A stretch of DNA of 64,000 nucleotides from Caldisericota bacterium (GCA_024655865.1 JANLFM010000006.1:17639-81638), one strand, 5' to 3'; positions 1 to 64,000 are shown, counted from the first letter of the stretch. Notes: generated from the letters alone by a model not told the origin. Translations and numbers: made by a program.

Positions 1-448
1 TTTTCCCAATTAACTCCAGATCCAGGTTTACAACGCCCATGCGGTAAAGGAGAGAGCGCAGTTCGTCAGGGGAAAACTCCGTCTTGGCCATAGTAATGGG
101 CAAAAGGAGCTCATCCTTCCTGGGCATAATCACGATCGTTTCCACCGGTTCCGCGGACCATGGGACCACCGACTTCTCGACTGCCACGACCTCGCCCCAT
201 ACCGGAGAAAAGAGCGGAAGCGATTCCTTCTCAGAGGGTGCGGCCACTTGCTGCCCCCTTTTTACGGAACTCCCGGGGCGAACCAGGGGCTTCAGAGGAA
301 TGGTATTTGCCCTTTCTTGCAGGGGCAGACAGACCTTTTGAGGAAGGGCTGAGGGGCGAATCAGTTTGTCAATAGTGGCATCCTGGCGTAAGGGGATCCA
401 TACGCCCTGAGGGAAAAATCTGGATTCTGACCTTCCTCTTTTCAGCAA
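1..448 (-). CDS. RnfC-like electron transport subunit, N-terminal part (runs off left edge)
   Basis: Reading the minus strand from about 448 gives one open frame to the edge of the window. It has the N-terminal features of RnfC: FPQGVW near the start, a PLQERANTIPLKPLV stretch, then a barrel-sandwich segment (VKRGQQVA, SPVWGEVVAVE) and a segment matching the region just before the GLGGAGFP motif of RnfC, which lies outside the window. RnfC is the peripheral NADH/flavin subunit of the Rnf ferredoxin:NAD+ ion pump. The likely start is a TTG at 448 overlapping the hypE stop, but its ribosome site is poor, so the start is uncertain. It follows hypE directly and is probably co-transcribed. A stand-alone RnfC-like protein without the other rnf genes remains possible. 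Confidence 0.68.
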   Translation of the reverse strand, partial: MLKRGRSESRFFPQGVWIPLRQDATIDKLIRPSALPQKVCLPLQERANTIPLKPLVRPGSSVKRGQQVAAPSEKESLPLFSPVWGEVVAVEKSVVPWSAEPVETIVIMPRKDELLLPITMAKTEFSPDELRSLLYRMGVVNLDLELIGK

Positions 449-1449
449 ATCCTCGGTAGTTGCTCCCCTGAGAGAGGGGCAAGCACCCTTCGTCCTCCAA
501 TCCGAGTGGAGAGCAGTGCCACTCCTTCAGGTTTTTCCAAGCATTCACCGATGAGCGTTGCCTGGGTACCCAGGGGGTGTCCTTTTAGTACGGTGAGCGC
601 CTTCTCCGCATTCTTTTTCGGAAGTATAATTACCATTCGGCCCTCACAGGCTAAATAAAGGGGATCAAGACCGAGCATGTCACAGGCAGCGCGAACGGTT
701 TCCCCTATGGGAATTTTATCCTCTTCCGCCTGAAGGCACAATCCCGATTCCCGGGCCAGCTCAGCAAGGGTTGTTGCCAGACCACCCCTTGTAGGATCCC
801 TCATAGCGTTTATTTTTAACCCCGCTTTAACCAAGGAATCAATCAAAGGCCAGACCGGAGCGCAGTCGCTTTGAAGCTCTAAGTTGCGAAAGAAGCTTTC
901 TCTGGCCTGGAGTACAGCCATTCCGTGTTCTCCAATTGGCCCGGTCACTAAAATGGCATCTCCAGGCGAGATCAGTGCCGGTTGGGGATCAGGAATTTGC
1001 CTCCTTACGCCTATGGCGCTTGTGGAGATATAAAGTTTGTCCCCTGCCCCCTTTTCCACGACCTTTGTATCCCCGGTTACTAAAGCCACTCCCGCTTCCT
1101 TGCAGGTTCTGCTCATCGATTCCAATACCCTATCCAGCTCCTCCACCTCAAGCCCTTCTTCCAAAATCAGCGAGGCGGAAAGGAAAAGCGGCTCAGCGGC
1201 CACGGCTGCCAGATCGTTGATTGAGCCGGAAACAGCCAATTTCCCGATATCTCCTCCAGGAAAGAAAATGGGGTGTACAACGAAAGCGTCTGTCGTAAAG
1301 GCGAGTCTACCTGAGCACTCTAAAAGAGCGCTGTCTAAGAGTTGCTTCAAGGGAGCGGAATCAAATCTGGGCAGGATGTGGCGTTCGATCAAATCCTGAG
1401 TTGGCCTTCCTCCGCTTCCGTGCGCCAGCGTGATAATTTCCTTTTTCAT
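442..1449 (-). CDS. hypE: [NiFe]-hydrogenase maturation protein HypE
   Basis: HypE dehydrates the thiocarboxamide on its own C-terminal cysteine to thiocyanate, supplying the CN ligands of the [NiFe] site. The protein has the AIR-synthase-like ATP-binding fold (LAHGSGGRPTQDLI near the start, VTGDTKVVEKG in the middle, DPTRGGLAT later) and ends in the diagnostic PRIC tail whose terminal Cys is modified. The start chosen is the ATG at 1449 (MKKEIITLAHGSGG), in a 4-base ATGA overlap with hypD. A longer frame to 1554 would add 34 residues found in no HypE. It acts downstream of HypF and before HypC/HypD. Confidence 0.96.
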   Translation of the reverse strand: MKKEIITLAHGSGGRPTQDLIERHILPRFDSAPLKQLLDSALLECSGRLAFTTDAFVVHPIFFPGGDIGKLAVSGSINDLAAVAAEPLFLSASLILEEGLEVEELDRVLESMSRTCKEAGVALVTGDTKVVEKGAGDKLYISTSAIGVRRQIPDPQPALISPGDAILVTGPIGEHGMAVLQARESFFRNLELQSDCAPVWPLIDSLVKAGLKINAMRDPTRGGLATTLAELARESGLCLQAEEDKIPIGETVRAACDMLGLDPLYLACEGRMVIILPKKNAEKALTVLKGHPLGTQATLIGECLEKPEGVALLSTRIGGRRVLAPLSGEQLPRIC

Positions 1450-2510
1450 GGGTGCTCCTCGTAATGATAGGCTGCCGCGCAGGAACCCTCGGAAGAAACC
1501 ATGCACGGTCCTACCGGAGAATCTGGAGTGCAGACCCTGCCAAAAAGAGGGCACTCCTGAGGGCTAATTACCCCTCTTAAGACCTCCCCGCAGCCGCACG
1601 CCGGGTATTCTCTGGAGCCCATGATCTTCAGGGGGAACCTGCGCCTGGCGTCAAAATCCCAATAGGGATGACGAAGTGCCAGACCGCTTTCCGGGATAAT
1701 CCCGAGCCCTCTCCAATTGGCCTCCTGGGGCTCAAAAACCTCTTCCATCACCTTCAGGGCCTGGGGATTTCCCTCAGGCCTCACCGCTCTTCGATACTGA
1801 ATTTCAATATCCGCCCTATCCTCCTTTTTTTGCTTTACAAGCATGAAAAGGGCAAGGAGGATATCGTCTGGTTCAAAACCAGTAATTACACCGGGCAAAT
1901 GGAATTCCTCCTTTAAGAAGAGGAAAGGTTTAGAACCGAGAATGGCACAGACGTGTCCAGGAAGGATAAAACCGTCGAGTTGAATCTCCTTCAAGGCTAA
2001 AAGCGCGCGCATTGCCGGGGGAATAAGCTTATGAAGGACAAGAAAGGAGAGGTTGGGTATATTTTCCGCCTTTGCTGTCTGTACTGTGCGCGCTATTAAA
2101 GGGGCGGTGGTCTCAAAGCCCACGGCCAGAAAGACCACCTCTTCTTTTGGGTGAGCGCGGGCCAGGTTCAGGGAATCCATTGGAGAATAGACTACCTCCA
2201 CCTTTCCCCCAGAGGCTCGCGCTTCTAAGAGGCTTGTTTCGGTTCCCGGAACCCTGACCATGTCACCGAAGGTAGCAACGATTACCCCTGGTTGATGGGC
2301 GAGAGCTATGGCGTAATCGATATCCACTTGGGCGGTGACGCATACGGGACATCCCGGTCCGGAAATAAGCTTCACGGAATCAGGAAGAAGCTTCTTTAAT
2401 CCGGAGCGAGCGATGCTCACAGTGTGAGTACCGCAAACCTCCATGAAACTGGCGCTCACACCCATTTTTGAAATTTTGCTCAAAACCTCTCTTGGTTCAA
2501 GGGATAACAT
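1446..2510 (-). CDS. hypD: [NiFe]-hydrogenase maturation protein HypD
   Basis: HypD is the Fe-S scaffold that, with HypC, assembles Fe(CN)2CO before its transfer to the hydrogenase large subunit. At 354 residues it is of normal family length. The conserved cysteine motifs are all visible: CGTHT near residue 26, GPGCPVC near 51-57, and the C-terminal Cys-rich segment (ACGCGEVL, CPLFGRVC, GPCMVSSEGSC) that holds the [4Fe-4S] cluster. It overlaps hypC by 14 bases and hypE by 4, so translation is probably coupled. Confidence 0.97.
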   Translation of the reverse strand: MLSLEPREVLSKISKMGVSASFMEVCGTHTVSIARSGLKKLLPDSVKLISGPGCPVCVTAQVDIDYAIALAHQPGVIVATFGDMVRVPGTETSLLEARASGGKVEVVYSPMDSLNLARAHPKEEVVFLAVGFETTAPLIARTVQTAKAENIPNLSFLVLHKLIPPAMRALLALKEIQLDGFILPGHVCAILGSKPFLFLKEEFHLPGVITGFEPDDILLALFMLVKQKKEDRADIEIQYRRAVRPEGNPQALKVMEEVFEPQEANWRGLGIIPESGLALRHPYWDFDARRRFPLKIMGSREYPACGCGEVLRGVISPQECPLFGRVCTPDSPVGPCMVSSEGSCAAAYHYEEHP

Positions 2511-2715
2511 CCGCGTCCTTTAAAAGCTCAAGGGTTTCCCGAGCCTCTTCTTCCTCAAGCACGGAGATGGCAAAACCCGCGTGCACGATTACGTAATCGC
2601 CTACTTGAGCCTCAGGAACGAAATCCGTGCGAATTGTCTGCTTCAAACCCCCGACCTCTACCAGGGCCTCCTGGTCTTTAATTTCCACAATCTTTACTGG
2701 TATTCCTAAGCACAT
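2497..2715 (-). CDS. hypC: Hydrogenase maturation chaperone HypC/HupF family
   Basis: This 72-residue protein starts MCLGIPVKI. Cys2 is the invariant residue that binds the Fe(CN)2CO moiety and the hydrogenase precursor. HypC works with HypD and the large-subunit precursor. Only one copy is present in the window although two different [NiFe] large subunits are encoded, so it may serve both, or a second copy may lie elsewhere. It overlaps hypF by 10 bases and hypD by 14. Confidence 0.96.
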   Translation of the reverse strand: MCLGIPVKIVEIKDQEALVEVGGLKQTIRTDFVPEAQVGDYVIVHAGFAISVLEEEEARETLELLKDADVIP

Positions 2716-4970
2716 TTTTCCTCCAATTTAGCACATGCAATTGCCCCCTGCCCTACGGAAATTGCTCCATCGTTTACGGGCAAGTTCCGAGGCAGCAGGA
2801 CTTTAAAGCCTTCTTGCTCAAGCATCTCTAAAAGACGGGCAAGAAGCAAGAGATTCTGAAAGACTCCTCCCGAAAGGACGACCTGGGAAATGGCGTATCT
2901 TTCCCTTCCCCATTTACACCCCTCCAGTATTCCTCGGGCAAACGCCTCGTGAAATGAGAGGGCTAAATCCCGAGGGTTTTCCCCTCTCAGCTTGCGATAA
3001 GCGAGCTCCCTAACCATGGGGGCGGGATCGAGCAGAAAACGGTCTTCCTCCTTGTTGGGAAAATTCAGGGGAATAACGCTCCTTCCTTTTTCCGCTTCTC
3101 GCTCCAAAATAATGGCCGCCTGTCCCTCATAGGAGATCTCCCTGGAGAACCCCAAGATTGCGGAGATGGTGTCGAAGAGGCGACCAGCTGAGGAGGTCTG
3201 TGGGGAACCAAATCCCTTTCTCCACTGGGCCTCCAGAACTTTCATTCTCTCTTCTCCAATTTCCGGGAAAATTTTTAAAGAAAGCACTGGAGAGCCTCCC
3301 TCGGCGTTCAAAAGGTGGCTCACAGCCATCCTCCATGGTTGCCTGATGGCTTCCTCTCCTCCCAGAAGAGGGAGATAATCAAGGTGACCGAACCTCTTGT
3401 AGGACCAGAGGTCGGCGATAAGAAACTCCATTCCCCAGATCGCTCCGTCATCCCCATATCCTGTCCCATCGCAGGAAACTCCGATCACGGGATGAAAAAT
3501 GCGGTGCTCGAAGAGCACGGAGGCGATGTGCGCGTGGTGATGTTGCACGGGAATCTTCATCCCTACATTAAGGGAGAGGGCATACTGGGTCACGATGTAC
3601 TGAGGATGCAAATCGTAAGCTACAACTTCTGGTTCTATCTGATAGAGCGCCTTTAAATGCTCAAGCGACGAAAGGAAGTGCTCGTAGCTTTCCCAGTTCT
3701 CCAGATCGCCTATGTGGTGGGAGAGAAAAAGGTAGTTTCTTTTGGTCAACGAGAAGGTGTTCTTCATCTCGGCCCCGGTGGCCAGAATGGAAGGGAAATT
3801 TCCCCAAAGCTTAAAGGGGAAGGGCGCGTACCCTCTGGCCCTTCTTACCATCTGAATTCCCCTGGAGTATGAGCCTAAAACGGAGTCGTCGAGTTTCTGA
3901 ACGATTTCCCGGTCGTGCCACAGGAAAGCATCCGCAACCGCAGAAAGTTTACTCAATGCCTCCTCATTTGAAGCTACCAGGGGTTCGCCGCTCTCGTTGG
4001 CTGAGGTCATTACCAGGGCCTGAAACTCCTCCAAAAGCAGGTGATGCAGCGGAGTGTAAGGGAGCATAATCCCGATTCGGTTATTGTCCGCGGAAAGGGA
4101 GGGTGCCAGGGGGGTACCCTCTCTCTTCGGAAGGATCACGATTGGCCTCCTCCAGCCAGTTAGCTCCCTTTGCGCTTCCTCAGAAACCCAGGCCAGGCTT
4201 TGAGCTACTTCCAGCGAGGGAACCATTATGGCCAATGCTTTGCTGGGCCTACCCTTTCTTTCCCTTAACCTGATCACGGCTTCCTCGTTTGTGGCATCGC
4301 AGGCTAAATGAAAACCGCCGAGCCCTTTGATCGCCAGTGTTTTTCCCTCCCTGAGCAATACTTTGGCGCGCTTTAGGGCTTCTTCCTCGAAAAGAACGCG
4401 CTCTCCTTCCTTCAAAGAGAGCTTTGGCCCGCACTTCGGGCAGGCCACGGGCTGAGCGTGATAGCGGCGATCCCTGATATCGTGATATTCCCGCTCACAG
4501 TCCGGGCACATAGGGAACTTCTTCATGGAGGTCCGGGCCCGATCGTAAGGCAAGGATTCGATAATCGTGAAGCGGGGACCGCAATTTGTACAGTTCAAAA
4601 AGGGGTAACGGTATCTCCGATCCGAGGGATCGCGCATTTCCCGCAAACAGTCCTCGCATGTAGCTACATCAGGGGGTATTAAGGTGATAGGCTCTTCCTC
4701 TGTCCGGGAGGAGCGAATTTGAAATTCCGCATAGCCCACGGGCTCCAGCTCCTCCACCTCCAGAGTCTCAAGGACAGCGAGCGGAGGGGGGTTATCTCTA
4801 AGTTCTCTGAGAAAAAATGGGGCCTTCTCCCCTTCCACTTCTATCAAGACGCCTGAGGGTGAGTTCAACACCCACCCTTTAAGATTATATTTCAGAGCCA
4901 GGTTATGGACATAAGGTCGAAAGCCGACTCCCTGGACCACTCCCTCGGCCCTGATACGCAGTCTGACCAT
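2706..4970 (-). CDS. hypF: Carbamoyltransferase HypF
   Basis: HypF makes the carbamoyl-adenylate from carbamoyl phosphate and transfers it to the C-terminal Cys of HypE. The 754 residues carry the standard domain order: an acylphosphatase-like domain (residues 1-90, VQGVGFRPYV), two zinc-finger motifs of CxxC-x18-CxxC type (about 105-185), a YrdC/Sua5-like domain (about 200-380) and a Kae1-like carbamoyltransferase domain with the VQHHHAH metal site near residue 475. It is the first gene of hypFCDE. A TGA-TATAAT extended -10 ends 7 bases before the ATG, so the message may be nearly leaderless. Confidence 0.97.
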   Translation of the reverse strand: MVRLRIRAEGVVQGVGFRPYVHNLALKYNLKGWVLNSPSGVLIEVEGEKAPFFLRELRDNPPPLAVLETLEVEELEPVGYAEFQIRSSRTEEEPITLIPPDVATCEDCLREMRDPSDRRYRYPFLNCTNCGPRFTIIESLPYDRARTSMKKFPMCPDCEREYHDIRDRRYHAQPVACPKCGPKLSLKEGERVLFEEEALKRAKVLLREGKTLAIKGLGGFHLACDATNEEAVIRLRERKGRPSKALAIMVPSLEVAQSLAWVSEEAQRELTGWRRPIVILPKREGTPLAPSLSADNNRIGIMLPYTPLHHLLLEEFQALVMTSANESGEPLVASNEEALSKLSAVADAFLWHDREIVQKLDDSVLGSYSRGIQMVRRARGYAPFPFKLWGNFPSILATGAEMKNTFSLTKRNYLFLSHHIGDLENWESYEHFLSSLEHLKALYQIEPEVVAYDLHPQYIVTQYALSLNVGMKIPVQHHHAHIASVLFEHRIFHPVIGVSCDGTGYGDDGAIWGMEFLIADLWSYKRFGHLDYLPLLGGEEAIRQPWRMAVSHLLNAEGGSPVLSLKIFPEIGEERMKVLEAQWRKGFGSPQTSSAGRLFDTISAILGFSREISYEGQAAIILEREAEKGRSVIPLNFPNKEEDRFLLDPAPMVRELAYRKLRGENPRDLALSFHEAFARGILEGCKWGRERYAISQVVLSGGVFQNLLLLARLLEMLEQEGFKVLLPRNLPVNDGAISVGQGAIACAKLEEKCA

Positions 4971-4977
4971 TTTTAAA

Positions 4978-4986
4978 ATTATATCA
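4978..4986 (-). promoter_or_regulatory. Candidate extended -10 promoter for hypFCDE
   Basis: On the minus strand TGATATAAT lies directly before hypF, with seven bases between the hexamer and the ATG at 4970. No good -35 is seen at normal spacing. The spacing would place the transcription start at or next to the start codon. No Shine-Dalgarno sequence precedes the ATG, which agrees with a leaderless message. Read-through from the kinase gene that ends at 5005 is an alternative. Confidence 0.5.
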
Positions 4987-5004
4987 TATAAAAAGTTGTC
5001 CTTG

Positions 5005-8000
5005 CTATTTCAGGGGGAGGGTAAGAGAAACCGTGGTCCCCTTCCCTACCTGGCTCTCGATCCTGACTTCCCCTTGGTGGGCATCAAGGATTAGCTTGGT
5101 AATGTGCAGGCCGAGTCCGGTACCGGAAATGATGGCTTTAGAGCCGTGGGTTGAACGGAAAAACTTCTCAAAAATATGAGGCAGGTCCTCAGAGGGAATT
5201 CCCATTCCCTGGTCCTGAACTTTCAATATAGCCTTATCATTCTCCTTGGTTAGCTGAACCTTGATCGTGCCAGCCCCGAGGGAAAACTTTATAGCATTAG
5301 ATAGGATGTTAGTCACGGCGAGGCGCATCAGGAACTGGTCCATTTTTACGAAAACGGGTTCCTCAGGAAGATCAAGCTCCACATTTATATTCTTTTCCCG
5401 GGCATATAGCTCAATAAAGTCCACTTCCTCCCTGACAATCCTGCTTAAGTCCTCCTTGCGAAGTTCCAGCGTGGTCAGGGATTCCTTTTTGGAGGCAATA
5501 AGCAAATTATCCACAAGGATGGCTAACCTCCTGAGGTTACGCTCCAAGACCTTAGCATATTCCCACATTTTCTCCCCAGTTTGCTTCCCGGAGCTCATAA
5601 ACTCCAAAGCGGACATGGAGATCATCAATGGGGTTTTAAACTCGTGGGAGATGGTGTAGAGGAAATCCTCTTTGACCTGGGCCAGCTCTCTGATAGTCTC
5701 CACATCCCGCTCCAGTTGCCGCACTATTTCCTCTTTTTCCTTAAAAAGCAGGGCGTTTTCCACGGCGATTGAGGCTTGTTGAGCGAAAAGCCAGAGAGCT
5801 TCCTGGGCATCGGTTCCAAAAGCATCCTCCCTCTCATGATTTTCTAAACTGAAATATCCGAAAAGCTGCCCGTGGGCATAAATGGGAGCAGAAAGAAGCA
5901 CTTTTATTTTTTGTAGTCCGCCTATCTCTTCCAACTGCTTTTTGATAGTCTCTGGCAGATCTTGGCGCATGAGCTCCTCGCCCTTTGTTAAAACCGCCCT
6001 GTTTGCCGTCAACTTACGGGAAACAACGTTCTGAGGTAGCTTGATTCCCCTTAGCTTCTGGAAATCGTAGCCCACCGCCTCCTTATAGAGGAAGTGATCG
6101 TTCTCTTTGACTAAGATGGAGCCTGTCTGGGCTCCGGGAACGACCTGAACTGCCATCCTCAGGAGCTCCTTCAATAACTCGTCGATCTCGATTTTCTGGG
6201 AAATGTTTCTCAGCGCGGTGTTCAGGATTTCCATCAGTTTCCTTCTCTTCTCTACTTCCAGGTAGAGTCTGTTGTTTTCCAGGGCTACGGCTACGCTGGA
6301 GGCGAACGTGGAAAGCATTTCCAGATCCTTTTCCCCGAACTGATTTAAGCCCATCTTCACCACTGAGATCACGCCGGTTGCCCTGTCTTTAACCTTCAAG
6401 GGGACCGCCATAAAGGATTCATCAATGATGGGGGTTCCTTGAATGTGATGGCTCCTGGGATCGCGATCGGCATCGTTTAAAATCAGGGGTTCTCCAGTTT
6501 GGGCTACTAACCCTGCTAACCCCTGCCCCACCTTTTTGGGAAGCCTCTGAGGGAACTCTTCCTCGGGAAAGTTCAAATAATCGGGCCGATAGCGCCAGTA
6601 AAGAGGAGTCATTTCCCCGTCCCGCACCTCATAGATGATCACTCCCTGAGCATCCAAAAGCTGGCGCAGAGTGCTTACTGCTTGCTCCAGCGCAGCATTA
6701 ATGTCCAAACCCGACACCAGGTCCAGAGAGGAGCGGTGGATGAACTCCAGATCACGCAGGCGCTGCCTTAAAATCTCCTCCAGGCGCAGGCGAGCAAGGC
6801 CCATGCTCAGATATTGGGCCACAGTGCCCAGGAAGACCTTATCCTCCTCTTTGAACATACCTTCATGGGCAGAAAAGAGGCAGAGCATCCCTACCAGGTC
6901 TCCGGCCTGGATCAAGGGAAAGCCCAAGTAGGAGCCAATTTTAATTCCTTCCTTCTCCAATTTGGAAAAATGAGACTCTTCTCCCTCAAGAAGGACGCTT
7001 GCTTGCGCTTCGTGGATGGGTTGAAATAGCCAGTACTCCTTTTTGGAAGCAGGCATTTTCTCCCAGGCGGAAGGAAGGATGGTCTTAAAGGAGAACTTCT
7101 CCCCTTTTTCTCCATAAAAAACCAGGGCTCCACCCTCGGCCCGGAAATATGAAACCACCTTTTCCAGGAGGTTCTGAAGGACTGAGTCTGCTCCCTGAAG
7201 GTCAAGCATGCGGCTCATATCCCGAGAGACATCGAATAAGAGGGCGATCTGCGCTGACCTTCTTTCTCTCTCCTGAGCAATAATCTTTTCCTCGGTAATA
7301 TCAGCATAGAGGCCGATAACGAATTCTGGCTTCGGTCTTTGGCCCTTCACAGGAAAAATGGTAATCCGCAACCATTTTTTAGGCCTTCCGGGAAGGAGCA
7401 CATGGCGCAGAGAGGAGAAGTCATACTCTACTTCCGTCTGAAGTTGTGTTCCTTCCTCAAATACCTTCATGATTTCCTTCGTTAGGCCTTGTGCGCTCAG
7501 AACCTCGTCCCGGAAGATATTGTATTTTCCCAGAAGCACGGTGTCCCTTTCCAGGGCGAAAAGCTGCATCGCCGCCTGGTTTAAACGGATAGCGGTTCCC
7601 AATCGATCAAAGACCAGAATCCCCTCAGGAGACTGATCGATGATGGCTGAGAGAAACTGATAAGAGGATTCCAGAGCTTGTCTCTGCCGGGCAAGCTGGG
7701 TGATATCAAGAAGAATCACCGCAATCTGACCTTCAGCTCGTGAAGGTTGCCTCCAGAAAAAGGCCCGGACCCACTTCATAGTTTTGTCGTGTTCCAGAGG
7801 GAATTCCGTCTCGAAATCCTGCTTCTGGGAGCTAAGGAAGTTCTCCAGTTTTCGCTTGACCTCTTCTCGATATTCTCGTGGAAGGAGCTTGAGCCAGTCT
7901 TTGCTATTGAGGTAGTTCTCCCATTCAATTCCCTGGGAGGAGGCGCCTGGAGAGTAGTAAATCAGGTTCAGGGAGGAATCTAACTTCAGGAAGATGATTT

Positions 8001-8541
8001 CCGCTTTGGCCATCTGGTAGTCTAAAAGCTCGGCCACCTGGCGTAGCTGGACCTCAGCCTTCCTTCTTTCCAGTTCCGTGATCAAGGCCTGGGCTAAAAG
8101 GGCATAATAGTAGGTATCAGGACCATAAGGAACTCGGGGAGGCGTACGCTGTTCGCCCAAAAGGAGAATCCCGTAGGTCTTATCCCGGGAGATCAGAGGA
8201 AAAATAGCTACCGCCCCTAACTCCACTCCAAAATCGGCGACCAGCCTCTGAAACTCCTCCGGGTCGGATTCCCCTTTGATCAAAATGCGCGGTTTCCCCT
8301 CTCCTAATATGGACCAGAAAAGAGCCGGTTCGCCAGCGTAGACGTGGTTCAGCGCGGGGTTCCAGGTAGTTTCTCTTATAGGTTCAGCTGCTCTGACCTT
8401 GAGGCTATCGTCCTCCCTCAGGAGGATGCGGCAGAAGGTAGTGGGCAGTTTTTTGACGATGAACGAAGCGAGTCGCGATAGAGCCTTGTTTTCCTCGAGA
8501 TCCTCCCCCAAAATTTCCAGAAATTCTGTAAATTCCTTCAT
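5005..8541 (-). CDS. Soluble multi-sensor histidine kinase (GAF-PAS-PAS-GAF-GAF-GAF-HisKA-HATPase)
   Basis: This is a 1178-residue kinase with no transmembrane segment or signal peptide, so it should sense a cytoplasmic signal. By pattern the domains are: GAF (about 20-155), PAS (about 170-290), PAS (about 295-425, SPEGILVFDRLGTAIRLNQAA), GAF (about 435-590), GAF (about 610-765), GAF (about 790-935), a HisKA dimerization helix with the phospho-acceptor motif TISHEFKTPL near 960, and a HATPase with N-box SNAIKF, QDQGMGIP and GTGLGLHI. No receiver domain is attached and no response regulator lies next to it. It follows the lipoprotein gene by 51 bp that hold three 11-bp repeats. A good ribosome site (GGAGG) precedes the ATG. 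The ligand of the GAF domains cannot be read from the sequence. Confidence 0.9.
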   Translation of the reverse strand: MKEFTEFLEILGEDLEENKALSRLASFIVKKLPTTFCRILLREDDSLKVRAAEPIRETTWNPALNHVYAGEPALFWSILGEGKPRILIKGESDPEEFQRLVADFGVELGAVAIFPLISRDKTYGILLLGEQRTPPRVPYGPDTYYYALLAQALITELERRKAEVQLRQVAELLDYQMAKAEIIFLKLDSSLNLIYYSPGASSQGIEWENYLNSKDWLKLLPREYREEVKRKLENFLSSQKQDFETEFPLEHDKTMKWVRAFFWRQPSRAEGQIAVILLDITQLARQRQALESSYQFLSAIIDQSPEGILVFDRLGTAIRLNQAAMQLFALERDTVLLGKYNIFRDEVLSAQGLTKEIMKVFEEGTQLQTEVEYDFSSLRHVLLPGRPKKWLRITIFPVKGQRPKPEFVIGLYADITEEKIIAQERERRSAQIALLFDVSRDMSRMLDLQGADSVLQNLLEKVVSYFRAEGGALVFYGEKGEKFSFKTILPSAWEKMPASKKEYWLFQPIHEAQASVLLEGEESHFSKLEKEGIKIGSYLGFPLIQAGDLVGMLCLFSAHEGMFKEEDKVFLGTVAQYLSMGLARLRLEEILRQRLRDLEFIHRSSLDLVSGLDINAALEQAVSTLRQLLDAQGVIIYEVRDGEMTPLYWRYRPDYLNFPEEEFPQRLPKKVGQGLAGLVAQTGEPLILNDADRDPRSHHIQGTPIIDESFMAVPLKVKDRATGVISVVKMGLNQFGEKDLEMLSTFASSVAVALENNRLYLEVEKRRKLMEILNTALRNISQKIEIDELLKELLRMAVQVVPGAQTGSILVKENDHFLYKEAVGYDFQKLRGIKLPQNVVSRKLTANRAVLTKGEELMRQDLPETIKKQLEEIGGLQKIKVLLSAPIYAHGQLFGYFSLENHEREDAFGTDAQEALWLFAQQASIAVENALLFKEKEEIVRQLERDVETIRELAQVKEDFLYTISHEFKTPLMISMSALEFMSSGKQTGEKMWEYAKVLERNLRRLAILVDNLLIASKKESLTTLELRKEDLSRIVREEVDFIELYAREKNINVELDLPEEPVFVKMDQFLMRLAVTNILSNAIKFSLGAGTIKVQLTKENDKAILKVQDQGMGIPSEDLPHIFEKFFRSTHGSKAIISGTGLGLHITKLILDAHQGEVRIESQVGKGTTVSLTLPLK

Positions 8542-8560
8542 TAAACCTCCAATCCACCCC

Positions 8561-8593
8561 GTTGACGATTTGTTGACAATAAGTTGACGATTC
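8561..8593. repeat. Three 11-bp direct repeats (iteron-like) before the histidine kinase
   Basis: GTTGACGATTT, GTTGACAATAA and GTTGACGATTC lie head to tail with an exact 11-bp period, filling most of the gap between the lipoprotein stop and the kinase ribosome site. An 11-bp spacing puts the units on about the same face of the helix, as in tandem operator sites. The TTGAC cores also resemble -35 elements, but on the strand opposite to the kinase. Confidence 0.55.
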
Positions 8594-9045
8594 TACTTGC
8601 TTTTCTTGAGCCCCGTCACAAGCCATGGGCCTTTCTCCCAAAGCCTGCTTAGCTCAATTACCCATACCCCCTTGTTCTGGACTATGAGCTTAACGGAAGT
8701 CGTCTGGGAACCCGGGCTCGTTTCCTCTCCCTCGTAATAAGCGAGGAGCTGGTGGTCTTCCCCTAAAACCGTTATCCCCTTTCCGGAGGCTAAAAGGTCG
8801 ATTTTTTCATCGGGCTTGAGCCCTATAAGGTCGGATGTGAAATATAAAGCAGAATTCAGGGAATCATAGGCCCAATTTTTACCGAGGACTGGAAAGCCCT
8901 GGGGCTCAGTGCTTATAAGCTTTTCAATATCACCCCGCTCTAAATTCTCCCAGCGACCCTGATTATAAATTTGATAACCTGAGGCCGAAGAGCAACTAGA
9001 CAGCAGAATCAAAAGCGCAAGAAGGATGATGGTTATTCTTTTCAT
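8593..9045 (-). CDS. Small predicted lipoprotein, function unknown
   Basis: With the ATG at 9045 the product is 150 residues and begins MKRITIILLALLILLSSC, a standard type II signal peptide with lipobox LSSC, so the mature protein would be a membrane-anchored lipoprotein. The remainder is a small soluble domain (YQIYNQGRWENL, then a C-terminal WVIELSRLWEKGPWLV) that I do not recognise. An in-frame ATG at 9093 overlaps the ABC transporter stop (ATGA) but would add 16 residues before the signal peptide, so I prefer 9045. It sits between the exporter genes and the kinase and may belong to the same transcription unit. Confidence 0.75.
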   Translation of the reverse strand: MKRITIILLALLILLSSCSSASGYQIYNQGRWENLERGDIEKLISTEPQGFPVLGKNWAYDSLNSALYFTSDLIGLKPDEKIDLLASGKGITVLGEDHQLLAYYEGEETSPGSQTTSVKLIVQNKGVWVIELSRLWEKGPWLVTGLKKSK

Positions 9046-9089
9046 ATGATCTTTTATACAAAAACCAACTCCATAGGTCAAGGACTGTC

Positions 9090-10841
9090 TCATTGCGGGA
9101 TTTCCATGGATGTCGCCTGGGTAGTGTAGAGGAGGTAGTAAAGGCCTCTTTTTTCCATAAGGGACTCGTGGGTTCCTTCTTCGACTACCTGTCCCCCCTC
9201 CAGGACCAGAATTTTTGTTGCGCTTCTGATTGTTGAGAGGCGGTGAGCAATGACGATTGAGGTTCGCCCTTCCATGATTTTGGCTACGGCTTCTTGAATG
9301 AGTTTTTCGGTATCAGAATCGATATTTGAGGTAGCTTCATCCAGAAGCAGGATGGATGGATGACGATAAATGGCCCTGGCGAAAGATAGAAGCTGTCTCT
9401 GACCTGCAGAAAGGTTTGCTCCGTTGGGCGCAAGCATGGTCTGGTACCTTTCGGGCAATTCCTCCACGAACCGAGCATTAACATAAAGGGAGGCTTCCCT
9501 GGCTCTTTCCTCGTCTCTCTCCCAGAGGGTGATGTTGTTGAGGATGGTATCGCGGAACAAAGTCACATCCTGAAGCACCAGGGACATTTTTTCCCGCAGG
9601 TTTTGGAGATCGTGTGAGCGAAGCTCGACCCCGTCAACCAGAATTTCCCCCTGGTAATCCCACCAGAAACCCAAGAGCAAGTTCAAAATGGTGGTTTTCC
9701 CGGCCCCGGTGGGGCCGACAATTGCTAAGGACTCCCCCGGGGAAACGTGGAAGGAAACATTTCTCAATACTGGAGTCCCATTGTAGGAAAAGCTCACGTT
9801 TCTGAACTCCACTTCCCCCTTGATGGGGATTCGGAGTCTTCCTTCCCTGTATTCCCTGTCGTCCTCCTCGAAAAAATCCATGATCTTCTCTAAAGAGGCA
9901 AAGGCAGTCTGGAAGATGGAGTATTTGTCCGAAAAATCAGCAATGGGCTCAAAGAACATGTCCAGGTAGAGGAAGAACGCCACAAGCACCCCCATCGTGC
10001 TATATCCCTGGTAGAGCGCCCACCCTCCGTAAAGCAGGATTACCGCACGGCTGAATTGCTTGAGGAAGTTTATCGAGGGGTAAAACAGGGTTCTCAGGCG
10101 AAAAGCCCTGAGGTTCTCTTGAAGAAAGCGTTGATTGATCTCCCTGAACTCCTCCCGGTTCCTCTCCTCCCTGTTAAAGGCCTTTATAATCTGAAATCCA
10201 GAGAGGTTCTCCTGGAGGTAAATGTTCATCTCCGCTACTATTTTCCGCACCCTGCGGAAAATGATCCTCATTCTGATCCCCACGTACTGGAGCATAAAAG
10301 CAATGGGCATGGCGACAAGCATGGTGATCAAGGTCAGGCGCCAATCCATAATGAACATCACGGCTAAGATGCCCAGGAGCATAGCGGCATCGGCAATCAG
10401 AGCTGAAATTCCAGCAGTAAGGAGCTCGTTCAAGTTTTGAATGTCATTGGTCAGACGGGTTATTATTTTCCCCACGGGGTTCTGATTGTAAAAGCGGATG
10501 GAGAGGGAAAGCAGGTGTTCCATGAGATCCGAACGCATCCTCCACATCAACTTCTGTCCCAGGGAATTGGAAATCAGAGCTCTACCCCACCCTAACAGGA
10601 AAGAGAGGACGGCGAACCCCAAAATCAGGGACGCTACGAGCGGCACTCCCTGAAAATTCCCTGGAACGATGTACTGGTCAATTCCCAGTTTGAAAAGGTA
10701 AGGAAGGGCAACGTTGGTCAGGGAGGCAAACAGGATTGTGAGGATACAAACTGTGAGATGGAGCGGGTAGCGTTTCAAATACCTCCAGAAGAAGAGCAGC
10801 AACTGGGAATCTTTTCTTTTACGCTCTAATTCCTGCTCCAT
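9090..10841 (-). CDS. ABC exporter half-transporter, catalytically canonical subunit
   Basis: This is a type I ABC exporter: six transmembrane helices (about residues 15-310) fused to a nucleotide-binding domain. Visible motifs are Walker A GPTGAGKTTI, signature LSAGQ (a variant of LSGGQ) and Walker B ILLLDEATS with the catalytic Glu, plus the H-loop IVIAHR. The start chosen is ATG 10841 (MEQELERK), which has AAGGAAAGG upstream. The longer frame to 10892 lacks such a site. It overlaps the upstream partner gene by 23 bases. Together the two resemble heterodimeric exporters such as TM287/288 or BmrCD. The substrate (drug, lipid or peptide) is unknown. Confidence 0.9.
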   Translation of the reverse strand: MEQELERKRKDSQLLLFFWRYLKRYPLHLTVCILTILFASLTNVALPYLFKLGIDQYIVPGNFQGVPLVASLILGFAVLSFLLGWGRALISNSLGQKLMWRMRSDLMEHLLSLSIRFYNQNPVGKIITRLTNDIQNLNELLTAGISALIADAAMLLGILAVMFIMDWRLTLITMLVAMPIAFMLQYVGIRMRIIFRRVRKIVAEMNIYLQENLSGFQIIKAFNREERNREEFREINQRFLQENLRAFRLRTLFYPSINFLKQFSRAVILLYGGWALYQGYSTMGVLVAFFLYLDMFFEPIADFSDKYSIFQTAFASLEKIMDFFEEDDREYREGRLRIPIKGEVEFRNVSFSYNGTPVLRNVSFHVSPGESLAIVGPTGAGKTTILNLLLGFWWDYQGEILVDGVELRSHDLQNLREKMSLVLQDVTLFRDTILNNITLWERDEERAREASLYVNARFVEELPERYQTMLAPNGANLSAGQRQLLSFARAIYRHPSILLLDEATSNIDSDTEKLIQEAVAKIMEGRTSIVIAHRLSTIRSATKILVLEGGQVVEEGTHESLMEKRGLYYLLYTTQATSMEIPQ

Positions 10842-12558
10842 AAGCCTTTCCTTCAAGAACCTGAGTGCGGTAAAGGTGGGAAAAATAACCACCTTTTTCT
10901 AACAGTTCATGGGGGGAACCAAACTCTCTTACCTTTCCCTCAAAAAGCACAAGAACCAGATCCGCCCAGAGCAAGGTAGAAACTCTATGGGAAATCGTAA
11001 TTACGCTCTTTCCGTGCTCTCGCGAGTGTTCCTTGAGGTTGGTGACGAGCCTCTCTTCGGTTACCGTATCCACAGCGGAAAGGGCGTCGTCCAGAAGAAA
11101 GACTGGTCTTCCGGAAATCAGGGCTCGGGCAATGGCCACCCTCTGCCTCTGTCCCCCTGAAAGGGTCACTCCCCTTTCTCCCACCACCGTGTTCAATCCT
11201 TCAGGAAACTGCTCAATATCCTCATCCAGACAGGAGATCCGGGCCGCTTCCTCTACCTCCTTGAGCTCTGCCTGGGGGCGAGAATAGCGAATATTCTCGA
11301 GGAGCGTTGCTGAGAACAGGTAGTTGTCCTGAGGGACGAGGGCAAAAAACTGACGCAGAGTCGAAAGGGGGATGTACCTCACATCTATATCGTTGAGGAA
11401 AATTCTATTCTCTTCAGGCTCCACCAATCTCAGGATCAGGCGAAAAAGGGTGCTTTTCCCGGCCCCCACCGGACCTACAATCCCTAAAACCTGACCCCTT
11501 TCCAGGCGGAAGGAAACCCGATCCAAAACATTCCGGCCCTCAAGAGAAAAGGAGAGGCTCCTGACTTCCAGGCTCTGGAATTCCTTTCCGGGATCGCAAA
11601 GAGGCTCCTCGTGACTCTTTTCTTTTTCCGCGTAAATGATTTCCTCCACTCTCTTAAGCGAGGCTCGCGAGCGCTGAAAAGTAGTGGTGGTAAACCCCAA
11701 GGCCATCATGGGCCAGGAAAGGGTGTTAATGTAGTTCACGAAAGCTACAAGCAACCCCAGGGAGAGCTCTCCTGCCATGACCAGGTTGCTACCGTAGAAG
11801 AAGGCCAAAACTACCGAAATCATCACCAGGAAACCCATGGACGGCTCAAATACCCCTTCCAGTTTCACCAGGCGCATGTTCGTCCTGTAGTACTCCTGGT
11901 TGACCTGCTGGAAGATCTCCATCACTCTGGACTCCTTAGCAAAGGCTCTCAACACTCTGACCCCGGAGATGAACTCCTGCGCTTTTTCCGTGAGCTTACC
12001 GAAAACATCCTGCACTACCTTGAAGAGCCCGAAAACGTAGCGGCTGAAAAATAGGGCCACAATGGCAATCACGGTAATTGGTCCTACAGTGGTCAAGAAG
12101 AGCTTCCAGTTTAGGGAAACCATCAAAATTACTGTGGAAACCCCCAATACTATCACATCGGTAAATCCGATCAGGCCGAAGACCAGAAATTGCCTCACGG
12201 CCTGCATGTCGTTGGTGGCGCGAGCCATGATGTCCCCAATGTCCTCTTTCTGGAGAAAGTTAAGGGGAAGATTCAAAACCTCCCGAAAGAACTCCTCTCT
12301 TAGGTTGCGATCAAAGAATAAAGCTAACTTGCCCATCTGCCACCGGTAAGCGTAACGTAAAAGGGTGATCAAAATAGCCAGAGCCAAAAAATAGAGGCCG
12401 TAAAGGTAAGTGCCCGAAGCGTGTCTCCCCACTGCATCGATAAAGAACCCGAAGACAAGAGGGAGCAAAAGTTGAAGGCCATCCACAGCGATCAGAGCGA
12501 GGATGGCCCAGAGGTATTTCTTCCAATTTTTGAAAATATATTTCCAGACTCTCTCCAT
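10819..12558 (-). CDS. ABC exporter half-transporter, degenerate ATPase-site subunit
   Basis: This 579-residue protein has six membrane helices followed by an ABC domain: Walker A GPVGAGKSTL, canonical signature LSGGQ and H-loop TISHR. Walker B reads VFLLDDALS, with Asp in place of the catalytic Glu. In known heterodimeric exporters one subunit has this substitution and its partner has a variant signature, so that one of the two composite ATP sites is non-hydrolytic. The neighbouring gene fits that pairing (LSAGQ). It is first in the exporter-lipoprotein-kinase group. The preceding 71 bp show no clear promoter. Confidence 0.9.
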   Translation of the reverse strand: MERVWKYIFKNWKKYLWAILALIAVDGLQLLLPLVFGFFIDAVGRHASGTYLYGLYFLALAILITLLRYAYRWQMGKLALFFDRNLREEFFREVLNLPLNFLQKEDIGDIMARATNDMQAVRQFLVFGLIGFTDVIVLGVSTVILMVSLNWKLFLTTVGPITVIAIVALFFSRYVFGLFKVVQDVFGKLTEKAQEFISGVRVLRAFAKESRVMEIFQQVNQEYYRTNMRLVKLEGVFEPSMGFLVMISVVLAFFYGSNLVMAGELSLGLLVAFVNYINTLSWPMMALGFTTTTFQRSRASLKRVEEIIYAEKEKSHEEPLCDPGKEFQSLEVRSLSFSLEGRNVLDRVSFRLERGQVLGIVGPVGAGKSTLFRLILRLVEPEENRIFLNDIDVRYIPLSTLRQFFALVPQDNYLFSATLLENIRYSRPQAELKEVEEAARISCLDEDIEQFPEGLNTVVGERGVTLSGGQRQRVAIARALISGRPVFLLDDALSAVDTVTEERLVTNLKEHSREHGKSVITISHRVSTLLWADLVLVLFEGKVREFGSPHELLEKGGYFSHLYRTQVLEGKAYGAGIRA

Positions 12559-12629
12559 GGGCTTTATATAATTTAAGCCAAATTGAGGGTTATAGCAATG
12601 AGAATAGAGGAGGAGTCACAGGCGAGGTT

Positions 12630-13805
12630 TTAGATTAGGCCCTCGTTACGGTGCTTTTCCAGGACTGCCTCTGCCAGACGATCCAGGGCTTGGAAATCCT
12701 CCTCCTTAGGCAAGCCCCTTGCCAGGACGGGCTCCAGGATCTCAACTTTTAAATTGGAAAGCATGCCCGAAATCTGTTCCACGGTCTTGCCACCCCAGCC
12801 AAAGGAGCCGATAAGCGAGACGAAGCGCAGTCTTGGACGGAGAGCGTTCGCCAGGAAAGCGGCAAAGGCAGCGTAAGGGTGAGCACCCCCGAGAACAGTA
12901 GGCGTTCCTAAAATCAGAGTGGCTGCATCTACCAGGGCCATGGCGATTTTTCCCAGATCTGTTTGGGGCAGCTCGAACCTTTCCACCTGAATTCCTCTTT
13001 TAATCAGGGCATCAGTGAGGTAATCAACCATAATCCTCGTGGAATTGTGCATGGAAACGAAAGGAAGTACCATGATATTCTTGGGTGCGCCGCTCGTCCA
13101 CTCACGGTATTTGTCCATGATCAATTGGGGATTATCCCAGAGGGGTCCATGGCTGGGAGCGATGATGGAAACATCCAGGGTTTTGACCTTCTCGAGATTC
13201 TTTTCAATCGTGGAGCGGAAGGGCATCATAATCTCGGCAAAATAGCGTTTGGCTGCTTCTAAGGAATAATCTCCTCGGGCATAGGTTTTCGAGGTAGCGA
13301 GATGTAAGCCAAAAAAGTCACAAGTGAAAAGGATTTTGTCCTCCCTCAAATAGGTAACCATGGTTTCAGGCCAGTGCACCCAGGGAGTGTACAGGAACTC
13401 AAGGGTCTTATTTCCCAGACTGAGGGCCTCACCGTCCCCAACTACCTGCACTCTCTCCTCAGGGATCCTGAGATGAGCCATTAGGATTTCTTTCCCCTTA
13501 GAAGAGACAACCAGTTTACTTTCCGGGAAGAGTTCCAGGACTTCCGGGATCAGGCCTGAGTGATCCTGCTCTCCATGGTGGGCGATGAGATAATCAATCC
13601 TCTTTATCCTCTTTAACTCTCTCAGGAAAACTTCCCTCATTGTGGGATCAGAGGTATCCAGAAGAGCGGTCTTTTCTGAACCTTCTATTAAGTAAGCATT
13701 GTAACTCGTTCCATCGGGCAAAGGGATTAAAGAATCAAAAAGCCGCCTGTCCCAATCAACTGATGGAAGTAGAAAAACACCCTCGCTAATTTTCCTTTTC
13801 AGCAT
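12630..13805 (-). CDS. Flavodiiron protein (O2/NO reductase, FprA type)
   Basis: Flavodiiron proteins reduce O2 to water or NO to N2O in the cytoplasm of anaerobes. The first 250 residues are a metallo-beta-lactamase-like domain with the diiron ligands in the HGEQDH motif (His77, Glu79, Asp81, His82), later WVHWPE, CDFFG and APSHGPLW. Residues about 255-385 are a flavodoxin-like FMN domain. There is no fused rubredoxin or NADH oxidoreductase domain, so electrons must come from a separate rubredoxin or F420/flavin donor. GGGAGG precedes the ATG with good spacing. A perfect inverted repeat lies upstream at 13858. This protein would protect the oxygen-sensitive hydrogenases nearby. Confidence 0.93.
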   Translation of the reverse strand: MLKRKISEGVFLLPSVDWDRRLFDSLIPLPDGTSYNAYLIEGSEKTALLDTSDPTMREVFLRELKRIKRIDYLIAHHGEQDHSGLIPEVLELFPESKLVVSSKGKEILMAHLRIPEERVQVVGDGEALSLGNKTLEFLYTPWVHWPETMVTYLREDKILFTCDFFGLHLATSKTYARGDYSLEAAKRYFAEIMMPFRSTIEKNLEKVKTLDVSIIAPSHGPLWDNPQLIMDKYREWTSGAPKNIMVLPFVSMHNSTRIMVDYLTDALIKRGIQVERFELPQTDLGKIAMALVDAATLILGTPTVLGGAHPYAAFAAFLANALRPRLRFVSLIGSFGWGGKTVEQISGMLSNLKVEILEPVLARGLPKEEDFQALDRLAEAVLEKHRNEGLI

Positions 13806-13857
13806 TTTTTATCCTCCCTTAATTTAAGACCTGTCATCAAATTAGACAGAGAACGGC

Positions 13858-13874
13858 TTGAGGATATTCCTCAA
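13858..13874. promoter_or_regulatory. Inverted repeat TTGAGGA-TAT-TCCTCAA upstream of the flavodiiron gene
   Basis: Perfect 7-bp arms around a 3-bp centre lie between the Fic stop (13879) and the flavodiiron start (13805). No T-run follows on the minus strand, so it is not a standard terminator. Its position about 53-69 bp before the start codon suits an operator for an O2-, NO- or redox-responsive regulator. The regulator is not identified. Confidence 0.4.
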
Positions 13875-13878
13875 ATGC

Positions 13879-14910
13879 TCAGGAGAGCTCGTAATATGTT
13901 GCCCTTCCCAATCCCCGGCGCACGATCAGGCCATTTTCTAAAAGAGGATCCAGGATCCGGTTGGCCATCTCCCTGGAAACCTGAAACATCCTCTGAACAT
14001 CGGAGATGCGCAGGCGACCTTCCCGCTTCAAGACCCTGATAACTTCCCTTTGTCTCTCGTCCAGGTATATCTGGCCTTTTTTCTCCTTAAGCCTGGATTC
14101 CAGGGAAAGCTCATTTATCGCTTCTTTCACTTTCTTCAGGGAGACCGCTACCCCCTCAGCGAAGTATTCCAACCATCCCGTGAGCTCTCCCGTGCGATCA
14201 GCTAAGGCAAGAGCGGAGTAATACCCCTTGAGGTCGGTGTTGTAGTACTCGTCGAGGACGAAGAAACGCTTGGTATCGAAACCACGCAAATACAGGATCA
14301 GGGTTGCCAGAAGCCTTGCTGTCCGTCCGTTTCCATCGGTGAAGGGGTGAATACGCACAAGTTCGTAGTGAGAAACCCCCGAGACGATCACCGGGTGGAA
14401 GTCCCGGGAAGGCCCGTTAATCCATTGAAGAAGATTTTCCAAAAGCGAGGGGACTTGTTCTGCAGGTGGTGCTTGAAAGACAATCCTCCCTAAGTGATCC
14501 AATACCGCAACCCGCCCGCTGCGGATAGTCCCTAACTCCTCCTGGGGGAGCAATCCCTTCATCAGGGTAGAGTGGAGCGCCATAATCGTTTCTCTTTCAA
14601 TAAGCGGCAACCCCTTGTTTCCTAACTCGTCCACGAGCCTTAAGGCGCTCAGGTAATTCAGGATCTCCTGCTTGTCCTTTTCCCTGGCCGCCACATCCTC
14701 GCCCCGAAAAAGAGAAGATACCTGTTCGCTGTTCAAGGGATTCCCCTCAATGGCCGTGGAGTGGTGAGCCATCTGGAGCATAGCCTGTCTCCTGAGTTTG
14801 AAATCCCACTGGGGAAGGATGTAAGCGGAATTGATCAATTCCCGGACGCTGGAGATTTCCGCAACCAGGTTCAGTAGTCTAGGTGTAATTTCAAAATGAG
14901 GCCGATACAC
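13879..14910 (-). CDS. Fic-domain AMPylase-type protein with C-terminal winged helix
   Basis: Fic enzymes transfer AMP or another nucleotide phosphate to target proteins. The core motif is HPFTDGNGRTARL (His188), which satisfies HxFx(D/E)GNGRxxR. The N-terminal region carries STAIEGN (residues 51-57), the class II inhibitory helix motif (S/T)xxxE(G/N) that folds back over the active site, so the enzyme is probably autoinhibited. Residues about 275-343 form a winged helix (ISDVQRMFQVSREMANRIL) that may bind DNA. The start is GTG at 14910: the sequence from MYRPHFEITP matches usual Fic N-termini. No ribosome site is present, and TATAAA lies 8 bases upstream, which suggests a leaderless message. 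It has no paired toxin or antitoxin gene. Confidence 0.9.
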   Translation of the reverse strand: MYRPHFEITPRLLNLVAEISSVRELINSAYILPQWDFKLRRQAMLQMAHHSTAIEGNPLNSEQVSSLFRGEDVAAREKDKQEILNYLSALRLVDELGNKGLPLIERETIMALHSTLMKGLLPQEELGTIRSGRVAVLDHLGRIVFQAPPAEQVPSLLENLLQWINGPSRDFHPVIVSGVSHYELVRIHPFTDGNGRTARLLATLILYLRGFDTKRFFVLDEYYNTDLKGYYSALALADRTGELTGWLEYFAEGVAVSLKKVKEAINELSLESRLKEKKGQIYLDERQREVIRVLKREGRLRISDVQRMFQVSREMANRILDPLLENGLIVRRGLGRATYYELS

Positions 14911-14945
14911 GACAATAGTTTATAACAAAATGCTAACTTTTGGCC

Positions 14946-16052
14946 TCAAGAAAGGGGTCTTAAAGTTATGTCTCCAGAAATGGTCTTAATCTCCAGGACA
15001 GCGTCCCGCTCGTTCAGCACCCCGGTGAATTTGTGCCCGATTCTTATCCAATCCTTTTCCAGCCAGACCGGCCCTGCCTTTTTACCCTCATTGAGGGTCT
15101 CCTCGAAAACCCGCTCGGAGGTCAAGGGCAGGTTACTGAAAAAGCTCCCGGAAAGGGTAGCAACTTTAACTTCCAGGCGTGCGCTAGGCGGAATCCTGAG
15201 ATTGATGTCCCCTGAGGTCGTAGCCAGCTCGTATTTCCCCCCCGATTTGGGAATTATAGCCAGAGAGAGGTCCCCCGAAACAGTGCTTACTTTAACGAAG
15301 GGAGCGTTTAAAACCCGGGCTTGAAGGTCTCCAGAAGTGGTCGAAGCCTGAAGCTGCCCTTCGATTTCCTCTATCCGCAAATCGCCAGAGATCAAGGAGA
15401 AGCTCCCATTTCCTTTAGTCTTTCCTAATTCCACATCCCCCGAGACGGTCTCGCACTTCAAGTCTCCATTCGCACCTTCTAAATTGATGTCCCCGGAGGT
15501 GGTATTTATGTTCAAGGGTCCCTCAAAGCCTTCCACCCTGATGTCTCCGGAACTGGTACGCAGTCGGCCCTGGCCCTTAATTTCCCTGAGCTTGCAATCC
15601 CCGGAAGTGCTGCGAAAGTACAGTTCCCCCTCCCACTCCTGGACCGTGAGGTCACCGGAGATGGTGTAAAAATCCAGAATTAGCCCTTTAGGCAGGGTAA
15701 TCTCCAGATCGACCTCGTCCCTAATTTTTTGATCGAACTCCACGCTCAAGCTGATGCCAACTTCTTTCAAACTGGAGGAGACAGCACCCCAGATGGTCTC
15801 CCAGAGCTCGCGCCCCGGACTCCTATCGGGTTCCTTCTTGGATTCTTCCGTTATTTTTTTCGTTCCGCTCCTGATGATCAGCTCCTCTTGGGAAGCTTCG
15901 ATCACCGGGACCACCGACTCCGGTCTGCGCTTGATAATCACCACCCTGGCCTGCTCCTCATCCGTGCCCTTGATGAAGACATCAGCTGAGGATAGGCGGA
16001 TGGTAACCCTCCCTCCTTTTTTCAGGCTATAAGCGCTCTCTATTTTGTCCAT
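14946..16052 (-). CDS. DUF4097-type beta-repeat protein
   Basis: This 368-residue protein is made of short repeated strands ending in T(V/T/I)SGD or a close variant (about a dozen from residue 130 onward), the pattern of DUF4097 proteins that form a right-handed beta-helix-like array. There is no signal peptide or transmembrane helix, so a cytoplasmic or leaderless location is implied. The biochemical role of this family is not established; it often lies beside membrane-stress regulators. It overlaps the MerR-type gene by 26 bases, so the two are translated together and the regulator probably controls or is modulated by it. Confidence 0.82.
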   Translation of the reverse strand: MDKIESAYSLKKGGRVTIRLSSADVFIKGTDEEQARVVIIKRRPESVVPVIEASQEELIIRSGTKKITEESKKEPDRSPGRELWETIWGAVSSSLKEVGISLSVEFDQKIRDEVDLEITLPKGLILDFYTISGDLTVQEWEGELYFRSTSGDCKLREIKGQGRLRTSSGDIRVEGFEGPLNINTTSGDINLEGANGDLKCETVSGDVELGKTKGNGSFSLISGDLRIEEIEGQLQASTTSGDLQARVLNAPFVKVSTVSGDLSLAIIPKSGGKYELATTSGDINLRIPPSARLEVKVATLSGSFFSNLPLTSERVFEETLNEGKKAGPVWLEKDWIRIGHKFTGVLNERDAVLEIKTISGDITLRPLS

Positions 16053-16443
16053 TTTTGGCTCCTTTTTTTACCGTCCACTCCAAAAGCTCCAAGGTTCTAT
16101 CGCCTACGAGCTTAGCGTAAAGGCTCTCCAGAAGGATCATCAACCACACCGGGTCGTCCTCCTCCTGAACCTGCCCGCTTTTTAACTTGGTCAGCGCCAA
16201 TTCCTTGCACCCTAATTTCTGGATCACCCTGATCTCTGCGGTAGAGAGTTCGTACTCCTTGACCAGCCTGTTAATCAGGGAGAGAATACGAATCTCTTCT
16301 TCCGAGAACCTTCTCTGATTTCCAGGCGTGCGTTTGGGGAAAATGAGACCCAGATCCTCCCAGTATCTCAGCATCCTGGGAGAGACTCCCACTTTAGAGG
16401 CTGCTTCCTCGATGGTGTAATATTTCTCGTTCATTTTCCCCAT
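16027..16443 (-). CDS. MerR-family transcriptional regulator
   Basis: The N-terminal 70 residues are a MerR winged helix (YTIEEAASKVGVSPRMLRYWEDLGLIFPKR, followed by NQRRFSEEEI). The rest is a short C-terminal helical segment without the Cys residues used by metal sensors, so the effector is unknown. An ATG at 16434 is an alternative start with GGGGAA just upstream. It forms a two-gene unit with the DUF4097 gene, preceded by its own promoter (TTGACA-N16-TATCAT). The -10 hexamer sits in a TTAAT-GATA-ATTAA inverted repeat, so self-regulation is plausible. Confidence 0.9.
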   Translation of the reverse strand: MGKMNEKYYTIEEAASKVGVSPRMLRYWEDLGLIFPKRTPGNQRRFSEEEIRILSLINRLVKEYELSTAEIRVIQKLGCKELALTKLKSGQVQEEDDPVWLMILLESLYAKLVGDRTLELLEWTVKKGAKNGQNRERL

Positions 16444-16475
16444 TCTGTCTCATCGCTCAGGGTTAGCACAAGTTA

Positions 16476-16503
16476 ATGATAATTAAGGGGGAAATTATGT
16501 CAA
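16476..16503 (-). promoter_or_regulatory. Promoter for the MerR-DUF4097 unit
   Basis: On the minus strand TTGACA (16503-16498) and TATCAT (16481-16476) are separated by 16 bp, and the predicted start is about 26 bases before the MerR ATG. A second TTGACA lies 11 bp further upstream (16514-16509). The -10 is part of a small inverted repeat, TTAATGATAATTAA, a possible regulator site. Confidence 0.6.
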
Positions 16504-16614
16504 AAGTCTGTCAAGTTTTTTGAGGAAATTTTTTCTAATTTGAATAAAAATAAAGAAAATATGCGCCACTTGAAGAGCGAAAGGCGTCTCCTATTTAAAC
16601 GGGCCCTGATAAGT

Positions 16615-16809
16615 TTAAGCGGCTTTCCTTTCCCCTGCCCTTTGTTCTTCCTTAATGTTCCGTAGGAACTTCCCGCAGTTCTGACAGGCCCACACTCCCA
16701 AAACGTTCTCGTAACCACAGTAGGGACAGGGAGCGCTGAGCTTGGCGCCACATTTCACGCAATTTAGGGCTCCAAATACATTTTCTTCCCCGCAGTTAGG
16801 ACATTTCAT
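16615..16809 (-). CDS. Small double zinc-ribbon protein
   Basis: The product has 64 residues with four CxxC knuckles arranged as two zinc ribbons: CPNCGEEN with CVKCGAKL, then CPYCGYEN with CQNCGKFL. A basic and glutamate-rich tail follows. A very strong ribosome site (AAGGAGGT) precedes the ATG at 16809. Such proteins are common accessory zinc-binding proteins, and no specific function can be assigned. It follows the hydrogenase protease gene by 56 bp. TGGTAAAAT, an extended -10, lies in that gap, so it may have its own promoter. Confidence 0.8.
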   Translation of the reverse strand: MKCPNCGEENVFGALNCVKCGAKLSAPCPYCGYENVLGVWACQNCGKFLRNIKEEQRAGERKAA

Positions 16810-16865
16810 CCCTTTACCTCCTTAAATTAATTTTACCAGAGGAGGAACCCGGAAAGGAACTTCAA

Positions 16866-17387
16866 TTATTTTTGAAGGAGAATTTCTCTTAAGAAGGAGA
16901 CTATTTTGGGGATAGCTCTTCTTACCTGGGGCGAGAGCTCCAGGGAAAACTCGATGCCTGCAGGCTTTAAGAGCAAGAATTTCACTTGAGCAGAGGAGCC
17001 CTTTTTGACCTCCTCCGCAAGTAACTTCAGGGGGAACCGGTGCGAAAAAAGGGGTTCATCCGGAAGTTCCTCCGGGTCAAAAAATTCCCAATTTCCGGAG
17101 GAACCAGGGATATCCCCCGCATCGCAGATGAGCACTGCTTCGGGATTCAAGCGCAGAATCGGGGAAAGGAAGCTTTCTGGGGCGCTTTCTCCCCAAAATA
17201 GGTGGACGCCCTCGGGAATTGATTTCTTGAGCGCAGAAAGCAAATAGAAAGCCCAGCCATCGTCCCCGCGCAGAGTTGAACCAGCCCCTAAGATCACCAG
17301 GGGGCGCTTTTTGAAGAAATCCTCAATACTGGAAGGCGAAAACTTACTCTTTTTGATTTTCCTTTCCGGTTTCTTCTGAAGAGGCAT
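16866..17387 (-). CDS. Hydrogenase maturation endopeptidase, HycI/HybD family
   Basis: These nickel-dependent proteases remove the C-terminal extension of the [NiFe] large subunit once nickel is inserted. The motif ILGAGSTLRGDDGWAF (about residues 31-46) is the family signature, with the metal-ligand Asp. At 173 residues it has a roughly 30-residue basic N-terminal addition compared with usual members. It overlaps the ferredoxin-like gene by 44 bases, and no shorter ATG/GTG/TTG start exists before the motif. It is the last hydrogenase gene of the group 4 operon, and the nearby large subunit has a 30-residue tail after DPCLSCTDR, its probable substrate. Confidence 0.9.
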   Translation of the reverse strand: MPLQKKPERKIKKSKFSPSSIEDFFKKRPLVILGAGSTLRGDDGWAFYLLSALKKSIPEGVHLFWGESAPESFLSPILRLNPEAVLICDAGDIPGSSGNWEFFDPEELPDEPLFSHRFPLKLLAEEVKKGSSAQVKFLLLKPAGIEFSLELSPQVRRAIPKIVSFLREILLQK

Positions 17388-17760
17388 CCTCCTTGGGTTT
17401 CGGAGGTACTCCCTCTTTGCGGTCGATAAGTTGTGCTCTCTGGAAGGTGGCTAATTCAAAGATCTGACTCATGGTGATCGCCTTCCGGGGACAACTGTCC
17501 GCACACTGACCGCAATAAATGCACCGGTCCAGGGAGAAGGTGCAGGCGAAGGTCTTTTCCGCAATCTTTTCAATGGTAATTACTCCAGAGGGACAATCCC
17601 TCTCGCAGATCTTGCAGCCTACACACTTTTCCGGATCAAACACCGGACGACCACGGAAGTTTGGGGGGACAGGAAGGCGCTCTTTAGGATAGAGAACGGT
17701 AGCTGGTTTGCGGCCTAAATTTTTTGTGATTTCACGCCAGATAGCACCGGGACGAGTCAC
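17344..17760 (-). CDS. 2x[4Fe-4S] ferredoxin-like subunit of group 4 hydrogenase (NuoI/HycF/EchF type)
   Basis: Two CxxCxxCxxxCP motifs (CVGCKICERDCP and CIYCGQCADSCP) make this the subunit that passes electrons from ferredoxin towards the [NiFe] module. At 138 residues it is of NuoI/MbhN size, with a charged Lys/Glu-rich C-terminal tail. It overlaps the membrane-subunit gene by 4 bases and the protease gene by 44. In complex I the equivalent subunit receives electrons from NuoG, but no NuoEFG genes lie in this operon, so soluble ferredoxin is the likely donor. Confidence 0.92.
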   Translation of the reverse strand: MTRPGAIWREITKNLGRKPATVLYPKERLPVPPNFRGRPVFDPEKCVGCKICERDCPSGVITIEKIAEKTFACTFSLDRCIYCGQCADSCPRKAITMSQIFELATFQRAQLIDRKEGVPPKPKEDASSEETGKENQKE

Positions 17761-18716
17761 AGGATACCTCCTTTCTGGAAGAGAACCACAAGCAACATCC
17801 CCAGGAGGCTCAAAGGCGCCAGGATCTTCCAGCCAAAACTGATCATCTGGTCAATGCGGATTCTGGCCACTGCAGCTTTGATGTAGGCCAAAATAAAGAT
17901 CACGATTAAGGTCTTGATCAGGTAAGCGATAAAACCAGGGATTCCTAAAAATGACTGCGCACCGCCCAGGAAAACGGCGGAAAGCAGGGAAGCACCCACA
18001 ACCATTTCCATGTCCAAAGAGAGCCTGAAGATAGCCAGGAGTCTTCCGGAATATTCCGTGAATGGCCCGGCGACCAGCTCAGTTTCCGCATCAGGGATAT
18101 CGAACGGCTTGCGCTCCAATTTCCCCTGGAGGGCTATGATTCCCACGATGAAAGCTAAAATTACCGGAATGAAGTAGAAGGGGTGAGCGAACAAAAAGGA
18201 TGGCAGGTTCTGGGAGATCTCCGAGATGTTCCAGGTTCCCAAAAGCAAAGCAGGGGTGAGGAGAGCCAGGAAAAAAGGAACCTCATAAGCGAATAGCTGA
18301 GTGAGGCACCTGATTCCCCCCAGGATACTGTAGGCCGTCGCAGAATTCCATCCTGAAAGGGAAAGCACCAAGGTGGGGATAGTCAAAAGGTAAGCCACGA
18401 TTACCAAGTCCCCCTGATAAGAGTATAGGGCCTGGGGAGACCAGACCGGAATAAAGAAAAAGGCCGTCACCACGCTGGCGAAGGCGAAATAGGGAAGGAG
18501 GGTGTAGAGGTAGTACCCAGCGGAACGGGGAACGATCACCTCCTTGGAAAAGAGCTTGATCAAGTCGGCCAGGGGTTGCCAGTAAGGAGGCCCCACTCTG
18601 TTCTGCATACGGGCATATAATTTGCGATCCAGCCATTCCGCGAAAATGGCATAAATTACCAGGAACAGGAACCCCGGAAATATTAAAAGTTGAAGGACAA
18701 AAAGCAGTTCGTTCAT
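17757..18716 (-). CDS. Membrane subunit NuoH/HycD/EchB type
   Basis: This 319-residue hydrophobic protein has about eight membrane helices and the first-loop signature EWLDRKLYARMQNRVGPPYW, characteristic of NuoH/HycD/EchB/MbhM. It anchors the hydrophilic [NiFe] module to the membrane and forms the first part of the ion path. It overlaps its neighbours by 4 bases on each side. Confidence 0.95.
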   Translation of the reverse strand: MNELLFVLQLLIFPGFLFLVIYAIFAEWLDRKLYARMQNRVGPPYWQPLADLIKLFSKEVIVPRSAGYYLYTLLPYFAFASVVTAFFFIPVWSPQALYSYQGDLVIVAYLLTIPTLVLSLSGWNSATAYSILGGIRCLTQLFAYEVPFFLALLTPALLLGTWNISEISQNLPSFLFAHPFYFIPVILAFIVGIIALQGKLERKPFDIPDAETELVAGPFTEYSGRLLAIFRLSLDMEMVVGASLLSAVFLGGAQSFLGIPGFIAYLIKTLIVIFILAYIKAAVARIRIDQMISFGWKILAPLSLLGMLLVVLFQKGGIL

Positions 18717-19888
18717 AGCGGTTTCTTTGCGATACTCCTCCTTCTCAGTTCTTCCCAGGTGAGAATCTCTCCCTCTTTTTCCCCCGCCTGTTTCAAAAGA
18801 ATCAGGCGATCAGTGCAGGAAAGGCAGGGGTCGATTGCCGCAATAATGATGGGGATGTCAGCTACTTGCTGATTCAAAAGGCAGTGCCTGATGGACATTA
18901 AATTTGCCATTGTAGGAGCGCGCACTTTCACCCTGTCCGGCTTCTCGCTTCCGTTCGCCCGCACGTAGTGGATGCATTCCCCGCGAGGGGCTTCGTAGCG
19001 AGATGTGGCTTCTCCTTGAGGAACCTTTCTGGGAACACGCGCGGTGATGGGACCTTCCGGGAGATTTTTCAGAGCGTATTTAATGATTTTCACGGATTCA
19101 AAAATCTCCCCCACCCTGACCAGTGTTCGACCCAGGACGTCACCTCTCTCAGAAGTAATTACCTGGAAGGGAATCTGGTCATAGGCGGCGTAGGGAAAAT
19201 CTCTCCTGACATCGTAGTTCACGCCTGAACCTCTGGCAGTGGGACCCACGGCGCAATAAGCAATGGCAATGTCCTTAGGGAGATACCCCACTCCGGAGAC
19301 CCGGGCGATGAACGTGCTTTCCTCCCTGGCCACCTTCTCATAATACAGGGTGCGCTCCTCCAGAATCTTTATTCCCTTGAGGGTCTCGTCGATTTCCTCC
19401 TGATTCATATCCTTGCGCACACCGCCGAAGGTGTTCATGCCGTAGTTGACTCTATTCCCGGTGATGATCTCCAAAAGGTCCATGACGATTTCCCGATCCC
19501 TCCAGGAGACCATAAAGAGAGTATCAAATCCAATTTCGTGGCCAGCGACACCCAGCCAGAGGAGGTGACTGTGGATTCTCTCCAGCTCTCCCACTACGGT
19601 GCGCAAAAATTTTGCCCGGGGTGGGACTTCCACGTTCAGGATTTTTTCCACGGCCTGCACGAAATTAGTGGCATGTGTGTGGGAGCAAATGCCACAAATT
19701 CTCTCTATCATGTATAGATCCTGGATGTAGGTTCTTTCCTCAGCAGCTTTTTCAATTCCCCGGTGGTTATAGCCCATCCGGATGTCGGCGTCCACAATTG
19801 TTTCTCCATCCAGGGTAAAGCGGAAATGAATGGGCTCTTTTAAAAGCGGGTGCTGTGGTCCAATCGGTAAAGTCAATCTTTCACTCAT
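18713..19888 (-). CDS. Group 4 [NiFe]-hydrogenase large subunit (NuoD/HycE/EchE type)
   Basis: The 391-residue protein keeps all four nickel-iron ligands: ERICGIC (Cys65 and Cys68) and DPCLSC (Cys355 and Cys358). It is therefore a true hydrogenase and not a complex I NuoD, which lacks them. Thirty residues follow the SCTDR motif, with a segment WEELRRRSIAKKPL like the cleaved tail of E. coli HycE, which points to processing by the protease at 16866. The fold is NuoD-like (MGYNHRGIEKAAEERTY). It should reduce protons with ferredoxin electrons, or oxidise H2, coupled to ion movement. Confidence 0.95.
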   Translation of the reverse strand: MSERLTLPIGPQHPLLKEPIHFRFTLDGETIVDADIRMGYNHRGIEKAAEERTYIQDLYMIERICGICSHTHATNFVQAVEKILNVEVPPRAKFLRTVVGELERIHSHLLWLGVAGHEIGFDTLFMVSWRDREIVMDLLEIITGNRVNYGMNTFGGVRKDMNQEEIDETLKGIKILEERTLYYEKVAREESTFIARVSGVGYLPKDIAIAYCAVGPTARGSGVNYDVRRDFPYAAYDQIPFQVITSERGDVLGRTLVRVGEIFESVKIIKYALKNLPEGPITARVPRKVPQGEATSRYEAPRGECIHYVRANGSEKPDRVKVRAPTMANLMSIRHCLLNQQVADIPIIIAAIDPCLSCTDRLILLKQAGEKEGEILTWEELRRRSIAKKPL

Positions 19889-20261
19889 TGCTTTTCACCT
19901 CCCCTGGTTTGAAATCCTTGCGCAAAGGGTAAACGCCTTCCGGCCAATGCTCTGGCAAGATCAATCTCCGGCCGTCGATTATGCCCTCGAATTTCACCCC
20001 CAAAAGATCCTGGATCTCCCTTTCGTAAAGGATTCCCCCAGGTAAAACAGGGGTTATAGAGGGGAGAACGGGGTTTTCTTTAGGAACTGAAGTGCGCACG
20101 TTCAAATCGCCCTCACTGCCCACAAAGTGGTAGAGGATGTAGTAATTATCGCCCTCTTCGTATCCGGAAATCGTGGAAAGAAGACGAAATGCTCCGCTCT
20201 TTAAAAACTCCTCCACCCAGTTTCGGATTTCGGAGGAATTGACATCAACCCACATGCCCAC
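19881..20261 (-). CDS. NuoC/EchD/HycE-N type subunit
   Basis: This 126-residue protein has the NuoC (30-kDa subunit) signature: EREIQDLLGVKFEGI followed by LPEHWPEGVYPLRKDF. It binds the large subunit and is fused to it in E. coli HycE, but here it is separate. It overlaps the large-subunit gene by 8 bases. Confidence 0.92.
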   Translation of the reverse strand: MGMWVDVNSSEIRNWVEEFLKSGAFRLLSTISGYEEGDNYYILYHFVGSEGDLNVRTSVPKENPVLPSITPVLPGGILYEREIQDLLGVKFEGIIDGRRLILPEHWPEGVYPLRKDFKPGEVKSNE

Positions 20262-20264
20262 TCG

Positions 20265-20693
20265 CTATCCTCCTTTCTTTAGCTTCTCCAATAGCGCGTA
20301 AACTCCCTGGATAATGGCATCGGGGCGGGGAGGGCAACCGGGGACATAGGCAGTCACGGGAATAACGTCGTCCATCCCTCCCAGGGTGTTGTAACAGCCG
20401 CGGAAAACTCCACCCGAGATTGCGCAGGCCCCTACGGCCACAACGAATTTAGGATGAGGTATCTGATCGTAAATGCGTTTCAGCCTGCTCTTGATCTGCT
20501 CATTTACGGGACCAGTGCAGACAAGGATATCTGCGTGTCTGGGAGTTCCCTTGAGGAGGATACCGAAGCGCTCTACATCGAAGCGCGGGGTAAGTGCTGC
20601 CAGAACCTCTATGTCGCACCCGTTGCACCCACCAGCATTGAAGTGGATGATCCACGGGGATGCTCTTCTTGACCATTCTACAATCTTGGACAT
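20265..20693 (-). CDS. Group 4 [NiFe]-hydrogenase small subunit (NuoB/EchC/HycG type)
   Basis: The 142 residues carry the proximal [4Fe-4S] ligands: GGCNGCD (Cys23, Cys26), VGACAISGG and VPGCPPRPD. The CxxC spacing is that of hydrogenases; complex I NuoB has two adjacent Cys for cluster N2. With the large subunit it forms the catalytic module. The gene lies 3 bases upstream of nuoC and follows the NuoA-like gene. Confidence 0.95.
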   Translation of the reverse strand: MSKIVEWSRRASPWIIHFNAGGCNGCDIEVLAALTPRFDVERFGILLKGTPRHADILVCTGPVNEQIKSRLKRIYDQIPHPKFVVAVGACAISGGVFRGCYNTLGGMDDVIPVTAYVPGCPPRPDAIIQGVYALLEKLKKGG

Positions 20694-20697
20694 TTCT

Positions 20698-21009
20698 TCA
20701 CCTCAATATTAGAGACAGAAGGGCCAGGACAATTATTCCTGCGTAAACGAGCCCCACCCAGGCCAGACCGTAGGGGAGAAGCCCCAAAAGTAAAGCCAGG
20801 ACGTGAAGCACGGTGAAAAAAAGAGCAATGGGAAAGAATACCCGGTACCCGATGAATTTTTTTTCGCCAGGTATGTCCTCGCCTCCGGCATAGGAAGTAG
20901 TAGCTTCCTCGTCGGGAGGAGCCTGGGGGGATATCCTCTTTCCTCCAAACCCCAAAAGGAGCGCCACGAGGAGGAAGAAAACAAAAGCTAAGGGAGGAAC
21001 GAAGCTCAT
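20698..21009 (-). CDS. NuoA-like small membrane subunit
   Basis: This 103-residue protein has three membrane helices and, between the first and second, a loop (YAGGEDIPGEKKFIGYRVFFP) with the layout of NuoA/NdhC. Its place immediately before the NuoB gene is also that of nuoA in complex I operons. NuoA-like subunits are not expected in the smaller Ech or Hyc complexes, so this is notable. It could be a divergent small subunit unrelated in detail to NuoA. Confidence 0.75.
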   Translation of the reverse strand: MSFVPPLAFVFFLLVALLLGFGGKRISPQAPPDEEATTSYAGGEDIPGEKKFIGYRVFFPIALFFTVLHVLALLLGLLPYGLAWVGLVYAGIIVLALLSLILR

Positions 21010-22467
21010 CTAAAACCCTCCTTTAAGCAAGGAGAAAGCCTGAGCAACCCAGCTTCTTACGGGATCAGGCTGAACTCCAAGATAGATTGTTAGAAGGCAA
21101 AGGATAACCAGAGCGACAGTCATGGCCCAGGGGACTTCCTTTATTGCGGGGACCTTTTCCGCCTTTTCCTTGCTGTATAAAACGCCGATTGCCGGGAGAT
21201 AGTAGCCCAGGGAAAGGACAGAGTTGAAAATAGCCACGAGCGACCCAGCCCAGCCCAAAGCGGTGCCGCTCTGAATACCGCTCTGATAGATCAAAAGTTT
21301 GCTCATGAATCCCGAGAAGGGGGGCACTCCAGCCAGAGAGAGAGCGGCGACCGAGAAAGTCAAAGCAGTGACGGGCATTCTCCATCCTGCACCCCTCATA
21401 TCCTCTAAATAGCCGGAGCTTAGCCGGAAAATCAGGGCTCCGGCGCAGAGGAAGGCCAGCCCTTTCATGAAGGCGTGAGTGATGATGTGAAACACGCCTC
21501 CGGTAAACCCGCTGGCTACGCCGTAGGTGGCTCCCATCCCAATTCCTAAAAGGATGTAGCCCATCTGCGCGATGGAGGAGTAAGCGAGCATCCGTTTGAG
21601 CTGCTTCTGGGTCAGGGCCATGATATTTCCCGCGGTCATTGTCAGGAGGGCAAACCAGATCAGAATTTCTCCCCAGGGGAGGCTGGCGCCCAGGGAGAGC
21701 ATTATCCTGAGCATGGTAAAAAGCCCGGTCTGAATAATGATTCCCGAAAGCATGGCAGAAATTCCCGAGGGAGCTTCAGGGTGAGCGTCGGGAAGCCAGG
21801 TATGCAGAGGGAACATAGCCGCTTTGATTCCGAAGCCAATGAGGAACAGGGTTATGGGCAACCAGATTGAGGCACCGCCAGAAGCGGTGAAGAGATAATT
21901 CAGGTCTAAATTGCCGAATTGGGCATAAACCAGGGAGATACCTAAGAGGATAAAGGCTGATCCGGTAACGGACATAACCATGAACTTGATGCCCGCCTCC
22001 ACCGGTTCCCATTTGTCCTTACGAAAAGCCACCAGGGCAAAGGAAGTAATTGAGAGAAGCTCAAAGAACAGGTAAAGGTTGAAGAGGTCATAGGCAAAGG
22101 CCAGTCCGATCACCGAAAGGACCATGAGGAGCAAAAGCGGGAAGAATTTGCTCGTTCCGGTATCCTCCTCCATGTAAACGATGGAGTAAAGGGCCACGAC
22201 GGTACCCAGGACAAGGCTGACTTCGGCCACAATCCACCCCAGGAGGTCGATCTGCCAAGAAAGGACGCCAAAAAGTAAAACCTTTTCGCTCGCTCCTGTC
22301 ATGCGGAAAAGAAGGGAGAAACTAATCAGGCTCCCCAGAAGAGCAAGAAAAGCGATTACGCCTGAGATCAGCCTCTCCCTGTGACGGAAGAGAACCCCTC
22401 CTAAATAGCTGGCGACAGCTCCCAGGACAAGCAAAGAAATTGTGGTTTCCAGGAAGGATGCACTCAC
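21010..22467 (-). CDS. Antiporter-like subunit, NuoN/MrpD type
   Basis: This 485-residue protein has about 14 membrane helices of the proton-conducting Nuo L/M/N and MrpA/D family. It shows the helix with the conserved charged site IKAAMFPLHTWLPDAHPEAPS and the earlier Glu in LFFELLSI. It is the third antiporter-like gene in series and is called N-like from its size and position after the NuoM-like gene. Confidence 0.9.
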   Translation of the reverse strand: MSASFLETTISLLVLGAVASYLGGVLFRHRERLISGVIAFLALLGSLISFSLLFRMTGASEKVLLFGVLSWQIDLLGWIVAEVSLVLGTVVALYSIVYMEEDTGTSKFFPLLLLMVLSVIGLAFAYDLFNLYLFFELLSITSFALVAFRKDKWEPVEAGIKFMVMSVTGSAFILLGISLVYAQFGNLDLNYLFTASGGASIWLPITLFLIGFGIKAAMFPLHTWLPDAHPEAPSGISAMLSGIIIQTGLFTMLRIMLSLGASLPWGEILIWFALLTMTAGNIMALTQKQLKRMLAYSSIAQMGYILLGIGMGATYGVASGFTGGVFHIITHAFMKGLAFLCAGALIFRLSSGYLEDMRGAGWRMPVTALTFSVAALSLAGVPPFSGFMSKLLIYQSGIQSGTALGWAGSLVAIFNSVLSLGYYLPAIGVLYSKEKAEKVPAIKEVPWAMTVALVILCLLTIYLGVQPDPVRSWVAQAFSLLKGGF

Positions 22468-22469
22468 CT

Positions 22470-23918
22470 TTAGCCTCCTACTTGAATGCCCAGAAGATTA
22501 AGAGCGCCCCTCACCAGTTGAAACGCTGGACCGGGGTATATTCCAAAGATGATCATAATTAAGAGACCGGCTGCCAGGGCCAAAGAGGTATTCCAGGGAG
22601 GCCTGATCACCGATCCCTCGTGCTCCTTTTGAAGTGGTCCGAAGAAGACGAACCTCACCAGGCGCAAGCCGTAAGCTGCCGTGAGCACGGAAGCCACTAA
22701 TGCCAGGGAGGCGACCAGGTAATTTGATGAAGCAAATCCTCCCGAGAATGTGAGAAACTCGGGCCAGAATCCCAGAACTGGCGGCGCTCCAAGAAGAGAA
22801 AGCATGGCCGCTGAGGCACAGACTGCAGCAAAGGGGTGTCTTTTGGCCCAGCCCCCCAGCTCGTCCAGGCGCCAGGTAGAGGCACTCTCAGCCACCAATG
22901 CCACGGAGGTAAAGAGCACGAGCTTGGTAACCGCCTGGTTCATGATGTTGAAAACCGAACCGGAGATTCCTAAAGGGACTAAAGTGGCGAACCCGAAAAG
23001 AACATATCCCATCTGGCTCATTGAGGAGTAAGCGATCATCCTCTTGGCGTTCTTCTCCGCAAGGGCCATCGCTCCTCCGTAGAACATATTCACCAGGCTA
23101 GCAATCAAAAAGGGAAGGGATAGTTTTAAGAGGGCTTCCCGGGGGAAGAAGGGAAGGAACCTGGCGAATCCGTAAATTCCCACCGAGGTCATCATGCCCA
23201 CGAGGACCAGGGTAACTGGCATGCTGGAAGTAGTGTAAGCATCCGGAAGCCAGGTGTGGAACGGGAAGATCGCCAGTTTCACGATAAATGCCATGAAGAA
23301 TAAAGCTGCCATCCAAACGAGGGTGGATACAGGCAACTTGGGTAGGAGATCCTGAAGCACGAACATGTTCGTAGTACCTAAAGTGGAATAAATCCAAAGA
23401 ATGGAGGCCAGAGTGAGTACGGCGCCGATATGGGTGATGATGAAGAACTTCAATCCCGTATAGCGCACCTTTTTGGGGTCCTCGTTCCAGTTTACAACGA
23501 GCGCCCAGGCCGGGATAAGCATCGCCTCCCAGAACACGTAAAACTGGATCAAATCCCGCGCTAAAGCCACACCCACCGTGCCGAAAAGGACAAGCAGGAT
23601 CAGGGAGTAGAAGGAAGGGGACCTCTCGTGTTCCAGGGGTTTTCTCAAAGAGTAGAGAAGGGAGTAAGCGCAGGCAAAAGAAAGCACGATCAGGACAATA
23701 GCAGTTAAATAGTCAAAGGAAAGCACCATGGTCACCCCCAGGCCCAACCCCAGATAAACGGTGAGTTTCTGGGGCAGGAGAAGGAACACGAACAAAAGCT
23801 CCAGGAGGGCGGTGACCAAAGCGAGAATCGCTGCAGTTTCCTTTTTATCTTTTGGGAACAAAAGGACAATCAGCGCCCCCAGAAGGGGAAGAAATTGTAA
23901 AACTAAGAGCTCTACCAT
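22470..23918 (-). CDS. Antiporter-like subunit, NuoM type
   Basis: This 482-residue membrane protein has the NuoM pattern: FWEAMLIPAWALV around the key Glu and the Lys-containing VKLAIFPFHTWLPDAY motif, about 14 helices. Start and stop are 2 bases from one neighbour and overlap the other by 7. It should be one of the ion-translocating channels of the complex. Confidence 0.93.
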   Translation of the reverse strand: MVELLVLQFLPLLGALIVLLFPKDKKETAAILALVTALLELLFVFLLLPQKLTVYLGLGLGVTMVLSFDYLTAIVLIVLSFACAYSLLYSLRKPLEHERSPSFYSLILLVLFGTVGVALARDLIQFYVFWEAMLIPAWALVVNWNEDPKKVRYTGLKFFIITHIGAVLTLASILWIYSTLGTTNMFVLQDLLPKLPVSTLVWMAALFFMAFIVKLAIFPFHTWLPDAYTTSSMPVTLVLVGMMTSVGIYGFARFLPFFPREALLKLSLPFLIASLVNMFYGGAMALAEKNAKRMIAYSSMSQMGYVLFGFATLVPLGISGSVFNIMNQAVTKLVLFTSVALVAESASTWRLDELGGWAKRHPFAAVCASAAMLSLLGAPPVLGFWPEFLTFSGGFASSNYLVASLALVASVLTAAYGLRLVRFVFFGPLQKEHEGSVIRPPWNTSLALAAGLLIMIIFGIYPGPAFQLVRGALNLLGIQVGG

Positions 23919-25732
23919 AGGATCAACCCCAGAATGATTAGTAAGGCAACTACAATGTAGAGCAGGTTCCAGTGCAGATCACCGGTTTGCATTTTCCTGC
24001 TTGAGATACTCAAGGCCACGCTGCCTTCTCCTGTGGCCCGGTTTATCCCCTCCATCACCTTTTCCTCAAAGAAAGTGGAAAGGAGGTTGGAGGTAGCATA
24101 AATCTGCTGAGAGAGCCAGCCGTATAAAATATCAAATCCTAAACCTACGGAAACTGCTTTGAAGAAGGCGGGAATTTTACCCTTCAGCCAGCCCAGGTTC
24201 CTGCGATAGTAAAAGATCAAAAAGCCCAATACGATTACACAGACCGTGATCAGGAAAGCTGTGGAGGAAAAGGTCTCCCTCAAAAGCTCCAGCCAGTCAA
24301 TGTGCGGAGCTTCCAGGCCTGTCCTTATCCAGGAAGTGGTCAAGGGCCCTACAAGCACCCATGAGACCAGGGAGCCCAGAGCGAGAAGCGTGAGCGGGCC
24401 GGTCATCACGACAGGCGCTTCCTTGACGTGAGCGCTGGTTCTTCTCTTTCCCCAGAACACAACGGCCGTGGTGCGCAGGGAGTAATAAGCAGTAAGGAGA
24501 GCGGCCAGCGCAGCGACGATCAAAGGCCCCCAGGAACCAGCGATCAGGCCTTCCTCTAAAATCATGTCCTTGGAAAAGAAACCGTTGAGCACGGGGAGCC
24601 CCATCAATGCCAGGGCTCCGATCAAGAAGGTGGTTCCGGTTACGGGCATGAACTTCTGGAGTCCGCCCATCTCCCTGATGTCCCTCGTTTTAAGCTCATG
24701 GATCACGGCCCCCGCACAGAGGAAAAGCAGGGCTTTGAAGATAGCGTGGGAGAAAAGGTGGAACTGGGAGGCGAAAACTCCTCCTACCCCCACAGCGAAA
24801 ACCATGTAGCCTAATTGGGAGATGGTGGAATAGGCCAGAATGCGCTTCAGGTCATTATGGAAAGCAGCCAGCAGGGAACCTAAAAGCGCGGTCAGAGCGC
24901 CAATCCACTGGATGACTACAAGCCAGGATGGAACGAGGGAAAGAAGCGGATAAACGCGAGCTAAAAGGTAGACGCCGGCGTTCACCATAGTGGCGGCGTG
25001 AATCAAAGCGGAGATCGTGGTGGGAGCTTCCATGGCGTCCGGCAGCCAGACGTGTAGCGGAAGTTGAGCCGACTTTCCCACTGCTCCCAGGATGAAGCCA
25101 AAAGCGATGAAGTTCAGGAGGGGAAGAGCGATCTTGCTGCCTTCGGCCAGTCCCTGGCTGATGGAGAAAGTCCCTGTGAAGGCATAAATTGTAAGGATGG
25201 CAGCTAAAAGCCCGATATCTCCGATCCTGGTCGTGAGGAAAGCTTTCACTCCTGCTGAGGCTGCTTTGGGATCCTTGTAGAAAAAGCCAATCAGGGCATA
25301 GGAGCACACTCCCATTACTTCCCAGAAGAAAAAGAGCGACAGAAAATTATCGGCCAGGGACATCCCGATCATAGAGGCGATGAAGAGCAAGGTGAGGGAG
25401 TAATACCGGGAGAGGTTCTCCTCGTGTTTCATGTAACCCAAGGAATAGATCAGAACCAGGAACCCGATCCAGGTGGCGATCAATGCGGGAACAACGGAGA
25501 GAGTGTCTAACTGAAATCCAGTCTTTAACACTCCGGGTAGCCATTCAAAGGATGCCGCCTGAGCACCGATCTGCCCCAGAAGGAAGAACCCGATCACCGC
25601 TGTCACGAGACCCACAAAAACGGAAAATAAAGGCACCGCCCTGGAAGCGAAGAAGTTAAGCAAAGGAACAAGGGCAGCTCCCGCAAGCGGCACGATCAAA
25701 AGCAGGAGGGGGATCATCTCTTTATTCATCAC
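23912..25732 (-). CDS. Antiporter-like subunit, NuoL type with lateral helix
   Basis: At 606 residues it matches full-length NuoL. It has the channel motifs FFFWEVMGVCSYALI and VGKSAQLPLHVWLPDAMEAPTTISA. The C-terminal third (about residues 510-606) continues with a membrane helix, a long amphipathic stretch (GFDILYGWLSQQIYATS and on) and a final helix after SSRKMQTGDLHWNLL, the layout of the lateral helix HL that spans the membrane arm in complex I. Simple Ech and Hyc enzymes have fewer antiporter subunits. Confidence 0.94.
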   Translation of the reverse strand: MMNKEMIPLLLLIVPLAGAALVPLLNFFASRAVPLFSVFVGLVTAVIGFFLLGQIGAQAASFEWLPGVLKTGFQLDTLSVVPALIATWIGFLVLIYSLGYMKHEENLSRYYSLTLLFIASMIGMSLADNFLSLFFFWEVMGVCSYALIGFFYKDPKAASAGVKAFLTTRIGDIGLLAAILTIYAFTGTFSISQGLAEGSKIALPLLNFIAFGFILGAVGKSAQLPLHVWLPDAMEAPTTISALIHAATMVNAGVYLLARVYPLLSLVPSWLVVIQWIGALTALLGSLLAAFHNDLKRILAYSTISQLGYMVFAVGVGGVFASQFHLFSHAIFKALLFLCAGAVIHELKTRDIREMGGLQKFMPVTGTTFLIGALALMGLPVLNGFFSKDMILEEGLIAGSWGPLIVAALAALLTAYYSLRTTAVVFWGKRRTSAHVKEAPVVMTGPLTLLALGSLVSWVLVGPLTTSWIRTGLEAPHIDWLELLRETFSSTAFLITVCVIVLGFLIFYYRRNLGWLKGKIPAFFKAVSVGLGFDILYGWLSQQIYATSNLLSTFFEEKVMEGINRATGEGSVALSISSRKMQTGDLHWNLLYIVVALLIILGLILW

Positions 25733-26022
25733 CCTTTCAACCTTCTCATATCGTCAGTATCAAGCGAGCTCGATTTCTCGTGGAAAGCGTAAACCAGGGC
25801 CAGAAATACTGCTACCACCATAACTTCGATAGCAATGGCAATTACTGCCAGACTCTGGGTGTAAGATAAGGAGTTGCGCAGGATGCCACTCCAGATCAAG
25901 GCAAGCGTAGCGCCTTTGCTCAGGAGTTCCAAACCAATCAGAATCTTGATCAGATTGCGCCTGGTAAGCAGGCAGAAGATGCCCAAAGCAAAAAGGGCGA
26001 AAACAAAGGGCCAGAGGTTCAT
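25729..26022 (-). CDS. NuoK/MrpC-type small membrane subunit
   Basis: This 97-residue protein has three membrane helices with the two intramembrane glutamates of NuoK/MrpC (GLELLSKGA and AIAIEVMVVA), part of the ion path between the NuoH-like and antiporter subunits. It overlaps its neighbours by 4 bases on each side. Confidence 0.93.
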   Translation of the reverse strand: MNLWPFVFALFALGIFCLLTRRNLIKILIGLELLSKGATLALIWSGILRNSLSYTQSLAVIAIAIEVMVVAVFLALVYAFHEKSSSLDTDDMRRLKG

Positions 26023-26501
26023 CTCTCTTTACTTTCCCCCTCCTTTCTCAATAACGCCAGAATGCCTAAGACTGCTGCCAGAATTACCAGAATCTGGGGC
26101 AATAAATCAAACAGCCTTACCTTCCAAAGAATTTCGCCCACCTCTCCCCAGCTGGTTTCAGGGATGATGTCCGCCAGGACTTGAGGCCAGAGCGCCTGGA
26201 AAAGAAAAAAGACCAGCGCCGCTAAAGCCAGGGAAAGGGCAAGCCATAGGGCAGCGCCCGGTTGCTTTTTTTCCTTCCTCTTCTGGAGGAAGGAAATCGT
26301 GAGCACCGCGAGCACGGTAATCAATCCTGCACCCACTGAGAGTTCAAAAGCTCCCGCCACCGGGGAATTAAGCTGGTAGAAAGCTATAGAGAGCAGGGCG
26401 GAAACCGTCGCCAGGGAGAGGACGGAAAGCAAGGTATCCCTCAAAAAGACAGCGAGAAGAGCAAAAAACAGAAGAAAACCTAAAGTGAGATAGATCATCA
26501 T
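26019..26501 (-). CDS. NuoJ/MbhD-like membrane subunit, first gene of group 4 hydrogenase operon
   Basis: This 160-residue protein has about five helices. The central motif FYQLNSPVAGAFELSVGAGLITVL resembles the third helix of NuoJ and MbhD/MrpB (DUF4040) proteins, where a pi-bulge helix gates the ion path. It is the first gene after the strong promoter at 26597-26624, with AGAGG before two adjacent ATG codons (26501 and 26498). Whether it is closer to NuoJ or to MbhD cannot be decided by eye. Confidence 0.82.
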   Translation of the reverse strand: MMIYLTLGFLLFFALLAVFLRDTLLSVLSLATVSALLSIAFYQLNSPVAGAFELSVGAGLITVLAVLTISFLQKRKEKKQPGAALWLALSLALAALVFFLFQALWPQVLADIIPETSWGEVGEILWKVRLFDLLPQILVILAAVLGILALLRKEGESKER

Positions 26502-26596
26502 TCAGGAACCTCTAAAAGATTTTTGTTTCCTTCTTTAATCTTAAAACGAGATTTCCAGAAAGTGCCGCATATCGTGTTCATCTTCGAGACCTTTTT

Positions 26597-26624
26597 ATTA
26601 TAAATTGCTTTCAAAACCTGTCAA
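26597..26624 (-). promoter_or_regulatory. Consensus sigma-70-type promoter of the group 4 hydrogenase operon
   Basis: TTGACA at 26624-26619 and TATAAT at 26602-26597 on the minus strand, both perfect, are separated by 16 bp. The predicted start gives a leader of about 90 bases before the first ATG at 26501. This is the best promoter in the window and suggests high, near-constitutive transcription. Confidence 0.85.
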
Positions 26625-26675
26625 CGTATAGGTTAAGGGGAGCTTAAAATTTAAATCCCCTTTTTCAATATTTAG

Positions 26676-26684
26676 TGGTATAAT
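26676..26684 (+). promoter_or_regulatory. Extended -10 promoter for the CHASE4 histidine kinase
   Basis: TGG-TATAAT within AGTGGTATAATGG has no good -35 at normal spacing. It is divergent from the hydrogenase promoter, 52 bp away, and the same GTGGTATAATG block occurs before the papain-like protease gene (56709). The 273 bp between 26502 and 26774 hold both promoters and a short reading frame, 26718-26759. Confidence 0.6.
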
Positions 26685-26717
26685 GGCAGAATAGATCTGG
26701 GGAGGGTCCGGTTCTTA

Positions 26718-26759
26718 ATGAATAATTTTAATTTTTTACTGAAGAATAATTCTAATTAA
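26718..26759 (+). CDS. Possible 13-residue leader peptide before the histidine kinase
   Basis: ATG at 26718 lies 11 bases after GGGGAGGG, the only good ribosome site in the leader, and reads MNNFNFLLKNNSN then TAA. The stop is 15 bases before the kinase ATG at 26775, which has no Shine-Dalgarno sequence of its own. The arrangement would allow translation re-initiation on the kinase. The Asn-rich peptide could equally be chance in AT-rich DNA. Confidence 0.3.
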   Translation: MNNFNFLLKNNSN

Positions 26760-26774
26760 TTTTTTATTTGCCAA

Positions 26775-28880
26775 ATGAAAATCGGCCAAAAGGTCCTTTT
26801 GAGCTTCTTCTTGATTGGGGGCATTCCCCTTATCGCCCTGGCCCTCACGGTTTATTTTTTAAACTCCCGTGTTTTCCTTGGGGCTGAAGCCCAACATCTG
26901 ACAAGCTCCCTTTCCACGATGGAATCCTTCCTGAAGCAGGAGAAATCCAGGCTGGAAACCACACTTGAGGACTATGCCCTCTGGAGCGATCACTATCAAG
27001 CTCTCCTTGAGCAGAAGGATGCTTGGATCGAGGAGAACGTTACCTCCTGGGTGCCCCAGCACTTCGGTATGGAGCTGGTGATCCTCTGGGATCGTTTTGG
27101 CAAGACAATTGGCTATGCGGGAGACCCGGCCTCTCTGGATTCTCACATCAGGGAGCTGGCGCTGACCAAAGCTTTGGGCCAGTCTCAGTTTTTCTCAGGA
27201 TTCGAGCGCTTGGGTCCTTCTTTAGCCATTTTTGCTTCCGGTCCCGTCCTTACTAACGAAGGTAAGGGGCCTCCAGCCGGGGCTCTCCTTTTTGTTCGGT
27301 GCCTGAAACCAGAGGATTTATCCTTGTTCGAAAGCGAGGGCTCTTTCCCTCTTCTTCTTGTGGGAAACGACCTTCAGGTGAGCGAAAAATATTCTCAGAC
27401 CCCACAGCTTACCGAGATCAAAAGCAAGGTTGGGGAAATAACTGCTAACTCTGGTTATTTGTTCCTTTCTCAAGGAGCTATTTTAACTTCCAAAGCTCTC
27501 TTAAATCCCGAGGGAAAGGTTATCGGTTATCTGGGCTTCTTCAGCTTTGCCAGAGAAGTAGCGCAGGCCAGGGAAAACACCATAATTTTCTCCCTAATAG
27601 TGGGGTGCGGGTTCTTAGGCCTGGTCATCCTGGCCTCGGGATTTTTGTATAGGTGGCTCCTTGCCCCTCTGAACACCTTGAGTCAGGACCTCCGTAGCCT
27701 GTTTTCCGGAAAAAGGATCGAGGAGAGGAAGTGGCCTCGGGATCAGGTGGGAGCCCTGGCTAGCTCCTTGATGGAACTGTACAGAGAATCCCAGGAAGCG
27801 CGCCAGAAAGCTGAGGCAGAAAATGCCTGGTTCCGCGGGATTTTGGATTCCTCTCAGGACATTCTTTTGATTTTTGATTCTCAGGGAAGGCTCGCAGATG
27901 CCAATAAGGCGGCAGAAGTGTTTTTCTCGACTTCCAAAAAACAATTTCTGGGCTTAGAGCCCGAAGAGGCTTTAAAGAGGTTGAACATAGAACCTGAAAC
28001 TCTCAGCTCCCGGTTTTGGGATGGTTTGAAAGAGGCCTACTCCTCGGGGAAGGAGACGATATACGAAGGGTACTTTGCCGCCATGGACAAACAATTGCTG
28101 GTGAGCTTCCTGCCCCTGTTTTTGAAGAAAGAGCTCAAGGGGGTAATCCTTACCATCAAGGATATTACACCGCTCAGGAATTTAGAGTTAGAAAGGCGCA
28201 CTGTGCTTGAGGGTGTGGTTCATGATCTGGGTTCTCCCATTACATCTCTTCTTGCTGCAGTGGAGCTTATGAAAAAGGGTTGTGATTCCCCCCAAGCGAT
28301 GAGTTATCTCAATGGGATGGAGAACAACCTGCTTCTTCTGAGAAACCTGGTGCAAAATTTAATAAATTTGAACCGCCTGGAAGCTGGCATGGTTAAGCTG
28401 GAGCAAGTTCCCATTAACCTTTCTCAGTTCTTGGAAAGGATTCGCTCCATGTTCCAGCCCCTCATTCAATCCCGCAGGCTGAATCTGGCAGTTGATTGCC
28501 CTGAGGACCTTCCTCCCATTAAAGCGGACCCCACGCGCTTGGAGGAAATTTTTTCCAACCTGATCTCCAACTCCGTAAAGCATACTCCTCCTGATGGTTT
28601 AATTTTGATCAGCGCAAGGAAAATTGACGATGCAATCAAGATACGCTTTCAGGATACAGGCTATGGAATCCCCGAAGAGGAAAGGGATTTCATTTTCCAG
28701 CGTTTCGCTCAAGGAAGAAGGGGGAAAAGGGTCGGGGGTAGCGGCCTGGGCCTCTACATCACCAAATCCTTAATGGAACTGATGGGGGGAGCGATCAAGC
28801 TCGAAAGCGAGAAAGGCAAGGGCACCGTCGTGGAGCTCACGTTCCCCCTCAGCCAGGAAAACTTTAATTCAGGCTCTTGA
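26775..28880 (+). CDS. Membrane histidine kinase with CHASE4, HAMP and PAS domains
   Basis: This is a 701-residue sensor. A first membrane helix (about 8-30) is followed by an extracytoplasmic CHASE4-type domain (residues about 35-265; DYALWSDHYQALLEQKDAWIEENV is typical), a second helix (about 268-295), HAMP (about 296-350) and PAS (about 355-465). A HisKA segment has the acceptor motif VVHDLGSPITS near 483 (HDLGSP in place of the common HELRTP), and the HATPase follows (SNSVKHTPPDG, DTGYGIP, GSGLGLYI). No response regulator is adjacent. It is divergent from the hydrogenase operon, so it may sense an external signal linked to that operon, but this is inference. Confidence 0.92.
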   Translation: MKIGQKVLLSFFLIGGIPLIALALTVYFLNSRVFLGAEAQHLTSSLSTMESFLKQEKSRLETTLEDYALWSDHYQALLEQKDAWIEENVTSWVPQHFGMELVILWDRFGKTIGYAGDPASLDSHIRELALTKALGQSQFFSGFERLGPSLAIFASGPVLTNEGKGPPAGALLFVRCLKPEDLSLFESEGSFPLLLVGNDLQVSEKYSQTPQLTEIKSKVGEITANSGYLFLSQGAILTSKALLNPEGKVIGYLGFFSFAREVAQARENTIIFSLIVGCGFLGLVILASGFLYRWLLAPLNTLSQDLRSLFSGKRIEERKWPRDQVGALASSLMELYRESQEARQKAEAENAWFRGILDSSQDILLIFDSQGRLADANKAAEVFFSTSKKQFLGLEPEEALKRLNIEPETLSSRFWDGLKEAYSSGKETIYEGYFAAMDKQLLVSFLPLFLKKELKGVILTIKDITPLRNLELERRTVLEGVVHDLGSPITSLLAAVELMKKGCDSPQAMSYLNGMENNLLLLRNLVQNLINLNRLEAGMVKLEQVPINLSQFLERIRSMFQPLIQSRRLNLAVDCPEDLPPIKADPTRLEEIFSNLISNSVKHTPPDGLILISARKIDDAIKIRFQDTGYGIPEEERDFIFQRFAQGRRGKRVGGSGLGLYITKSLMELMGGAIKLESEKGKGTVVELTFPLSQENFNSGS

Positions 28881-28892
28881 ATATAACCTGCC

Positions 28893-31190
28893 TTACCAGA
28901 CAGGCCCCGTATCCACGTACTCGATCAGCTTCTCGTTACCCGTGGGCATGTGCACACCTTTGTGGGAGGCGAAGGACTCCTCCCCCCATCCGTAGAACCA
29001 GTCCGTGGGATGGCAGTCAGGGAAGTGCTGGACAACTGGCCCTTCAAGGAGTGGTCCTCTTCCCAGGGCGCGGTCGATCAGGGTTACAGTCTCAGCGCGG
29101 ATGATGGGATCATCGGGGTGGAAAGTGCCGTCCGGCAGTCCCTCCACAATTCCCAAAACGTAGGCGGTCTCGATTTCCTTGATCGCCCAGTGCCCGGAGA
29201 TATCCGGGAAAGGAGGAGCAGGAAGGAAGACTACTGGGTCTATGTCCCGAGCCCGAATCATGGCTACGGCTACGTTGGCACGGGTGGCGGGCTCATCGGG
29301 GCGGAAGGTGCCGTCCGGGAAGCCCGTCATAATCCCAGCCCTGTGCACCGCTTCCACATACTTGAAGCTCCAGTGACTCGGTGGGACATCCGCGTAAAAT
29401 TGCTCGCCGGTTACCGTGCTCTCCAGGTGGAGCAGTCGAGCAATAATCGCTGCGATCTCGGCCCGGGTGACGTTCCGCATGGGTCCAAAAATGTTCCCTA
29501 AATCGCCAGTGTAGCCTTTAATGTAGGCTTCGTGGATTTTACCGCCCACAATGACCACTTCGTCCTCAGACTCCACGGTCAAGGGGGGTCTTGTGGAGGT
29601 GGCTACGGCTTTATTGCGGATCAGCGTGCCGTCGGGAGTGTCCGGGTCGACCTTCACGATCAACTTTAAAAGCCGCCATTCTCCAGGGGCGAGGTTCCCC
29701 AGGTCCCAGGTGGTGATCTTCGTTGCCGAATCAAAGGTGCCTGCAGGGCCCCAGAGAGTAGCTGGGGCGTCCACAAAGGTGGTGTGGTCAGGAAGGGAAT
29801 CCGTGACCTTTACGTAATAGAGGGTCTGATCCCCCTTATTTGCCACCAGGATGAAGAAGGTAATGTTCTCCCCGGCCATCACGGTATCCGCCGTGGCCTT
29901 CTTCTGAATGGTGAGAACTGGCTTTCCGGAAGGCCCGGGAACCGTTTTCAGGGCGGAAAAAAGGATGTAGCGCCAGAGAACCGCCACCGTGGCCGGGAGC
30001 TGTTCCCGATAACCCAAAACGGGAACCGGCGAACCCGATACCGCTCCGGTAGCGTTGATCCCCGAAACAAAGAACTGATAAGTAGCCCCAACCGGTGGGG
30101 AGGGGTTCATCAGGTAGACCACGAGCAGGTATTTTGGTTCTCCCAATTTGATCAAAAGCCCAGGTGCAGGGAAGGTAAAGGTAATTGAGCCGTTGTCCGA
30201 GGGGTAGGTCCCAGAAGCCAGAACGGGCTCTGTGCCGTCGTAAAGAGCGTCCTGATTGGTATCCTCAATTAAAAGCACATTGGCAATGTCGGTCTGGTCA
30301 TTGCCGGTGCCGGTGGCGGTGATGGTCAGGTCGTTCAAATAAACATTTTCAGGAATAACGTCCTGGGATTGTTCCTCGTCAGCAGTGAGCACAAGCTCCA
30401 TCATCTCGTTAAACTTGTCTCCCGGATCATAGTTATGATCGGGCGGGGAATTCTCGCTCTCGAAGATGAGCAGCCGGCCGCGGGGGGCGCCCCAGCAGTC
30501 CGAGGGAACCATATTTCCCCAGGTATTGGGAATCATCCAGTCAGCTTTTGTCGCGCTCGCAGGGGGCCAGTAATAGTAAATGGGTTTGCCGTCGGGATCC
30601 ATTGCTACAGCATCAAAGAGGCAGCCCTTGGGGGAGGGATCGCAGATTTCAATCCCTAAAAAGTCATAGGGAATAGCCATCTCCACAAGCCAGTATTCCG
30701 TGCCTGAGGTGCTGATTGCCCCTGAGAACCCGGGGGGTTCGGAGATCGTTTGCCAGCCAGTTCCTGTTCCTGTGGCGAAGATAAAGGGTGTTTCTCCCGC
30801 TGGATATTGTTGCCTGATGATGATTTGTCGGTCGTCAGTCTGGGGTTTGGAACCTAAATTGTGCAGGGAGCACCATTCAAAACTTAACGGGTGGTATATA
30901 CTTGGAACGGCGTAGTACAGATAAAGTCGCCCCCCGCCGGGATAATCCCCGGGGATGGCCTTCATGTAGACCGCTATTTGCGGCCCACCATCTATACCGA
31001 AGGAAATGTGATTGGCATCAGACCACTCATCTCTGGGAGCAAGCTGGCCGTCGATTTTGGGCGTGGTGCCAAAATCTGCGGAACAGGTCCATTCCTCGTT
31101 GTGCCCGGATGTGGAAGAGGGCAGATAGGCGAAGGAAATCAGAGAGAAAACGAGCAACCAGCTCAGGACCACCTTCAATTTTCCCAACAT
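28893..31190 (-). CDS. Secreted SLH-domain surface protein with DUF11-like module
   Basis: The start chosen is ATG 31190 with AGGAGGTG upstream (765 residues). The longer frame to 31217 has no such site. A signal peptide (MLGKLKVVLSWLLVFSLISF) is followed by a DOMON-like or carbohydrate-binding-like N-terminal region rich in Trp, Tyr and Pro. A DUF11-type repeat occupies about 430-540 (LTIQKKATADTVMAGENITFF). Three SLH modules at the C-terminus (GFPDGTFRPDEPATRAN, GLPDGTFHPDDPIIRAE and a divergent first one) bind the cell-wall polymer. It is anchored through its C-terminus and could be an S-layer accessory protein. It converges on the histidine kinase gene with a 12-bp gap and no visible terminator. 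Confidence 0.88.
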   Translation of the reverse strand: MLGKLKVVLSWLLVFSLISFAYLPSSTSGHNEEWTCSADFGTTPKIDGQLAPRDEWSDANHISFGIDGGPQIAVYMKAIPGDYPGGGRLYLYYAVPSIYHPLSFEWCSLHNLGSKPQTDDRQIIIRQQYPAGETPFIFATGTGTGWQTISEPPGFSGAISTSGTEYWLVEMAIPYDFLGIEICDPSPKGCLFDAVAMDPDGKPIYYYWPPASATKADWMIPNTWGNMVPSDCWGAPRGRLLIFESENSPPDHNYDPGDKFNEMMELVLTADEEQSQDVIPENVYLNDLTITATGTGNDQTDIANVLLIEDTNQDALYDGTEPVLASGTYPSDNGSITFTFPAPGLLIKLGEPKYLLVVYLMNPSPPVGATYQFFVSGINATGAVSGSPVPVLGYREQLPATVAVLWRYILFSALKTVPGPSGKPVLTIQKKATADTVMAGENITFFILVANKGDQTLYYVKVTDSLPDHTTFVDAPATLWGPAGTFDSATKITTWDLGNLAPGEWRLLKLIVKVDPDTPDGTLIRNKAVATSTRPPLTVESEDEVVIVGGKIHEAYIKGYTGDLGNIFGPMRNVTRAEIAAIIARLLHLESTVTGEQFYADVPPSHWSFKYVEAVHRAGIMTGFPDGTFRPDEPATRANVAVAMIRARDIDPVVFLPAPPFPDISGHWAIKEIETAYVLGIVEGLPDGTFHPDDPIIRAETVTLIDRALGRGPLLEGPVVQHFPDCHPTDWFYGWGEESFASHKGVHMPTGNEKLIEYVDTGPVW

Positions 31191-31260
31191 AAATTTACAC
31201 CTCCTCATTTCTTGCAATTTGATTTCTTAGCAGGATGTAATTGGTTAATCTTTCCCCCAG

Positions 31261-31266
31261 ATTATA
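31261..31266 (-). promoter_or_regulatory. -10 element for the SLH protein gene
   Basis: TATAAT on the minus strand lies in the AT-rich 104 bp between the aminopeptidase stop (31295) and the SLH protein start (31190). No convincing -35 is seen. It gives a leader of about 65 bases that includes the strong AGGAGGTG site. Confidence 0.4.
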
Positions 31267-31294
31267 AGCTATTTAAACTCACAAAGAAATTATT

Positions 31295-32401
31295 TTAAAA
31301 ATTTAAAAATTTTCCGTTCTCGTAGATCACCTTTCCGTCCGCTTTCACCCTTGAGCCGTTCTTCATCTCCCGCACTATATCCCAGTGGATGGCTGACTCG
31401 TTCACTCCTCCAGATTCCGAATAGGAGTTCCCCAAAGCGAGATGCACGGTGCCCCCGATCTTTTCGTCGAAAAGGACGTTTTTGGTGCAGATCTGGATGC
31501 CGAAGTTCGTGCCGAAGGAGATTTCGCCGATCCTCCTGGCCCCGGGATCAATTTCCAAAGCGGCTTTTAGGCTCTCCTCTCCCTTTTCTGCAGAAAATTT
31601 CACCACTTCCCCGCGCTCGAACTCCAGGCGTATTCCCTCCACGGGCTTCCCGTAGAACTCGCTGGGGTATTCAAAGTAAATAAATCCCTCGGCGGAATCC
31701 TCAATTGGTCCCGTGAAGATCTCCCCGTCCGGCATATTGATTTTGCCGTCGCAGTTGATCCACTTTCTTCCTTTGACCTTCATCCTCAAGTCGAGATTGG
31801 GGCCCTCAAAGTGCAGCTCCTCCACCTGACCTAAGAACTCGGCCAAACGCTCCTGCTCCTCGTGCACTTTCTTCCAGTAGCCCACGGGATCATTTTCGTC
31901 GGGCATGCAGGCCTGGAACACGAACTCCTGATAATCGGAGAGGGACATCCCGGCCTCCTGGGCCAGAGCATTCGTGGGGTAATCAAAGCCCACCCATTTG
32001 ATGCCCCCTTCCTCCCTGGACTTCATGAACCTCTTCATAAGTGGTTCCAGAACCTTGCGCCTTCTTGCAATCCTTTTGGGATCAATGCCTGCAAGCTCCC
32101 TCAAATTTGCCGGGGCTCCGATCCCGATTTGGACGTCGAGGTGCTCTATTTCGAATTTTCTGATCTCCGAAACGAAATCCAGTTGCTCCAAAGTTGCGTA
32201 GCGGAAGAAGATCTCGTCCAGCCCGTCCAGTCCCAGGCGCAACAGGGGATGGCCTCCGTGGAGGAGAACCTCCCTGTAGATTGCGCGCACCAGGTCCGCG
32301 GCTTCAAGGGTAGAGTTAATGACCACAACCTCTCCTGGTTTTACTTCTACGGAATAATCCACAAGTAATTGAGCCAACTTATCAATTCTGGGGTCGCTCA
32401 T
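31295..32401 (-). CDS. Aminopeptidase, M29 family (AmpS/PepS type)
   Basis: M29 enzymes are cytoplasmic cobalt- or zinc-dependent aminopeptidases with broad specificity, common in thermophiles. At 368 residues it is of usual length. Candidate metal ligands are visible: Glu in EIFTGPIEDS, Glu in GEISFGTN, His in GGTVHLALGNSY and His/Asp in ESAIHWDIV. It overlaps the end of the hydrogenase protease gene by 20 bases, so it is translated from the hydrogenase operon. A link with hydrogenase maturation (for example disposal of cleaved tails) is only a guess. Confidence 0.93.
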   Translation of the reverse strand: MSDPRIDKLAQLLVDYSVEVKPGEVVVINSTLEAADLVRAIYREVLLHGGHPLLRLGLDGLDEIFFRYATLEQLDFVSEIRKFEIEHLDVQIGIGAPANLRELAGIDPKRIARRRKVLEPLMKRFMKSREEGGIKWVGFDYPTNALAQEAGMSLSDYQEFVFQACMPDENDPVGYWKKVHEEQERLAEFLGQVEELHFEGPNLDLRMKVKGRKWINCDGKINMPDGEIFTGPIEDSAEGFIYFEYPSEFYGKPVEGIRLEFERGEVVKFSAEKGEESLKAALEIDPGARRIGEISFGTNFGIQICTKNVLFDEKIGGTVHLALGNSYSESGGVNESAIHWDIVREMKNGSRVKADGKVIYENGKFLNF

Positions 32402-32837
32402 TCTCTTCCTCTCTTTCTTGCACTTCTTTTATCAGGTTTTCCAGTATTTTAATTCCCTTTTCGGCAGAAGCCAGGGCTTCGGGTGAGAGACCCTCGCCAA
32501 AATCAAAATTGTACCCTCTTAGAGAAAGAAGAAAGGCTCGAGGTCGGCGATGATAGAGTTCCTCGAGCCAGAACAGGAATTGCTCCGGAAGGAGGTGGTG
32601 GGAAAGGAAGGAGGGCTTATTTTCCGGGAAAATTTCCCTCACCCGCACTTCCTCCCCTTCCAAAGCCGCATCTACGAATACGGCATAATCACAAAGCGCC
32701 AATTCCTCAAGGAGGTCTAAAGAAAGCTCCTGGAGGAACAACTTCTGGGCGGAAATTTCCGCTTTCTGGACGACATAATGGCCGATCCCGTCGTCCTGGC
32801 GATAAGGATTGCCGTAGGCGATTAAAAGGAGCCTAAT
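32382..32837 (-). CDS. Hydrogenase maturation protease, HoxW type (non-standard start codon)
   Basis: The frame reads IRLLLIAYGNPYRQDDGIG, the GxGNxxRxDDGxG signature of the nickel-dependent protease, followed by a VFVDAALEGEEV segment with the second metal-site Asp. The first ATG/GTG/TTG after an upstream stop lies past the motif, at a Met near 32741, so use of it would delete the active site. The signature therefore needs a rarer codon: ATT at 32837, overlapping the hoxH stop, is the best candidate, with AAAAGG about 10 bases upstream. This gives 151 residues, normal for the family. It should process HoxH after DPCLSCSTH. Confidence 0.8.
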   Translation of the reverse strand: MRLLLIAYGNPYRQDDGIGHYVVQKAEISAQKLFLQELSLDLLEELALCDYAVFVDAALEGEEVRVREIFPENKPSFLSHHLLPEQFLFWLEELYHRRPRAFLLSLRGYNFDFGEGLSPEALASAEKGIKILENLIKEVQEREEENERPQN

Positions 32838-34257
32838 CTCTTTGAATCCTTTTTTCCAGTTTCCCCTCCTGGTTGTAGATTTCTACGATCAGGGGCATCT
32901 TCCCCACAGCATGAGTGGAGCAGGAGAGGCAGGGATCGTAACAGCGGATAGCTCCTTCCACGCGGTTGAGCATCCCTTCCTTGAGGTTTTTGCCGTCCAC
33001 GAATCCCCTGGCCACGAGGTCCACAGCTTTGCTCATAGCCCAGTTGTTGTGCCCGGTAGCCACGATCAGGTTGGATTTCTTCATGGTCCCAGTTCCGTCC
33101 ACCCAGTAATGGTGAATCAGGGTCCCCCGGGGTGCCTCGATCACGCCGATCCCTTCCTCGTTTTTGGGGGTGCCGAAAGTGAAGACGTCCTGAGAAAGAA
33201 TGTCGGGGTCTTTCAGGATCTCTATAGCACGCTCGGCGGCATAGAGGGTCTCAATCAAGCGCGCATAGTGGTAGTAAAGCGAGCTCTCCACGGGTTTTCC
33301 CCCGTTCACCTTTTTGAACTCCAGGAACTCCTTATGAGCCAGAGGAGTGGAGATGGAGTCCGCCACATTCAGGCGCCCCAGCGGTCCCACGCGGTAGAAA
33401 CCCTCTTCCGGACCGAGCTCTTTGAAGAATGGGAACTTGAGGTAGGTCCAGTCTTCAACTTTCTCCCCGATGTATTTCAGGTAATCTTTGCCCTCGAACT
33501 CCCTGACGATCTTTCCCTCCTTATCCATGAAGCGCACAATGCCGTCATAGAGCTCTAAGGAACCGTCCTTTTTCACAAGCCCCATATACCCGGAGGGGAA
33601 GGAAGCAAATTGATTGCACTCCTCCTTGTGCTCGGAAATCCACTTTTTGGCGATCTCGATTCCCTCCTGAATGTACGGGATTCCCTCCTCCAGGAAAGAG
33701 AGCATCTCATCCCTGCGAGCTTCATCGAGGGCGGCGTTCACCCCTCCGGGAACGGCGAAGGTGGGGTGGATCCTTCTTCCCGCCGTAAGCTCAATGATTC
33801 TCTGCCCAAATTTGCGCAGCTTCACGGCCTTTAAGGCTATATCCGGGTTAGCCTGAATCAGCCCCACCACATTGCGCACGGCGGGGTCCGCATCCCACCC
33901 CAAAAGGAGGTCCGGGCCAGCCAGCTCAAAGAAGTGCATGGCGTGGGACTGGACAATCTGTCCCATGTGGACAAGCTCTCGCAGAAGTTTGGCCGGCCTG
34001 GGAATGTCCACGCCGATGACGGCGTCGCAGGCTTTGGCCGAGGCTAAATGGTGAGAGATGGGGCAGATGCCGCAGATGCGCTCGGTGATCATGGGCATCT
34101 CCGAGAAGGGCCTGCCCTCGGTGAATTTTTCATAACCGCGGTACTGATCCACGTGGAAGTAGGTCTTTTCCACCTTTCCCTGATCGTCCAGGAAGATGGA
34201 AACCCTGGCGTGACCTTCAATTCTGGTAACTGGATTTATCGTAATTTTTTCTCCCAT
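32833..34257 (-). CDS. hoxH: Group 3 [NiFe]-hydrogenase large subunit (HoxH/MvhA type)
   Basis: The 474-residue protein has both nickel-iron motifs: RICGIC (Cys62, Cys65) and DPCLSCSTH (Cys443, Cys446, His449). The 25 residues after His449 (AVGKMPLIVE and on) are the tail removed in maturation. The DPCxxCxxH ending and the SPISHH-like box after the first motif (CPISHH) place it with cytoplasmic group 3 enzymes. With the downstream-to-upstream genes hoxY-U-F-E it makes an NAD(P)-coupled bidirectional enzyme (group 3d-like). A good ribosome site (AGGAGG) precedes the ATG. Confidence 0.95.
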   Translation of the reverse strand: MGEKITINPVTRIEGHARVSIFLDDQGKVEKTYFHVDQYRGYEKFTEGRPFSEMPMITERICGICPISHHLASAKACDAVIGVDIPRPAKLLRELVHMGQIVQSHAMHFFELAGPDLLLGWDADPAVRNVVGLIQANPDIALKAVKLRKFGQRIIELTAGRRIHPTFAVPGGVNAALDEARRDEMLSFLEEGIPYIQEGIEIAKKWISEHKEECNQFASFPSGYMGLVKKDGSLELYDGIVRFMDKEGKIVREFEGKDYLKYIGEKVEDWTYLKFPFFKELGPEEGFYRVGPLGRLNVADSISTPLAHKEFLEFKKVNGGKPVESSLYYHYARLIETLYAAERAIEILKDPDILSQDVFTFGTPKNEEGIGVIEAPRGTLIHHYWVDGTGTMKKSNLIVATGHNNWAMSKAVDLVARGFVDGKNLKEGMLNRVEGAIRCYDPCLSCSTHAVGKMPLIVEIYNQEGKLEKRIQRD

Positions 34258-34265
34258 AGTTCCTC

Positions 34266-34808
34266 CTAATCGTACTTCAGAAGCTCTTCTTTGAGCTCTG
34301 GGGTTTTCCCCTCCAGGATATCCTTGAGCACTTTATAGATAGCGTCCGCCGAGGGAGGGCAACCGGGAATGTAGAAGTCCACCTTTACCACTTCGTTCAG
34401 GGCCATGCACTTCTTGAGGTGTTTGCCAATTCCCGGACCCTGGGGGATCTTTCCCTCCACCGTGCTCTCAGTGTTTACATATCCTCTTTTTAAAAGCTCC
34501 TCGATGGGAATGTAGTTTCTCATGGTGTTGATCCCGCCGAAGACCGCACAGTCCCCTAAAGCAACCAGGATCTTGCAGCGCTCGCGGAAGAGTTTCGCTA
34601 CCTCCTCGTGGTGGTCGGTGGCCACTGCTCCCTCGAGCACCCCGATATCCGTTCCGAAAGCGGGGACCTTAAGGTCGGTTATAGGTGTGGCGGTGATCAC
34701 CAACCCCTCATTGATCAGCTCCACTAATCGCTCATCCATATCTAAGAGGGACATGTGGCAACCCGCACACCCCTCTAACCAGTCGCTCGCTAAGGTTATC
34801 TTCTTCAT
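34266..34808 (-). CDS. hoxY: Group 3 [NiFe]-hydrogenase small subunit (HoxY type)
   Basis: At 180 residues it has ligands for one proximal [4Fe-4S] cluster only: GCAGCH (Cys14, Cys17), GDCAVFGG and IPGCPPS. There is no signal peptide or extra cluster domain, as in HoxY and MvhG. It pairs with the large subunit 8 bases downstream. AGGAGG precedes the ATG. Confidence 0.94.
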   Translation of the reverse strand: MKKITLASDWLEGCAGCHMSLLDMDERLVELINEGLVITATPITDLKVPAFGTDIGVLEGAVATDHHEEVAKLFRERCKILVALGDCAVFGGINTMRNYIPIEELLKRGYVNTESTVEGKIPQGPGIGKHLKKCMALNEVVKVDFYIPGCPPSADAIYKVLKDILEGKTPELKEELLKYD

Positions 34809-34830
34809 GGCGTTCCTCCTGACCTTTGCC

Positions 34831-36483
34831 TTAAATTTTTAGAAGCCGAGAGGAGATCTCTTCCACGGTCAAGACACCCTCGGCAGGGGTAACTACTCTC
34901 TGGCGCACAACTTTTTTACCCTCTAAGGTGATAAAGGTTCCCTCATCCTCCAGATACCAGGTAATGGGGATTAACAGGTCGGCTACGGATTTGAGTTCCG
35001 GGGTTTCAAAGGGAGTAAAGGCAACGATAAAATCCCCTGGGGAACGGGCGGAGGAAATGTTTTCCCCGACATAAATTTTCACTTTTTCCTGGGGTACTTT
35101 ATGTTCGATCCCCAACTCCTTAAGGGCCATAGTGTTAGCCTCGTAGGGTAAAAAGAGATATTTGAAGCCGGATTCGGTCTCTAATCTCTCACTGATCCCC
35201 TCGGGGAGGGAAGAGTAAACGGCAACAACCTTTTCCCCTTTTCTGGCCTCTCCCAGAGCGGTATCAATGTCTTTATATTCGTAAGAGAAATCCGTAATTC
35301 CAGAGAGGCTACCCGCTTCCACAGCAATCAGCCTGGCGTTCTGGGGGACGACCCTGCGCTTGATCATGGAGCCCACGACCCCGTAGCGCTCGTTCAAATC
35401 CACGCCCACTACGAGGTAGGTATCTGCATCCTCCAGGTCCTTTAAAGTGGCCGTTGATGGGATGGGAGGATTAACCTCGTTCAGAGCGAAAACCCTGTCT
35501 CCCAAAGCCGACTTAAAGGCTTGAAGGAGCTCCAGTGGCAGGCTCCCCTCCAAAAATACCGTTGCCGCTCCCTTTTTCTCGCTGATCACTTTGAAAGCCA
35601 TCTCGGGGGAAATCTGGGTCCAGATTCCTCCTTCCTTTAACTTAGGAGCGTTGAGGCGGGGCCGGTCTTCATAAAGGGGAAGGTAGCGTCCGTTCTTGCA
35701 CAACACTCCCTGGTTAATCGGTGAATCCCAATCCCCGTAAACCTTCAAAATGAAGTTCGCCCGCCTGTAAACCTCGATGCCGCAACCCACGGGGCAGCGA
35801 TCGCAATTCGTCTTGATGACCTCCGCTTGCTCTTTCCTTCCCAGGTAGGAAGCCCTTTTATCCACCAGCGCTCCGGTGGGACAGACCTGGACACACAGTC
35901 CACAGGAAACGCAGGAAGACTGAGCAAACTGGTTATTCAGATCAATGTTGATCAGGCTCTGGTAACCCCGGTTCTTTACTTCCAGCACGAAATGTCCCCC
36001 AAGTTCAGCGCAAGCCCGAGCGCAACGGCGGCAGAGCACGCAGCGGTTCTGATCTAGAAGGATGTACGGGTGAGAGACATCTACAGGATACTTATCCTCA
36101 TAGGGAGGGAATTCAAAATGATCCAGACCGAATTTATATCCCAGGTCCTGGAGCTCGCAGTTTCCGCTGGACTCGCAGTACATGCAGTAGTGGTTGCGCT
36201 CCCCGAAAAGGAGCTGGAGTACCGTCATCCTCACTTCCTGGATTTCCGGAGTGGAGGTCTTTACTTCCATCCCGTCCGTAACATAGGTGGCGCAAGCCGG
36301 CTTCAAGGCTCCAGGTCCAGCTTCCACCACACACATGCGGCAGGCTCCATAGGGAAGTAACTTTTCGTGGTAACAAAGGGTGGGAATTTCAATACCCGCT
36401 TCCTTCGCCGCTTCCAGTATGGTCTTACCTTCTTCTACTTCAATTTCTTTTCCGTCTATTTTCAGTCTCACTTTTCCCATCAT
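34831..36483 (-). CDS. Fe-S relay subunit, HoxU with truncated NuoG-like extension
   Basis: The N-terminal 215 residues are HoxU-like: a plant-type [2Fe-2S] domain (CYHEKLLPYGACRMC), the His/Cys [4Fe-4S] motif HYCMYCESSGNC and two more clusters (CVLCRRCARAC and CVSCGLCVQVCP). Unlike HoxU (about 240 residues), this protein goes on to residue 550 with the NuoG/molybdopterin-type Fe4S4 motif (CDRCPVGCGIEV, later GVLCKNGR) and a shortened oxidoreductase domain. It links the diaphorase HoxEF to HoxYH. The extra cluster could be a second entry or exit for electrons. Two adjacent ATGs follow AGGAGG. Confidence 0.9.
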   Translation of the reverse strand: MMGKVRLKIDGKEIEVEEGKTILEAAKEAGIEIPTLCYHEKLLPYGACRMCVVEAGPGALKPACATYVTDGMEVKTSTPEIQEVRMTVLQLLFGERNHYCMYCESSGNCELQDLGYKFGLDHFEFPPYEDKYPVDVSHPYILLDQNRCVLCRRCARACAELGGHFVLEVKNRGYQSLINIDLNNQFAQSSCVSCGLCVQVCPTGALVDKRASYLGRKEQAEVIKTNCDRCPVGCGIEVYRRANFILKVYGDWDSPINQGVLCKNGRYLPLYEDRPRLNAPKLKEGGIWTQISPEMAFKVISEKKGAATVFLEGSLPLELLQAFKSALGDRVFALNEVNPPIPSTATLKDLEDADTYLVVGVDLNERYGVVGSMIKRRVVPQNARLIAVEAGSLSGITDFSYEYKDIDTALGEARKGEKVVAVYSSLPEGISERLETESGFKYLFLPYEANTMALKELGIEHKVPQEKVKIYVGENISSARSPGDFIVAFTPFETPELKSVADLLIPITWYLEDEGTFITLEGKKVVRQRVVTPAEGVLTVEEISSRLLKI

Positions 36484-36495
36484 TTACCTCCTGAA

Positions 36496-38070
36496 TTATT
36501 GAACAAGGGGAAGGAATTCTTCCCGGAAGTTTTCCAAAGCAGATTTCACAGGCATGATCAGAGATTGCCCCAGAGGACATAGTGAGGAGTACCACAAGGC
36601 TTCTGACAGCTTGACCATTGTATTCAGATCCTCCGCTTTCCCTTTTCTCTCCAGAAGGTGTCCGGAAATGCGGTATAACTCTCGCGTCCCGGAGCGACAA
36701 GGAGAGCACTGTCCACAGGACTCGTGACGGAAGAAATAGAGTACTGAGTGCAACATTTTTGGGATGGAGGCTTCTTGACTCATCACCAAAATAGCGCCCG
36801 ACCCGAGGACGGCTTTGTACTGCTTCAAGTTATCGAAATCCATGCGCACATTGAGGAGGGATTCCGGGAGGAAAACCCCTGCTGCCCCACCCACTAAGGC
36901 TGCTTTGAACTTTTTCCCTCCTTTAATGCCCCCTCCGTAGCCAAAAATAATTTCATAAAGCGTAGTTCCCATCTCAACTTCTATCAGGCCAGGAAAGTTC
37001 ACGTCGCCTAAAATGGTGTACACCTTCGTTCCGGGACAGGACTCCGTACCCATAGTGCGGAACCAATCCGCTCCTTTTCTGATAATTGCGGGAATATTCG
37101 CTAAGGTCTCCACGTTGTTGATCACGGTGGGACTGCCAAAAAGGCCTACTACTGTGGGATAAGGGGGTTTAATGCGGGGGTTGCCCCTTTTGCCCTCCAG
37201 GGATTCCATGAGCGCGGTTTCCTCTCCGCAGACATAGGCGCCGGCCCCTTCTTTGATTTCCAGATTAAAGGAGAATCCGCTGCCCAAAATGTCTTCTCCT
37301 AAGAGCCCATATTTTCGGGCATCCTCGATGGCCTTGTGCATCCTGTGCAGGGAAAGAGCATACTCCCCTCTGATGTAGATATATCCTTTCCTGGCACCCA
37401 CGGCGTAGCCCGCGATGATCAATCCTTCAATCAGTTTATGGGGGTCACCCTCCAGAATCAGCCTGTCCTTGAAGGTCCCGGGCTCCCCTTCGTCAGCGTT
37501 GCAGATGATGAATTTTTCCATAGCCGAGGCCTTGCGCGCTCCCTCCCATTTAATTCCTGTGGGGAATCCGGCTCCTCCTCTTCCTCTCAGGCCGGATTTC
37601 TTGACCTCGGCAATGACCTCATCCGGGGTCAGGGAGAGGGCTTTTTCCAGAGCAGTGTAACCATCTCGCGCCAGGTACTCCTCGATTTTCTCAGGATCGA
37701 TTATACCTGAGTTCTCAAGGACCACCCTCTTTTGCTCCCTCATGGGGCCTATCAGGTCCCTTCTTACTGCCCTAACAACCTCTTCTTTTATGATCAGGTC
37801 CTGAACCGGACGGCCCTTGAGGAAATGCTCCTCCACGATCCGAGGACAGTCCTCAGGTTTCACCTTCCCGTAATATATGCGCTCTGGATAGACTGCCAGA
37901 ACCACGCCCAGCCCGGTAACTCCCAGGGTTCCAGTTTCCAGAACTTTAATTTCCTCCAAGAGGCCTCTCCGGGAAATCTCCTCTTTCAGTCTTTTTAAAA
38001 CCTCCCAGGCTCCTGAGGCCACGCTTTCGATATCAATCGATACCAGGACATGACTGCGAGCTAATCTCAT
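36496..38070 (-). CDS. hoxF: NuoF/HoxF-type flavoprotein with cysteine-free N-terminal domain
   Basis: This is the diaphorase subunit that oxidises or reduces NAD(P)(H) through FMN. FMN and NADH motifs GRGGAGFPTGIKW and NADEGEPGTFKDR and the [4Fe-4S] motif ESCGQCSPCRSGT with LCPLGQ are intact. The first 90 residues align to the thioredoxin-like [2Fe-2S] domain of the paralog at 38583, but its four Cys are replaced (S11, S16, T48, T52), so this domain carries no cluster. There is no C-terminal ferredoxin domain. It overlaps hoxE by 4 bases. Confidence 0.92.
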   Translation of the reverse strand: MRLARSHVLVSIDIESVASGAWEVLKRLKEEISRRGLLEEIKVLETGTLGVTGLGVVLAVYPERIYYGKVKPEDCPRIVEEHFLKGRPVQDLIIKEEVVRAVRRDLIGPMREQKRVVLENSGIIDPEKIEEYLARDGYTALEKALSLTPDEVIAEVKKSGLRGRGGAGFPTGIKWEGARKASAMEKFIICNADEGEPGTFKDRLILEGDPHKLIEGLIIAGYAVGARKGYIYIRGEYALSLHRMHKAIEDARKYGLLGEDILGSGFSFNLEIKEGAGAYVCGEETALMESLEGKRGNPRIKPPYPTVVGLFGSPTVINNVETLANIPAIIRKGADWFRTMGTESCPGTKVYTILGDVNFPGLIEVEMGTTLYEIIFGYGGGIKGGKKFKAALVGGAAGVFLPESLLNVRMDFDNLKQYKAVLGSGAILVMSQEASIPKMLHSVLYFFRHESCGQCSPCRSGTRELYRISGHLLERKGKAEDLNTMVKLSEALWYSSLCPLGQSLIMPVKSALENFREEFLPLVQ

Positions 38071-38525
38071 TTTCCCCTCCGCAAATCATTAAGGACAGAA
38101 CGAACTTTCTCCGGTGTCAGGTTTCCGTAGACCTCCTCGTTGACCATCATCGCCGGAGCTACACCGCAGACCCCGAGGCAGGAGGATAATTCCAGGGTGA
38201 AAAGGCCATCCGGGGTGGTCTCTCCCACTTTTATGCCCAAAAAGTTGCTCACCGTATCAATAATTGACTCGGCGCCCACCAGATGGCAGGGAGGGGATTC
38301 ACAGATGCGGATGATGTATTTCCCCCGGGGCTTCAGGCTGAACATGGAATAGAAAGTGGCCACACTGCTCACAAAGCTCAAGGGAAGGGAAAGGTAATTT
38401 GCCGCCAGTTTCAAATCCTCTTCCTCGAGATAGTTCTGAGGGTTGCTCCTCTGAAGAGCATGGAGCAGGGATAAGAGGTTTTCCTTTCTGGGCTCAAACC
38501 TTTTCAGGATTCTCACCTTTTCCAT
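38067..38525 (-). CDS. hoxE: NuoE/HoxE-type [2Fe-2S] subunit
   Basis: The 152-residue protein has a helical bundle followed by a thioredoxin-like domain with the four cluster ligands CESPPC and CLGVCG. It partners HoxF and has the function of the NuoE-type cluster N1a. It is first of the hoxEFUYH series, 57 bp after the NuoF-GltD gene, with GAGGGA before the ATG. No clear promoter lies in the gap, so the series is likely part of the longer operon. Confidence 0.93.
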   Translation of the reverse strand: MEKVRILKRFEPRKENLLSLLHALQRSNPQNYLEEEDLKLAANYLSLPLSFVSSVATFYSMFSLKPRGKYIIRICESPPCHLVGAESIIDTVSNFLGIKVGETTPDGLFTLELSSCLGVCGVAPAMMVNEEVYGNLTPEKVRSVLNDLRRGK

Positions 38526-38582
38526 AAAGGTCCCTCTTTCCCGGATGATCTATTAACCGTTAATTGCTTTTTTCCGGTCATC

Positions 38583-41500
38583 TCAACCTCCTAAAGGAAT
38601 TCTCACTTTTTCCTTTTCCAATTTTTCGCTCACGACCTCCTTGCCCCTATCGCACTTCAGGCACCTCTTCGATTCCTCAAGGGCCTCCTGAAGAAGAATC
38701 CCCTTATTCACTTCGATGAATGATTTAATTCTCTCCTCAACCATTTCCAGAGCTGGAGTTTTCCTGGGGATCACCTTCAGGTATTCCTCCTCGTTGAAAG
38801 AGGTCTCTACCACTTCCCTCCTGGGGAAGGGGAATTTTCCTTCATACCCGAAGTGTCTGTCAATGGAGAGGGCGGCCTTCCTTCCCTGGCCCACAGCTTC
38901 CACAACGGTCGCGGGGCCCAGCACAGCGTCACCGCCTGCGAAGACTCCGGTTAAACTCGTCTCCAGGGTATCCTTGTCAACCTTTATCGTTCCGTCCCTA
39001 TTGGTCTCCAATTCCTCAGCAAATCCTGAAAGCTCTGGCCTCTGCCCGAGGCACAGGAGCACGAAATCCGCCTCTATTTCGAATTCCGTTCCCTCTTTGG
39101 GCACCGGTCTCCTTCTTCCGCTCTTATCGAACCCCTGGAATTCCATCTGCACGCACCTTATCTTTTCCACTCTTGTTGATCCGGTGAATTCTATGGGGTT
39201 CGTCAGGAAGTAGAATTTGATGCCTTCTTCGATGGCTTCCTCCACTTCCGTAGCCTGCGCGGGCATTTCCTCCCTGGACCTTCTGTAGATTACGGAAACT
39301 TCGCTGGCCTTAAGCCTTAAGGCAGTTCGGGCCGCATCCATGGCGGTTGAGCCACCACCGACCACTGCCACCCTCTTCCCCTTGAGGTCCATTTTCTTCC
39401 CCAGGTTCACTTCGCGCAGGAAATCAATGCCGCCTGTAATCCCTTCCAGCTCCTCGCCTTTGACGTTTAACTTTTCTGAGCGGTGGGCCCCTATGCTGAT
39501 AAAGACAGCGTCAAAGCCCATCTCCTTCAGCTCCTGAAGGCTCGAAACCGGAGAATTAAGTCTCAGCTCCACCCCTGATTCCACAATCCTGGCGATCTCC
39601 TCATTCAGGACATCCTTGGGGAGTCGGTAGTCCGGGATGCCCACGCGCATCATTCCCCCGGGCACAGGAAGGGACTCGAACACTACGGGCCTGTAGCCCA
39701 GCCTGGTAAGGAAGTAAGCGCAGGAAAGTCCCGCAGGGCCAGCACCGACAATGGCCACTTTTTCCTTCCTAAGTTCTAAGGGAGGGTTGAATTGCACGTC
39801 GTTTTCTCTGGCCCAATCCGCAAAGAGCCTCTTTACCTCCCTGATAGCGATGGGTTCATCGAATTTGCCCCTCTCGCACGGTCTTTCACAGAATGCGGGA
39901 CAGACCCTGGCGCACACGCTGGGGAAAGGATTGTTCTCCATGTGCACCAGGAAAGCCTCTTTGAGTCTTCCCTCCGTCATATGGGCGAGGTAGCGAGGGA
40001 CATCCACACCCGCGGGACAGGCATTGGTGCAGGGGGCATAGAAAAGCGAAGCGCACACTCCGGCGCGACACTTCTTGTAAAGAACGTGTTCCAGAAACTC
40101 TTCAGGGAAATATTTTAAACCGGTAAGGACCGGGTTGGGGGCTGTCTGCCCCAGAGCGCACATAGAGGAGCTCTTTATCTGTTTTCCCAGTTTTTCCAAA
40201 AGAGTTAGGTCCTCCAGCGTGCCCTGCCCGTTCGTGATTCTGTCGAGAATGCTGTACATTTGCTTCAGGCCCACCCTGCAGGGGGTGCACTGGCCACAGG
40301 ATTCCGACATCGTGAACTCCACGAAGAACTTGGCCATGTTCACCATACAGTTGTCCTCGTCGAGGACGATCATTCCTGCAGAGCCGATTATGGAACCCGT
40401 CTTCTCTATTTCCTTATAATCCACAGGCAGGTTCAAAAATTCGCTCGTGATGTAACCGCCTGAAGGGCCACCCATCTGGATGGCCTTGAATCTTTTCCCT
40501 TTGGGGATCCCGCCGCCAATATCGAAGATTACCTCCCCCAGAGTCAATCCGAAGGGAACCTCAATCAAACCGGTATTGTTCACCTTTCCTGAGAGCGCGA
40601 AGAGTTTAGTGCCCTTGCTGTTCTCCGTGCCCATGGAGGCGAACCACTCTCCCCCGTTTAAAATGATGTGCCTGATGTTGGCCAGAGTTTCCACGTTGTT
40701 GACCAGCGTGGGTTTTCCCCAAACACCCTTCTGGGCAGGATATGGAGGCTTGAAGCGCGGCGTGCCTCTTTTCCCCTCAAGGGAATTTAAAAGAGCGGTT
40801 TCCTCTCCAGCGACGAATGCTCCGGCTCCCATTCTCAGCTCTATATCAAAATCAAACCCTGTCTCTAAGATGTTTTTCCCCAGTAAACCGTATTTCCTTG
40901 CCTGTTCCAGGGCAATTTCCAGCCTCTTGATGGCCAGAGGATACTCGGCGCGGATGTAGATATATCCGTGGTGGGCGCCTATGGTGTAGCCGGCAATAAT
41001 CATCCCTTCGATTACCGCATGAGGATCGCCTTCGAGGATTGCCCTGTCTTTGAAAGCCCCAGGGTCTCCTTCATCGGCATTGCAGACGACGTATTTTTCA
41101 TCGCCCTTCGCTTCCCGTGTGAATTTCCATTTCAGGCCCGTGGGAAAACCGGCGCCTCCTCTTCCTACTAATTTCGACTTGATCAGTTCCTCGATCACCT
41201 TTTCAGGCGTCATCTCTGACATGACTTTGGCTAAGGCCTCGTACCCTCCGTAGGCGATATACTCCTCGATGTTTTCCGGGTCGATTCTGCCGCAGTTTTT
41301 AAGGACAACCTTCTCTTGCTTTTCGAAGAAGGGGATCTTCTTTTTTTCCTCGACGATCTTCGCGGCCTCAGGGGCAGTCCATAAAAGCCTTTTTACGGGT
41401 CTTCCCTTGAGGAAGTGCTCTTCAACTATTTGGGGAATGTCCTCGTCCTTGAGCTTTACGTAAAAGGAACCCTCGGGGTAGACAATCATCACTGGGCCCA

Positions 41501-41657
41501 GCTGACAGGGACCCATGCACCCGGTTCCCACTATGTTGACTTCCTCTTGAAGTTGCCTCCTCTCTAATTCCTCCTCCAGCTTCTTCTTGAACTCCAGGCT
41601 GTGCGAGGAGAGGCAGTTTGCTCCCGTACAGATGAGAACGTCCAGTCTTTTCCTCAT
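38583..41657 (-). CDS. NuoF-GltD fusion: FMN diaphorase fused to an FAD/NAD(P) oxidoreductase
   Basis: This protein has 1024 residues in four parts. Residues 1-95 are a thioredoxin-like [2Fe-2S] domain with all ligands (Cys10, Cys15, Cys47, Cys51). Residues about 115-540 are NuoF with GRGGAGFPTG, NADEGDPGAFKDR and ESCGQCTPCRVG. Residues about 545-625 are a Cys-rich ferredoxin-like segment (CTNACPAGVDVP, CARVCPAFCERPC) of GltD/NfnB type. The rest is a two-dinucleotide-fold flavoprotein with FAD motif VAIVGAGPAGLSCAYFL, NAD(P) motif VAVVGGGSTAMDAA and FAGGDAVLGPATVVEA. Such a chain could connect NADH, NADPH and ferredoxin pools, possibly by flavin-based bifurcation. Its separate NuoE and Cys-free partner lie just upstream. 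AAGGAG precedes the ATG. Confidence 0.92.
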   Translation of the reverse strand: MRKRLDVLICTGANCLSSHSLEFKKKLEEELERRQLQEEVNIVGTGCMGPCQLGPVMIVYPEGSFYVKLKDEDIPQIVEEHFLKGRPVKRLLWTAPEAAKIVEEKKKIPFFEKQEKVVLKNCGRIDPENIEEYIAYGGYEALAKVMSEMTPEKVIEELIKSKLVGRGGAGFPTGLKWKFTREAKGDEKYVVCNADEGDPGAFKDRAILEGDPHAVIEGMIIAGYTIGAHHGYIYIRAEYPLAIKRLEIALEQARKYGLLGKNILETGFDFDIELRMGAGAFVAGEETALLNSLEGKRGTPRFKPPYPAQKGVWGKPTLVNNVETLANIRHIILNGGEWFASMGTENSKGTKLFALSGKVNNTGLIEVPFGLTLGEVIFDIGGGIPKGKRFKAIQMGGPSGGYITSEFLNLPVDYKEIEKTGSIIGSAGMIVLDEDNCMVNMAKFFVEFTMSESCGQCTPCRVGLKQMYSILDRITNGQGTLEDLTLLEKLGKQIKSSSMCALGQTAPNPVLTGLKYFPEEFLEHVLYKKCRAGVCASLFYAPCTNACPAGVDVPRYLAHMTEGRLKEAFLVHMENNPFPSVCARVCPAFCERPCERGKFDEPIAIREVKRLFADWARENDVQFNPPLELRKEKVAIVGAGPAGLSCAYFLTRLGYRPVVFESLPVPGGMMRVGIPDYRLPKDVLNEEIARIVESGVELRLNSPVSSLQELKEMGFDAVFISIGAHRSEKLNVKGEELEGITGGIDFLREVNLGKKMDLKGKRVAVVGGGSTAMDAARTALRLKASEVSVIYRRSREEMPAQATEVEEAIEEGIKFYFLTNPIEFTGSTRVEKIRCVQMEFQGFDKSGRRRPVPKEGTEFEIEADFVLLCLGQRPELSGFAEELETNRDGTIKVDKDTLETSLTGVFAGGDAVLGPATVVEAVGQGRKAALSIDRHFGYEGKFPFPRREVVETSFNEEEYLKVIPRKTPALEMVEERIKSFIEVNKGILLQEALEESKRCLKCDRGKEVVSEKLEKEKVRIPLGG

Positions 41658-41668
41658 TATTGGGCTCC

Positions 41669-42031
41669 TTATTCTTCAACCTGAATTACGTACTCGGAGA
41701 CCACCACCCCATTCACTATGTGTTCTGCCACTATCCTTTTCGCCACTTCCGGCGTAACCATTCCATAGACTATCCCGGGTTTTCCAGACTCCTCCACGAT
41801 CACCACCGGTTCCTGGGAAGCCAGCCCTTTTTCTCCGGTCTGCGTCACGAGGACGTCTGTGAGATTTCTATTTTCAATTTCCGACAAAAAGGCCCTTAAG
41901 GTCTCCCTTGCTCCGGCCGCAATGCCGCTGGTTCCCATTCCAATGATGATTTTTATTCTTGCTTTTCCCTCTCTCAGGCTCAGTTCCTGTTGAACCCTTT
42001 CTCTTATTTTTCTCAGCTCTTCCAGCTTCAT
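41669..42031 (-). CDS. Thioredoxin-like ferredoxin-fold protein lacking all cluster cysteines
   Basis: This 120-residue protein aligns along its length with the small (2Fe-2S) ferredoxin protein that lies between nuoE and nuoF in clostridial hydrogenase operons (motif GMGT-x-GIAAGARETL and VTQTG-xx-GL). The normal ligand positions are Ser35, Glu67 and Ala71, and there is no Cys anywhere in the protein. It cannot hold the [2Fe-2S] cluster, so it is probably structural or regulatory. It lies between nuoE and the fusion gene, 65 and 11 bp away. Confidence 0.87.
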   Translation of the reverse strand: MKLEELRKIRERVQQELSLREGKARIKIIIGMGTSGIAAGARETLRAFLSEIENRNLTDVLVTQTGEKGLASQEPVVIVEESGKPGIVYGMVTPEVAKRIVAEHIVNGVVVSEYVIQVEE

Positions 42032-42096
42032 TCTCCATCCTCCGTATTTTTATTTTTTATCTTGTAAGTTTTGAGGGATCAGATCAAAGGTAAGGC

Positions 42097-42597
42097 TCAG
42101 CGATCGAGCTCCCTTTCCCGGATCCCCTTTATGACATTGACCACCTTGAGGGGAGTCAACCTGCCGTAAATCTCCTCGTTAACCATCATGGTTGGGGCTA
42201 AACCACAGGCACCAAAACAGCGAGCAGTAGACAGGGTGAAGAGCCTGTCCTCCGTGGTCTCCCCTACATCGATCTTGAGCTCCTTACAGACGGCCTTCAA
42301 AACGTCAGCCGCTCCCTTTACGTGACAGGCAGTCCCCAGGCAGAGGTTTATGACGTACTTCCCTACGGGCTGTGTGCGGAAAAAATGGTAAAACGTGATC
42401 ACTCCCAGGATCTGGGATGGGGGAACATGCAGCTCTCTGGAAATGAAATATTGCACTTCCCTGGGAAGGTATCCAAAAAGTGACTGGGCTTTATAGAGAA
42501 CGTTGAGCAAGGCGCCTTTAGAGTTTTTGTGTTCCGCTATGAATTCCCTCAGTTCCTGGTACTGCTCGTTCTCAGGAATAACAATCTGCTCGTTCAT
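42097..42597 (-). CDS. NuoE/HydC-type [2Fe-2S] subunit
   Basis: The 166-residue product from ATG 42597 is chosen because AGGAGG lies 6 bases before it; an upstream ATG at 42630 has none. Ligands CLGTAC and CFGACG are intact. It should be the partner of the NuoF-GltD fusion, as NuoE is of NuoF, and a paralog of hoxE at 38067. A TGA-TAAAAT promoter candidate precedes it. Confidence 0.93.
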   Translation of the reverse strand: MNEQIVIPENEQYQELREFIAEHKNSKGALLNVLYKAQSLFGYLPREVQYFISRELHVPPSQILGVITFYHFFRTQPVGKYVINLCLGTACHVKGAADVLKAVCKELKIDVGETTEDRLFTLSTARCFGACGLAPTMMVNEEIYGRLTPLKVVNVIKGIRERELDR

Positions 42598-42639
42598 TGA
42601 AACCTCCTGTTCAGTTGAGGGCTTTTTCAATTAGCCAAT

Positions 42640-42648
42640 ATTTTATCA
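42640..42648 (-). promoter_or_regulatory. Candidate extended -10 promoter before nuoE
   Basis: TGA-TAAAAT on the minus strand, inside an AT-rich stretch between the HATPase gene and nuoE, gives a leader of about 35 bases ending in AGGAGG. It would let the diaphorase and hox genes be transcribed apart from the regulatory block upstream. No good -35 is seen. Confidence 0.4.
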
Positions 42649-42709
42649 AATATTTTACTCAGGATTACTTTATTTAAAATGCTTCCTGAATTCAAGGCAA
42701 ATATTTTTC

Positions 42710-43270
42710 TTAATCTTGTTCAGGAAAGATCCTCTCCAGCTCCTTTACTTTCTCATTTATGAATTCTCTCAAAAACTTAATCACCGAGGGATGAGAAAGG
42801 GGCACATCATTTAAAATCGCTTTTATTTCTCGAGTGTCCAGAACCAGTTCCCTTCCGTTTTTTAAATAGCGGAAAAGGATGTCCGCTCTTTCTGAAGCGT
42901 AAACCAGGGCCAGTATGGTCCCGCGCAAATCCCCCAGCGGGGGAAGGTCAATATGGCTGCGCGGAAATTGTGCTTTTATCCTCGTGCCTTTCCCGGCCTG
43001 GGATTTGACCTTTAAATCACCTCCGGTGGAGAGGGCCGTCTGCTTCAAAAGGGGAATTCCCAGGCCCACTTTCTTTCCGGACTTGGTGGTGAAAAAGGGA
43101 TCTTCCACCATTTTCAGAGTCTCTTCATCCATACCCCGGCCGTTATCTTCCACCGTGATCTCCAGAAGATCCTCCTTGATTCGTTCTCTGATCTCTACGG
43201 AGATCAAGCTGGCTCCTGCGCTAATCGAGTTCTGCACAATATCCAGAACGTGGAGAAGGAGTTCATCCAT
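42710..43270 (-). CDS. Histidine-kinase-type ATPase domain protein without phospho-acceptor
   Basis: The 186 residues carry a GHKL ATPase fold (N-box VQNSISAGAS, G1 VEDNGRGMDE, then KVGLGIPLLKQ) and a helical C-terminus, with no HisKA, sensor or membrane segment. Proteins of this kind recur in clostridial hydrogenase operons next to nuoE; it may act as a kinase subunit or anti-sigma-like switch. It overlaps the PHP gene by 8 bases. Confidence 0.88.
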   Translation of the reverse strand: MDELLLHVLDIVQNSISAGASLISVEIRERIKEDLLEITVEDNGRGMDEETLKMVEDPFFTTKSGKKVGLGIPLLKQTALSTGGDLKVKSQAGKGTRIKAQFPRSHIDLPPLGDLRGTILALVYASERADILFRYLKNGRELVLDTREIKAILNDVPLSHPSVIKFLREFINEKVKELERIFPEQD

Positions 43271-44054
43271 TTCCTAAGGGTTCCCTCCCGATTTCTAAGC
43301 GGATTATCCCTCTTCCCCCTTTCCCCTCCAGAGCGTACCTCAATTCTTCAAGGGTGGGGCTTTCCATCTGGAGTACCGTTACCGCCCTGCCGATTTCCTC
43401 GGGATAGTGGGCATCGGAAAAGGATACCAGAGGATACCCCAAGAGGTCGCGCGCTGAGGGATTCTTTTTCAAAAAGGCGTGGGAGACCTCAAGGGCAGGA
43501 AAGTGCAGTTCAGGAGGGATAAATCCCAACTGCCCGGCAAGGCTGAAGTGAAAGGAGTCCACATGTGCGGGAATAACCAGTCCTCCCATTTTTGTAACAA
43601 GGCGCGAGAGGCCCTCCAAAGAAATCGCCACGGAGTTCAGAAGAAGCTTCTCCTCAAAATAGATCACGTTTTCCTCCTCGTCCACGGCCACCTGGTCTCC
43701 AAAGTGCTGAGGGTCGTTCTTCACCTGCGGGAGACGGTCGTAAATTTCCTTTCCAAAAAGTTCAAAGGAGGAGGGGTCATCAAAATAAACGAGGAGGTGC
43801 GCCTCCTCCTGAGTTTGCACTTCTATTCCATAAAAGAAGGGCAGGCTCCTCTTCCGCGCCATTTTTCCCAGCGTTACGCTGTTTAAAGTTGCGTTGTGGT
43901 CTGTGATGGCCACTAAATTTATCCCCATTCCCACTACACTTTCCAGGATGCGCGAGGGGGACATTTTCAGGCTTCCGCAGGGGGAAAGCGTGGAGTGGAT
44001 ATGAAGGTCAGCGCGGAATTTTTCCACCTTGAAGCAACTGGAAAATTTTTCCAC
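43263..44054 (-). CDS. PHP-domain metal-dependent phosphoesterase
   Basis: This 263-residue PHP protein shows the metal-binding motifs DLHIHSTLSPC, AITDHN, GIEVQTQEE, PAHVDS and SDAHY. It may hydrolyse a nucleotide or phosphate ester; the substrate in this hydrogenase context is unknown. GTG at 44054 is the outermost start and overlaps the preceding DRTGG gene by 47 bases; GTG at 44027 is possible. Neither has a clear ribosome site. Confidence 0.88.
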   Translation of the reverse strand: MEKFSSCFKVEKFRADLHIHSTLSPCGSLKMSPSRILESVVGMGINLVAITDHNATLNSVTLGKMARKRSLPFFYGIEVQTQEEAHLLVYFDDPSSFELFGKEIYDRLPQVKNDPQHFGDQVAVDEEENVIYFEEKLLLNSVAISLEGLSRLVTKMGGLVIPAHVDSFHFSLAGQLGFIPPELHFPALEVSHAFLKKNPSARDLLGYPLVSFSDAHYPEEIGRAVTVLQMESPTLEELRYALEGKGGRGIIRLEIGREPLGNG

Positions 44055-44355
44055 TCAGGGTAAAGGCATCATCCGGACTTCCTAAAAGCCAGATCCCCTC
44101 TTCCTCAGCTTTCTTCATCACATCCTCTTCCGGAAGTAGCTCCTGAGCGATGATTATTGCGGGAATTTCCTTAAGCGCTGCTACGGCCACGATGTTCACG
44201 TGCCTTTGCACGGTAATCCACAGGGCCCCAGAAGGAGCGGAACCAATCACCAGGGAAAGGAGGTCCCCAGTATATCCCTTATCTATGGAAGCTTCTTTCC
44301 CGGTGGCATACACCTTTAAATTTAAATGGTCGATTATTTCTTTAATACTCACCAT
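44008..44355 (-). CDS. DRTGG-domain protein (1)
   Basis: This 115-residue protein is of DRTGG type: a single alpha/beta domain with ASIDKGYTGDLLSLVI near residues 22-37 and an ILA/IIAQEL strand. DRTGG domains occur in CBS-linked and phosphotransacetylase-type proteins, probably as ligand-binding modules. It has a paralog at 46043 in the same operon, which suggests a dimer or a pair with different ligands. Confidence 0.85.
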   Translation of the reverse strand: MVSIKEIIDHLNLKVYATGKEASIDKGYTGDLLSLVIGSAPSGALWITVQRHVNIVAVAALKEIPAIIIAQELLPEEDVMKKAEEEGIWLLGSPDDAFTLSGKIFQLLQGGKIPR

Positions 44356-44407
44356 TTTCAGCTACACCTCGCTTCTAATTTAGCCCGGGGGCAAACTAAC
44401 CCTTCTT

Positions 44408-45619
44408 TTAGAGGAAGATGCAGTCCTCAAGAGAAGCTTCGCCCTTGGCAACGTCCTCTGCCAGTGCCCTGCAAGTGGGAGCACCACATGACCCGCAGTC
44501 TATTTTGGGAAGTTTCTCGTAGAACTTATCAATCATCTTCAGGAGCTTGGCGGCGGCTTCCATATTTTCGGAGAGAAAGTACTGCGGTCTTGGTTGGATG
44601 GGCATAGTTAAATAGAGAAAATCCGCCATATCCTCCCTGGAAAGAGGGGAAATCGCATTTTCCCTCTTTCGCTCTTCCTGCTCCAGACGGTAAAGGTTCA
44701 AAAAGGAGTCCCTCTCAGGGAGGAGGATGCCCCCCACGCACCCATTGGGACAGGAGCGGCCTTCAATCAGGTCAAGGGCGGGCACCTTTTCCATCTCGAG
44801 CTCTTTTAAAAATCTGACCACGTTGGTGATCCCGTCAATCGCCAGCACCCTTAAGGGAGAGAGGAATTCCTTTTCCCCGCCAATTCTGCCAATGGCTACC
44901 CCGCTCGGACCCGAAAGGTGTACTTTCCCCGAGGTAGTCTCATTGACCCTGAGGATTTCCCGATAGAGGATATTCGCTGCGATCACACCATCGTAAGGGG
45001 ATTTCTCGATCCCCTGGGGGTTCCTGATGGCAGTAATTTTGGCGGGGCAGGGTGCAAGATAGAAAAGCCCCGAATTTTTTCCTAACTTACGCCTGACTGT
45101 GGCCCCCAAAATGTCCCTGGGAGTATTCAAGGGGGAAAGATGTGAGAGCAGATCAGGAAACCTGACCTGCATCAGCCTGATCACGGCCGGGCAGGCGACG
45201 GAAATCAAAGGTTTCTTCACATTCCCCTTTGTCAGGATGCGGCGCGTTTCCTCTAAATAGGCTTCCTCGCCTATCCCCTCCTCGTAGACCTCCTGGAACC
45301 CCAGGGCAAAGATTCGGCCCATTACTTCGGATGTGCTTAATCCCAGGAAATCCAGGGAGAGAAAGGCGGGAGGAATCACCAGCACTCTGTATTCGTAGTG
45401 AGAGAGAACCGAAAGGTCATCGGTTAAAACCTCGTTCGCTCCCCAGGGGCAGAAGCGCACGCAATCGCCGCAATCAATGCACTTTAAATCCTTGATTTGA
45501 GCTAAACGGTTTCTCACCCTGATGGCCTCTGTGGGACAATTGCGCAGGCAATGGGTACAGCCCTTGCACACGTCCTCCTTTATGCGCAGTGAATGGAAAT
45601 AAAGGTTAAACGCTGGCAT
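44408..45619 (-). CDS. HydS-like sensory [FeFe]-hydrogenase
   Basis: The 403-residue protein has two N-terminal [4Fe-4S] motifs (CKGCTHCLRNCP and CIDCGDCVRFCP) and an H-cluster domain. The cluster ligands Cys143, Cys191, Cys290 and Cys294 are kept, as is Lys194 (APCPAK). The residue before Cys143, the proton-relay Cys in catalytic enzymes (TSCCP), is Ala142. The same Cys-to-Ala change is known in the T. maritima sensory enzyme HydS, which has low activity. A C-terminal [4Fe-4S] domain follows (DCGSCGAPTC). It probably senses H2 and signals to the HATPase/RsbW/PHP/DRTGG proteins around it. No PAS domain is present. Confidence 0.9.
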   Translation of the reverse strand: MPAFNLYFHSLRIKEDVCKGCTHCLRNCPTEAIRVRNRLAQIKDLKCIDCGDCVRFCPWGANEVLTDDLSVLSHYEYRVLVIPPAFLSLDFLGLSTSEVMGRIFALGFQEVYEEGIGEEAYLEETRRILTKGNVKKPLISVACPAVIRLMQVRFPDLLSHLSPLNTPRDILGATVRRKLGKNSGLFYLAPCPAKITAIRNPQGIEKSPYDGVIAANILYREILRVNETTSGKVHLSGPSGVAIGRIGGEKEFLSPLRVLAIDGITNVVRFLKELEMEKVPALDLIEGRSCPNGCVGGILLPERDSFLNLYRLEQEERKRENAISPLSREDMADFLYLTMPIQPRPQYFLSENMEAAAKLLKMIDKFYEKLPKIDCGSCGAPTCRALAEDVAKGEASLEDCIFL

Positions 45620-46046
45620 TGGGAATATCTATTTCAAAAATCACTTTCGTGCCCTTTCCGGGGTGGCTCTCAATAAGCAATCGGTCGGCATTTTTCTTGA
45701 TATTGGGTAAGCCCATCCCTGATCCAAAACCCATTTCCCGAATCTCCGGAGGAGCAGTGGAGTATCCCTCCTTCATGGCTAACTCCACGTCCTCGATCCC
45801 TGGTCCGCGGTCCGTGGCGGTAACCCTGATCATTTTCGGATAGACTTCAAGTAAGAGCTCTCCTTTTTCCGTATACACGATGATGTTCATTTCCGCTTCG
45901 TATGAGGCGATGGCTGTCCTTTTTATAACCTGGGGATTGATCCCCATGCGCTTTAAAGCCTCCTTTATGTCTGAAGAAGCCTCACCCCCGTGCTCAAAGT
46001 CTCGCCCCTGAATCTGGTATGTGTGGCTGTAAAGCAGGTCGTTCAA
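45606..46046 (-). CDS. RsbW-like anti-sigma-type ATP-binding protein
   Basis: This 146-residue protein has a GHKL ATPase fold of the RsbW/SpoIIAB kind: N-box ASYEAEMNII, G1 ATDRGPGIED and GFGSGMGLPNIKK. It has no phospho-acceptor domain. The start is TTG at 46046, overlapping the DRTGG stop as TTGA. It overlaps the HydS gene by 14 bases. It may be a serine kinase or anti-sigma switch that relays the HydS signal. Confidence 0.87.
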   Translation of the reverse strand: MNDLLYSHTYQIQGRDFEHGGEASSDIKEALKRMGINPQVIKRTAIASYEAEMNIIVYTEKGELLLEVYPKMIRVTATDRGPGIEDVELAMKEGYSTAPPEIREMGFGSGMGLPNIKKNADRLLIESHPGKGTKVIFEIDIPNASV

Positions 46047-46414
46047 GGTCCCCTGGTTATTCGGGCCCCTTCGATTCCAGCTTTATAGAGCAGCCCGCAG
46101 GTAACGAAAACGATGAGCTCCGTGGATACTACGATTACTCCTTTTTCCTCACCCAGGGTTATCGTTTCCCAGGGGACGCGTTTCCCTCGGGCCACGATTA
46201 CCATGGGAATGTCCATGAGCACTGCTGTGCGCACAATTTGAGGGTTAGTTATTCCTGTTATCAGGACCACGTCCCTGTTCTCTACTTCCACCAGGGCCAG
46301 TACGTCGCTTAATAAGTCAGCGGCGAATCCCCTTTTAATTTCCACTTCATCCAGCAGGGATTCTCCGGATAGGACTTTGCCCTTAATTAAGCTCACAATT
46401 TCTCGCGCTCTCAT
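46043..46414 (-). CDS. DRTGG-domain protein (2), first gene of the redox block
   Basis: This 123-residue protein matches the DRTGG family and the paralog at 44008 (KRGFAADLLSDVLALVEV). It is the first gene of the run transcribed leftward to 31295. Its start (ATG 46414) has AGGGAAG just upstream. A palindromic repeat begins 18 bp upstream, so the former promoter may have been displaced by it; I see no clear -35/-10 pair. Confidence 0.84.
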   Translation of the reverse strand: MRAREIVSLIKGKVLSGESLLDEVEIKRGFAADLLSDVLALVEVENRDVVLITGITNPQIVRTAVLMDIPMVIVARGKRVPWETITLGEEKGVIVVSTELIVFVTCGLLYKAGIEGARITRGP

Positions 46415-46431
46415 CTTCCCTATTCTACACC

Positions 46432-46456
46432 AAAAATAGGGACAGTCCCTATTTTT
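46432..46456. repeat. Palindrome copy 1 (core TAGGGACAGTCCCTA)
   Basis: This 25-bp inverted repeat has A-runs and T-runs flanking the 15-bp core. It abuts the 3' end of the transposase gene: the gene ends GRPRKK and its stop is the TAG (minus strand) of the palindrome. The sequence CTGGGCC follows on the plus side, the same as after copy 2. Confidence 0.9.
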
Positions 46457-47111
46457 TTCTGGGCCTTCCCCTCAGCTTCGGAAGCGCCTCCTGGCCGAGC
46501 CTTTTTATAATTTCCTCCGCCCACCCTCTGCTTCCGAAAGGGACCTGCCTGTTGGCACAGGCTCTCAATTTTTCCAGCTCTCCGGGGCTTACTGCTTCCA
46601 TGACATAGGTGCCCCAGTCTCGGGGAAGAGGGACCGGGCTGGCATCAAGAAGGGGGATCTTCACGTTTCCCCCTTCCCTTTCCCGGAAAGAAGACCACTT
46701 CCACTCGCCAGGAAGAGAGGCCAATCCCGCCCTCAAGGGATTGGCCTCCACATAGCGCATAACCATGAGAAAATGCTCGTCCTCCTGAACGAGAAAGCAT
46801 CGGAAGCGGTCCTGCCAGATGTGGCCGCTCGTCCCATGCTCCTTGTGATAGCGGCGAACATGGCTGGTGCAAAGCCAGTGCATTCCCCGGCTCAGGTCTT
46901 TACCCTCTGGAGAAGAGAGGACCAGATGAAAGTGGTTGGGCATCAGGCAATAAGAAAAAATTGACCAGAAATACTTTTCCTTCGTTTCCTTAAGCAGCTG
47001 GAGGAAGGAGAGATAGTCCTTTTCCTTGTAGAAAACGGTCTGCCTGCCATTCCCCCGGTTGAGCACGTGGTAAATTGCTCCCCCGATGACATTTCGAGCT
47101 GTCCGTGGCAT
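46449..47111 (-). mobile_element. REP-associated tyrosine transposase (RAYT, Y1_Tnp), intact gene
   Basis: This 220-residue HUH transposase of the IS200/IS605-related RAYT family has HFHLVL (the HUH pair), an upstream N-terminal NRGNGRQTVF and the typical GHIWQDRFRC segment after YHKEHG that holds the catalytic Tyr region. The gene lies between two copies of the palindrome in direct orientation, the arrangement known for RAYTs and their REP sequences. AAGGAGGAAACTGAGG precedes the ATG. No terminal inverted repeats or target duplications like those of DDE elements are seen. The gene has no stop or frameshift and may be active. Confidence 0.92.
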
Positions 47112-47128
47112 CCTCAGTTTCCTCCTTC

Positions 47129-47153
47129 AAAAATAGGGACAGTCCCTATTTTT
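47129..47153. repeat. Palindrome copy 2 (core TAGGGACAGTCCCTA)
   Basis: This has the same 15-bp core and flanking A/T runs as copy 1, located 18 bp upstream of the transposase start. On its plus side CTGGGCC is followed by about 40 bp matching the 3' end of dxr. Confidence 0.9.
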
Positions 47154-47155
47154 TT

Positions 47156-47204
47156 CTGGGCCCGGCGATCCGCTTCCAGAACCTCTTCCAGAGCTACCCT
47201 TCTA
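47156..47204 (-). pseudogene. Orphan copy of the dxr 3' end
   Basis: About 49 bp next to palindrome 2 match dxr (51323-51371) almost exactly for the first 43 bp, with a few mismatches. In dxr this stretch codes for the last residues before the palindrome (LEEVLEADRWA). No open gene is attached here. It is either a small piece carried with a palindrome or what remains of a larger duplication. Confidence 0.75.
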
Positions 47205-47400
47205 ATAAATCCAGCGCCCCAGCAGCCAAAGTCTCTGAATCTCTGGAAATCTCTGAGAAGAATTATAGCAAAACTGGGGCCGCATCCCTTGGGAGCATGA
47301 ATCCTTTGACGAACAAGCCTTTAATCGCTTTCACCCATTCTTTAAATTTCGGCAAAAAATCAAAAAACTGAAAATCTGAAAATCGACAGGCTGCAAATAA

Positions 47401-47425
47401 GGAGGGGCGCGCCCTGCGCCCCTCC
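47401..47425 (-). terminator. Terminator of the 5'-nucleotidase gene
   Basis: Ten-base-pair GC-rich arms (GGAGGGGCGC and GCGCCCCTCC) around a 5-base loop, followed on the minus strand by TTATTT, lie about 26 bp after the nucleotidase stop at 47451. Confidence 0.75.
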
Positions 47426-47433
47426 CAAAAAAA

Positions 47434-47448
47434 TGGGGACAGTCCCCA
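47434..47448. repeat. Palindrome copy 3, variant core TGGGGACAGTCCCCA
   Basis: This is a G/C variant of the other palindromes, starting 2 bp beyond the nucleotidase stop and before its terminator. Like copy 1 and the copy inside dxr it sits at the 3' end of a gene. Confidence 0.75.
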
Positions 47449-47450
47449 GT

Positions 47451-50400
47451 TTATGGGGCTATCGTAATCCGGCCCTCAATGGCTGCCGTGATGGGGGTAT
47501 TGGCGGGAGGAGTCCCGAACTTCCAGAGGATATAATCGATGAACGCTGTGAGATCGCGAATGGCGGTGCGCTGGACGTTAGTCCCCTGGAGGAAGACCGT
47601 AAATTTGTCTCCGCCTGTGGCGATGAATTCATTACACACCACACTGTACTTAGTTGCTGGATCGATAGGCGTCCCGTCCTCCAGGGTCAGGGAGACAATC
47701 CTTGATCCCGGAGGGTTGGTTGGCCTGTAAGAGTACTTGATTCCGGAGATCTGAAGCGTCCTCGTGGCAGTCTGCGTGGGCGGCCACTGCTGCTCGAGAA
47801 GGGCGGCAATCTGGGCCCCCGTGAGCTCCATAGTCACAAGCTCGTTATCGAAGGGCTGGATGGTATAGAGGTCTCCCCAGGTCACATCCTTGGGATAGGA
47901 AGTGCCCACAAGGTCCGCGCGGATTCCGCCCGGGTTCATGAAGGCAATCTGGGTCCCCGTTTTCCACCTCTGGGAATCAGCGATCAGGTTGCCCAGAGCG
48001 GACTCCCCAGCGGTATTCTGAGTTCGTGTGATGGGGCCGGTTATAGTCCCCAGTACCTGGTTGACGATGGGGGCAATAGCGTCCTTGTAGTACTGGACTA
48101 AGGCCGCGATTTCGGGATCAGGTGTGATGCCTGCATTATATGTGGTGATCACGGAGAGGTCATAGGAGAAGAGCTTGTTGTTCAGGCGGTCCACCCGGAG
48201 TTTAGCTACTCCTAAAGCGGTCCCGGAGGAGTAAGCCTGGGTGATGGGTATGGAGTTCGCCGTCCCGGCGATATTGGTGTGGGAGTGTCCGGAAACGATG
48301 TAATCCACACCCGTGAGGTTCTGGGCCAGGGTTGCTACTTCACCCGTGATCACCTTGGTCGTGGTATCCTGCGTTCCTCCCATGTGCGCCAGGACGATAA
48401 TCACGTTCACACCAGAGGCTCGCAATTGCTGCGCTAACTGGTTAATTATCGGCGCCGGATCCCTGAATTCCAGTCCCGCAAGGTTTCCCGCCATGACGAT
48501 TGAGGGGGTCTCCAGCGTGGTGGCTCCGATCAATCCGATCTTCAGGCCCTTGGCCTGGATAATCGTGTAGGGCTTAATCCAGGAAGGTCGATCATTGGTA
48601 CCAGCCGTGAAGATGTTGCAGGATAAACGGGGGAAATCAGCCTGGGCAACGCGCTCCTGGAGCACTGCCTGCCCCCAGTCGAACTCATGGTTACCGAATG
48701 CGGAAGCCTGATATCCCATGTGATTGAAGACGTCGATCACGGATTCACCCTTGACCAGATTGGAGATGGGCGTTCCCTGCATGGTGTCCCCGGCGTCCAC
48801 AAGGATTGTTCCTAAGGGATTCTGAGCGCGATAGTTTTTGATATACGTCATATTGTACGCAGCGCCGCCAGCCCACTGCCCGGATACTGTCTTGGGCTCA
48901 AGCTGTCCGTGGAAGTCGTTGGTGGAAAGGACGGTTAAAGAGGGATACCTGGTCTCAGAGATCCACTGGAGTGCGGTCCAGTTGGTCAGGGCGGCTTTAG
49001 GATTAAGAGAGGACTGTCCGTAGAAAAGTCCTATCTGTATACTGTAAGTGTAAGCCGAGGCGGACCAAGGGGAAATGCTCTTATAGTCGCCAAAATCGTC
49101 CAGAAGCGTCCAGTCAACTGAAGGAGAAACAATACCGCTCATCGCCTGGTTCACGAGGAAAACCTGCGCACGCTCGGCATCAAAGGCCGTAGGCAGGTCT
49201 CGGGACAGAAGCAGGTATCTTTTGCCTGTTTTCTTATCAAGAACAGTCACATTGGACGGCCCGCCTTTAAGACTTAAATTGGCATTAACAAAAAGATCGT
49301 TTGCGCTATAAGAGAACTTTAAAACGCTTGAGGTAGCAAATATCCTGGAAGCAGAACGGACGCCGTAGGTTTTCTCCCCCGCAAAGAACTGAAACTTCTT
49401 GTTCGATACATCCACCACAATCGCCGTTTTTCTTGAGGGATCCGCAAAAAGGTACGTCTTTTCGCTGGGCTCACCAAAAGCCAACCCCAGAAGCGCAAGA
49501 TAAGAATCCTTTGTTATCACCTCATTGGGGCGGAGGAAGTTATCCGGGTAAAGACTCCAGTTCTTGATGAAGATAGCATTGGGGTCAAGCGGTGAATGAG
49601 CCTCTACCCATTGCACAATCAGATCCCTGACTTCCGTTGTGGAGCTGTAGAGTACGGTGGCGCCTCTGGGTACGAACTGCCCCGTGGCACGGTAGTTGTT
49701 CACCGCTACCCTGATCTTCTGGCTCATAGAGATGGGCACGCCGTTTAATTTCAAATCGAAGATCCTCTGGCCAGGCGGCTTTGTGATGTCAATCTTATAT
49801 TGAATCCCGGACCACATGTCGTAGTTGTAATCCCTAACAGCAGGATTCTTGGTAACCCCCGTGGGGCTGAAATCGTAGGTATTGAAGTACTGAGCCGTCC
49901 ACTCCAAGACGTCTTTGACAATTTGACCCGTGGCCTCAACCACGTAAAGAGTGTTGTCGTAAATATAAAGACCGTAAATGTCCTTTAGTCTGATGGGGCC
50001 TTGTGCTAATTGTGCCGCATCAGTGAACAGAGCAGCGCAGGAAGCATCAACGGGATAACCGGCGGCTGCAGCCGCTTCAGTTTGTACCAGGTTAATCAGA
50101 TCAGCCGTGGGACCATCCTGAATGCGAGCGGGGAATCCACCGGGGAAGGGCCCAAGAGCCTCTCCCACCGGGGTGTTCACGTAAGTCCTTGTGGCATCAT
50201 GATAGGGTTGCATGGTAGCAAGGAAGCCGGAATCCTCCGCCACGGCATCCATGGATTGAACAACTCCGGACTTGGAGGAGACCGTCCAATCGGAGCCCGA
50301 TCCGGTGAGATTCAGCGTGACATCGCAGACGTCCCTTCCGGCGTTGCGCGGGGCTACGATTAATACTCCATTAACCGTGGTATTCACCACCACGTGAGCG

Positions 50401-51191
50401 TGTCCCGCGAGGATAACATCCACTCCAGAAACGTTATTGGCCAGATCAAGGATGAAGTTCTCCTCGTGTCCATAGCCGTAGGTGACATCGGTTCCCGAAT
50501 GGGCGGCGATCACAATCACATCTGCTCCAGCCGCTCTCATCTGGGGGACATAAGTATTTGCTTCCGCAACCGGATCGGTGAAGCTCAGCCCGGCGATGTT
50601 TTCCGGTTTCTCCCAGTGTGGGATGGCCTGGTTGGTCAGTCCTAAAATTCCCACCTGCACTCCTCCGATATCCTTGATTGTGTAGGGAGTGTAGGCCGGG
50701 GTATTGTCCGCTGTTTTCCTCACGTTGGCCGCAAGAACGGGGAAGCTGGCCTCAGAGATGAACTTTCCCAAGACAGTCTGGCCGAAGTTGAACTCGTGAT
50801 TGCCCAGGGTCATGGCATCGTAGCCGATGTAGTTCATAGCTACCGCCATGGGATTGGGATCTGTGGGACGAAGGACGTTATAAAGGTAGTTTACCGGAGT
50901 CCCCTGAATGGTGTCTCCGTTGTCAATCACAAGGGTATAAGGGTTGGCGGCCCTTACCTGGTTAACGTAGGTACAAATTTTTGCCATCCCTCGCTTGGAG
51001 CTCGTGATGGCGGTGTCGGAAAAGTAATCCCAGTTCTGAATCTGACCGTGGATGTCGGATGTCCCGATCAACCTCAGGGTCCTGGATTCAGCTGCACTTG
51101 CAGGACCAACGGTGAAGGTGAAAGAAAAGAAAAGGACGAAAGCGAGAAGAAAACTGAGAAACCTAACCCCTTTTGACTCTCTCAATCTCAA
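47451..51191 (-). CDS. Secreted 5'-nucleotidase/metallophosphatase with two catalytic units
   Basis: Start TTG at 51191 is chosen because GAGGGGGG lies 8 bases upstream and the signal peptide then starts directly (FLSFLLAFVLFFSFTFTVGPASA); a TTG at 51212 is possible. The product has about 1246 residues with two complete UshA-type units. Unit 1 has GTSDIHGQ, DNGDTIQG, GNHEFNFG, AHSGTD and AGHAHV. Unit 2 has STNDFHGQ, DAGDTMQG, GNHEFDWG, AHMGG and SGHSHT. Each is followed by a nucleotidase C-terminal domain. Between them a divergent SLH-like stretch (PNEVITKDSYLALLGLAFG, FGDYKSISPWSASAYTYSI) suggests cell-wall anchoring. It probably releases phosphate and nucleosides from external nucleotides. 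The terminator lies downstream. Confidence 0.88.
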   Translation of the reverse strand: MRLRESKGVRFLSFLLAFVLFFSFTFTVGPASAAESRTLRLIGTSDIHGQIQNWDYFSDTAITSSKRGMAKICTYVNQVRAANPYTLVIDNGDTIQGTPVNYLYNVLRPTDPNPMAVAMNYIGYDAMTLGNHEFNFGQTVLGKFISEASFPVLAANVRKTADNTPAYTPYTIKDIGGVQVGILGLTNQAIPHWEKPENIAGLSFTDPVAEANTYVPQMRAAGADVIVIAAHSGTDVTYGYGHEENFILDLANNVSGVDVILAGHAHVVVNTTVNGVLIVAPRNAGRDVCDVTLNLTGSGSDWTVSSKSGVVQSMDAVAEDSGFLATMQPYHDATRTYVNTPVGEALGPFPGGFPARIQDGPTADLINLVQTEAAAAAGYPVDASCAALFTDAAQLAQGPIRLKDIYGLYIYDNTLYVVEATGQIVKDVLEWTAQYFNTYDFSPTGVTKNPAVRDYNYDMWSGIQYKIDITKPPGQRIFDLKLNGVPISMSQKIRVAVNNYRATGQFVPRGATVLYSSTTEVRDLIVQWVEAHSPLDPNAIFIKNWSLYPDNFLRPNEVITKDSYLALLGLAFGEPSEKTYLFADPSRKTAIVVDVSNKKFQFFAGEKTYGVRSASRIFATSSVLKFSYSANDLFVNANLSLKGGPSNVTVLDKKTGKRYLLLSRDLPTAFDAERAQVFLVNQAMSGIVSPSVDWTLLDDFGDYKSISPWSASAYTYSIQIGLFYGQSSLNPKAALTNWTALQWISETRYPSLTVLSTNDFHGQLEPKTVSGQWAGGAAYNMTYIKNYRAQNPLGTILVDAGDTMQGTPISNLVKGESVIDVFNHMGYQASAFGNHEFDWGQAVLQERVAQADFPRLSCNIFTAGTNDRPSWIKPYTIIQAKGLKIGLIGATTLETPSIVMAGNLAGLEFRDPAPIINQLAQQLRASGVNVIIVLAHMGGTQDTTTKVITGEVATLAQNLTGVDYIVSGHSHTNIAGTANSIPITQAYSSGTALGVAKLRVDRLNNKLFSYDLSVITTYNAGITPDPEIAALVQYYKDAIAPIVNQVLGTITGPITRTQNTAGESALGNLIADSQRWKTGTQIAFMNPGGIRADLVGTSYPKDVTWGDLYTIQPFDNELVTMELTGAQIAALLEQQWPPTQTATRTLQISGIKYSYRPTNPPGSRIVSLTLEDGTPIDPATKYSVVCNEFIATGGDKFTVFLQGTNVQRTAIRDLTAFIDYILWKFGTPPANTPITAAIEGRITIAP

Positions 51192-51288
51192 TTGACATAC
51201 CCCCCTCTGCAAAATTCGGTTTTCAAGTTTTTCAAGCTTTTTCTCAAAAACCAGGATATTTTTAGTTTAAAACCACCAAAAGAAAAGT

Positions 51289-52455
51289 TCAATAAAAAAT
51301 AGGGACTGTCCCTATTTTTTTTCGGGCCCAGCGATCCGCTTCCAGAACCTCTTCCAGAGTCTCCCCCGAAAGGGGCACGTGGCAGGACAGCACTTCCTCC
51401 ACTACTTGAACGATTCTGGTAAACGAAATCCTTCCCCCAAGGAAGGCCTCAACCGCTACCTCATCCGCGGCAGAGAGCACGGTGGGTGCGGTGCCTCCCA
51501 TCTCGAGGGCCAGATATGCAAGCCTCAGAGCCGGGAAGCGCTCCAGGTCAGCCCTTTGGAACTCTAACTTCCCCACCTCCGCCAGATCCAGTGTACGGAC
51601 GAGGGAGGGAAGCCTCTCCGGATAAAGGAGGGCATACTGAATGGGAAGCCTCATATCAGGGACCGAGAGCTGGGCCAGCATAGCCCCGTCCTTGAACCGA
51701 ACCAAGGAATGAACCACGCTCTGGGGATGAATTAGGACCTCGATCTTCTCCGGAGGCAGTCCAAACAAATAGTGGGCCTCGATCACCTCCAATCCTTTAT
51801 TCATCAAAGTGGCAGAATCTACCGTGATCTTTTTCCCCATCTTCCAGACAGGGTGAGCCAGGGCCTCCTCCACCGTCACCCTTTCAAGCTCGGCCGGGTT
51901 CCGGCGCCAGAATGGTCCCCCGCTGGCGGTGAGGACGATCTTGTCCACAGCCTCCATCGACTCCCCTTGCAGGCACTGGAAAATCGCCGAGTGCTCGGAG
52001 TCCACAGGGATCAAGCGCCCTCCCCCTTCTTTGATTGCCCTCTCTACCAGCTTCCCCCCGGCAACCAGCGCCTCCTTCGTAGCCAGAGCTACGGTCTTCC
52101 CTCTTCTCAAAGCCTCCAGAGTGGGTGCCAGGCCCGCGATCCCCACAACCGCCACGAGCACAAGATCCACATCCTCCCTCGTTACGAGCTCCACGAGCCC
52201 CTCCTCCCCCAGATAGAGGCCGGTTCCGGGGGGAAGGAATGAGCCGAGAAGGTTCGCTCTCGAAGGATCGGTGGAGGCCGGGTGGGTAAGTGCCACAGCT
52301 TTTGGATGATGCCGCAACACGATCTTTCCCAGCTCTTCCACGGAGCGGGAAGCAGAAACCCCTACGAGCTCCAGGCGCTCGGGGAAGCGCTCCACGACCT
52401 CAAGAGCCTGTCTGCCAATGGAACCTGTGGCGCCTAAAATTGAAATGCGCTTCAT
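51289..52455 (-). CDS. dxr: 1-deoxy-D-xylulose 5-phosphate reductoisomerase
   Basis: This enzyme makes 2-C-methyl-D-erythritol 4-phosphate in the MEP isoprenoid pathway. The 388 residues have the NADPH motif GATGSIGRQALEV, the ATKEALVAGG segment, the metal-binding site VDSEHSAIFQCLQGE, the flexible-loop GGPFWRRN and the NKGLEVIEAHYLFGL motif. The natural C-terminus near RWARK is extended by KIGTVPIFY, encoded by a palindromic repeat that also gives the stop. No Shine-Dalgarno sequence is seen before the ATG, where AT-rich DNA lies. It is cytoplasmic and not functionally linked to its neighbours. Confidence 0.96.
   Translation of the reverse strand: MKRISILGATGSIGRQALEVVERFPERLELVGVSASRSVEELGKIVLRHHPKAVALTHPASTDPSRANLLGSFLPPGTGLYLGEEGLVELVTREDVDLVLVAVVGIAGLAPTLEALRRGKTVALATKEALVAGGKLVERAIKEGGGRLIPVDSEHSAIFQCLQGESMEAVDKIVLTASGGPFWRRNPAELERVTVEEALAHPVWKMGKKITVDSATLMNKGLEVIEAHYLFGLPPEKIEVLIHPQSVVHSLVRFKDGAMLAQLSVPDMRLPIQYALLYPERLPSLVRTLDLAEVGKLEFQRADLERFPALRLAYLALEMGGTAPTVLSAADEVAVEAFLGGRISFTRIVQVVEEVLSCHVPLSGETLEEVLEADRWARKKIGTVPIFY
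51294..51320. repeat. Palindrome copy 4, inside the 3' end of dxr (core TAGGGACTGTCCCTA)
   Basis: This core differs from copies 1 and 2 only in the centre base (T in place of A). It codes for the last codons of dxr (KIGTVPIFY) and is followed by the stop. It is the fourth palindrome within 5 kb. Confidence 0.88.
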
Positions 52456-52934
52456 ACACAGGATTATAACTTTATTATTAATAAAAAGGGCGGTCCCTAC
52501 TGCACTTTTTCACATGCGCCCGGACAATAGGATTAATTTCCACTTTCATGTGAGCAGTCGCAGTGGCAGTGGTCCTTTTAAATTAAATGCTTCTTTTATA
52601 CCTCTTCGAAGACTTTAGTGTTCCCTATCCATCCTTAAAACAGGGTGCTGGCTTAACCGCTCCAGGACCGTTTACCGGAAGCCCGAACTAATTCTCAACC
52701 CTATTCCGTTACACTGCTTTTTAATCCTTGAAGTCTTAAGATCCTTCAACTACAGAAATTTTCAAAAATAATTTGCTACTTCGCTGGAAATGCCTATAAT
52801 AAATGCCTATAATTCCGTTAAAAGCACGTTCAGAATCGGAGGGCAAAGAAAGCAAAAAGAAAGAAGGGGGGTTTGTAGTAAAAAATAATTTTAAATTTAA
52901 GCTAAAAGCCTTTTAAGGAAAGGAGGTTCGAATT
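52456..52934. other. Intergenic region between divergent dxr and the S8 protease gene
   Basis: These 479 bp hold no gene that I can support. Visible features: AAAAAGGGCGGTCCCTAC at 52484-52501, perhaps a decayed copy of the nearby palindrome; an inverted pair TCACATG (52510-52516) and CATGTGA (52547-52553) separated by 30 bp; and the tandem promoter at 52773-52813. A riboswitch match was not apparent. Confidence 0.6.
52773..52813 (+). promoter_or_regulatory. Promoter of the S8 protease with a tandem -10 repeat
   Basis: TTGCTA (52773-52778), 16 bp, then TATAAT (52795-52800). The 13-bp block AAATGCCTATAAT is exactly repeated head to tail (52788-52800 and 52801-52813), so two TATAAT boxes lie 13 bp apart. 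The leader to the TTG start is about 115 bases. Confidence 0.65.
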
Positions 52935-55900
52935 TTGAAGAGATCAAAAGTTATTTCGCTTGTAGCCATTGTCTTTCTCCTTGTCTTTTTCACCACCAGT
53001 ATTGGCATGGCTACCCCCTTGGTTACCCCTGGCCGCACCATTCCCGAATCCTGGAAGGTGTCTCCGCAGAAAATCGTGGAAAATCACCTTGCTCAAGCAA
53101 GCAAGGTGGATTCCTCTCTATCCAAATCCAGTCCGGTTTTCCAGAAGTCGCTTCCCGAGGAGGGTATACAGGCGCCTGTGCCTGATGATGGCGTGGCCAA
53201 AGGAAATTTCCGGGTGGAAGAGGACGGAAAAATCACGGCCATTATTGGTCTGAAGGAAGCGCCCGTGGCCGCAGTTCAGGACAAGAACCTGATCAGCAGG
53301 AACCTTCTCAAAGTAAAAAGTGAGCAGATCATGGCCGAGGACGTCCTGGCCTCCATCGGGGATGTCGAGGTTAAGGAGAAGCTTCAGTACGCTTACAACG
53401 GCCTGGTCGTTCGCTTCCCCAAAGAGAAGCTTTCGGAAATCCAAAAGCGCTTCGGCGCGGAGAACATTCACCCCTCCAAGACCTATTACCTGGACATGGC
53501 CTACAGCACCGTGCTCACAGGAGCCACGACTGTCTGGTCTAACCTCGGTTACGACGGTACGGGAGTGGTGGTAGGCGTTGTGGACACCGGTGTGGACTAC
53601 AATCACCCTGATTTAGGTGGAGGATTCGGCAACAAGGTAATCGCTATGATTGACACCGGAGACGACGACAACGACGCTATGGATTCAAACGGTCACGGCA
53701 CGCACGTTGCTGGCACAATGGCGGCAAAGGCCGCAGCACCGGGTGGAGTCACAGGCATGGCTCCGGAAGCGAAAATCATTGCAGCCAAGATCGTAAAAGG
53801 CGGGGAGGGCTCTGCTTCGAACGCTGACATCGCTGCTGCCTTCGACTGGATGCTCCAGAAGAAGTTGGAGGGTGTAAATCTGGTCTCCATCAATATGTCC
53901 TTCGGCTTCCCCGGTGGCTGGAACAACCCCACTGATCCCGAGCAGGTGGCGATCCAGAACTGCGTGGATAACGGGATTTTTGTCTCCCTCTCCGCAGGAA
54001 ACGAGTACTGGTCGGTTTATCCCTATAACCAGGTTTACTACTACGGGGAAAATTACCCTAGGACCACCTGGTACCCCGCCGACATCAGCACTGTCGGCTC
54101 TCCTGCTACTACACCTGGTGCAGCTTCAGTCGCCGCTTCCTGGAACACGAATTCTATGTATCCCAGCTTCCTCGAAGTAACGGGGTCAAGGCGCATTCCT
54201 TATGTCGTAGGAAGCCCCTCCCCTGACCCTGTAAATGTCTTTGGCACATCCAGCCAATTGGAGTATGTTTACTGCGGCCTCGGCGGAACACCAGCGGATT
54301 TCCCCTCTTCAGTAGCAGGAAAGATCGCCCTGATTGAGAGAGGAGTGTACACATTCCTGACAAAGGTTCAAAATGCTCAGGCTGCTGGCGCTATCGGTGT
54401 GATTGTTTATAACAGCGCTGCCGGTGGGGAAGCTTTCGTCACCATGGCGCTGGATGCGAGCGTCACCATTCCTGCGGTCTTTATCCGCAGAAGTGACGGC
54501 TTGTATCTTCAGGGTCTTACCAGCCCACCGGCAAAGGTGCAGTTTGACGGTCAGGTGACCGCGGTAGCCAACCCCACTGCCGACAAGATGGTGGACTTCT
54601 CCTCCTGGGGTACTGACCCCAATTTGAACTTTAAACCCGAGATCGCGGCTCCCGGTGGCGGAATCTGGTCCACAGTGCCTCTGGCCATGGGCGGGTACGC
54701 CAACTACTCCGGAACATCCATGTCCTCCCCTCATGTGGGCGGCGCTGCTGCTTTGATCATGCAGGCTCATCCCGACTGGACGCCCGCTCAGGTTAAGGCT
54801 GCCTTAATGAACACGGCTACGCTCCTCACAGATCCTACAACCGGCCTTCCCTACAGCCCCAGGCTCCAGGGCGCCGGCCGTATCAACGTCTATGACGCTC
54901 TCCTCACTCCGGTTTTCGTCGCCGACAACACCACGAATTACCCCGCTGAGCCCCTGGGAGACACAGATTCTGCTACCTCGAAGAGCTTCACTTTAAAGCT
55001 CACCAATACCGCAACTTATGACATCACTTACAATCTCAGCGCCACCATCCAGAGGTATAGTACCACCCGCGTTCCTTACGCTCTTACTGGGGGAAGCGTT
55101 ACCTTCCCGGGAGGCACTTCTGTGACAGTTCCCGCTGGGGGCACAGCCCTGGTGGATGTAATAGTTAGCGTGGCGGGAAACATTACCTACGAGAACATCT
55201 TTGTGGACGGGTTCGTGAACTTCACCCCTCAAGGGGCGACGGTTCCCGAGCTCCACGTTCCCTACACCCTCTTCTGGGGTGACTGGCAGGATACCAGATA
55301 CACGGAAGACTGGGCGCATAACCCGGTAATCGATCCTCCTCCCGATGATCCCACAGGCTGGTGGTGGTGGGGCTACACCTGGCTCTACACTCAGATGGGC
55401 ACCTCCTACTACTACCTCGGTTACACATTCAGCGGCGACCTCGACCGCAACGCCATCGCTATCTCTCCCAATGGGGACGGGATCTGGGATAACCTCTATC
55501 CCCTAATTTCCTTAATGAGGGGCACTCCCGAGACCTATGTTCACAAGAACTTCAACCGCTATCCCTACTGGGATTCCTGGGACAACTGGTGGCTCTGGGC
55601 TCCTGCGCCAGGGGCGATCCCTGATGGCAACTACTTCCTGAGATTTAAGGCTGAGATTCCGGGAACCCTCACCCAGCATTCCGGAATTTACCAGACGGTT
55701 GACCTGCCCTTCATCGTGGATACGGCGGTACCCCAGGTGAACGTCTCTACCAGCATTTCAAAGGTCCCCTCCGGTTCTTACGACTTCACCATTAACTGGA
55801 CTGCCTCCGACGACAGGAGCGGCCTCTGGGGGTTCGACCTCTACTTAGATGGGGAATACTACGACTCTGTAGGGCCGGATGTCACGAGCTACACCTTCAC

Positions 55901-56489
55901 CGGCCTTCCCGACGCTCCCCATTCCTTTATGGTTGTGGCCTGGGATAACGCCCAGAACTACGCCTTCTCTGCTTACCTCTACAACGCCTTCACCTTCAAT
56001 ATGAGCGCGGGCTGGAACTTCTTCTCCTTCCCGGTTCAGACCAACCCCGATCCCAGTAAAGTACTTCCTTCAACTCCTGCGCCATTCACTCTTAAATGGT
56101 TCAACGACGCTACCCAGAAGTGGGTAACAAAGAACATCACCTTCACCCTGGGAGACGCCTACTGGCTGATGCTCAAAAAGGCCACTTCATTCACCTTCTC
56201 CGGCGTACTGAACGGCCAGCCCTCCTTCTCTATCGCTCTCTATACGGGCAGAAACGATATCGGTGTACCCTATCCGGCGAACTTCAGCTGGACGGACGTG
56301 AAAGTGCAGAAGGGCAACACCGTGCTCACCCTCAAGGACGCTTTAAAGGCCAAGTGGATCAGAAATGTCTTCTACTGGGATCGCGGCGTGTACCGCAGTG
56401 CCCTGAATAAGGATTTGATCCCCGGCAACGGTTACATTATTTACGCCAACACCCCGCTGACTCTGATCTTCCCGAATCCCCTCTATTGA
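52935..56489 (+). CDS. Secreted subtilisin-like S8 protease with PA domain
   Basis: The start is TTG with AAAGGAGG upstream. The 1184 residues begin with a signal peptide (about 1-26), then a propeptide of I9-inhibitor type (about 100-185). The catalytic domain has the triad Asp217 (VVDTGVDY), His254 (NGHGTHVAG) and Ser595 (GTSMSSPH). A PA insert (about 430-530; GKIALIERGVYTFLTKVQNA) and Trp/Tyr-rich and Ig-like domains follow, to the C-terminus. There is no SLH or LPXTG anchor, so it may be released or held by other surface proteins. It resembles fervidolysin-type enzymes of thermophiles that degrade protein. A perfect terminator follows. Confidence 0.93.
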   Translation: MKRSKVISLVAIVFLLVFFTTSIGMATPLVTPGRTIPESWKVSPQKIVENHLAQASKVDSSLSKSSPVFQKSLPEEGIQAPVPDDGVAKGNFRVEEDGKITAIIGLKEAPVAAVQDKNLISRNLLKVKSEQIMAEDVLASIGDVEVKEKLQYAYNGLVVRFPKEKLSEIQKRFGAENIHPSKTYYLDMAYSTVLTGATTVWSNLGYDGTGVVVGVVDTGVDYNHPDLGGGFGNKVIAMIDTGDDDNDAMDSNGHGTHVAGTMAAKAAAPGGVTGMAPEAKIIAAKIVKGGEGSASNADIAAAFDWMLQKKLEGVNLVSINMSFGFPGGWNNPTDPEQVAIQNCVDNGIFVSLSAGNEYWSVYPYNQVYYYGENYPRTTWYPADISTVGSPATTPGAASVAASWNTNSMYPSFLEVTGSRRIPYVVGSPSPDPVNVFGTSSQLEYVYCGLGGTPADFPSSVAGKIALIERGVYTFLTKVQNAQAAGAIGVIVYNSAAGGEAFVTMALDASVTIPAVFIRRSDGLYLQGLTSPPAKVQFDGQVTAVANPTADKMVDFSSWGTDPNLNFKPEIAAPGGGIWSTVPLAMGGYANYSGTSMSSPHVGGAAALIMQAHPDWTPAQVKAALMNTATLLTDPTTGLPYSPRLQGAGRINVYDALLTPVFVADNTTNYPAEPLGDTDSATSKSFTLKLTNTATYDITYNLSATIQRYSTTRVPYALTGGSVTFPGGTSVTVPAGGTALVDVIVSVAGNITYENIFVDGFVNFTPQGATVPELHVPYTLFWGDWQDTRYTEDWAHNPVIDPPPDDPTGWWWWGYTWLYTQMGTSYYYLGYTFSGDLDRNAIAISPNGDGIWDNLYPLISLMRGTPETYVHKNFNRYPYWDSWDNWWLWAPAPGAIPDGNYFLRFKAEIPGTLTQHSGIYQTVDLPFIVDTAVPQVNVSTSISKVPSGSYDFTINWTASDDRSGLWGFDLYLDGEYYDSVGPDVTSYTFTGLPDAPHSFMVVAWDNAQNYAFSAYLYNAFTFNMSAGWNFFSFPVQTNPDPSKVLPSTPAPFTLKWFNDATQKWVTKNITFTLGDAYWLMLKKATSFTFSGVLNGQPSFSIALYTGRNDIGVPYPANFSWTDVKVQKGNTVLTLKDALKAKWIRNVFYWDRGVYRSALNKDLIPGNGYIIYANTPLTLIFPNPLY

Positions 56490-56512
56490 GCGAAAAAGGT
56501 ATTTGAATCTTC

Positions 56513-56544
56513 GAGCGGCTGGCTTGGGCCCAAGCCAGCCGCTC
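56513..56544 (+). terminator. Terminator of the S8 protease gene
   Basis: A perfect 32-bp inverted repeat (16-bp arms, GAGCGGCTGGCTTGGG and its complement) is followed by GTCTTTT. It begins 23 bp after the stop. Being fully symmetric, it could also end transcription from the other side. Confidence 0.85.
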
Positions 56545-56709
56545 GTCTTTTGGAATCAATTTTATGAGCATTCGCCCTTTTTCACAGCTTTAATCTCCTC
56601 CCTGACGCACCGGGAGAAGGAGGTTTACGAAGAGAGGTCACTTCAGGATAATTTGAAAGTAAAAACTGAGGAAAAAGGGTTGTTCTCGCTCTGAAAGAGA
56701 AAATTTTTG

Positions 56710-56718
56710 TGGTATAAT
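56710..56718 (+). promoter_or_regulatory. Extended -10 promoter of the papain-like protease gene
   Basis: TGG-TATAAT within TGTGGTATAATG, 29 bp before the ATG. It is nearly identical to the element before the histidine kinase at 26676. No good -35 is present. GAGG just before the start codon is the ribosome site. Confidence 0.6.
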
Positions 56719-56747
56719 GTTGAAAAATCCAAAGGACACGAGGCGAG

Positions 56748-59366
56748 ATGAAAAAAGGATTGAGCGGAGCGATTGCGGCGGTTCTTTTAACTTTTCTTTT
56801 TATTTTCCCTGCCATGCCACCGGCGTTTTCCCAGCAGCCCCCGCCGCAGATTGCCCCGGTAAGCAGCGCTTTTTTAAACCGAATTTCGGAAATCGGCCAG
56901 AAAGCTGATTATAATTTAACAGAAGAGCAAGCCCTGGGATATTTCCCCTCCCCTTTGGACCGCTCCCATTTGATGGGAATGGGCACTCGTTTTAGCGAAG
57001 CCAACTCCTTCCCCTCCTCCTACGACCTCCGCTCTTCAGGAAAGGTTTCTCCTGTGAGAGACCAGAACCCTTACGGCACCTGCTGGGCTTTTGCGGCCTA
57101 CGGTTCCCTGGAGTCCGCCCTCTTGCCATCTGAGTCCTGGGATTTCTCTGAGGACAACCTGGTGAATGGAAGCGGCTTTGATTTCGATCCCTACAACGGC
57201 GGAGGAAATCAGGATATGACCACAGCCTATCTTACCCGCTGGAGCGGGCCGGTGCGGGAGGATCAGGATCCTTACCCAACCCCGGGAGTTCTGACGCTTC
57301 CTCCCCAGAAGCACGTGCAGGAAGTTCTTTACCTGCCGGGAAGATCCGGGGCACTCGACAATTCTACCATTAAAAGTGCGGTTATGACCTACGGCGGGGT
57401 TTACACATCAATTTACTGGAGCAACTCTTACTACAATTCCACTCGCCGCAGTTATTTCTACAATGGAACCCGGGCACCCAATCACGCCGTGGTGATCGTG
57501 GGCTGGAACGACGATTTCCCGGCCTCCTATTTTTCAAGCAGGCCTCCGGGAAACGGGGCTTTCATCGTCAGGAACAGCTGGGGAAGCTCCTGGGGCGAGG
57601 ACGGTTATTTTTACGTCTCTTACTATGATTCCAAAATCGGGGGAGATCTTGCCGTCTTCAACAACGCGGAGCCTGTTTCCAATTACTCCAGAATCTACCA
57701 GTACGACCCCCTGGGTTGGACTGCTTCAGCGGGTTACGGACAGGAAACGGCCTGGTTTGCCAACGCCTTCACCGCTTCCGCATCCGAGACCCTTGTGGCC
57801 GTGAGCTTCTACACCCCCTCCTTAAACAGCGCTTACCAGATCTATACGGGAAGCTCCCTCCAGAGCCTAAATCTTTGCGGGTCGGGTTCCCTAACTTTAC
57901 CTGGCTATCACACAGTAACACTGGATTCACCTTTTCCCCTGAGCGCAGGAACAAAATTCCTGGTGGCGATTAAGCTCACTACGCCCGGTTACTTATACCC
58001 CATTCCTCTGGAATATCCCTTTTCGAATTACAGTAGTGGGGCTTCTGCCTCATCCGGACAGAGCTACATGAGCCCTGAGGGATCAAGCTGGCAGGATGTC
58101 ACCTCCCTTTATGCCAAAACCAATGTCTGCCTGAAGGCTTTCACCGCTCCTTCTTCAGGATCTCCTCTAGTTTCCATTACCCCTACCCAGTTTGTCTTTC
58201 AGGCCCTTGAAGGTGGCGGCAACCCGCCCCCTCAAACCCTATCCATTCAGAACACGGGCGGGGGAACCTTGAGGTGGCAGGTCTCCGAGAGCGCCTCCTG
58301 GCTCAGCCTCTCTCCTTTAAACGGTTCCTCGACGGGTGAGGTTGATCAGGTGACCGTGAGCGCGAATACGAGCGGTCTGGGCGCCGGCACATATAACGCC
58401 ACGATCACGGTGAAAAATTCAGACACCCTGCAAGTGCTTGAAACCGTTCCGGTAACCTTACAGGTCTCCCCCCAGGGTGGCGCAAGCGGCCTGAGGGCTA
58501 TTCCCCCCGCATCCTTGAGCGTCCAGAAGGGGACGGGCGCGGGGCTTCTTTCCAGCCTCTTTTTCGATGACTCCAGCTACTTCCAGGTGGCCTCCGCTTT
58601 CATTTCTCCGTACTACTACATTGAGTGGACGGCTGATTTTCAGGTCCCCGATTACGGGAACGCCAAGTTTTTGGGGGTGAGGTTCAAGGGGTTTAATTCC
58701 CGCTCTGTGAGCACCTACCTCAAGCTCTACAACTGGTCCACGAAGAGGTGGGACAGCCTGAAGTCGGCCTCCATTTCCACAAGCGAGAAGGAGATCCTGG
58801 GAACCACGCTCGATTGCGGAAAGTACATCTCCGCAAGCGGCCAGGTGAGGGTGCAGATCTACGGGAGGACCTCTTACAGCTCCTTCACGAACAGTGCGGA
58901 CCTGTTAGAGGTGCTTGCGGGATATTCTCTGAGGACCGTCCCGCCTTCCTCCTTGAGCGTCCAGAAGGGGACGGGCGCGGGGCTTCTTTCCAGCCTCTTT
59001 TTCGATGACTCCAGCTACTTCCAGGTGGCCTCCGCTTTCATTTCTCCGTACTACTACATTGAGTGGACGGCTGATTTTCAGGTCCCCGATTACGGGAACG
59101 CCAAGTTTTTGGGGGTGAGGTTCAAGGGGTTTAATTCCCGCTCTGTGAGCACCTACCTCAAGCTCTACAACTGGTCCACGAAGAGGTGGGACAGCCTGAA
59201 GTCGGCCTCCATTTCCACAAGCGAGAAGGAGATCCTGGGAACCACGCTCGATTGCGGAAAGTACATCTCCGCAAGCGGCCAGGTGAGGGTGCAGATCTAC
59301 GGGAGGACCTCTTACAGCTCCTTCACGAACAGTGCGGACCTGTTAGAGGTAATAGCGGGGTATTAG
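56748..59366 (+). CDS. Secreted papain-like C1 protease with lectin-like, BACON-like and duplicated domains
   Basis: The 872 residues start with a signal peptide (about 1-28), then a C1 peptidase domain with Gln106, Cys112 (GTCWAFAAYGS), His246 (PNHAVVIVGW) and Asn276 (RNSWGSSWGEDGYF). It continues with a lectin-like domain (about 320-465), a BACON/Ig-like domain (about 475-585) and two identical C-terminal repeats (residues about 589-722 and 735-868) of unknown beta-rich type. The set-up suggests a surface or secreted protease with sugar-binding parts. It has no SLH module. The stop is 6 bp from that of the convergent SLH gene. Confidence 0.92.
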   Translation: MKKGLSGAIAAVLLTFLFIFPAMPPAFSQQPPPQIAPVSSAFLNRISEIGQKADYNLTEEQALGYFPSPLDRSHLMGMGTRFSEANSFPSSYDLRSSGKVSPVRDQNPYGTCWAFAAYGSLESALLPSESWDFSEDNLVNGSGFDFDPYNGGGNQDMTTAYLTRWSGPVREDQDPYPTPGVLTLPPQKHVQEVLYLPGRSGALDNSTIKSAVMTYGGVYTSIYWSNSYYNSTRRSYFYNGTRAPNHAVVIVGWNDDFPASYFSSRPPGNGAFIVRNSWGSSWGEDGYFYVSYYDSKIGGDLAVFNNAEPVSNYSRIYQYDPLGWTASAGYGQETAWFANAFTASASETLVAVSFYTPSLNSAYQIYTGSSLQSLNLCGSGSLTLPGYHTVTLDSPFPLSAGTKFLVAIKLTTPGYLYPIPLEYPFSNYSSGASASSGQSYMSPEGSSWQDVTSLYAKTNVCLKAFTAPSSGSPLVSITPTQFVFQALEGGGNPPPQTLSIQNTGGGTLRWQVSESASWLSLSPLNGSSTGEVDQVTVSANTSGLGAGTYNATITVKNSDTLQVLETVPVTLQVSPQGGASGLRAIPPASLSVQKGTGAGLLSSLFFDDSSYFQVASAFISPYYYIEWTADFQVPDYGNAKFLGVRFKGFNSRSVSTYLKLYNWSTKRWDSLKSASISTSEKEILGTTLDCGKYISASGQVRVQIYGRTSYSSFTNSADLLEVLAGYSLRTVPPSSLSVQKGTGAGLLSSLFFDDSSYFQVASAFISPYYYIEWTADFQVPDYGNAKFLGVRFKGFNSRSVSTYLKLYNWSTKRWDSLKSASISTSEKEILGTTLDCGKYISASGQVRVQIYGRTSYSSFTNSADLLEVIAGY
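58512..58912 (+). repeat. Exact tandem repeat in the C1 protease gene, unit 1
   Basis: 401 bp identical to 58950-59350, at a period of 438 bp (146 codons, in frame). The 37 bp between the copies are partly similar in sense (LRAIPP before unit 1, LRTVPP before unit 2). Nucleotide identity, including synonymous sites, points to a recent duplication or gene conversion. Confidence 0.95.
58950..59350 (+). repeat. Exact tandem repeat in the C1 protease gene, unit 2
   Basis: This is the second copy of the 401-bp unit, ending 16 bases before the stop codon. Its domain is beta-rich (SLSVQKGTGAGLL near the start, YGRTSYSSFTNSADLLEV near the end). I do not recognise the family; a jelly-roll binding module is one possibility. 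Confidence 0.95.
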
Positions 59367-59372
59367 GAAAAC

Positions 59373-60056
59373 TCAAGGGGTGAAGATTAACCGGTAAAGA
59401 AGAACCGCGGCCTGCGCTCTGGTTGCAGGAAGGTCAGGGGAAAAAGTATATCCCACAATCTCTTTGTGGTAGGCTCCGATGGGCTTCGAGACTTCCTCGG
59501 TAAGTCCAGGATCTGGCACGCGCAGAATGTTGAAGGAAAGAGCCGTCTGAATGTAGGGGAAAAACCAGTCTTCCTCACGGCAGTCCAAAAAAGCACCTTT
59601 TTTATAAACGCTCGCAGGCAGTTTCCTGGCCACCACGATCACTTTTACGATCTCTGCTTTGCTGATCGTTTTCTCCGGTTCGAATCTTCCGTCCGGGTAC
59701 CCGGAAATCCATCCTAATTTAACGCAGGCTTCCACATAGCCAAAGGCCCAGTGCCGGCGGGGGACATCGGGGAAAGTCGGCGCGGCGGGGAACTGGGGTT
59801 CAGCTTTGTGCAGAGAAGAAAGCAGGGTGAGTTTAGCGAATTCCGCCCTGGTGACGGGATTCTCCGGGCGGAAAGCCCCGTCCGGATAGCCGGAAATGAT
59901 TCCTTCCTGAGTTAGAAACTGGATCTCCTTATAAGCCCAGTGATCCGGGGACAAGTCTTGAAAGGAAGGGGTCTTTGAGTAAACGCCCGGACCGGAGAGG
60001 CTCAGGAGGAACCAAAAAACCAGAAGAAGAACCGTTGCTCGCAAGATTACCTTCAT
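59373..60056 (-). CDS. Secreted protein of three SLH modules
   Basis: The 227-residue protein has a signal peptide (about 1-27) and then only SLH modules: FQDLSPDHWAYKEI to YPDGAFRPENPVTRAEF, FPDVPRRHWAFGYV to YPDGRFEPEKTISKAEI, and a third divergent module (CREEDWFFPYI to DLPATRAQAAVLLYRL). It would be a wall-polymer-binding protein without an effector domain. A strong GGGAGG site precedes the ATG. It converges on the C1 protease gene with no terminator between. Confidence 0.88.
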   Translation of the reverse strand: MKVILRATVLLLVFWFLLSLSGPGVYSKTPSFQDLSPDHWAYKEIQFLTQEGIISGYPDGAFRPENPVTRAEFAKLTLLSSLHKAEPQFPAAPTFPDVPRRHWAFGYVEACVKLGWISGYPDGRFEPEKTISKAEIVKVIVVARKLPASVYKKGAFLDCREEDWFFPYIQTALSFNILRVPDPGLTEEVSKPIGAYHKEIVGYTFSPDLPATRAQAAVLLYRLIFTP

Positions 60057-60388
60057 TTTTTCCTCCCTCTTTTCATTGCCTTCAATTTTAACAGAACTTC
60101 TAAGAAGGCGCTGCGAAAAGCCCTGGATTTTTTAATAATCCAAAGAAGGACGGGAGAAACTTCCCAAAATAACCTTTCCTCCTTCTTGAGCCAGGCCGGG
60201 AATAAACAAGAACCAGGAACGCTCCGCTTTTAAAGCTTAAAAACTGAGAAATCGAGAGCAAAATGACTCTCATCAAGAGGATGTTTGAAAAACCAGTAAG
60301 AGCTTCAGGCAGACTAAATGAGCGCCCGAAAAAGGACAAAAGAAAAAGAGGGGGCCTTGCGGCCCCCTCTTTCGTTCAAAAAACGGCC
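60057..60388. other. Intergenic region between two SLH genes
   Basis: These 332 bp hold no supported gene. They contain the terminator of the S-layer gene (60345-60372) and, nearer the smaller SLH gene, a TTAAAAT-type -10 about 25 bp before its ribosome site. The rest shows no visible feature. Confidence 0.5.
60345..60372 (-). terminator. Terminator of the large S-layer-type gene
   Basis: A 12-bp stem (AAAGAGGGGGCC and complement) with a 4-base loop, followed on the minus strand by TTCTTTTG, lies about 16 bp past the stop codon at 60389. Confidence 0.88.
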
Positions 60389-63300
60389 TTAGTCGACGAA
60401 AATCTCGAAGTCTTTGCCAGAGTATGAGCCACCAAAGGGATCCACGGGCTCTGTGATGTAGCCATCATCGGGAGTGATGATGATGGTGTTGGGAGCATAC
60501 CTGCCGTCGTAATCGAGGCGGATGGTGACATCGTGGAAGTTGTAGAACTGGATTCCGGTGAACGCGTAGGAGCCGGTGGAATCGGTGTAGGTTACTTCCT
60601 CATGGGGGTTGCCGCAGGCGTCAGTCCATTCAAGGTAAACAGGCATGTCAGAAGGGGTTTCCGTCACTTCGCCTGTAGCTGTCACCGTGCCGGAGAAGTC
60701 CCAAGCACCAAGGGTGAAGTTGAGGTCGAATTCCCAGGTACCGGTCAGGACCTCCGTTCCGGTATCAGCGTCCACGGCGTTGTAGAAGACGATGTAGTGT
60801 CCGGGAACCAGTCCGCAGGGGGTGAAGACCATGGTGTCGTTGGGGTAGATCCCGGTCTGGGTGAAGGTAAACTCACCGCAGTAGGGGTAATTTCCAGGAT
60901 CGGCAGTGAACCATTGGCCATCGTCTACATTGTAGAACAACATCCAGCTCTTGGCGGTGTTCAGGGGCTCGTTGAACTGCATCCAGACGTGGAAGCCTTC
61001 CTGTGGTACATATTCTTCAGTAGTAGGTTCGTATCCGGAATCGATTATCCTGAGCTCGGTCCCCAGCATGGGTCGAATGACGATGAACTTCACCACGGGG
61101 ATGTACTGGCCATTGACCAGCATCCAGTCGCACATGTAGGGGTTAGCGGGTTCTTCGACGGGTTGGAAGAAGACCTGGACGAACTGCTCGCGCTGGAGGT
61201 CGGCCATCTTCTTGATCAGGATGTTGCCGTCGGGAGTGGGAACGTTGGGAGCGGGCAGGGTAGCGTCGTAGATCACGGTTCCGGGCTGACGAATAGAAGG
61301 GTTAGAGGAGCTAGCAGGCCATGGGACTGTGATGATATCCTTGGCGGCCAGCCAGGTGGTCTCATATTGTTCGTAGGGGATGGGGTTCGGCTTCCAAGCG
61401 GTTGAGGGAGTGAAGGTCCAGTAGAGCTGCTCGCGGCTCGTGTTCTCTAAGGAGAAGATAGTTCCGTCGAAGGTGGGCCCGATCTCGTCAATGATGCCCT
61501 CGGTGTTGTAGGCCTGGAGCGCACCAGGATTGGTGGCCAGCTCCTCGATCTTGAGAATATCTCCTAAGCTGGTGGTAACTTTGGAGAGCTTAACAACGTC
61601 GCGCACCAGGTTCTGGAGCTTCTGCCAGACAGCGTAAAGGGTGGTGTAGTCAGTAATGGCTGCGCTTCCGTCTTCGATTGCTTTGGTGCCACGGTTATGA
61701 TCGTTGTACCAGCTGAATTTCCAGAAGATGCTGGTAACTCCAGAGGAATCAGCGAGCTCTGTCAGCGGGTAGTTCACTACAGTTCCATCACCCTTCATGA
61801 CGTCAATGGAGAGGTGGTAACCGGTGGAATCCTGGTTCATGTTCACGCGGGTGACCATGCCGTACTCAAGGTAGGCTGTAGTGGTCACCGGGTTAGCATT
61901 AGTCAAGAGGCGAACTTTGCCATCGGCATTCAGTACAATGAGAACGTTTGTTCCCAGCCAATCCTCTCTCTCATCCCAGAGGTTGTTGAAAACATATTCG
62001 TAGTCAAGCCAGTACCAGTAGCCTCCAACCCAAGTTGATGTGCCGAATGTGGCGCCGGATTCCACGGCTCCCACTTGTCCCACAGGAGCGGTGGGCTCCT
62101 CTTTGGTTCCGGTTGTAGAAGCGGCGATGGCCGGGAATTCACCGCGGCCGGGGAAAAGCACATCGTAGACCTTGCCGGAAACCTTGATCTGGGTGACCCA
62201 GTCATTGCCCCACTGATCCTTGGTGCGATAGATGTCCTCCAGGACCCCAGTCTGTGTAACCTCGTTCCCCTCGAAGCGGACCACAGAGAACCTGTTCTCC
62301 TCATCAAGGTTCTTGACAGGAGCCATGTACACGGTTCCCACTGGATAAATTGTCGAATAGAACCAGTCTAAAGCTGAGTAGGCGCCACCTACTGCCGCAT
62401 ACCAGTTCCAGTTGGTGTAATCGCCACCGCCTAAGACGAACTTAGCATCATCCTCAACTAAAGCCGTGTAGGTATCGGCGGAAGTGGGATAAGGAGTGGG
62501 AAGTCTCTTGTTGAAGGTATTGTCGTCGGTATAGGAGAAGGACAAGGTTCCGAATTCTTTCACCCGACCCCACTTGTCATAAGTAGCAGTGGAGTTCGCA
62601 GATGGCATAACGTCCTTAATGATGTGTCCCGGCCAGACTTTGGCGAGGATAGCCCAGACTTTGGAAGACACAACAATGCTGGAGTAAAGATGTCCCTCAT
62701 AGTCCTTAGAGAACTCGGTCTCGGAGATTCCGCGGATCACGGTGATGTCAGCATCCTTGACCAGCATGACGTTTGGATTCTCAACCTGAGTATCCTCGAG
62801 GAAGATCACAGCGCGGGGGTCGATAGCTAAATTAGAACCGGTCTTGGATGCGACCGCGGGGTCTGCCGCGTAAACGCGAAGTTTCAAGTCGGAGAAAATC
62901 TCTCCAACTGTCTTCCCAGGGTAGTAGAGGCCTCCGACACTATTGGCAGCAACTTTATAGTTTTCCACCAAATGGTTCAGAATGCGCACGTACCAGAGTT
63001 TGGCGGGATTGGCAAAGGGCTCCTGCCCGATGTACGGTTTGTCTCCCTGGTAGATCACACGCACGGGCTTGCCAATCAGGGTGGTGAGATCGGCAGGCTT
63101 GCCGGAAACCCAGATGGAGTCGGCGGGAATGTCGTAGAGACGGTGAACGGGCTTGAAGTCGGCGGGGTAAGAGAGGCCATTTGCAGCCGCGAAGGCTGCT
63201 GGATCCTCACCCACAGGGACAAAAACTTCCTCGCCGTCAATAACAGTGGTCCAGCCCTCGAAGAGCTCGATTTGAGAGGCGCCAGCATAGACATCGTAGG

Positions 63301-64000
63301 GAGGAGCGTTGGTGACGAAGGTCTCCATCTCATGGAAGCCTAAATTCTCAGCCAAAGTGGTGTTCGTGGGATAGTAGAAGGCTCCGGGAACGGGACCCTG
63401 AGATTGCCACTCCACAGGACCCAGGCAGTAAACGAAGAGGGAGTTGTAAACCATAATCGCCAGGTCGCCGCGGGAAGCGGGGGCGGAGGCGTTGAATGAG
63501 GTCACTCCGGTGAGGATGCCATCAGGGAGAACTAACTCCGGAGGGTGCACGTTCATGCCGTATCCCGAGGGATCGCCCAGAGCCACGGCCATCTTCACGA
63601 AGTTGGCGAACCAGTCCTCAGTTCCGCCGCCAGGGGTGACGGGGGTGATGTACTGGGTGTAGCCCAGCATGCGGACGAGCATGGTCACAGCCTCGGCGTA
63701 GGTCACGTTGGAATCCGGACGGAAGGTGCCATCCGGGTAGCCTTTAACGATGCCGAAGGCAGTACCGGTGTTGATGTAGCCGGTAGCCCAGTGGTCCACT
63801 GGCGTGTCGGGATACTTGGTCGCACCCTTGAACCCGTTAACATACTTCTCGAAGTTCAGGGCACGAAGGGTTACCGCCAGGAACTCCGCTCTGGTGATGG
63901 GACGATCTGGCTTGAAGGTCTGATCCGGATAACCGGTGAAGATGCCCATCAGGTGGAGTTTGATAAAGGCGGACTCGAAAGGTGTGCCGAAAATGTCGGA
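60389..64000 (-). CDS. Probable S-layer protein with N-terminal SLH modules (partial at right edge)
   Basis: The frame is open through the right edge (SDIFGTPFESAFIKLHLMGI), so the N-terminus, including the signal peptide, lies outside. Visible are at least two SLH modules (YPDQTFKPDRPITRAEF and YPDGTFRPDSNVTYAEA) and a third divergent one (about 63430-63640), then over 900 residues of beta-rich sequence low in Cys, and a C-terminal region with a copper-chaperone/carboxypeptidase-regulatory-like fold (ATGEVTETPSDMPVYLEW). Length, SLH position and a strong own terminator fit a main S-layer protein. Self-assembly cannot be shown from sequence. Confidence 0.85.
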   Translation of the reverse strand, partial: SDIFGTPFESAFIKLHLMGIFTGYPDQTFKPDRPITRAEFLAVTLRALNFEKYVNGFKGATKYPDTPVDHWATGYINTGTAFGIVKGYPDGTFRPDSNVTYAEAVTMLVRMLGYTQYITPVTPGGGTEDWFANFVKMAVALGDPSGYGMNVHPPELVLPDGILTGVTSFNASAPASRGDLAIMVYNSLFVYCLGPVEWQSQGPVPGAFYYPTNTTLAENLGFHEMETFVTNAPPYDVYAGASQIELFEGWTTVIDGEEVFVPVGEDPAAFAAANGLSYPADFKPVHRLYDIPADSIWVSGKPADLTTLIGKPVRVIYQGDKPYIGQEPFANPAKLWYVRILNHLVENYKVAANSVGGLYYPGKTVGEIFSDLKLRVYAADPAVASKTGSNLAIDPRAVIFLEDTQVENPNVMLVKDADITVIRGISETEFSKDYEGHLYSSIVVSSKVWAILAKVWPGHIIKDVMPSANSTATYDKWGRVKEFGTLSFSYTDDNTFNKRLPTPYPTSADTYTALVEDDAKFVLGGGDYTNWNWYAAVGGAYSALDWFYSTIYPVGTVYMAPVKNLDEENRFSVVRFEGNEVTQTGVLEDIYRTKDQWGNDWVTQIKVSGKVYDVLFPGRGEFPAIAASTTGTKEEPTAPVGQVGAVESGATFGTSTWVGGYWYWLDYEYVFNNLWDEREDWLGTNVLIVLNADGKVRLLTNANPVTTTAYLEYGMVTRVNMNQDSTGYHLSIDVMKGDGTVVNYPLTELADSSGVTSIFWKFSWYNDHNRGTKAIEDGSAAITDYTTLYAVWQKLQNLVRDVVKLSKVTTSLGDILKIEELATNPGALQAYNTEGIIDEIGPTFDGTIFSLENTSREQLYWTFTPSTAWKPNPIPYEQYETTWLAAKDIITVPWPASSSNPSIRQPGTVIYDATLPAPNVPTPDGNILIKKMADLQREQFVQVFFQPVEEPANPYMCDWMLVNGQYIPVVKFIVIRPMLGTELRIIDSGYEPTTEEYVPQEGFHVWMQFNEPLNTAKSWMLFYNVDDGQWFTADPGNYPYCGEFTFTQTGIYPNDTMVFTPCGLVPGHYIVFYNAVDADTGTEVLTGTWEFDLNFTLGAWDFSGTVTATGEVTETPSDMPVYLEWTDACGNPHEEVTYTDSTGSYAFTGIQFYNFHDVTIRLDYDGRYAPNTIIITPDDGYITEPVDPFGGSYSGKDFEIFVD

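Follow-up and report, generated by a model that had tools for sequence, protein, structure and literature searches.

An operon of about 9.6 kb from a Caldisericota bacterium most likely encodes an energy-converting [NiFe] hydrogenase of group 4 that evolves H2, has a complete membrane arm of the complex-I type and belongs, as a bacterial member, to the clade of complex-I-like hydrogenases (a probability of roughly 80%). The operon lies in a stretch of 64,000 nucleotides (hereafter the window), where twelve packed ORFs on the minus strand run from 26501 to 16866, each where the initial annotation had placed it. Read from the 5' end, they encode J, K, L, M, N, A, B, C, D, H and I and then a HycI-type protease (Table 1), with neighboring genes either overlapping by 4-44 nt or separated by gaps of 0-4 nt, and all subunits are contained in this single unit. 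These ORFs bear out the order that had been claimed, J-K-L-M-N followed by A-B-C-D-H-I. No NuoE, NuoF, NuoG or other electron-input module was found between 16866 and 26501, so the earlier statement that E, F and G are missing from the operon also holds. Similar genes occur at 34831-41657, where they adjoin another hydrogenase.

Table 1. Genes of the hydrogenase operon and neighboring features, with window coordinates
Feature	Coordinates	Strand	Basis or remark
J, NuoJ-like, 160 aa	26019..26501	-	PF00499, profile-profile
K, NuoK, 97 aa	25729..26022	-	PF00420
L, NuoL orthologue, 606 aa	23912..25732	-	TIGR01974, tree, predicted fold
M, NuoM orthologue, 482 aa	22470..23918	-	TIGR01972, trees, residues
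N, NuoN-clade antiporter-like subunit, 485 aa	21010..22467	-	PDB, tree, residues
A, distant NuoA/ND3 homologue, 103 aa	20698..21009	-	PF00507 weak, profile-profile
B, hydrogenase small subunit, CxxC type	20265..20693	-	PDB match MbhJ, CNGC
C, NuoC/30-kDa-like	19881..20261	-	PF00329 E=2e-24
D, [NiFe]-hydrogenase large subunit	18713..19888	-	Cys65/68/355/358, PDB match MbhL, 4g clade
H, NuoH-like membrane anchor	17757..18716	-	PF00146 E=1.5e-79, residues, tree
I, 2x[4Fe-4S] electron-entry subunit	17344..17760	-	PF00037, NuoI/HycF-type NCBIfam
HycI-type hydrogenase maturation protease	16866..17387	-	PF01750, TIGR00072
HypE-like (AIRS domains), HypD and HypF maturation genes	442..4970	-	~12 kb from the operon
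CHASE4 histidine kinase gene	26775-28880		upstream of the operon, opposite transcription

The catalytic subunits are those of a hydrogenase. D has all four cysteine ligands of the NiFe site that had been noted (Cys65, Cys68, Cys355 and Cys358), and they do not vary in an alignment with its relatives, unlike in the hydrogenase-related complex Ehr, where these ligands are lost. D also keeps a C-terminal tail past its CxxCxxR motif, of the kind normally cleaved by a HycI-type protease. The protease encoded at the end of the operon matches both PF01750 and TIGR00072 (77.4 bits against a cut-off of 47.45), and hyp genes are present in addition to the tail and this enzyme. Among solved proteins, the closest to D is MbhL of P. 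furiosus (337 bits), followed by HycE (294) and only then by complex I, and B finds its best PDB match in MbhJ (E=1.5e-50). The hydrogenase CxxC spacing claimed for the small subunit is seen in B as a CNGC motif at the position of the tandem CC of NuoB (cluster N2). Together with the ND1-like anchor and the 2x[4Fe-4S] subunit I, in which PF00037 was found in two stretches alongside matches to NuoI/HycF-type NCBIfam models, these proteins make up a group 4 [NiFe] hydrogenase set, and the group 4 identity proposed at the outset is upheld by the NiFe ligands, the type of B, and the kinship of D and B to Mbh.

In phylogenetic trees, D falls inside a clade with Omnitrophota, Bathyarchaeota, Asgard and Thermoplasmatota loci (support 95/91, or 97/91 when Mbx is omitted). 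By this kinship D would belong to the loosely defined HydDB group 4g, a placement that here means a tree clade shared with lineages whose enzymes are named 4g in the literature. Hydrogenases of this group are recorded from Omnitrophota, Endomicrobia and Bathyarchaeota (PMC5037454, PMC8542988, PMC11257099), and group 4g has been called polyphyletic (PMC11291895). In two metagenome-assembled genomes (MAGs) of the same family (G003, G004), out-of-frame deletions interrupt the large-subunit gene, each at a place of its own (L024 near 3925 and L025 near 4562). The adjoining genes look intact, and both assembly error and decay could account for the breaks.

The membrane arm differs from the usual 4g/Mrp-like one. 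L and M exceed the cut-offs of the models for NuoL (TIGR01974, 502.8 bits against 407.5) and NuoM (TIGR01972, 289.3 bits against 263.8), which creates an annotation trap in that standard models label these hydrogenase subunits as parts of NADH-quinone oxidoreductase. The best PDB match of L, over its full length, is Thermus Nqo12, and the nearest solved relative of N is MbhH. A wide, quick tree of 127 antiporter-like proteins was complemented by careful trees for each subunit, of which the one for L lacked some NuoL rows that the wider tree included. In these analyses, L clusters with NuoL and the complex-I-like hydrogenases of archaea (98/92), M likewise with NuoM and those hydrogenases (99/98), and N with NuoN and Thermoplasmatota hydrogenases (97/96). 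The Asgard loci L094/L102 fall, together with Nuo, into the clade of L and into that of M; in the tree of N, the 97/96 branch separates the Asgard set from the window's side. NuoL, NuoM and NuoN are each monophyletic, with no hydrogenase sequence inside. As judged from these trees, L, M and N are one-to-one orthologues of NuoL, NuoM and NuoN.

The key residues agree with this assignment. L has E138, K220, K296 and K388-D389; M has E131, K214 and the M-type Glu387 on helix 12, and lacks counterparts of NuoM K265 and H348; N has E136, K215 and K390. The charge on helix 12 is thus Lys, Glu and Lys in L, M and N, the same as in complex I, whereas the Omnitrophota-type 4g arm has Lys there in all three of its antiporter-like subunits. 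In E. coli formate hydrogenlyase (FHL), HycC has a Glu at this place that is otherwise conserved only in the complex I subunit ND4 (PMC9474812). The lateral helix that had been ascribed to L appears in its AlphaFold model (pLDDT 86.9) as a continuous helix of ~53 residues (530-582) ahead of the last transmembrane helix (586-605). The model superimposes on E. coli NuoL with a Z score of 50.7 and 2.4 A over 529 residues, and since the alignment given to the predictor contained NuoL sequences, it shows that L fits the NuoL fold but does not amount to finding that fold independently. The three antiporter-like subunits that were expected are therefore present as NuoL/M/N orthologues according to the trees and the Lys/Glu/Lys pattern. 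Among relatives, N of the Thermoplasmatota hydrogenases with JKLN order (L092, L095, L174, L175) has Glu instead of Lys on helix 12, like HycC, and Bathyarchaeal L subunits (L093 1194; L104 16730) sit on a very long branch and have lost the helix-12 Lys (Thr in GFWCTNW).

Among the small membrane subunits, J scores 36 bits against PF00499 (cut-off 33.2, E=6.9e-9), with an N-terminal part that is also similar to MbhD, and profile-profile comparison by hhalign matches it to NuoJ at 97.7%, so the suggestion that the 160-residue protein is NuoJ passes on both counts. K matches PF00420 (E=2.2e-19), and its E32 aligns with NuoK E36. The identification of the 103-residue protein A as NuoA fared less evenly: its match to PF00507 is under the Pfam cut-off (E=0.038) and no NCBIfam model matches, and this weak result was settled by the profile-profile comparison, in which A matches NuoA at 97.8% and swapped controls give only ~1%. 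A has three transmembrane helices (model pLDDT 82) and is conserved in an alignment of 34 proteins from 4g complexes. The protein can be described as NuoA-like, but because NuoA D79 and E81 are replaced, A is a distant ND3-type subunit. In H, the acidic residues of the E-channel are kept (E145, D206, D209, E211, E213 and E221), and in its tree H groups with NuoH within a 4g-type clade, apart from Ech, Hyf and Mbx. The complete complex-I-type membrane arm that had been envisaged (L, M, N, J, K, A and H) is therefore in place.

The initial annotation described the operon as a circular permutation of nuo. The order itself is correct, but it is better read as two swapped modules, JKLMN and ABCDHI, with the apparent break in nuo order falling at the boundary between them, and it is not diagnostic because a similar order occurs in the nuo2 locus of Sinorhizobium meliloti (L120), which runs J-K-...-M-N-A-B-C-D; gene order alone was accordingly ruled out as evidence. 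On pSymA (L120 3049-18763), the nuo2 genes are J, K, two divergent antiporter-like genes, M, N and then A-B-C-D; H and I are encoded on the opposite strand. A chimeric contig or a chance arrangement was ruled out for the window as well, given that the same order is kept in independent assemblies from two phyla. JKLMN-ABCDHI recurs in four further loci (L023, L025, L033, L173) and partially in three (L024, L219, L220). By genome, it is found in the window, G001 (the same contig as Caldisericota MAG A05DMB09, L032) and G004, and partially in G002 and G003, so that it is kept in the window's family as far as contigs reach; it was also seen in 2 of the 294 Elusimicrobiota sampled. Within the window's phylum, a NuoL-type L was detected at this match level in all five genomes of the family and in none of the 49 others. 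A two-antiporter version, JKLN-ABCDHI, is found in Thermoplasmatota and Chloroflexota, and the antiporter genes of Bathyarchaeota and Asgard loci are often divergent from the ABCDHI genes.

Several known systems share parts of this design. For Asgard archaea, a complex-I-like [NiFe] hydrogenase of group 4 has been published that has two antiporters and a full-length helix HL, together with a proposed link to complex I (PMC11291895). The Asgard enzyme resembles the present one in its NiFe large subunit near 4g, its NuoL-like subunit with HL, and its NuoK/M-like parts, but it is archaeal and has two antiporters in the modeled complex, whereas the present enzyme is bacterial and encoded in one operon with three NuoL/M/N-orthologous antiporters. 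The catalytic core is like that of P. furiosus Mbh and E. coli FHL, and N is nearest to MbhH; however, the solved structures of Mbh and FHL have one large antiporter-like subunit (MbhH, HycC), Mbh adds Mrp-type subunits, and the lateral helix of FHL is only short (PMC9474812). With respiratory complex I, the operon shares the complete set of 11 core subunits (A, B, C, D, H, I, J, K, L, M and N), the E-channel acids, the lateral helix, and orthology of L, M and N. It differs in keeping the NiFe site and a CxxC small subunit, in lacking the NADH module, in its divergent NuoA, and in its swapped modules. As to whether the same arrangement already stands as a named subtype, no description of the bacterial three-antiporter form was found in the literature searched, whose coverage of relevant papers is incomplete, whereas a two-antiporter Asgard relative and the 4g catalytic group have been described. 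The operon is a bacterial three-pump variant of published complex-I-like hydrogenases, not a separate category. As far as checked, what is new is the bacterial form, the single operon, the three antiporters orthologous one by one to NuoL/M/N, and the two-to-three-pump series.

The genomic setting offers some hints regarding function. Exactly three antiporter-like genes were found genome-wide, all in the operon, and D is the single 49-kDa gene. No second 49-kDa gene or complex I, no Rnf, and no MrpF was found in this genome, which is 96% complete, so that genes scored absent could sit in gaps; the operon itself has no MrpE/F/G-type subunits (MbhA-C). Because no other antiporter-like gene, complex I, Rnf or MrpF was found, the complex is probably the only ferredoxin-coupled ion pump of the cell. 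A second [NiFe] hydrogenase cluster at 32833-41657 encodes Vhu/Mvh-like large and small subunits along with NuoG-like, NuoF and NuoE proteins and a fusion of NuoF and GltD 1024 aa in length. This combination is unusual and possibly serves electron bifurcation.

No biochemistry on a close relative was found, and we infer the electron donor, direction, ion and stoichiometry from the genes. Reduced ferredoxin, which is proposed as the donor from subunit I only, would pass electrons to the two 4Fe-4S clusters of I, then to the proximal cluster of B and on to the NiFe site of D, where protons would be reduced to H2. Turnover would drive protons along the E-channel in H, A, J and K toward the antiporter-like subunits N, M and L, which the lateral helix of L would hold together, and the exported ion, most likely H+ because MrpF-type partners are absent, would then be used for ATP synthesis. 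Coupling may differ from that of complex I, since A lacks NuoA D79/E81 and M lacks NuoM K265/H348. Given the single 49-kDa gene, the location of all three antiporter genes here, and the lack of Rnf and MrpF, the likeliest role in the cell is to oxidize reduced ferredoxin while releasing H2 and exporting protons.

The high ion stoichiometry suggested earlier is limited by the redox span from ferredoxin to H2, which is small for three pumps. With a textbook ferredoxin potential of -500 mV, the transfer of two electrons to H+/H2 at 25 C is calculated to yield ~17 kJ/mol at 1 bar H2, 34 at 100 Pa and 45 at 1 Pa, which at a proton motive force of 150 mV (14.5 kJ per H+) could pay for ~1, 2 and 3 H+, respectively. 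Export of 4 H+ per H2 would need ~1 Pa H2 and less than ~120 mV, close to the thermodynamic limit. Either some antiporter subunits idle on a given turnover, or the enzyme operates where H2 is very low. It is also conceivable, albeit unlikely, that the complex runs in reverse, spending H2 and an ion gradient on the production of low-potential reduced ferredoxin. In principle, group 4 enzymes can work in both directions, three pumps would give a strong uphill drive, and the second [NiFe] hydrogenase in the genome could serve redox balance. However, the operon contains no biosynthetic hint, and a cell in which neither Rnf nor complex I was found needs a generator for that gradient, for which this complex is the only candidate of the superfamily that was found.

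The operon bears on the origin of the three pumps of complex I, since it gives a NiFe hydrogenase one-to-one counterparts of all three. The idea of a link between hydrogenases and complex I is reportedly older, with Marreiros et al. 2013 as an earlier source. In a tree of L, M, N, H, D and B concatenated, for which Omnitrophota-type 4g hydrogenases served as the root, complex I groups with the Bathyarchaeal/Asgard hydrogenases, and the window's group joins Thermoplasmatota outside them. Constraining the hydrogenases together without complex I was rejected (p 2e-5), also after L and M had been removed (p 1.5e-4), but N, H and B by themselves did not reject it (AU test, p 0.064), and these values concern a group that was named after seeing the trees and a concatenation in which L and M have no 4g outgroup. 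Single-gene trees differ on the sister of complex I, with NuoH joining Bathyarchaeal/Asgard H (99/99) and NuoN falling on the window's side. The tree of D was set aside as uninformative on this point: NuoD is a long branch outside 4g, and the long NuoD and Mbx, both lacking NiFe, group together. When Mbx is left out, Nuo plus 4g form one side with support of just 79/78, and the test does not reject a grouping of Nuo and the Bathyarchaeal/Asgard set (p 0.109). Overall, the trees favor an origin of complex I within or beside the clade of complex-I-like hydrogenases, with the exact sister uncertain, and the relevance to complex I origins that had been anticipated is sustained by the position of complex I inside these hydrogenases in the rooted concatenated trees.

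A further reading, which we hold tentatively and at somewhat less than even odds, is that complex I is a derived hydrogenase: the 11-subunit module with three pumps and a lateral helix would predate quinone use, and the window's lineage would be a bacterial survivor. If true, a functional NiFe site already had the NuoL/M/N pumps around it before H2 evolution gave way to quinone reduction. The conflict among single-gene trees leaves room for a different history, which we consider less likely than not, in which a 4g hydrogenase module acquired its arm by capture from an early complex I (or Fpo-like) lineage; the operon would then be uninformative on complex I origin. D and B are plainly hydrogenase/4g and yet L passes the NuoL model, and the usual 4g arm is quite different. 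The monophyly of NuoL, NuoM and NuoN argues against a recent capture, and H, which is part of the catalytic module, shares the affinity of the arm for Nuo proteins. Far less probable still is the explanation that this is just another Mrp-linked hydrogenase of group 4g, like those of Omnitrophota, whose genes have been reordered. Both kinds have D in the same clade, three antiporter-like genes, NuoA-, J- and K-like genes, and a maturation protease at the operon end, but the usual 4g order is L-L-N-J-K-A-B-C-D-H-I, its L, L and N fall elsewhere in the tree and are not orthologous to those of the window, and the Omnitrophota-type subunits lack the M-type Glu. As a complex-I-like hydrogenase, the operon offers a rare living relative with which the rise of complex I can be tested, and the two-pump JKLN-ABCDHI and three-pump JKLMN-ABCDHI forms provide a graded series for testing structure, stoichiometry and ancestry in a compact unit.

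Other group 4 loci encountered among the comparisons have features of their own. A Euryarchaeota 4g locus (L086 3876) contains a 1094-aa ORF that matches two antiporter-like subunits in tandem and is probably a fusion. On a plasmid of Azospirillum thermophilum (L121 183-9071), an aldehyde:ferredoxin oxidoreductase gene adjoins a group 4 [NiFe] hydrogenase operon, and plasmid pNP243 of Butyrivibrio fibrisolvens (L122 1457-12752) has an operon for an Ech-type hydrogenase that includes hypA, F, C, D and E.
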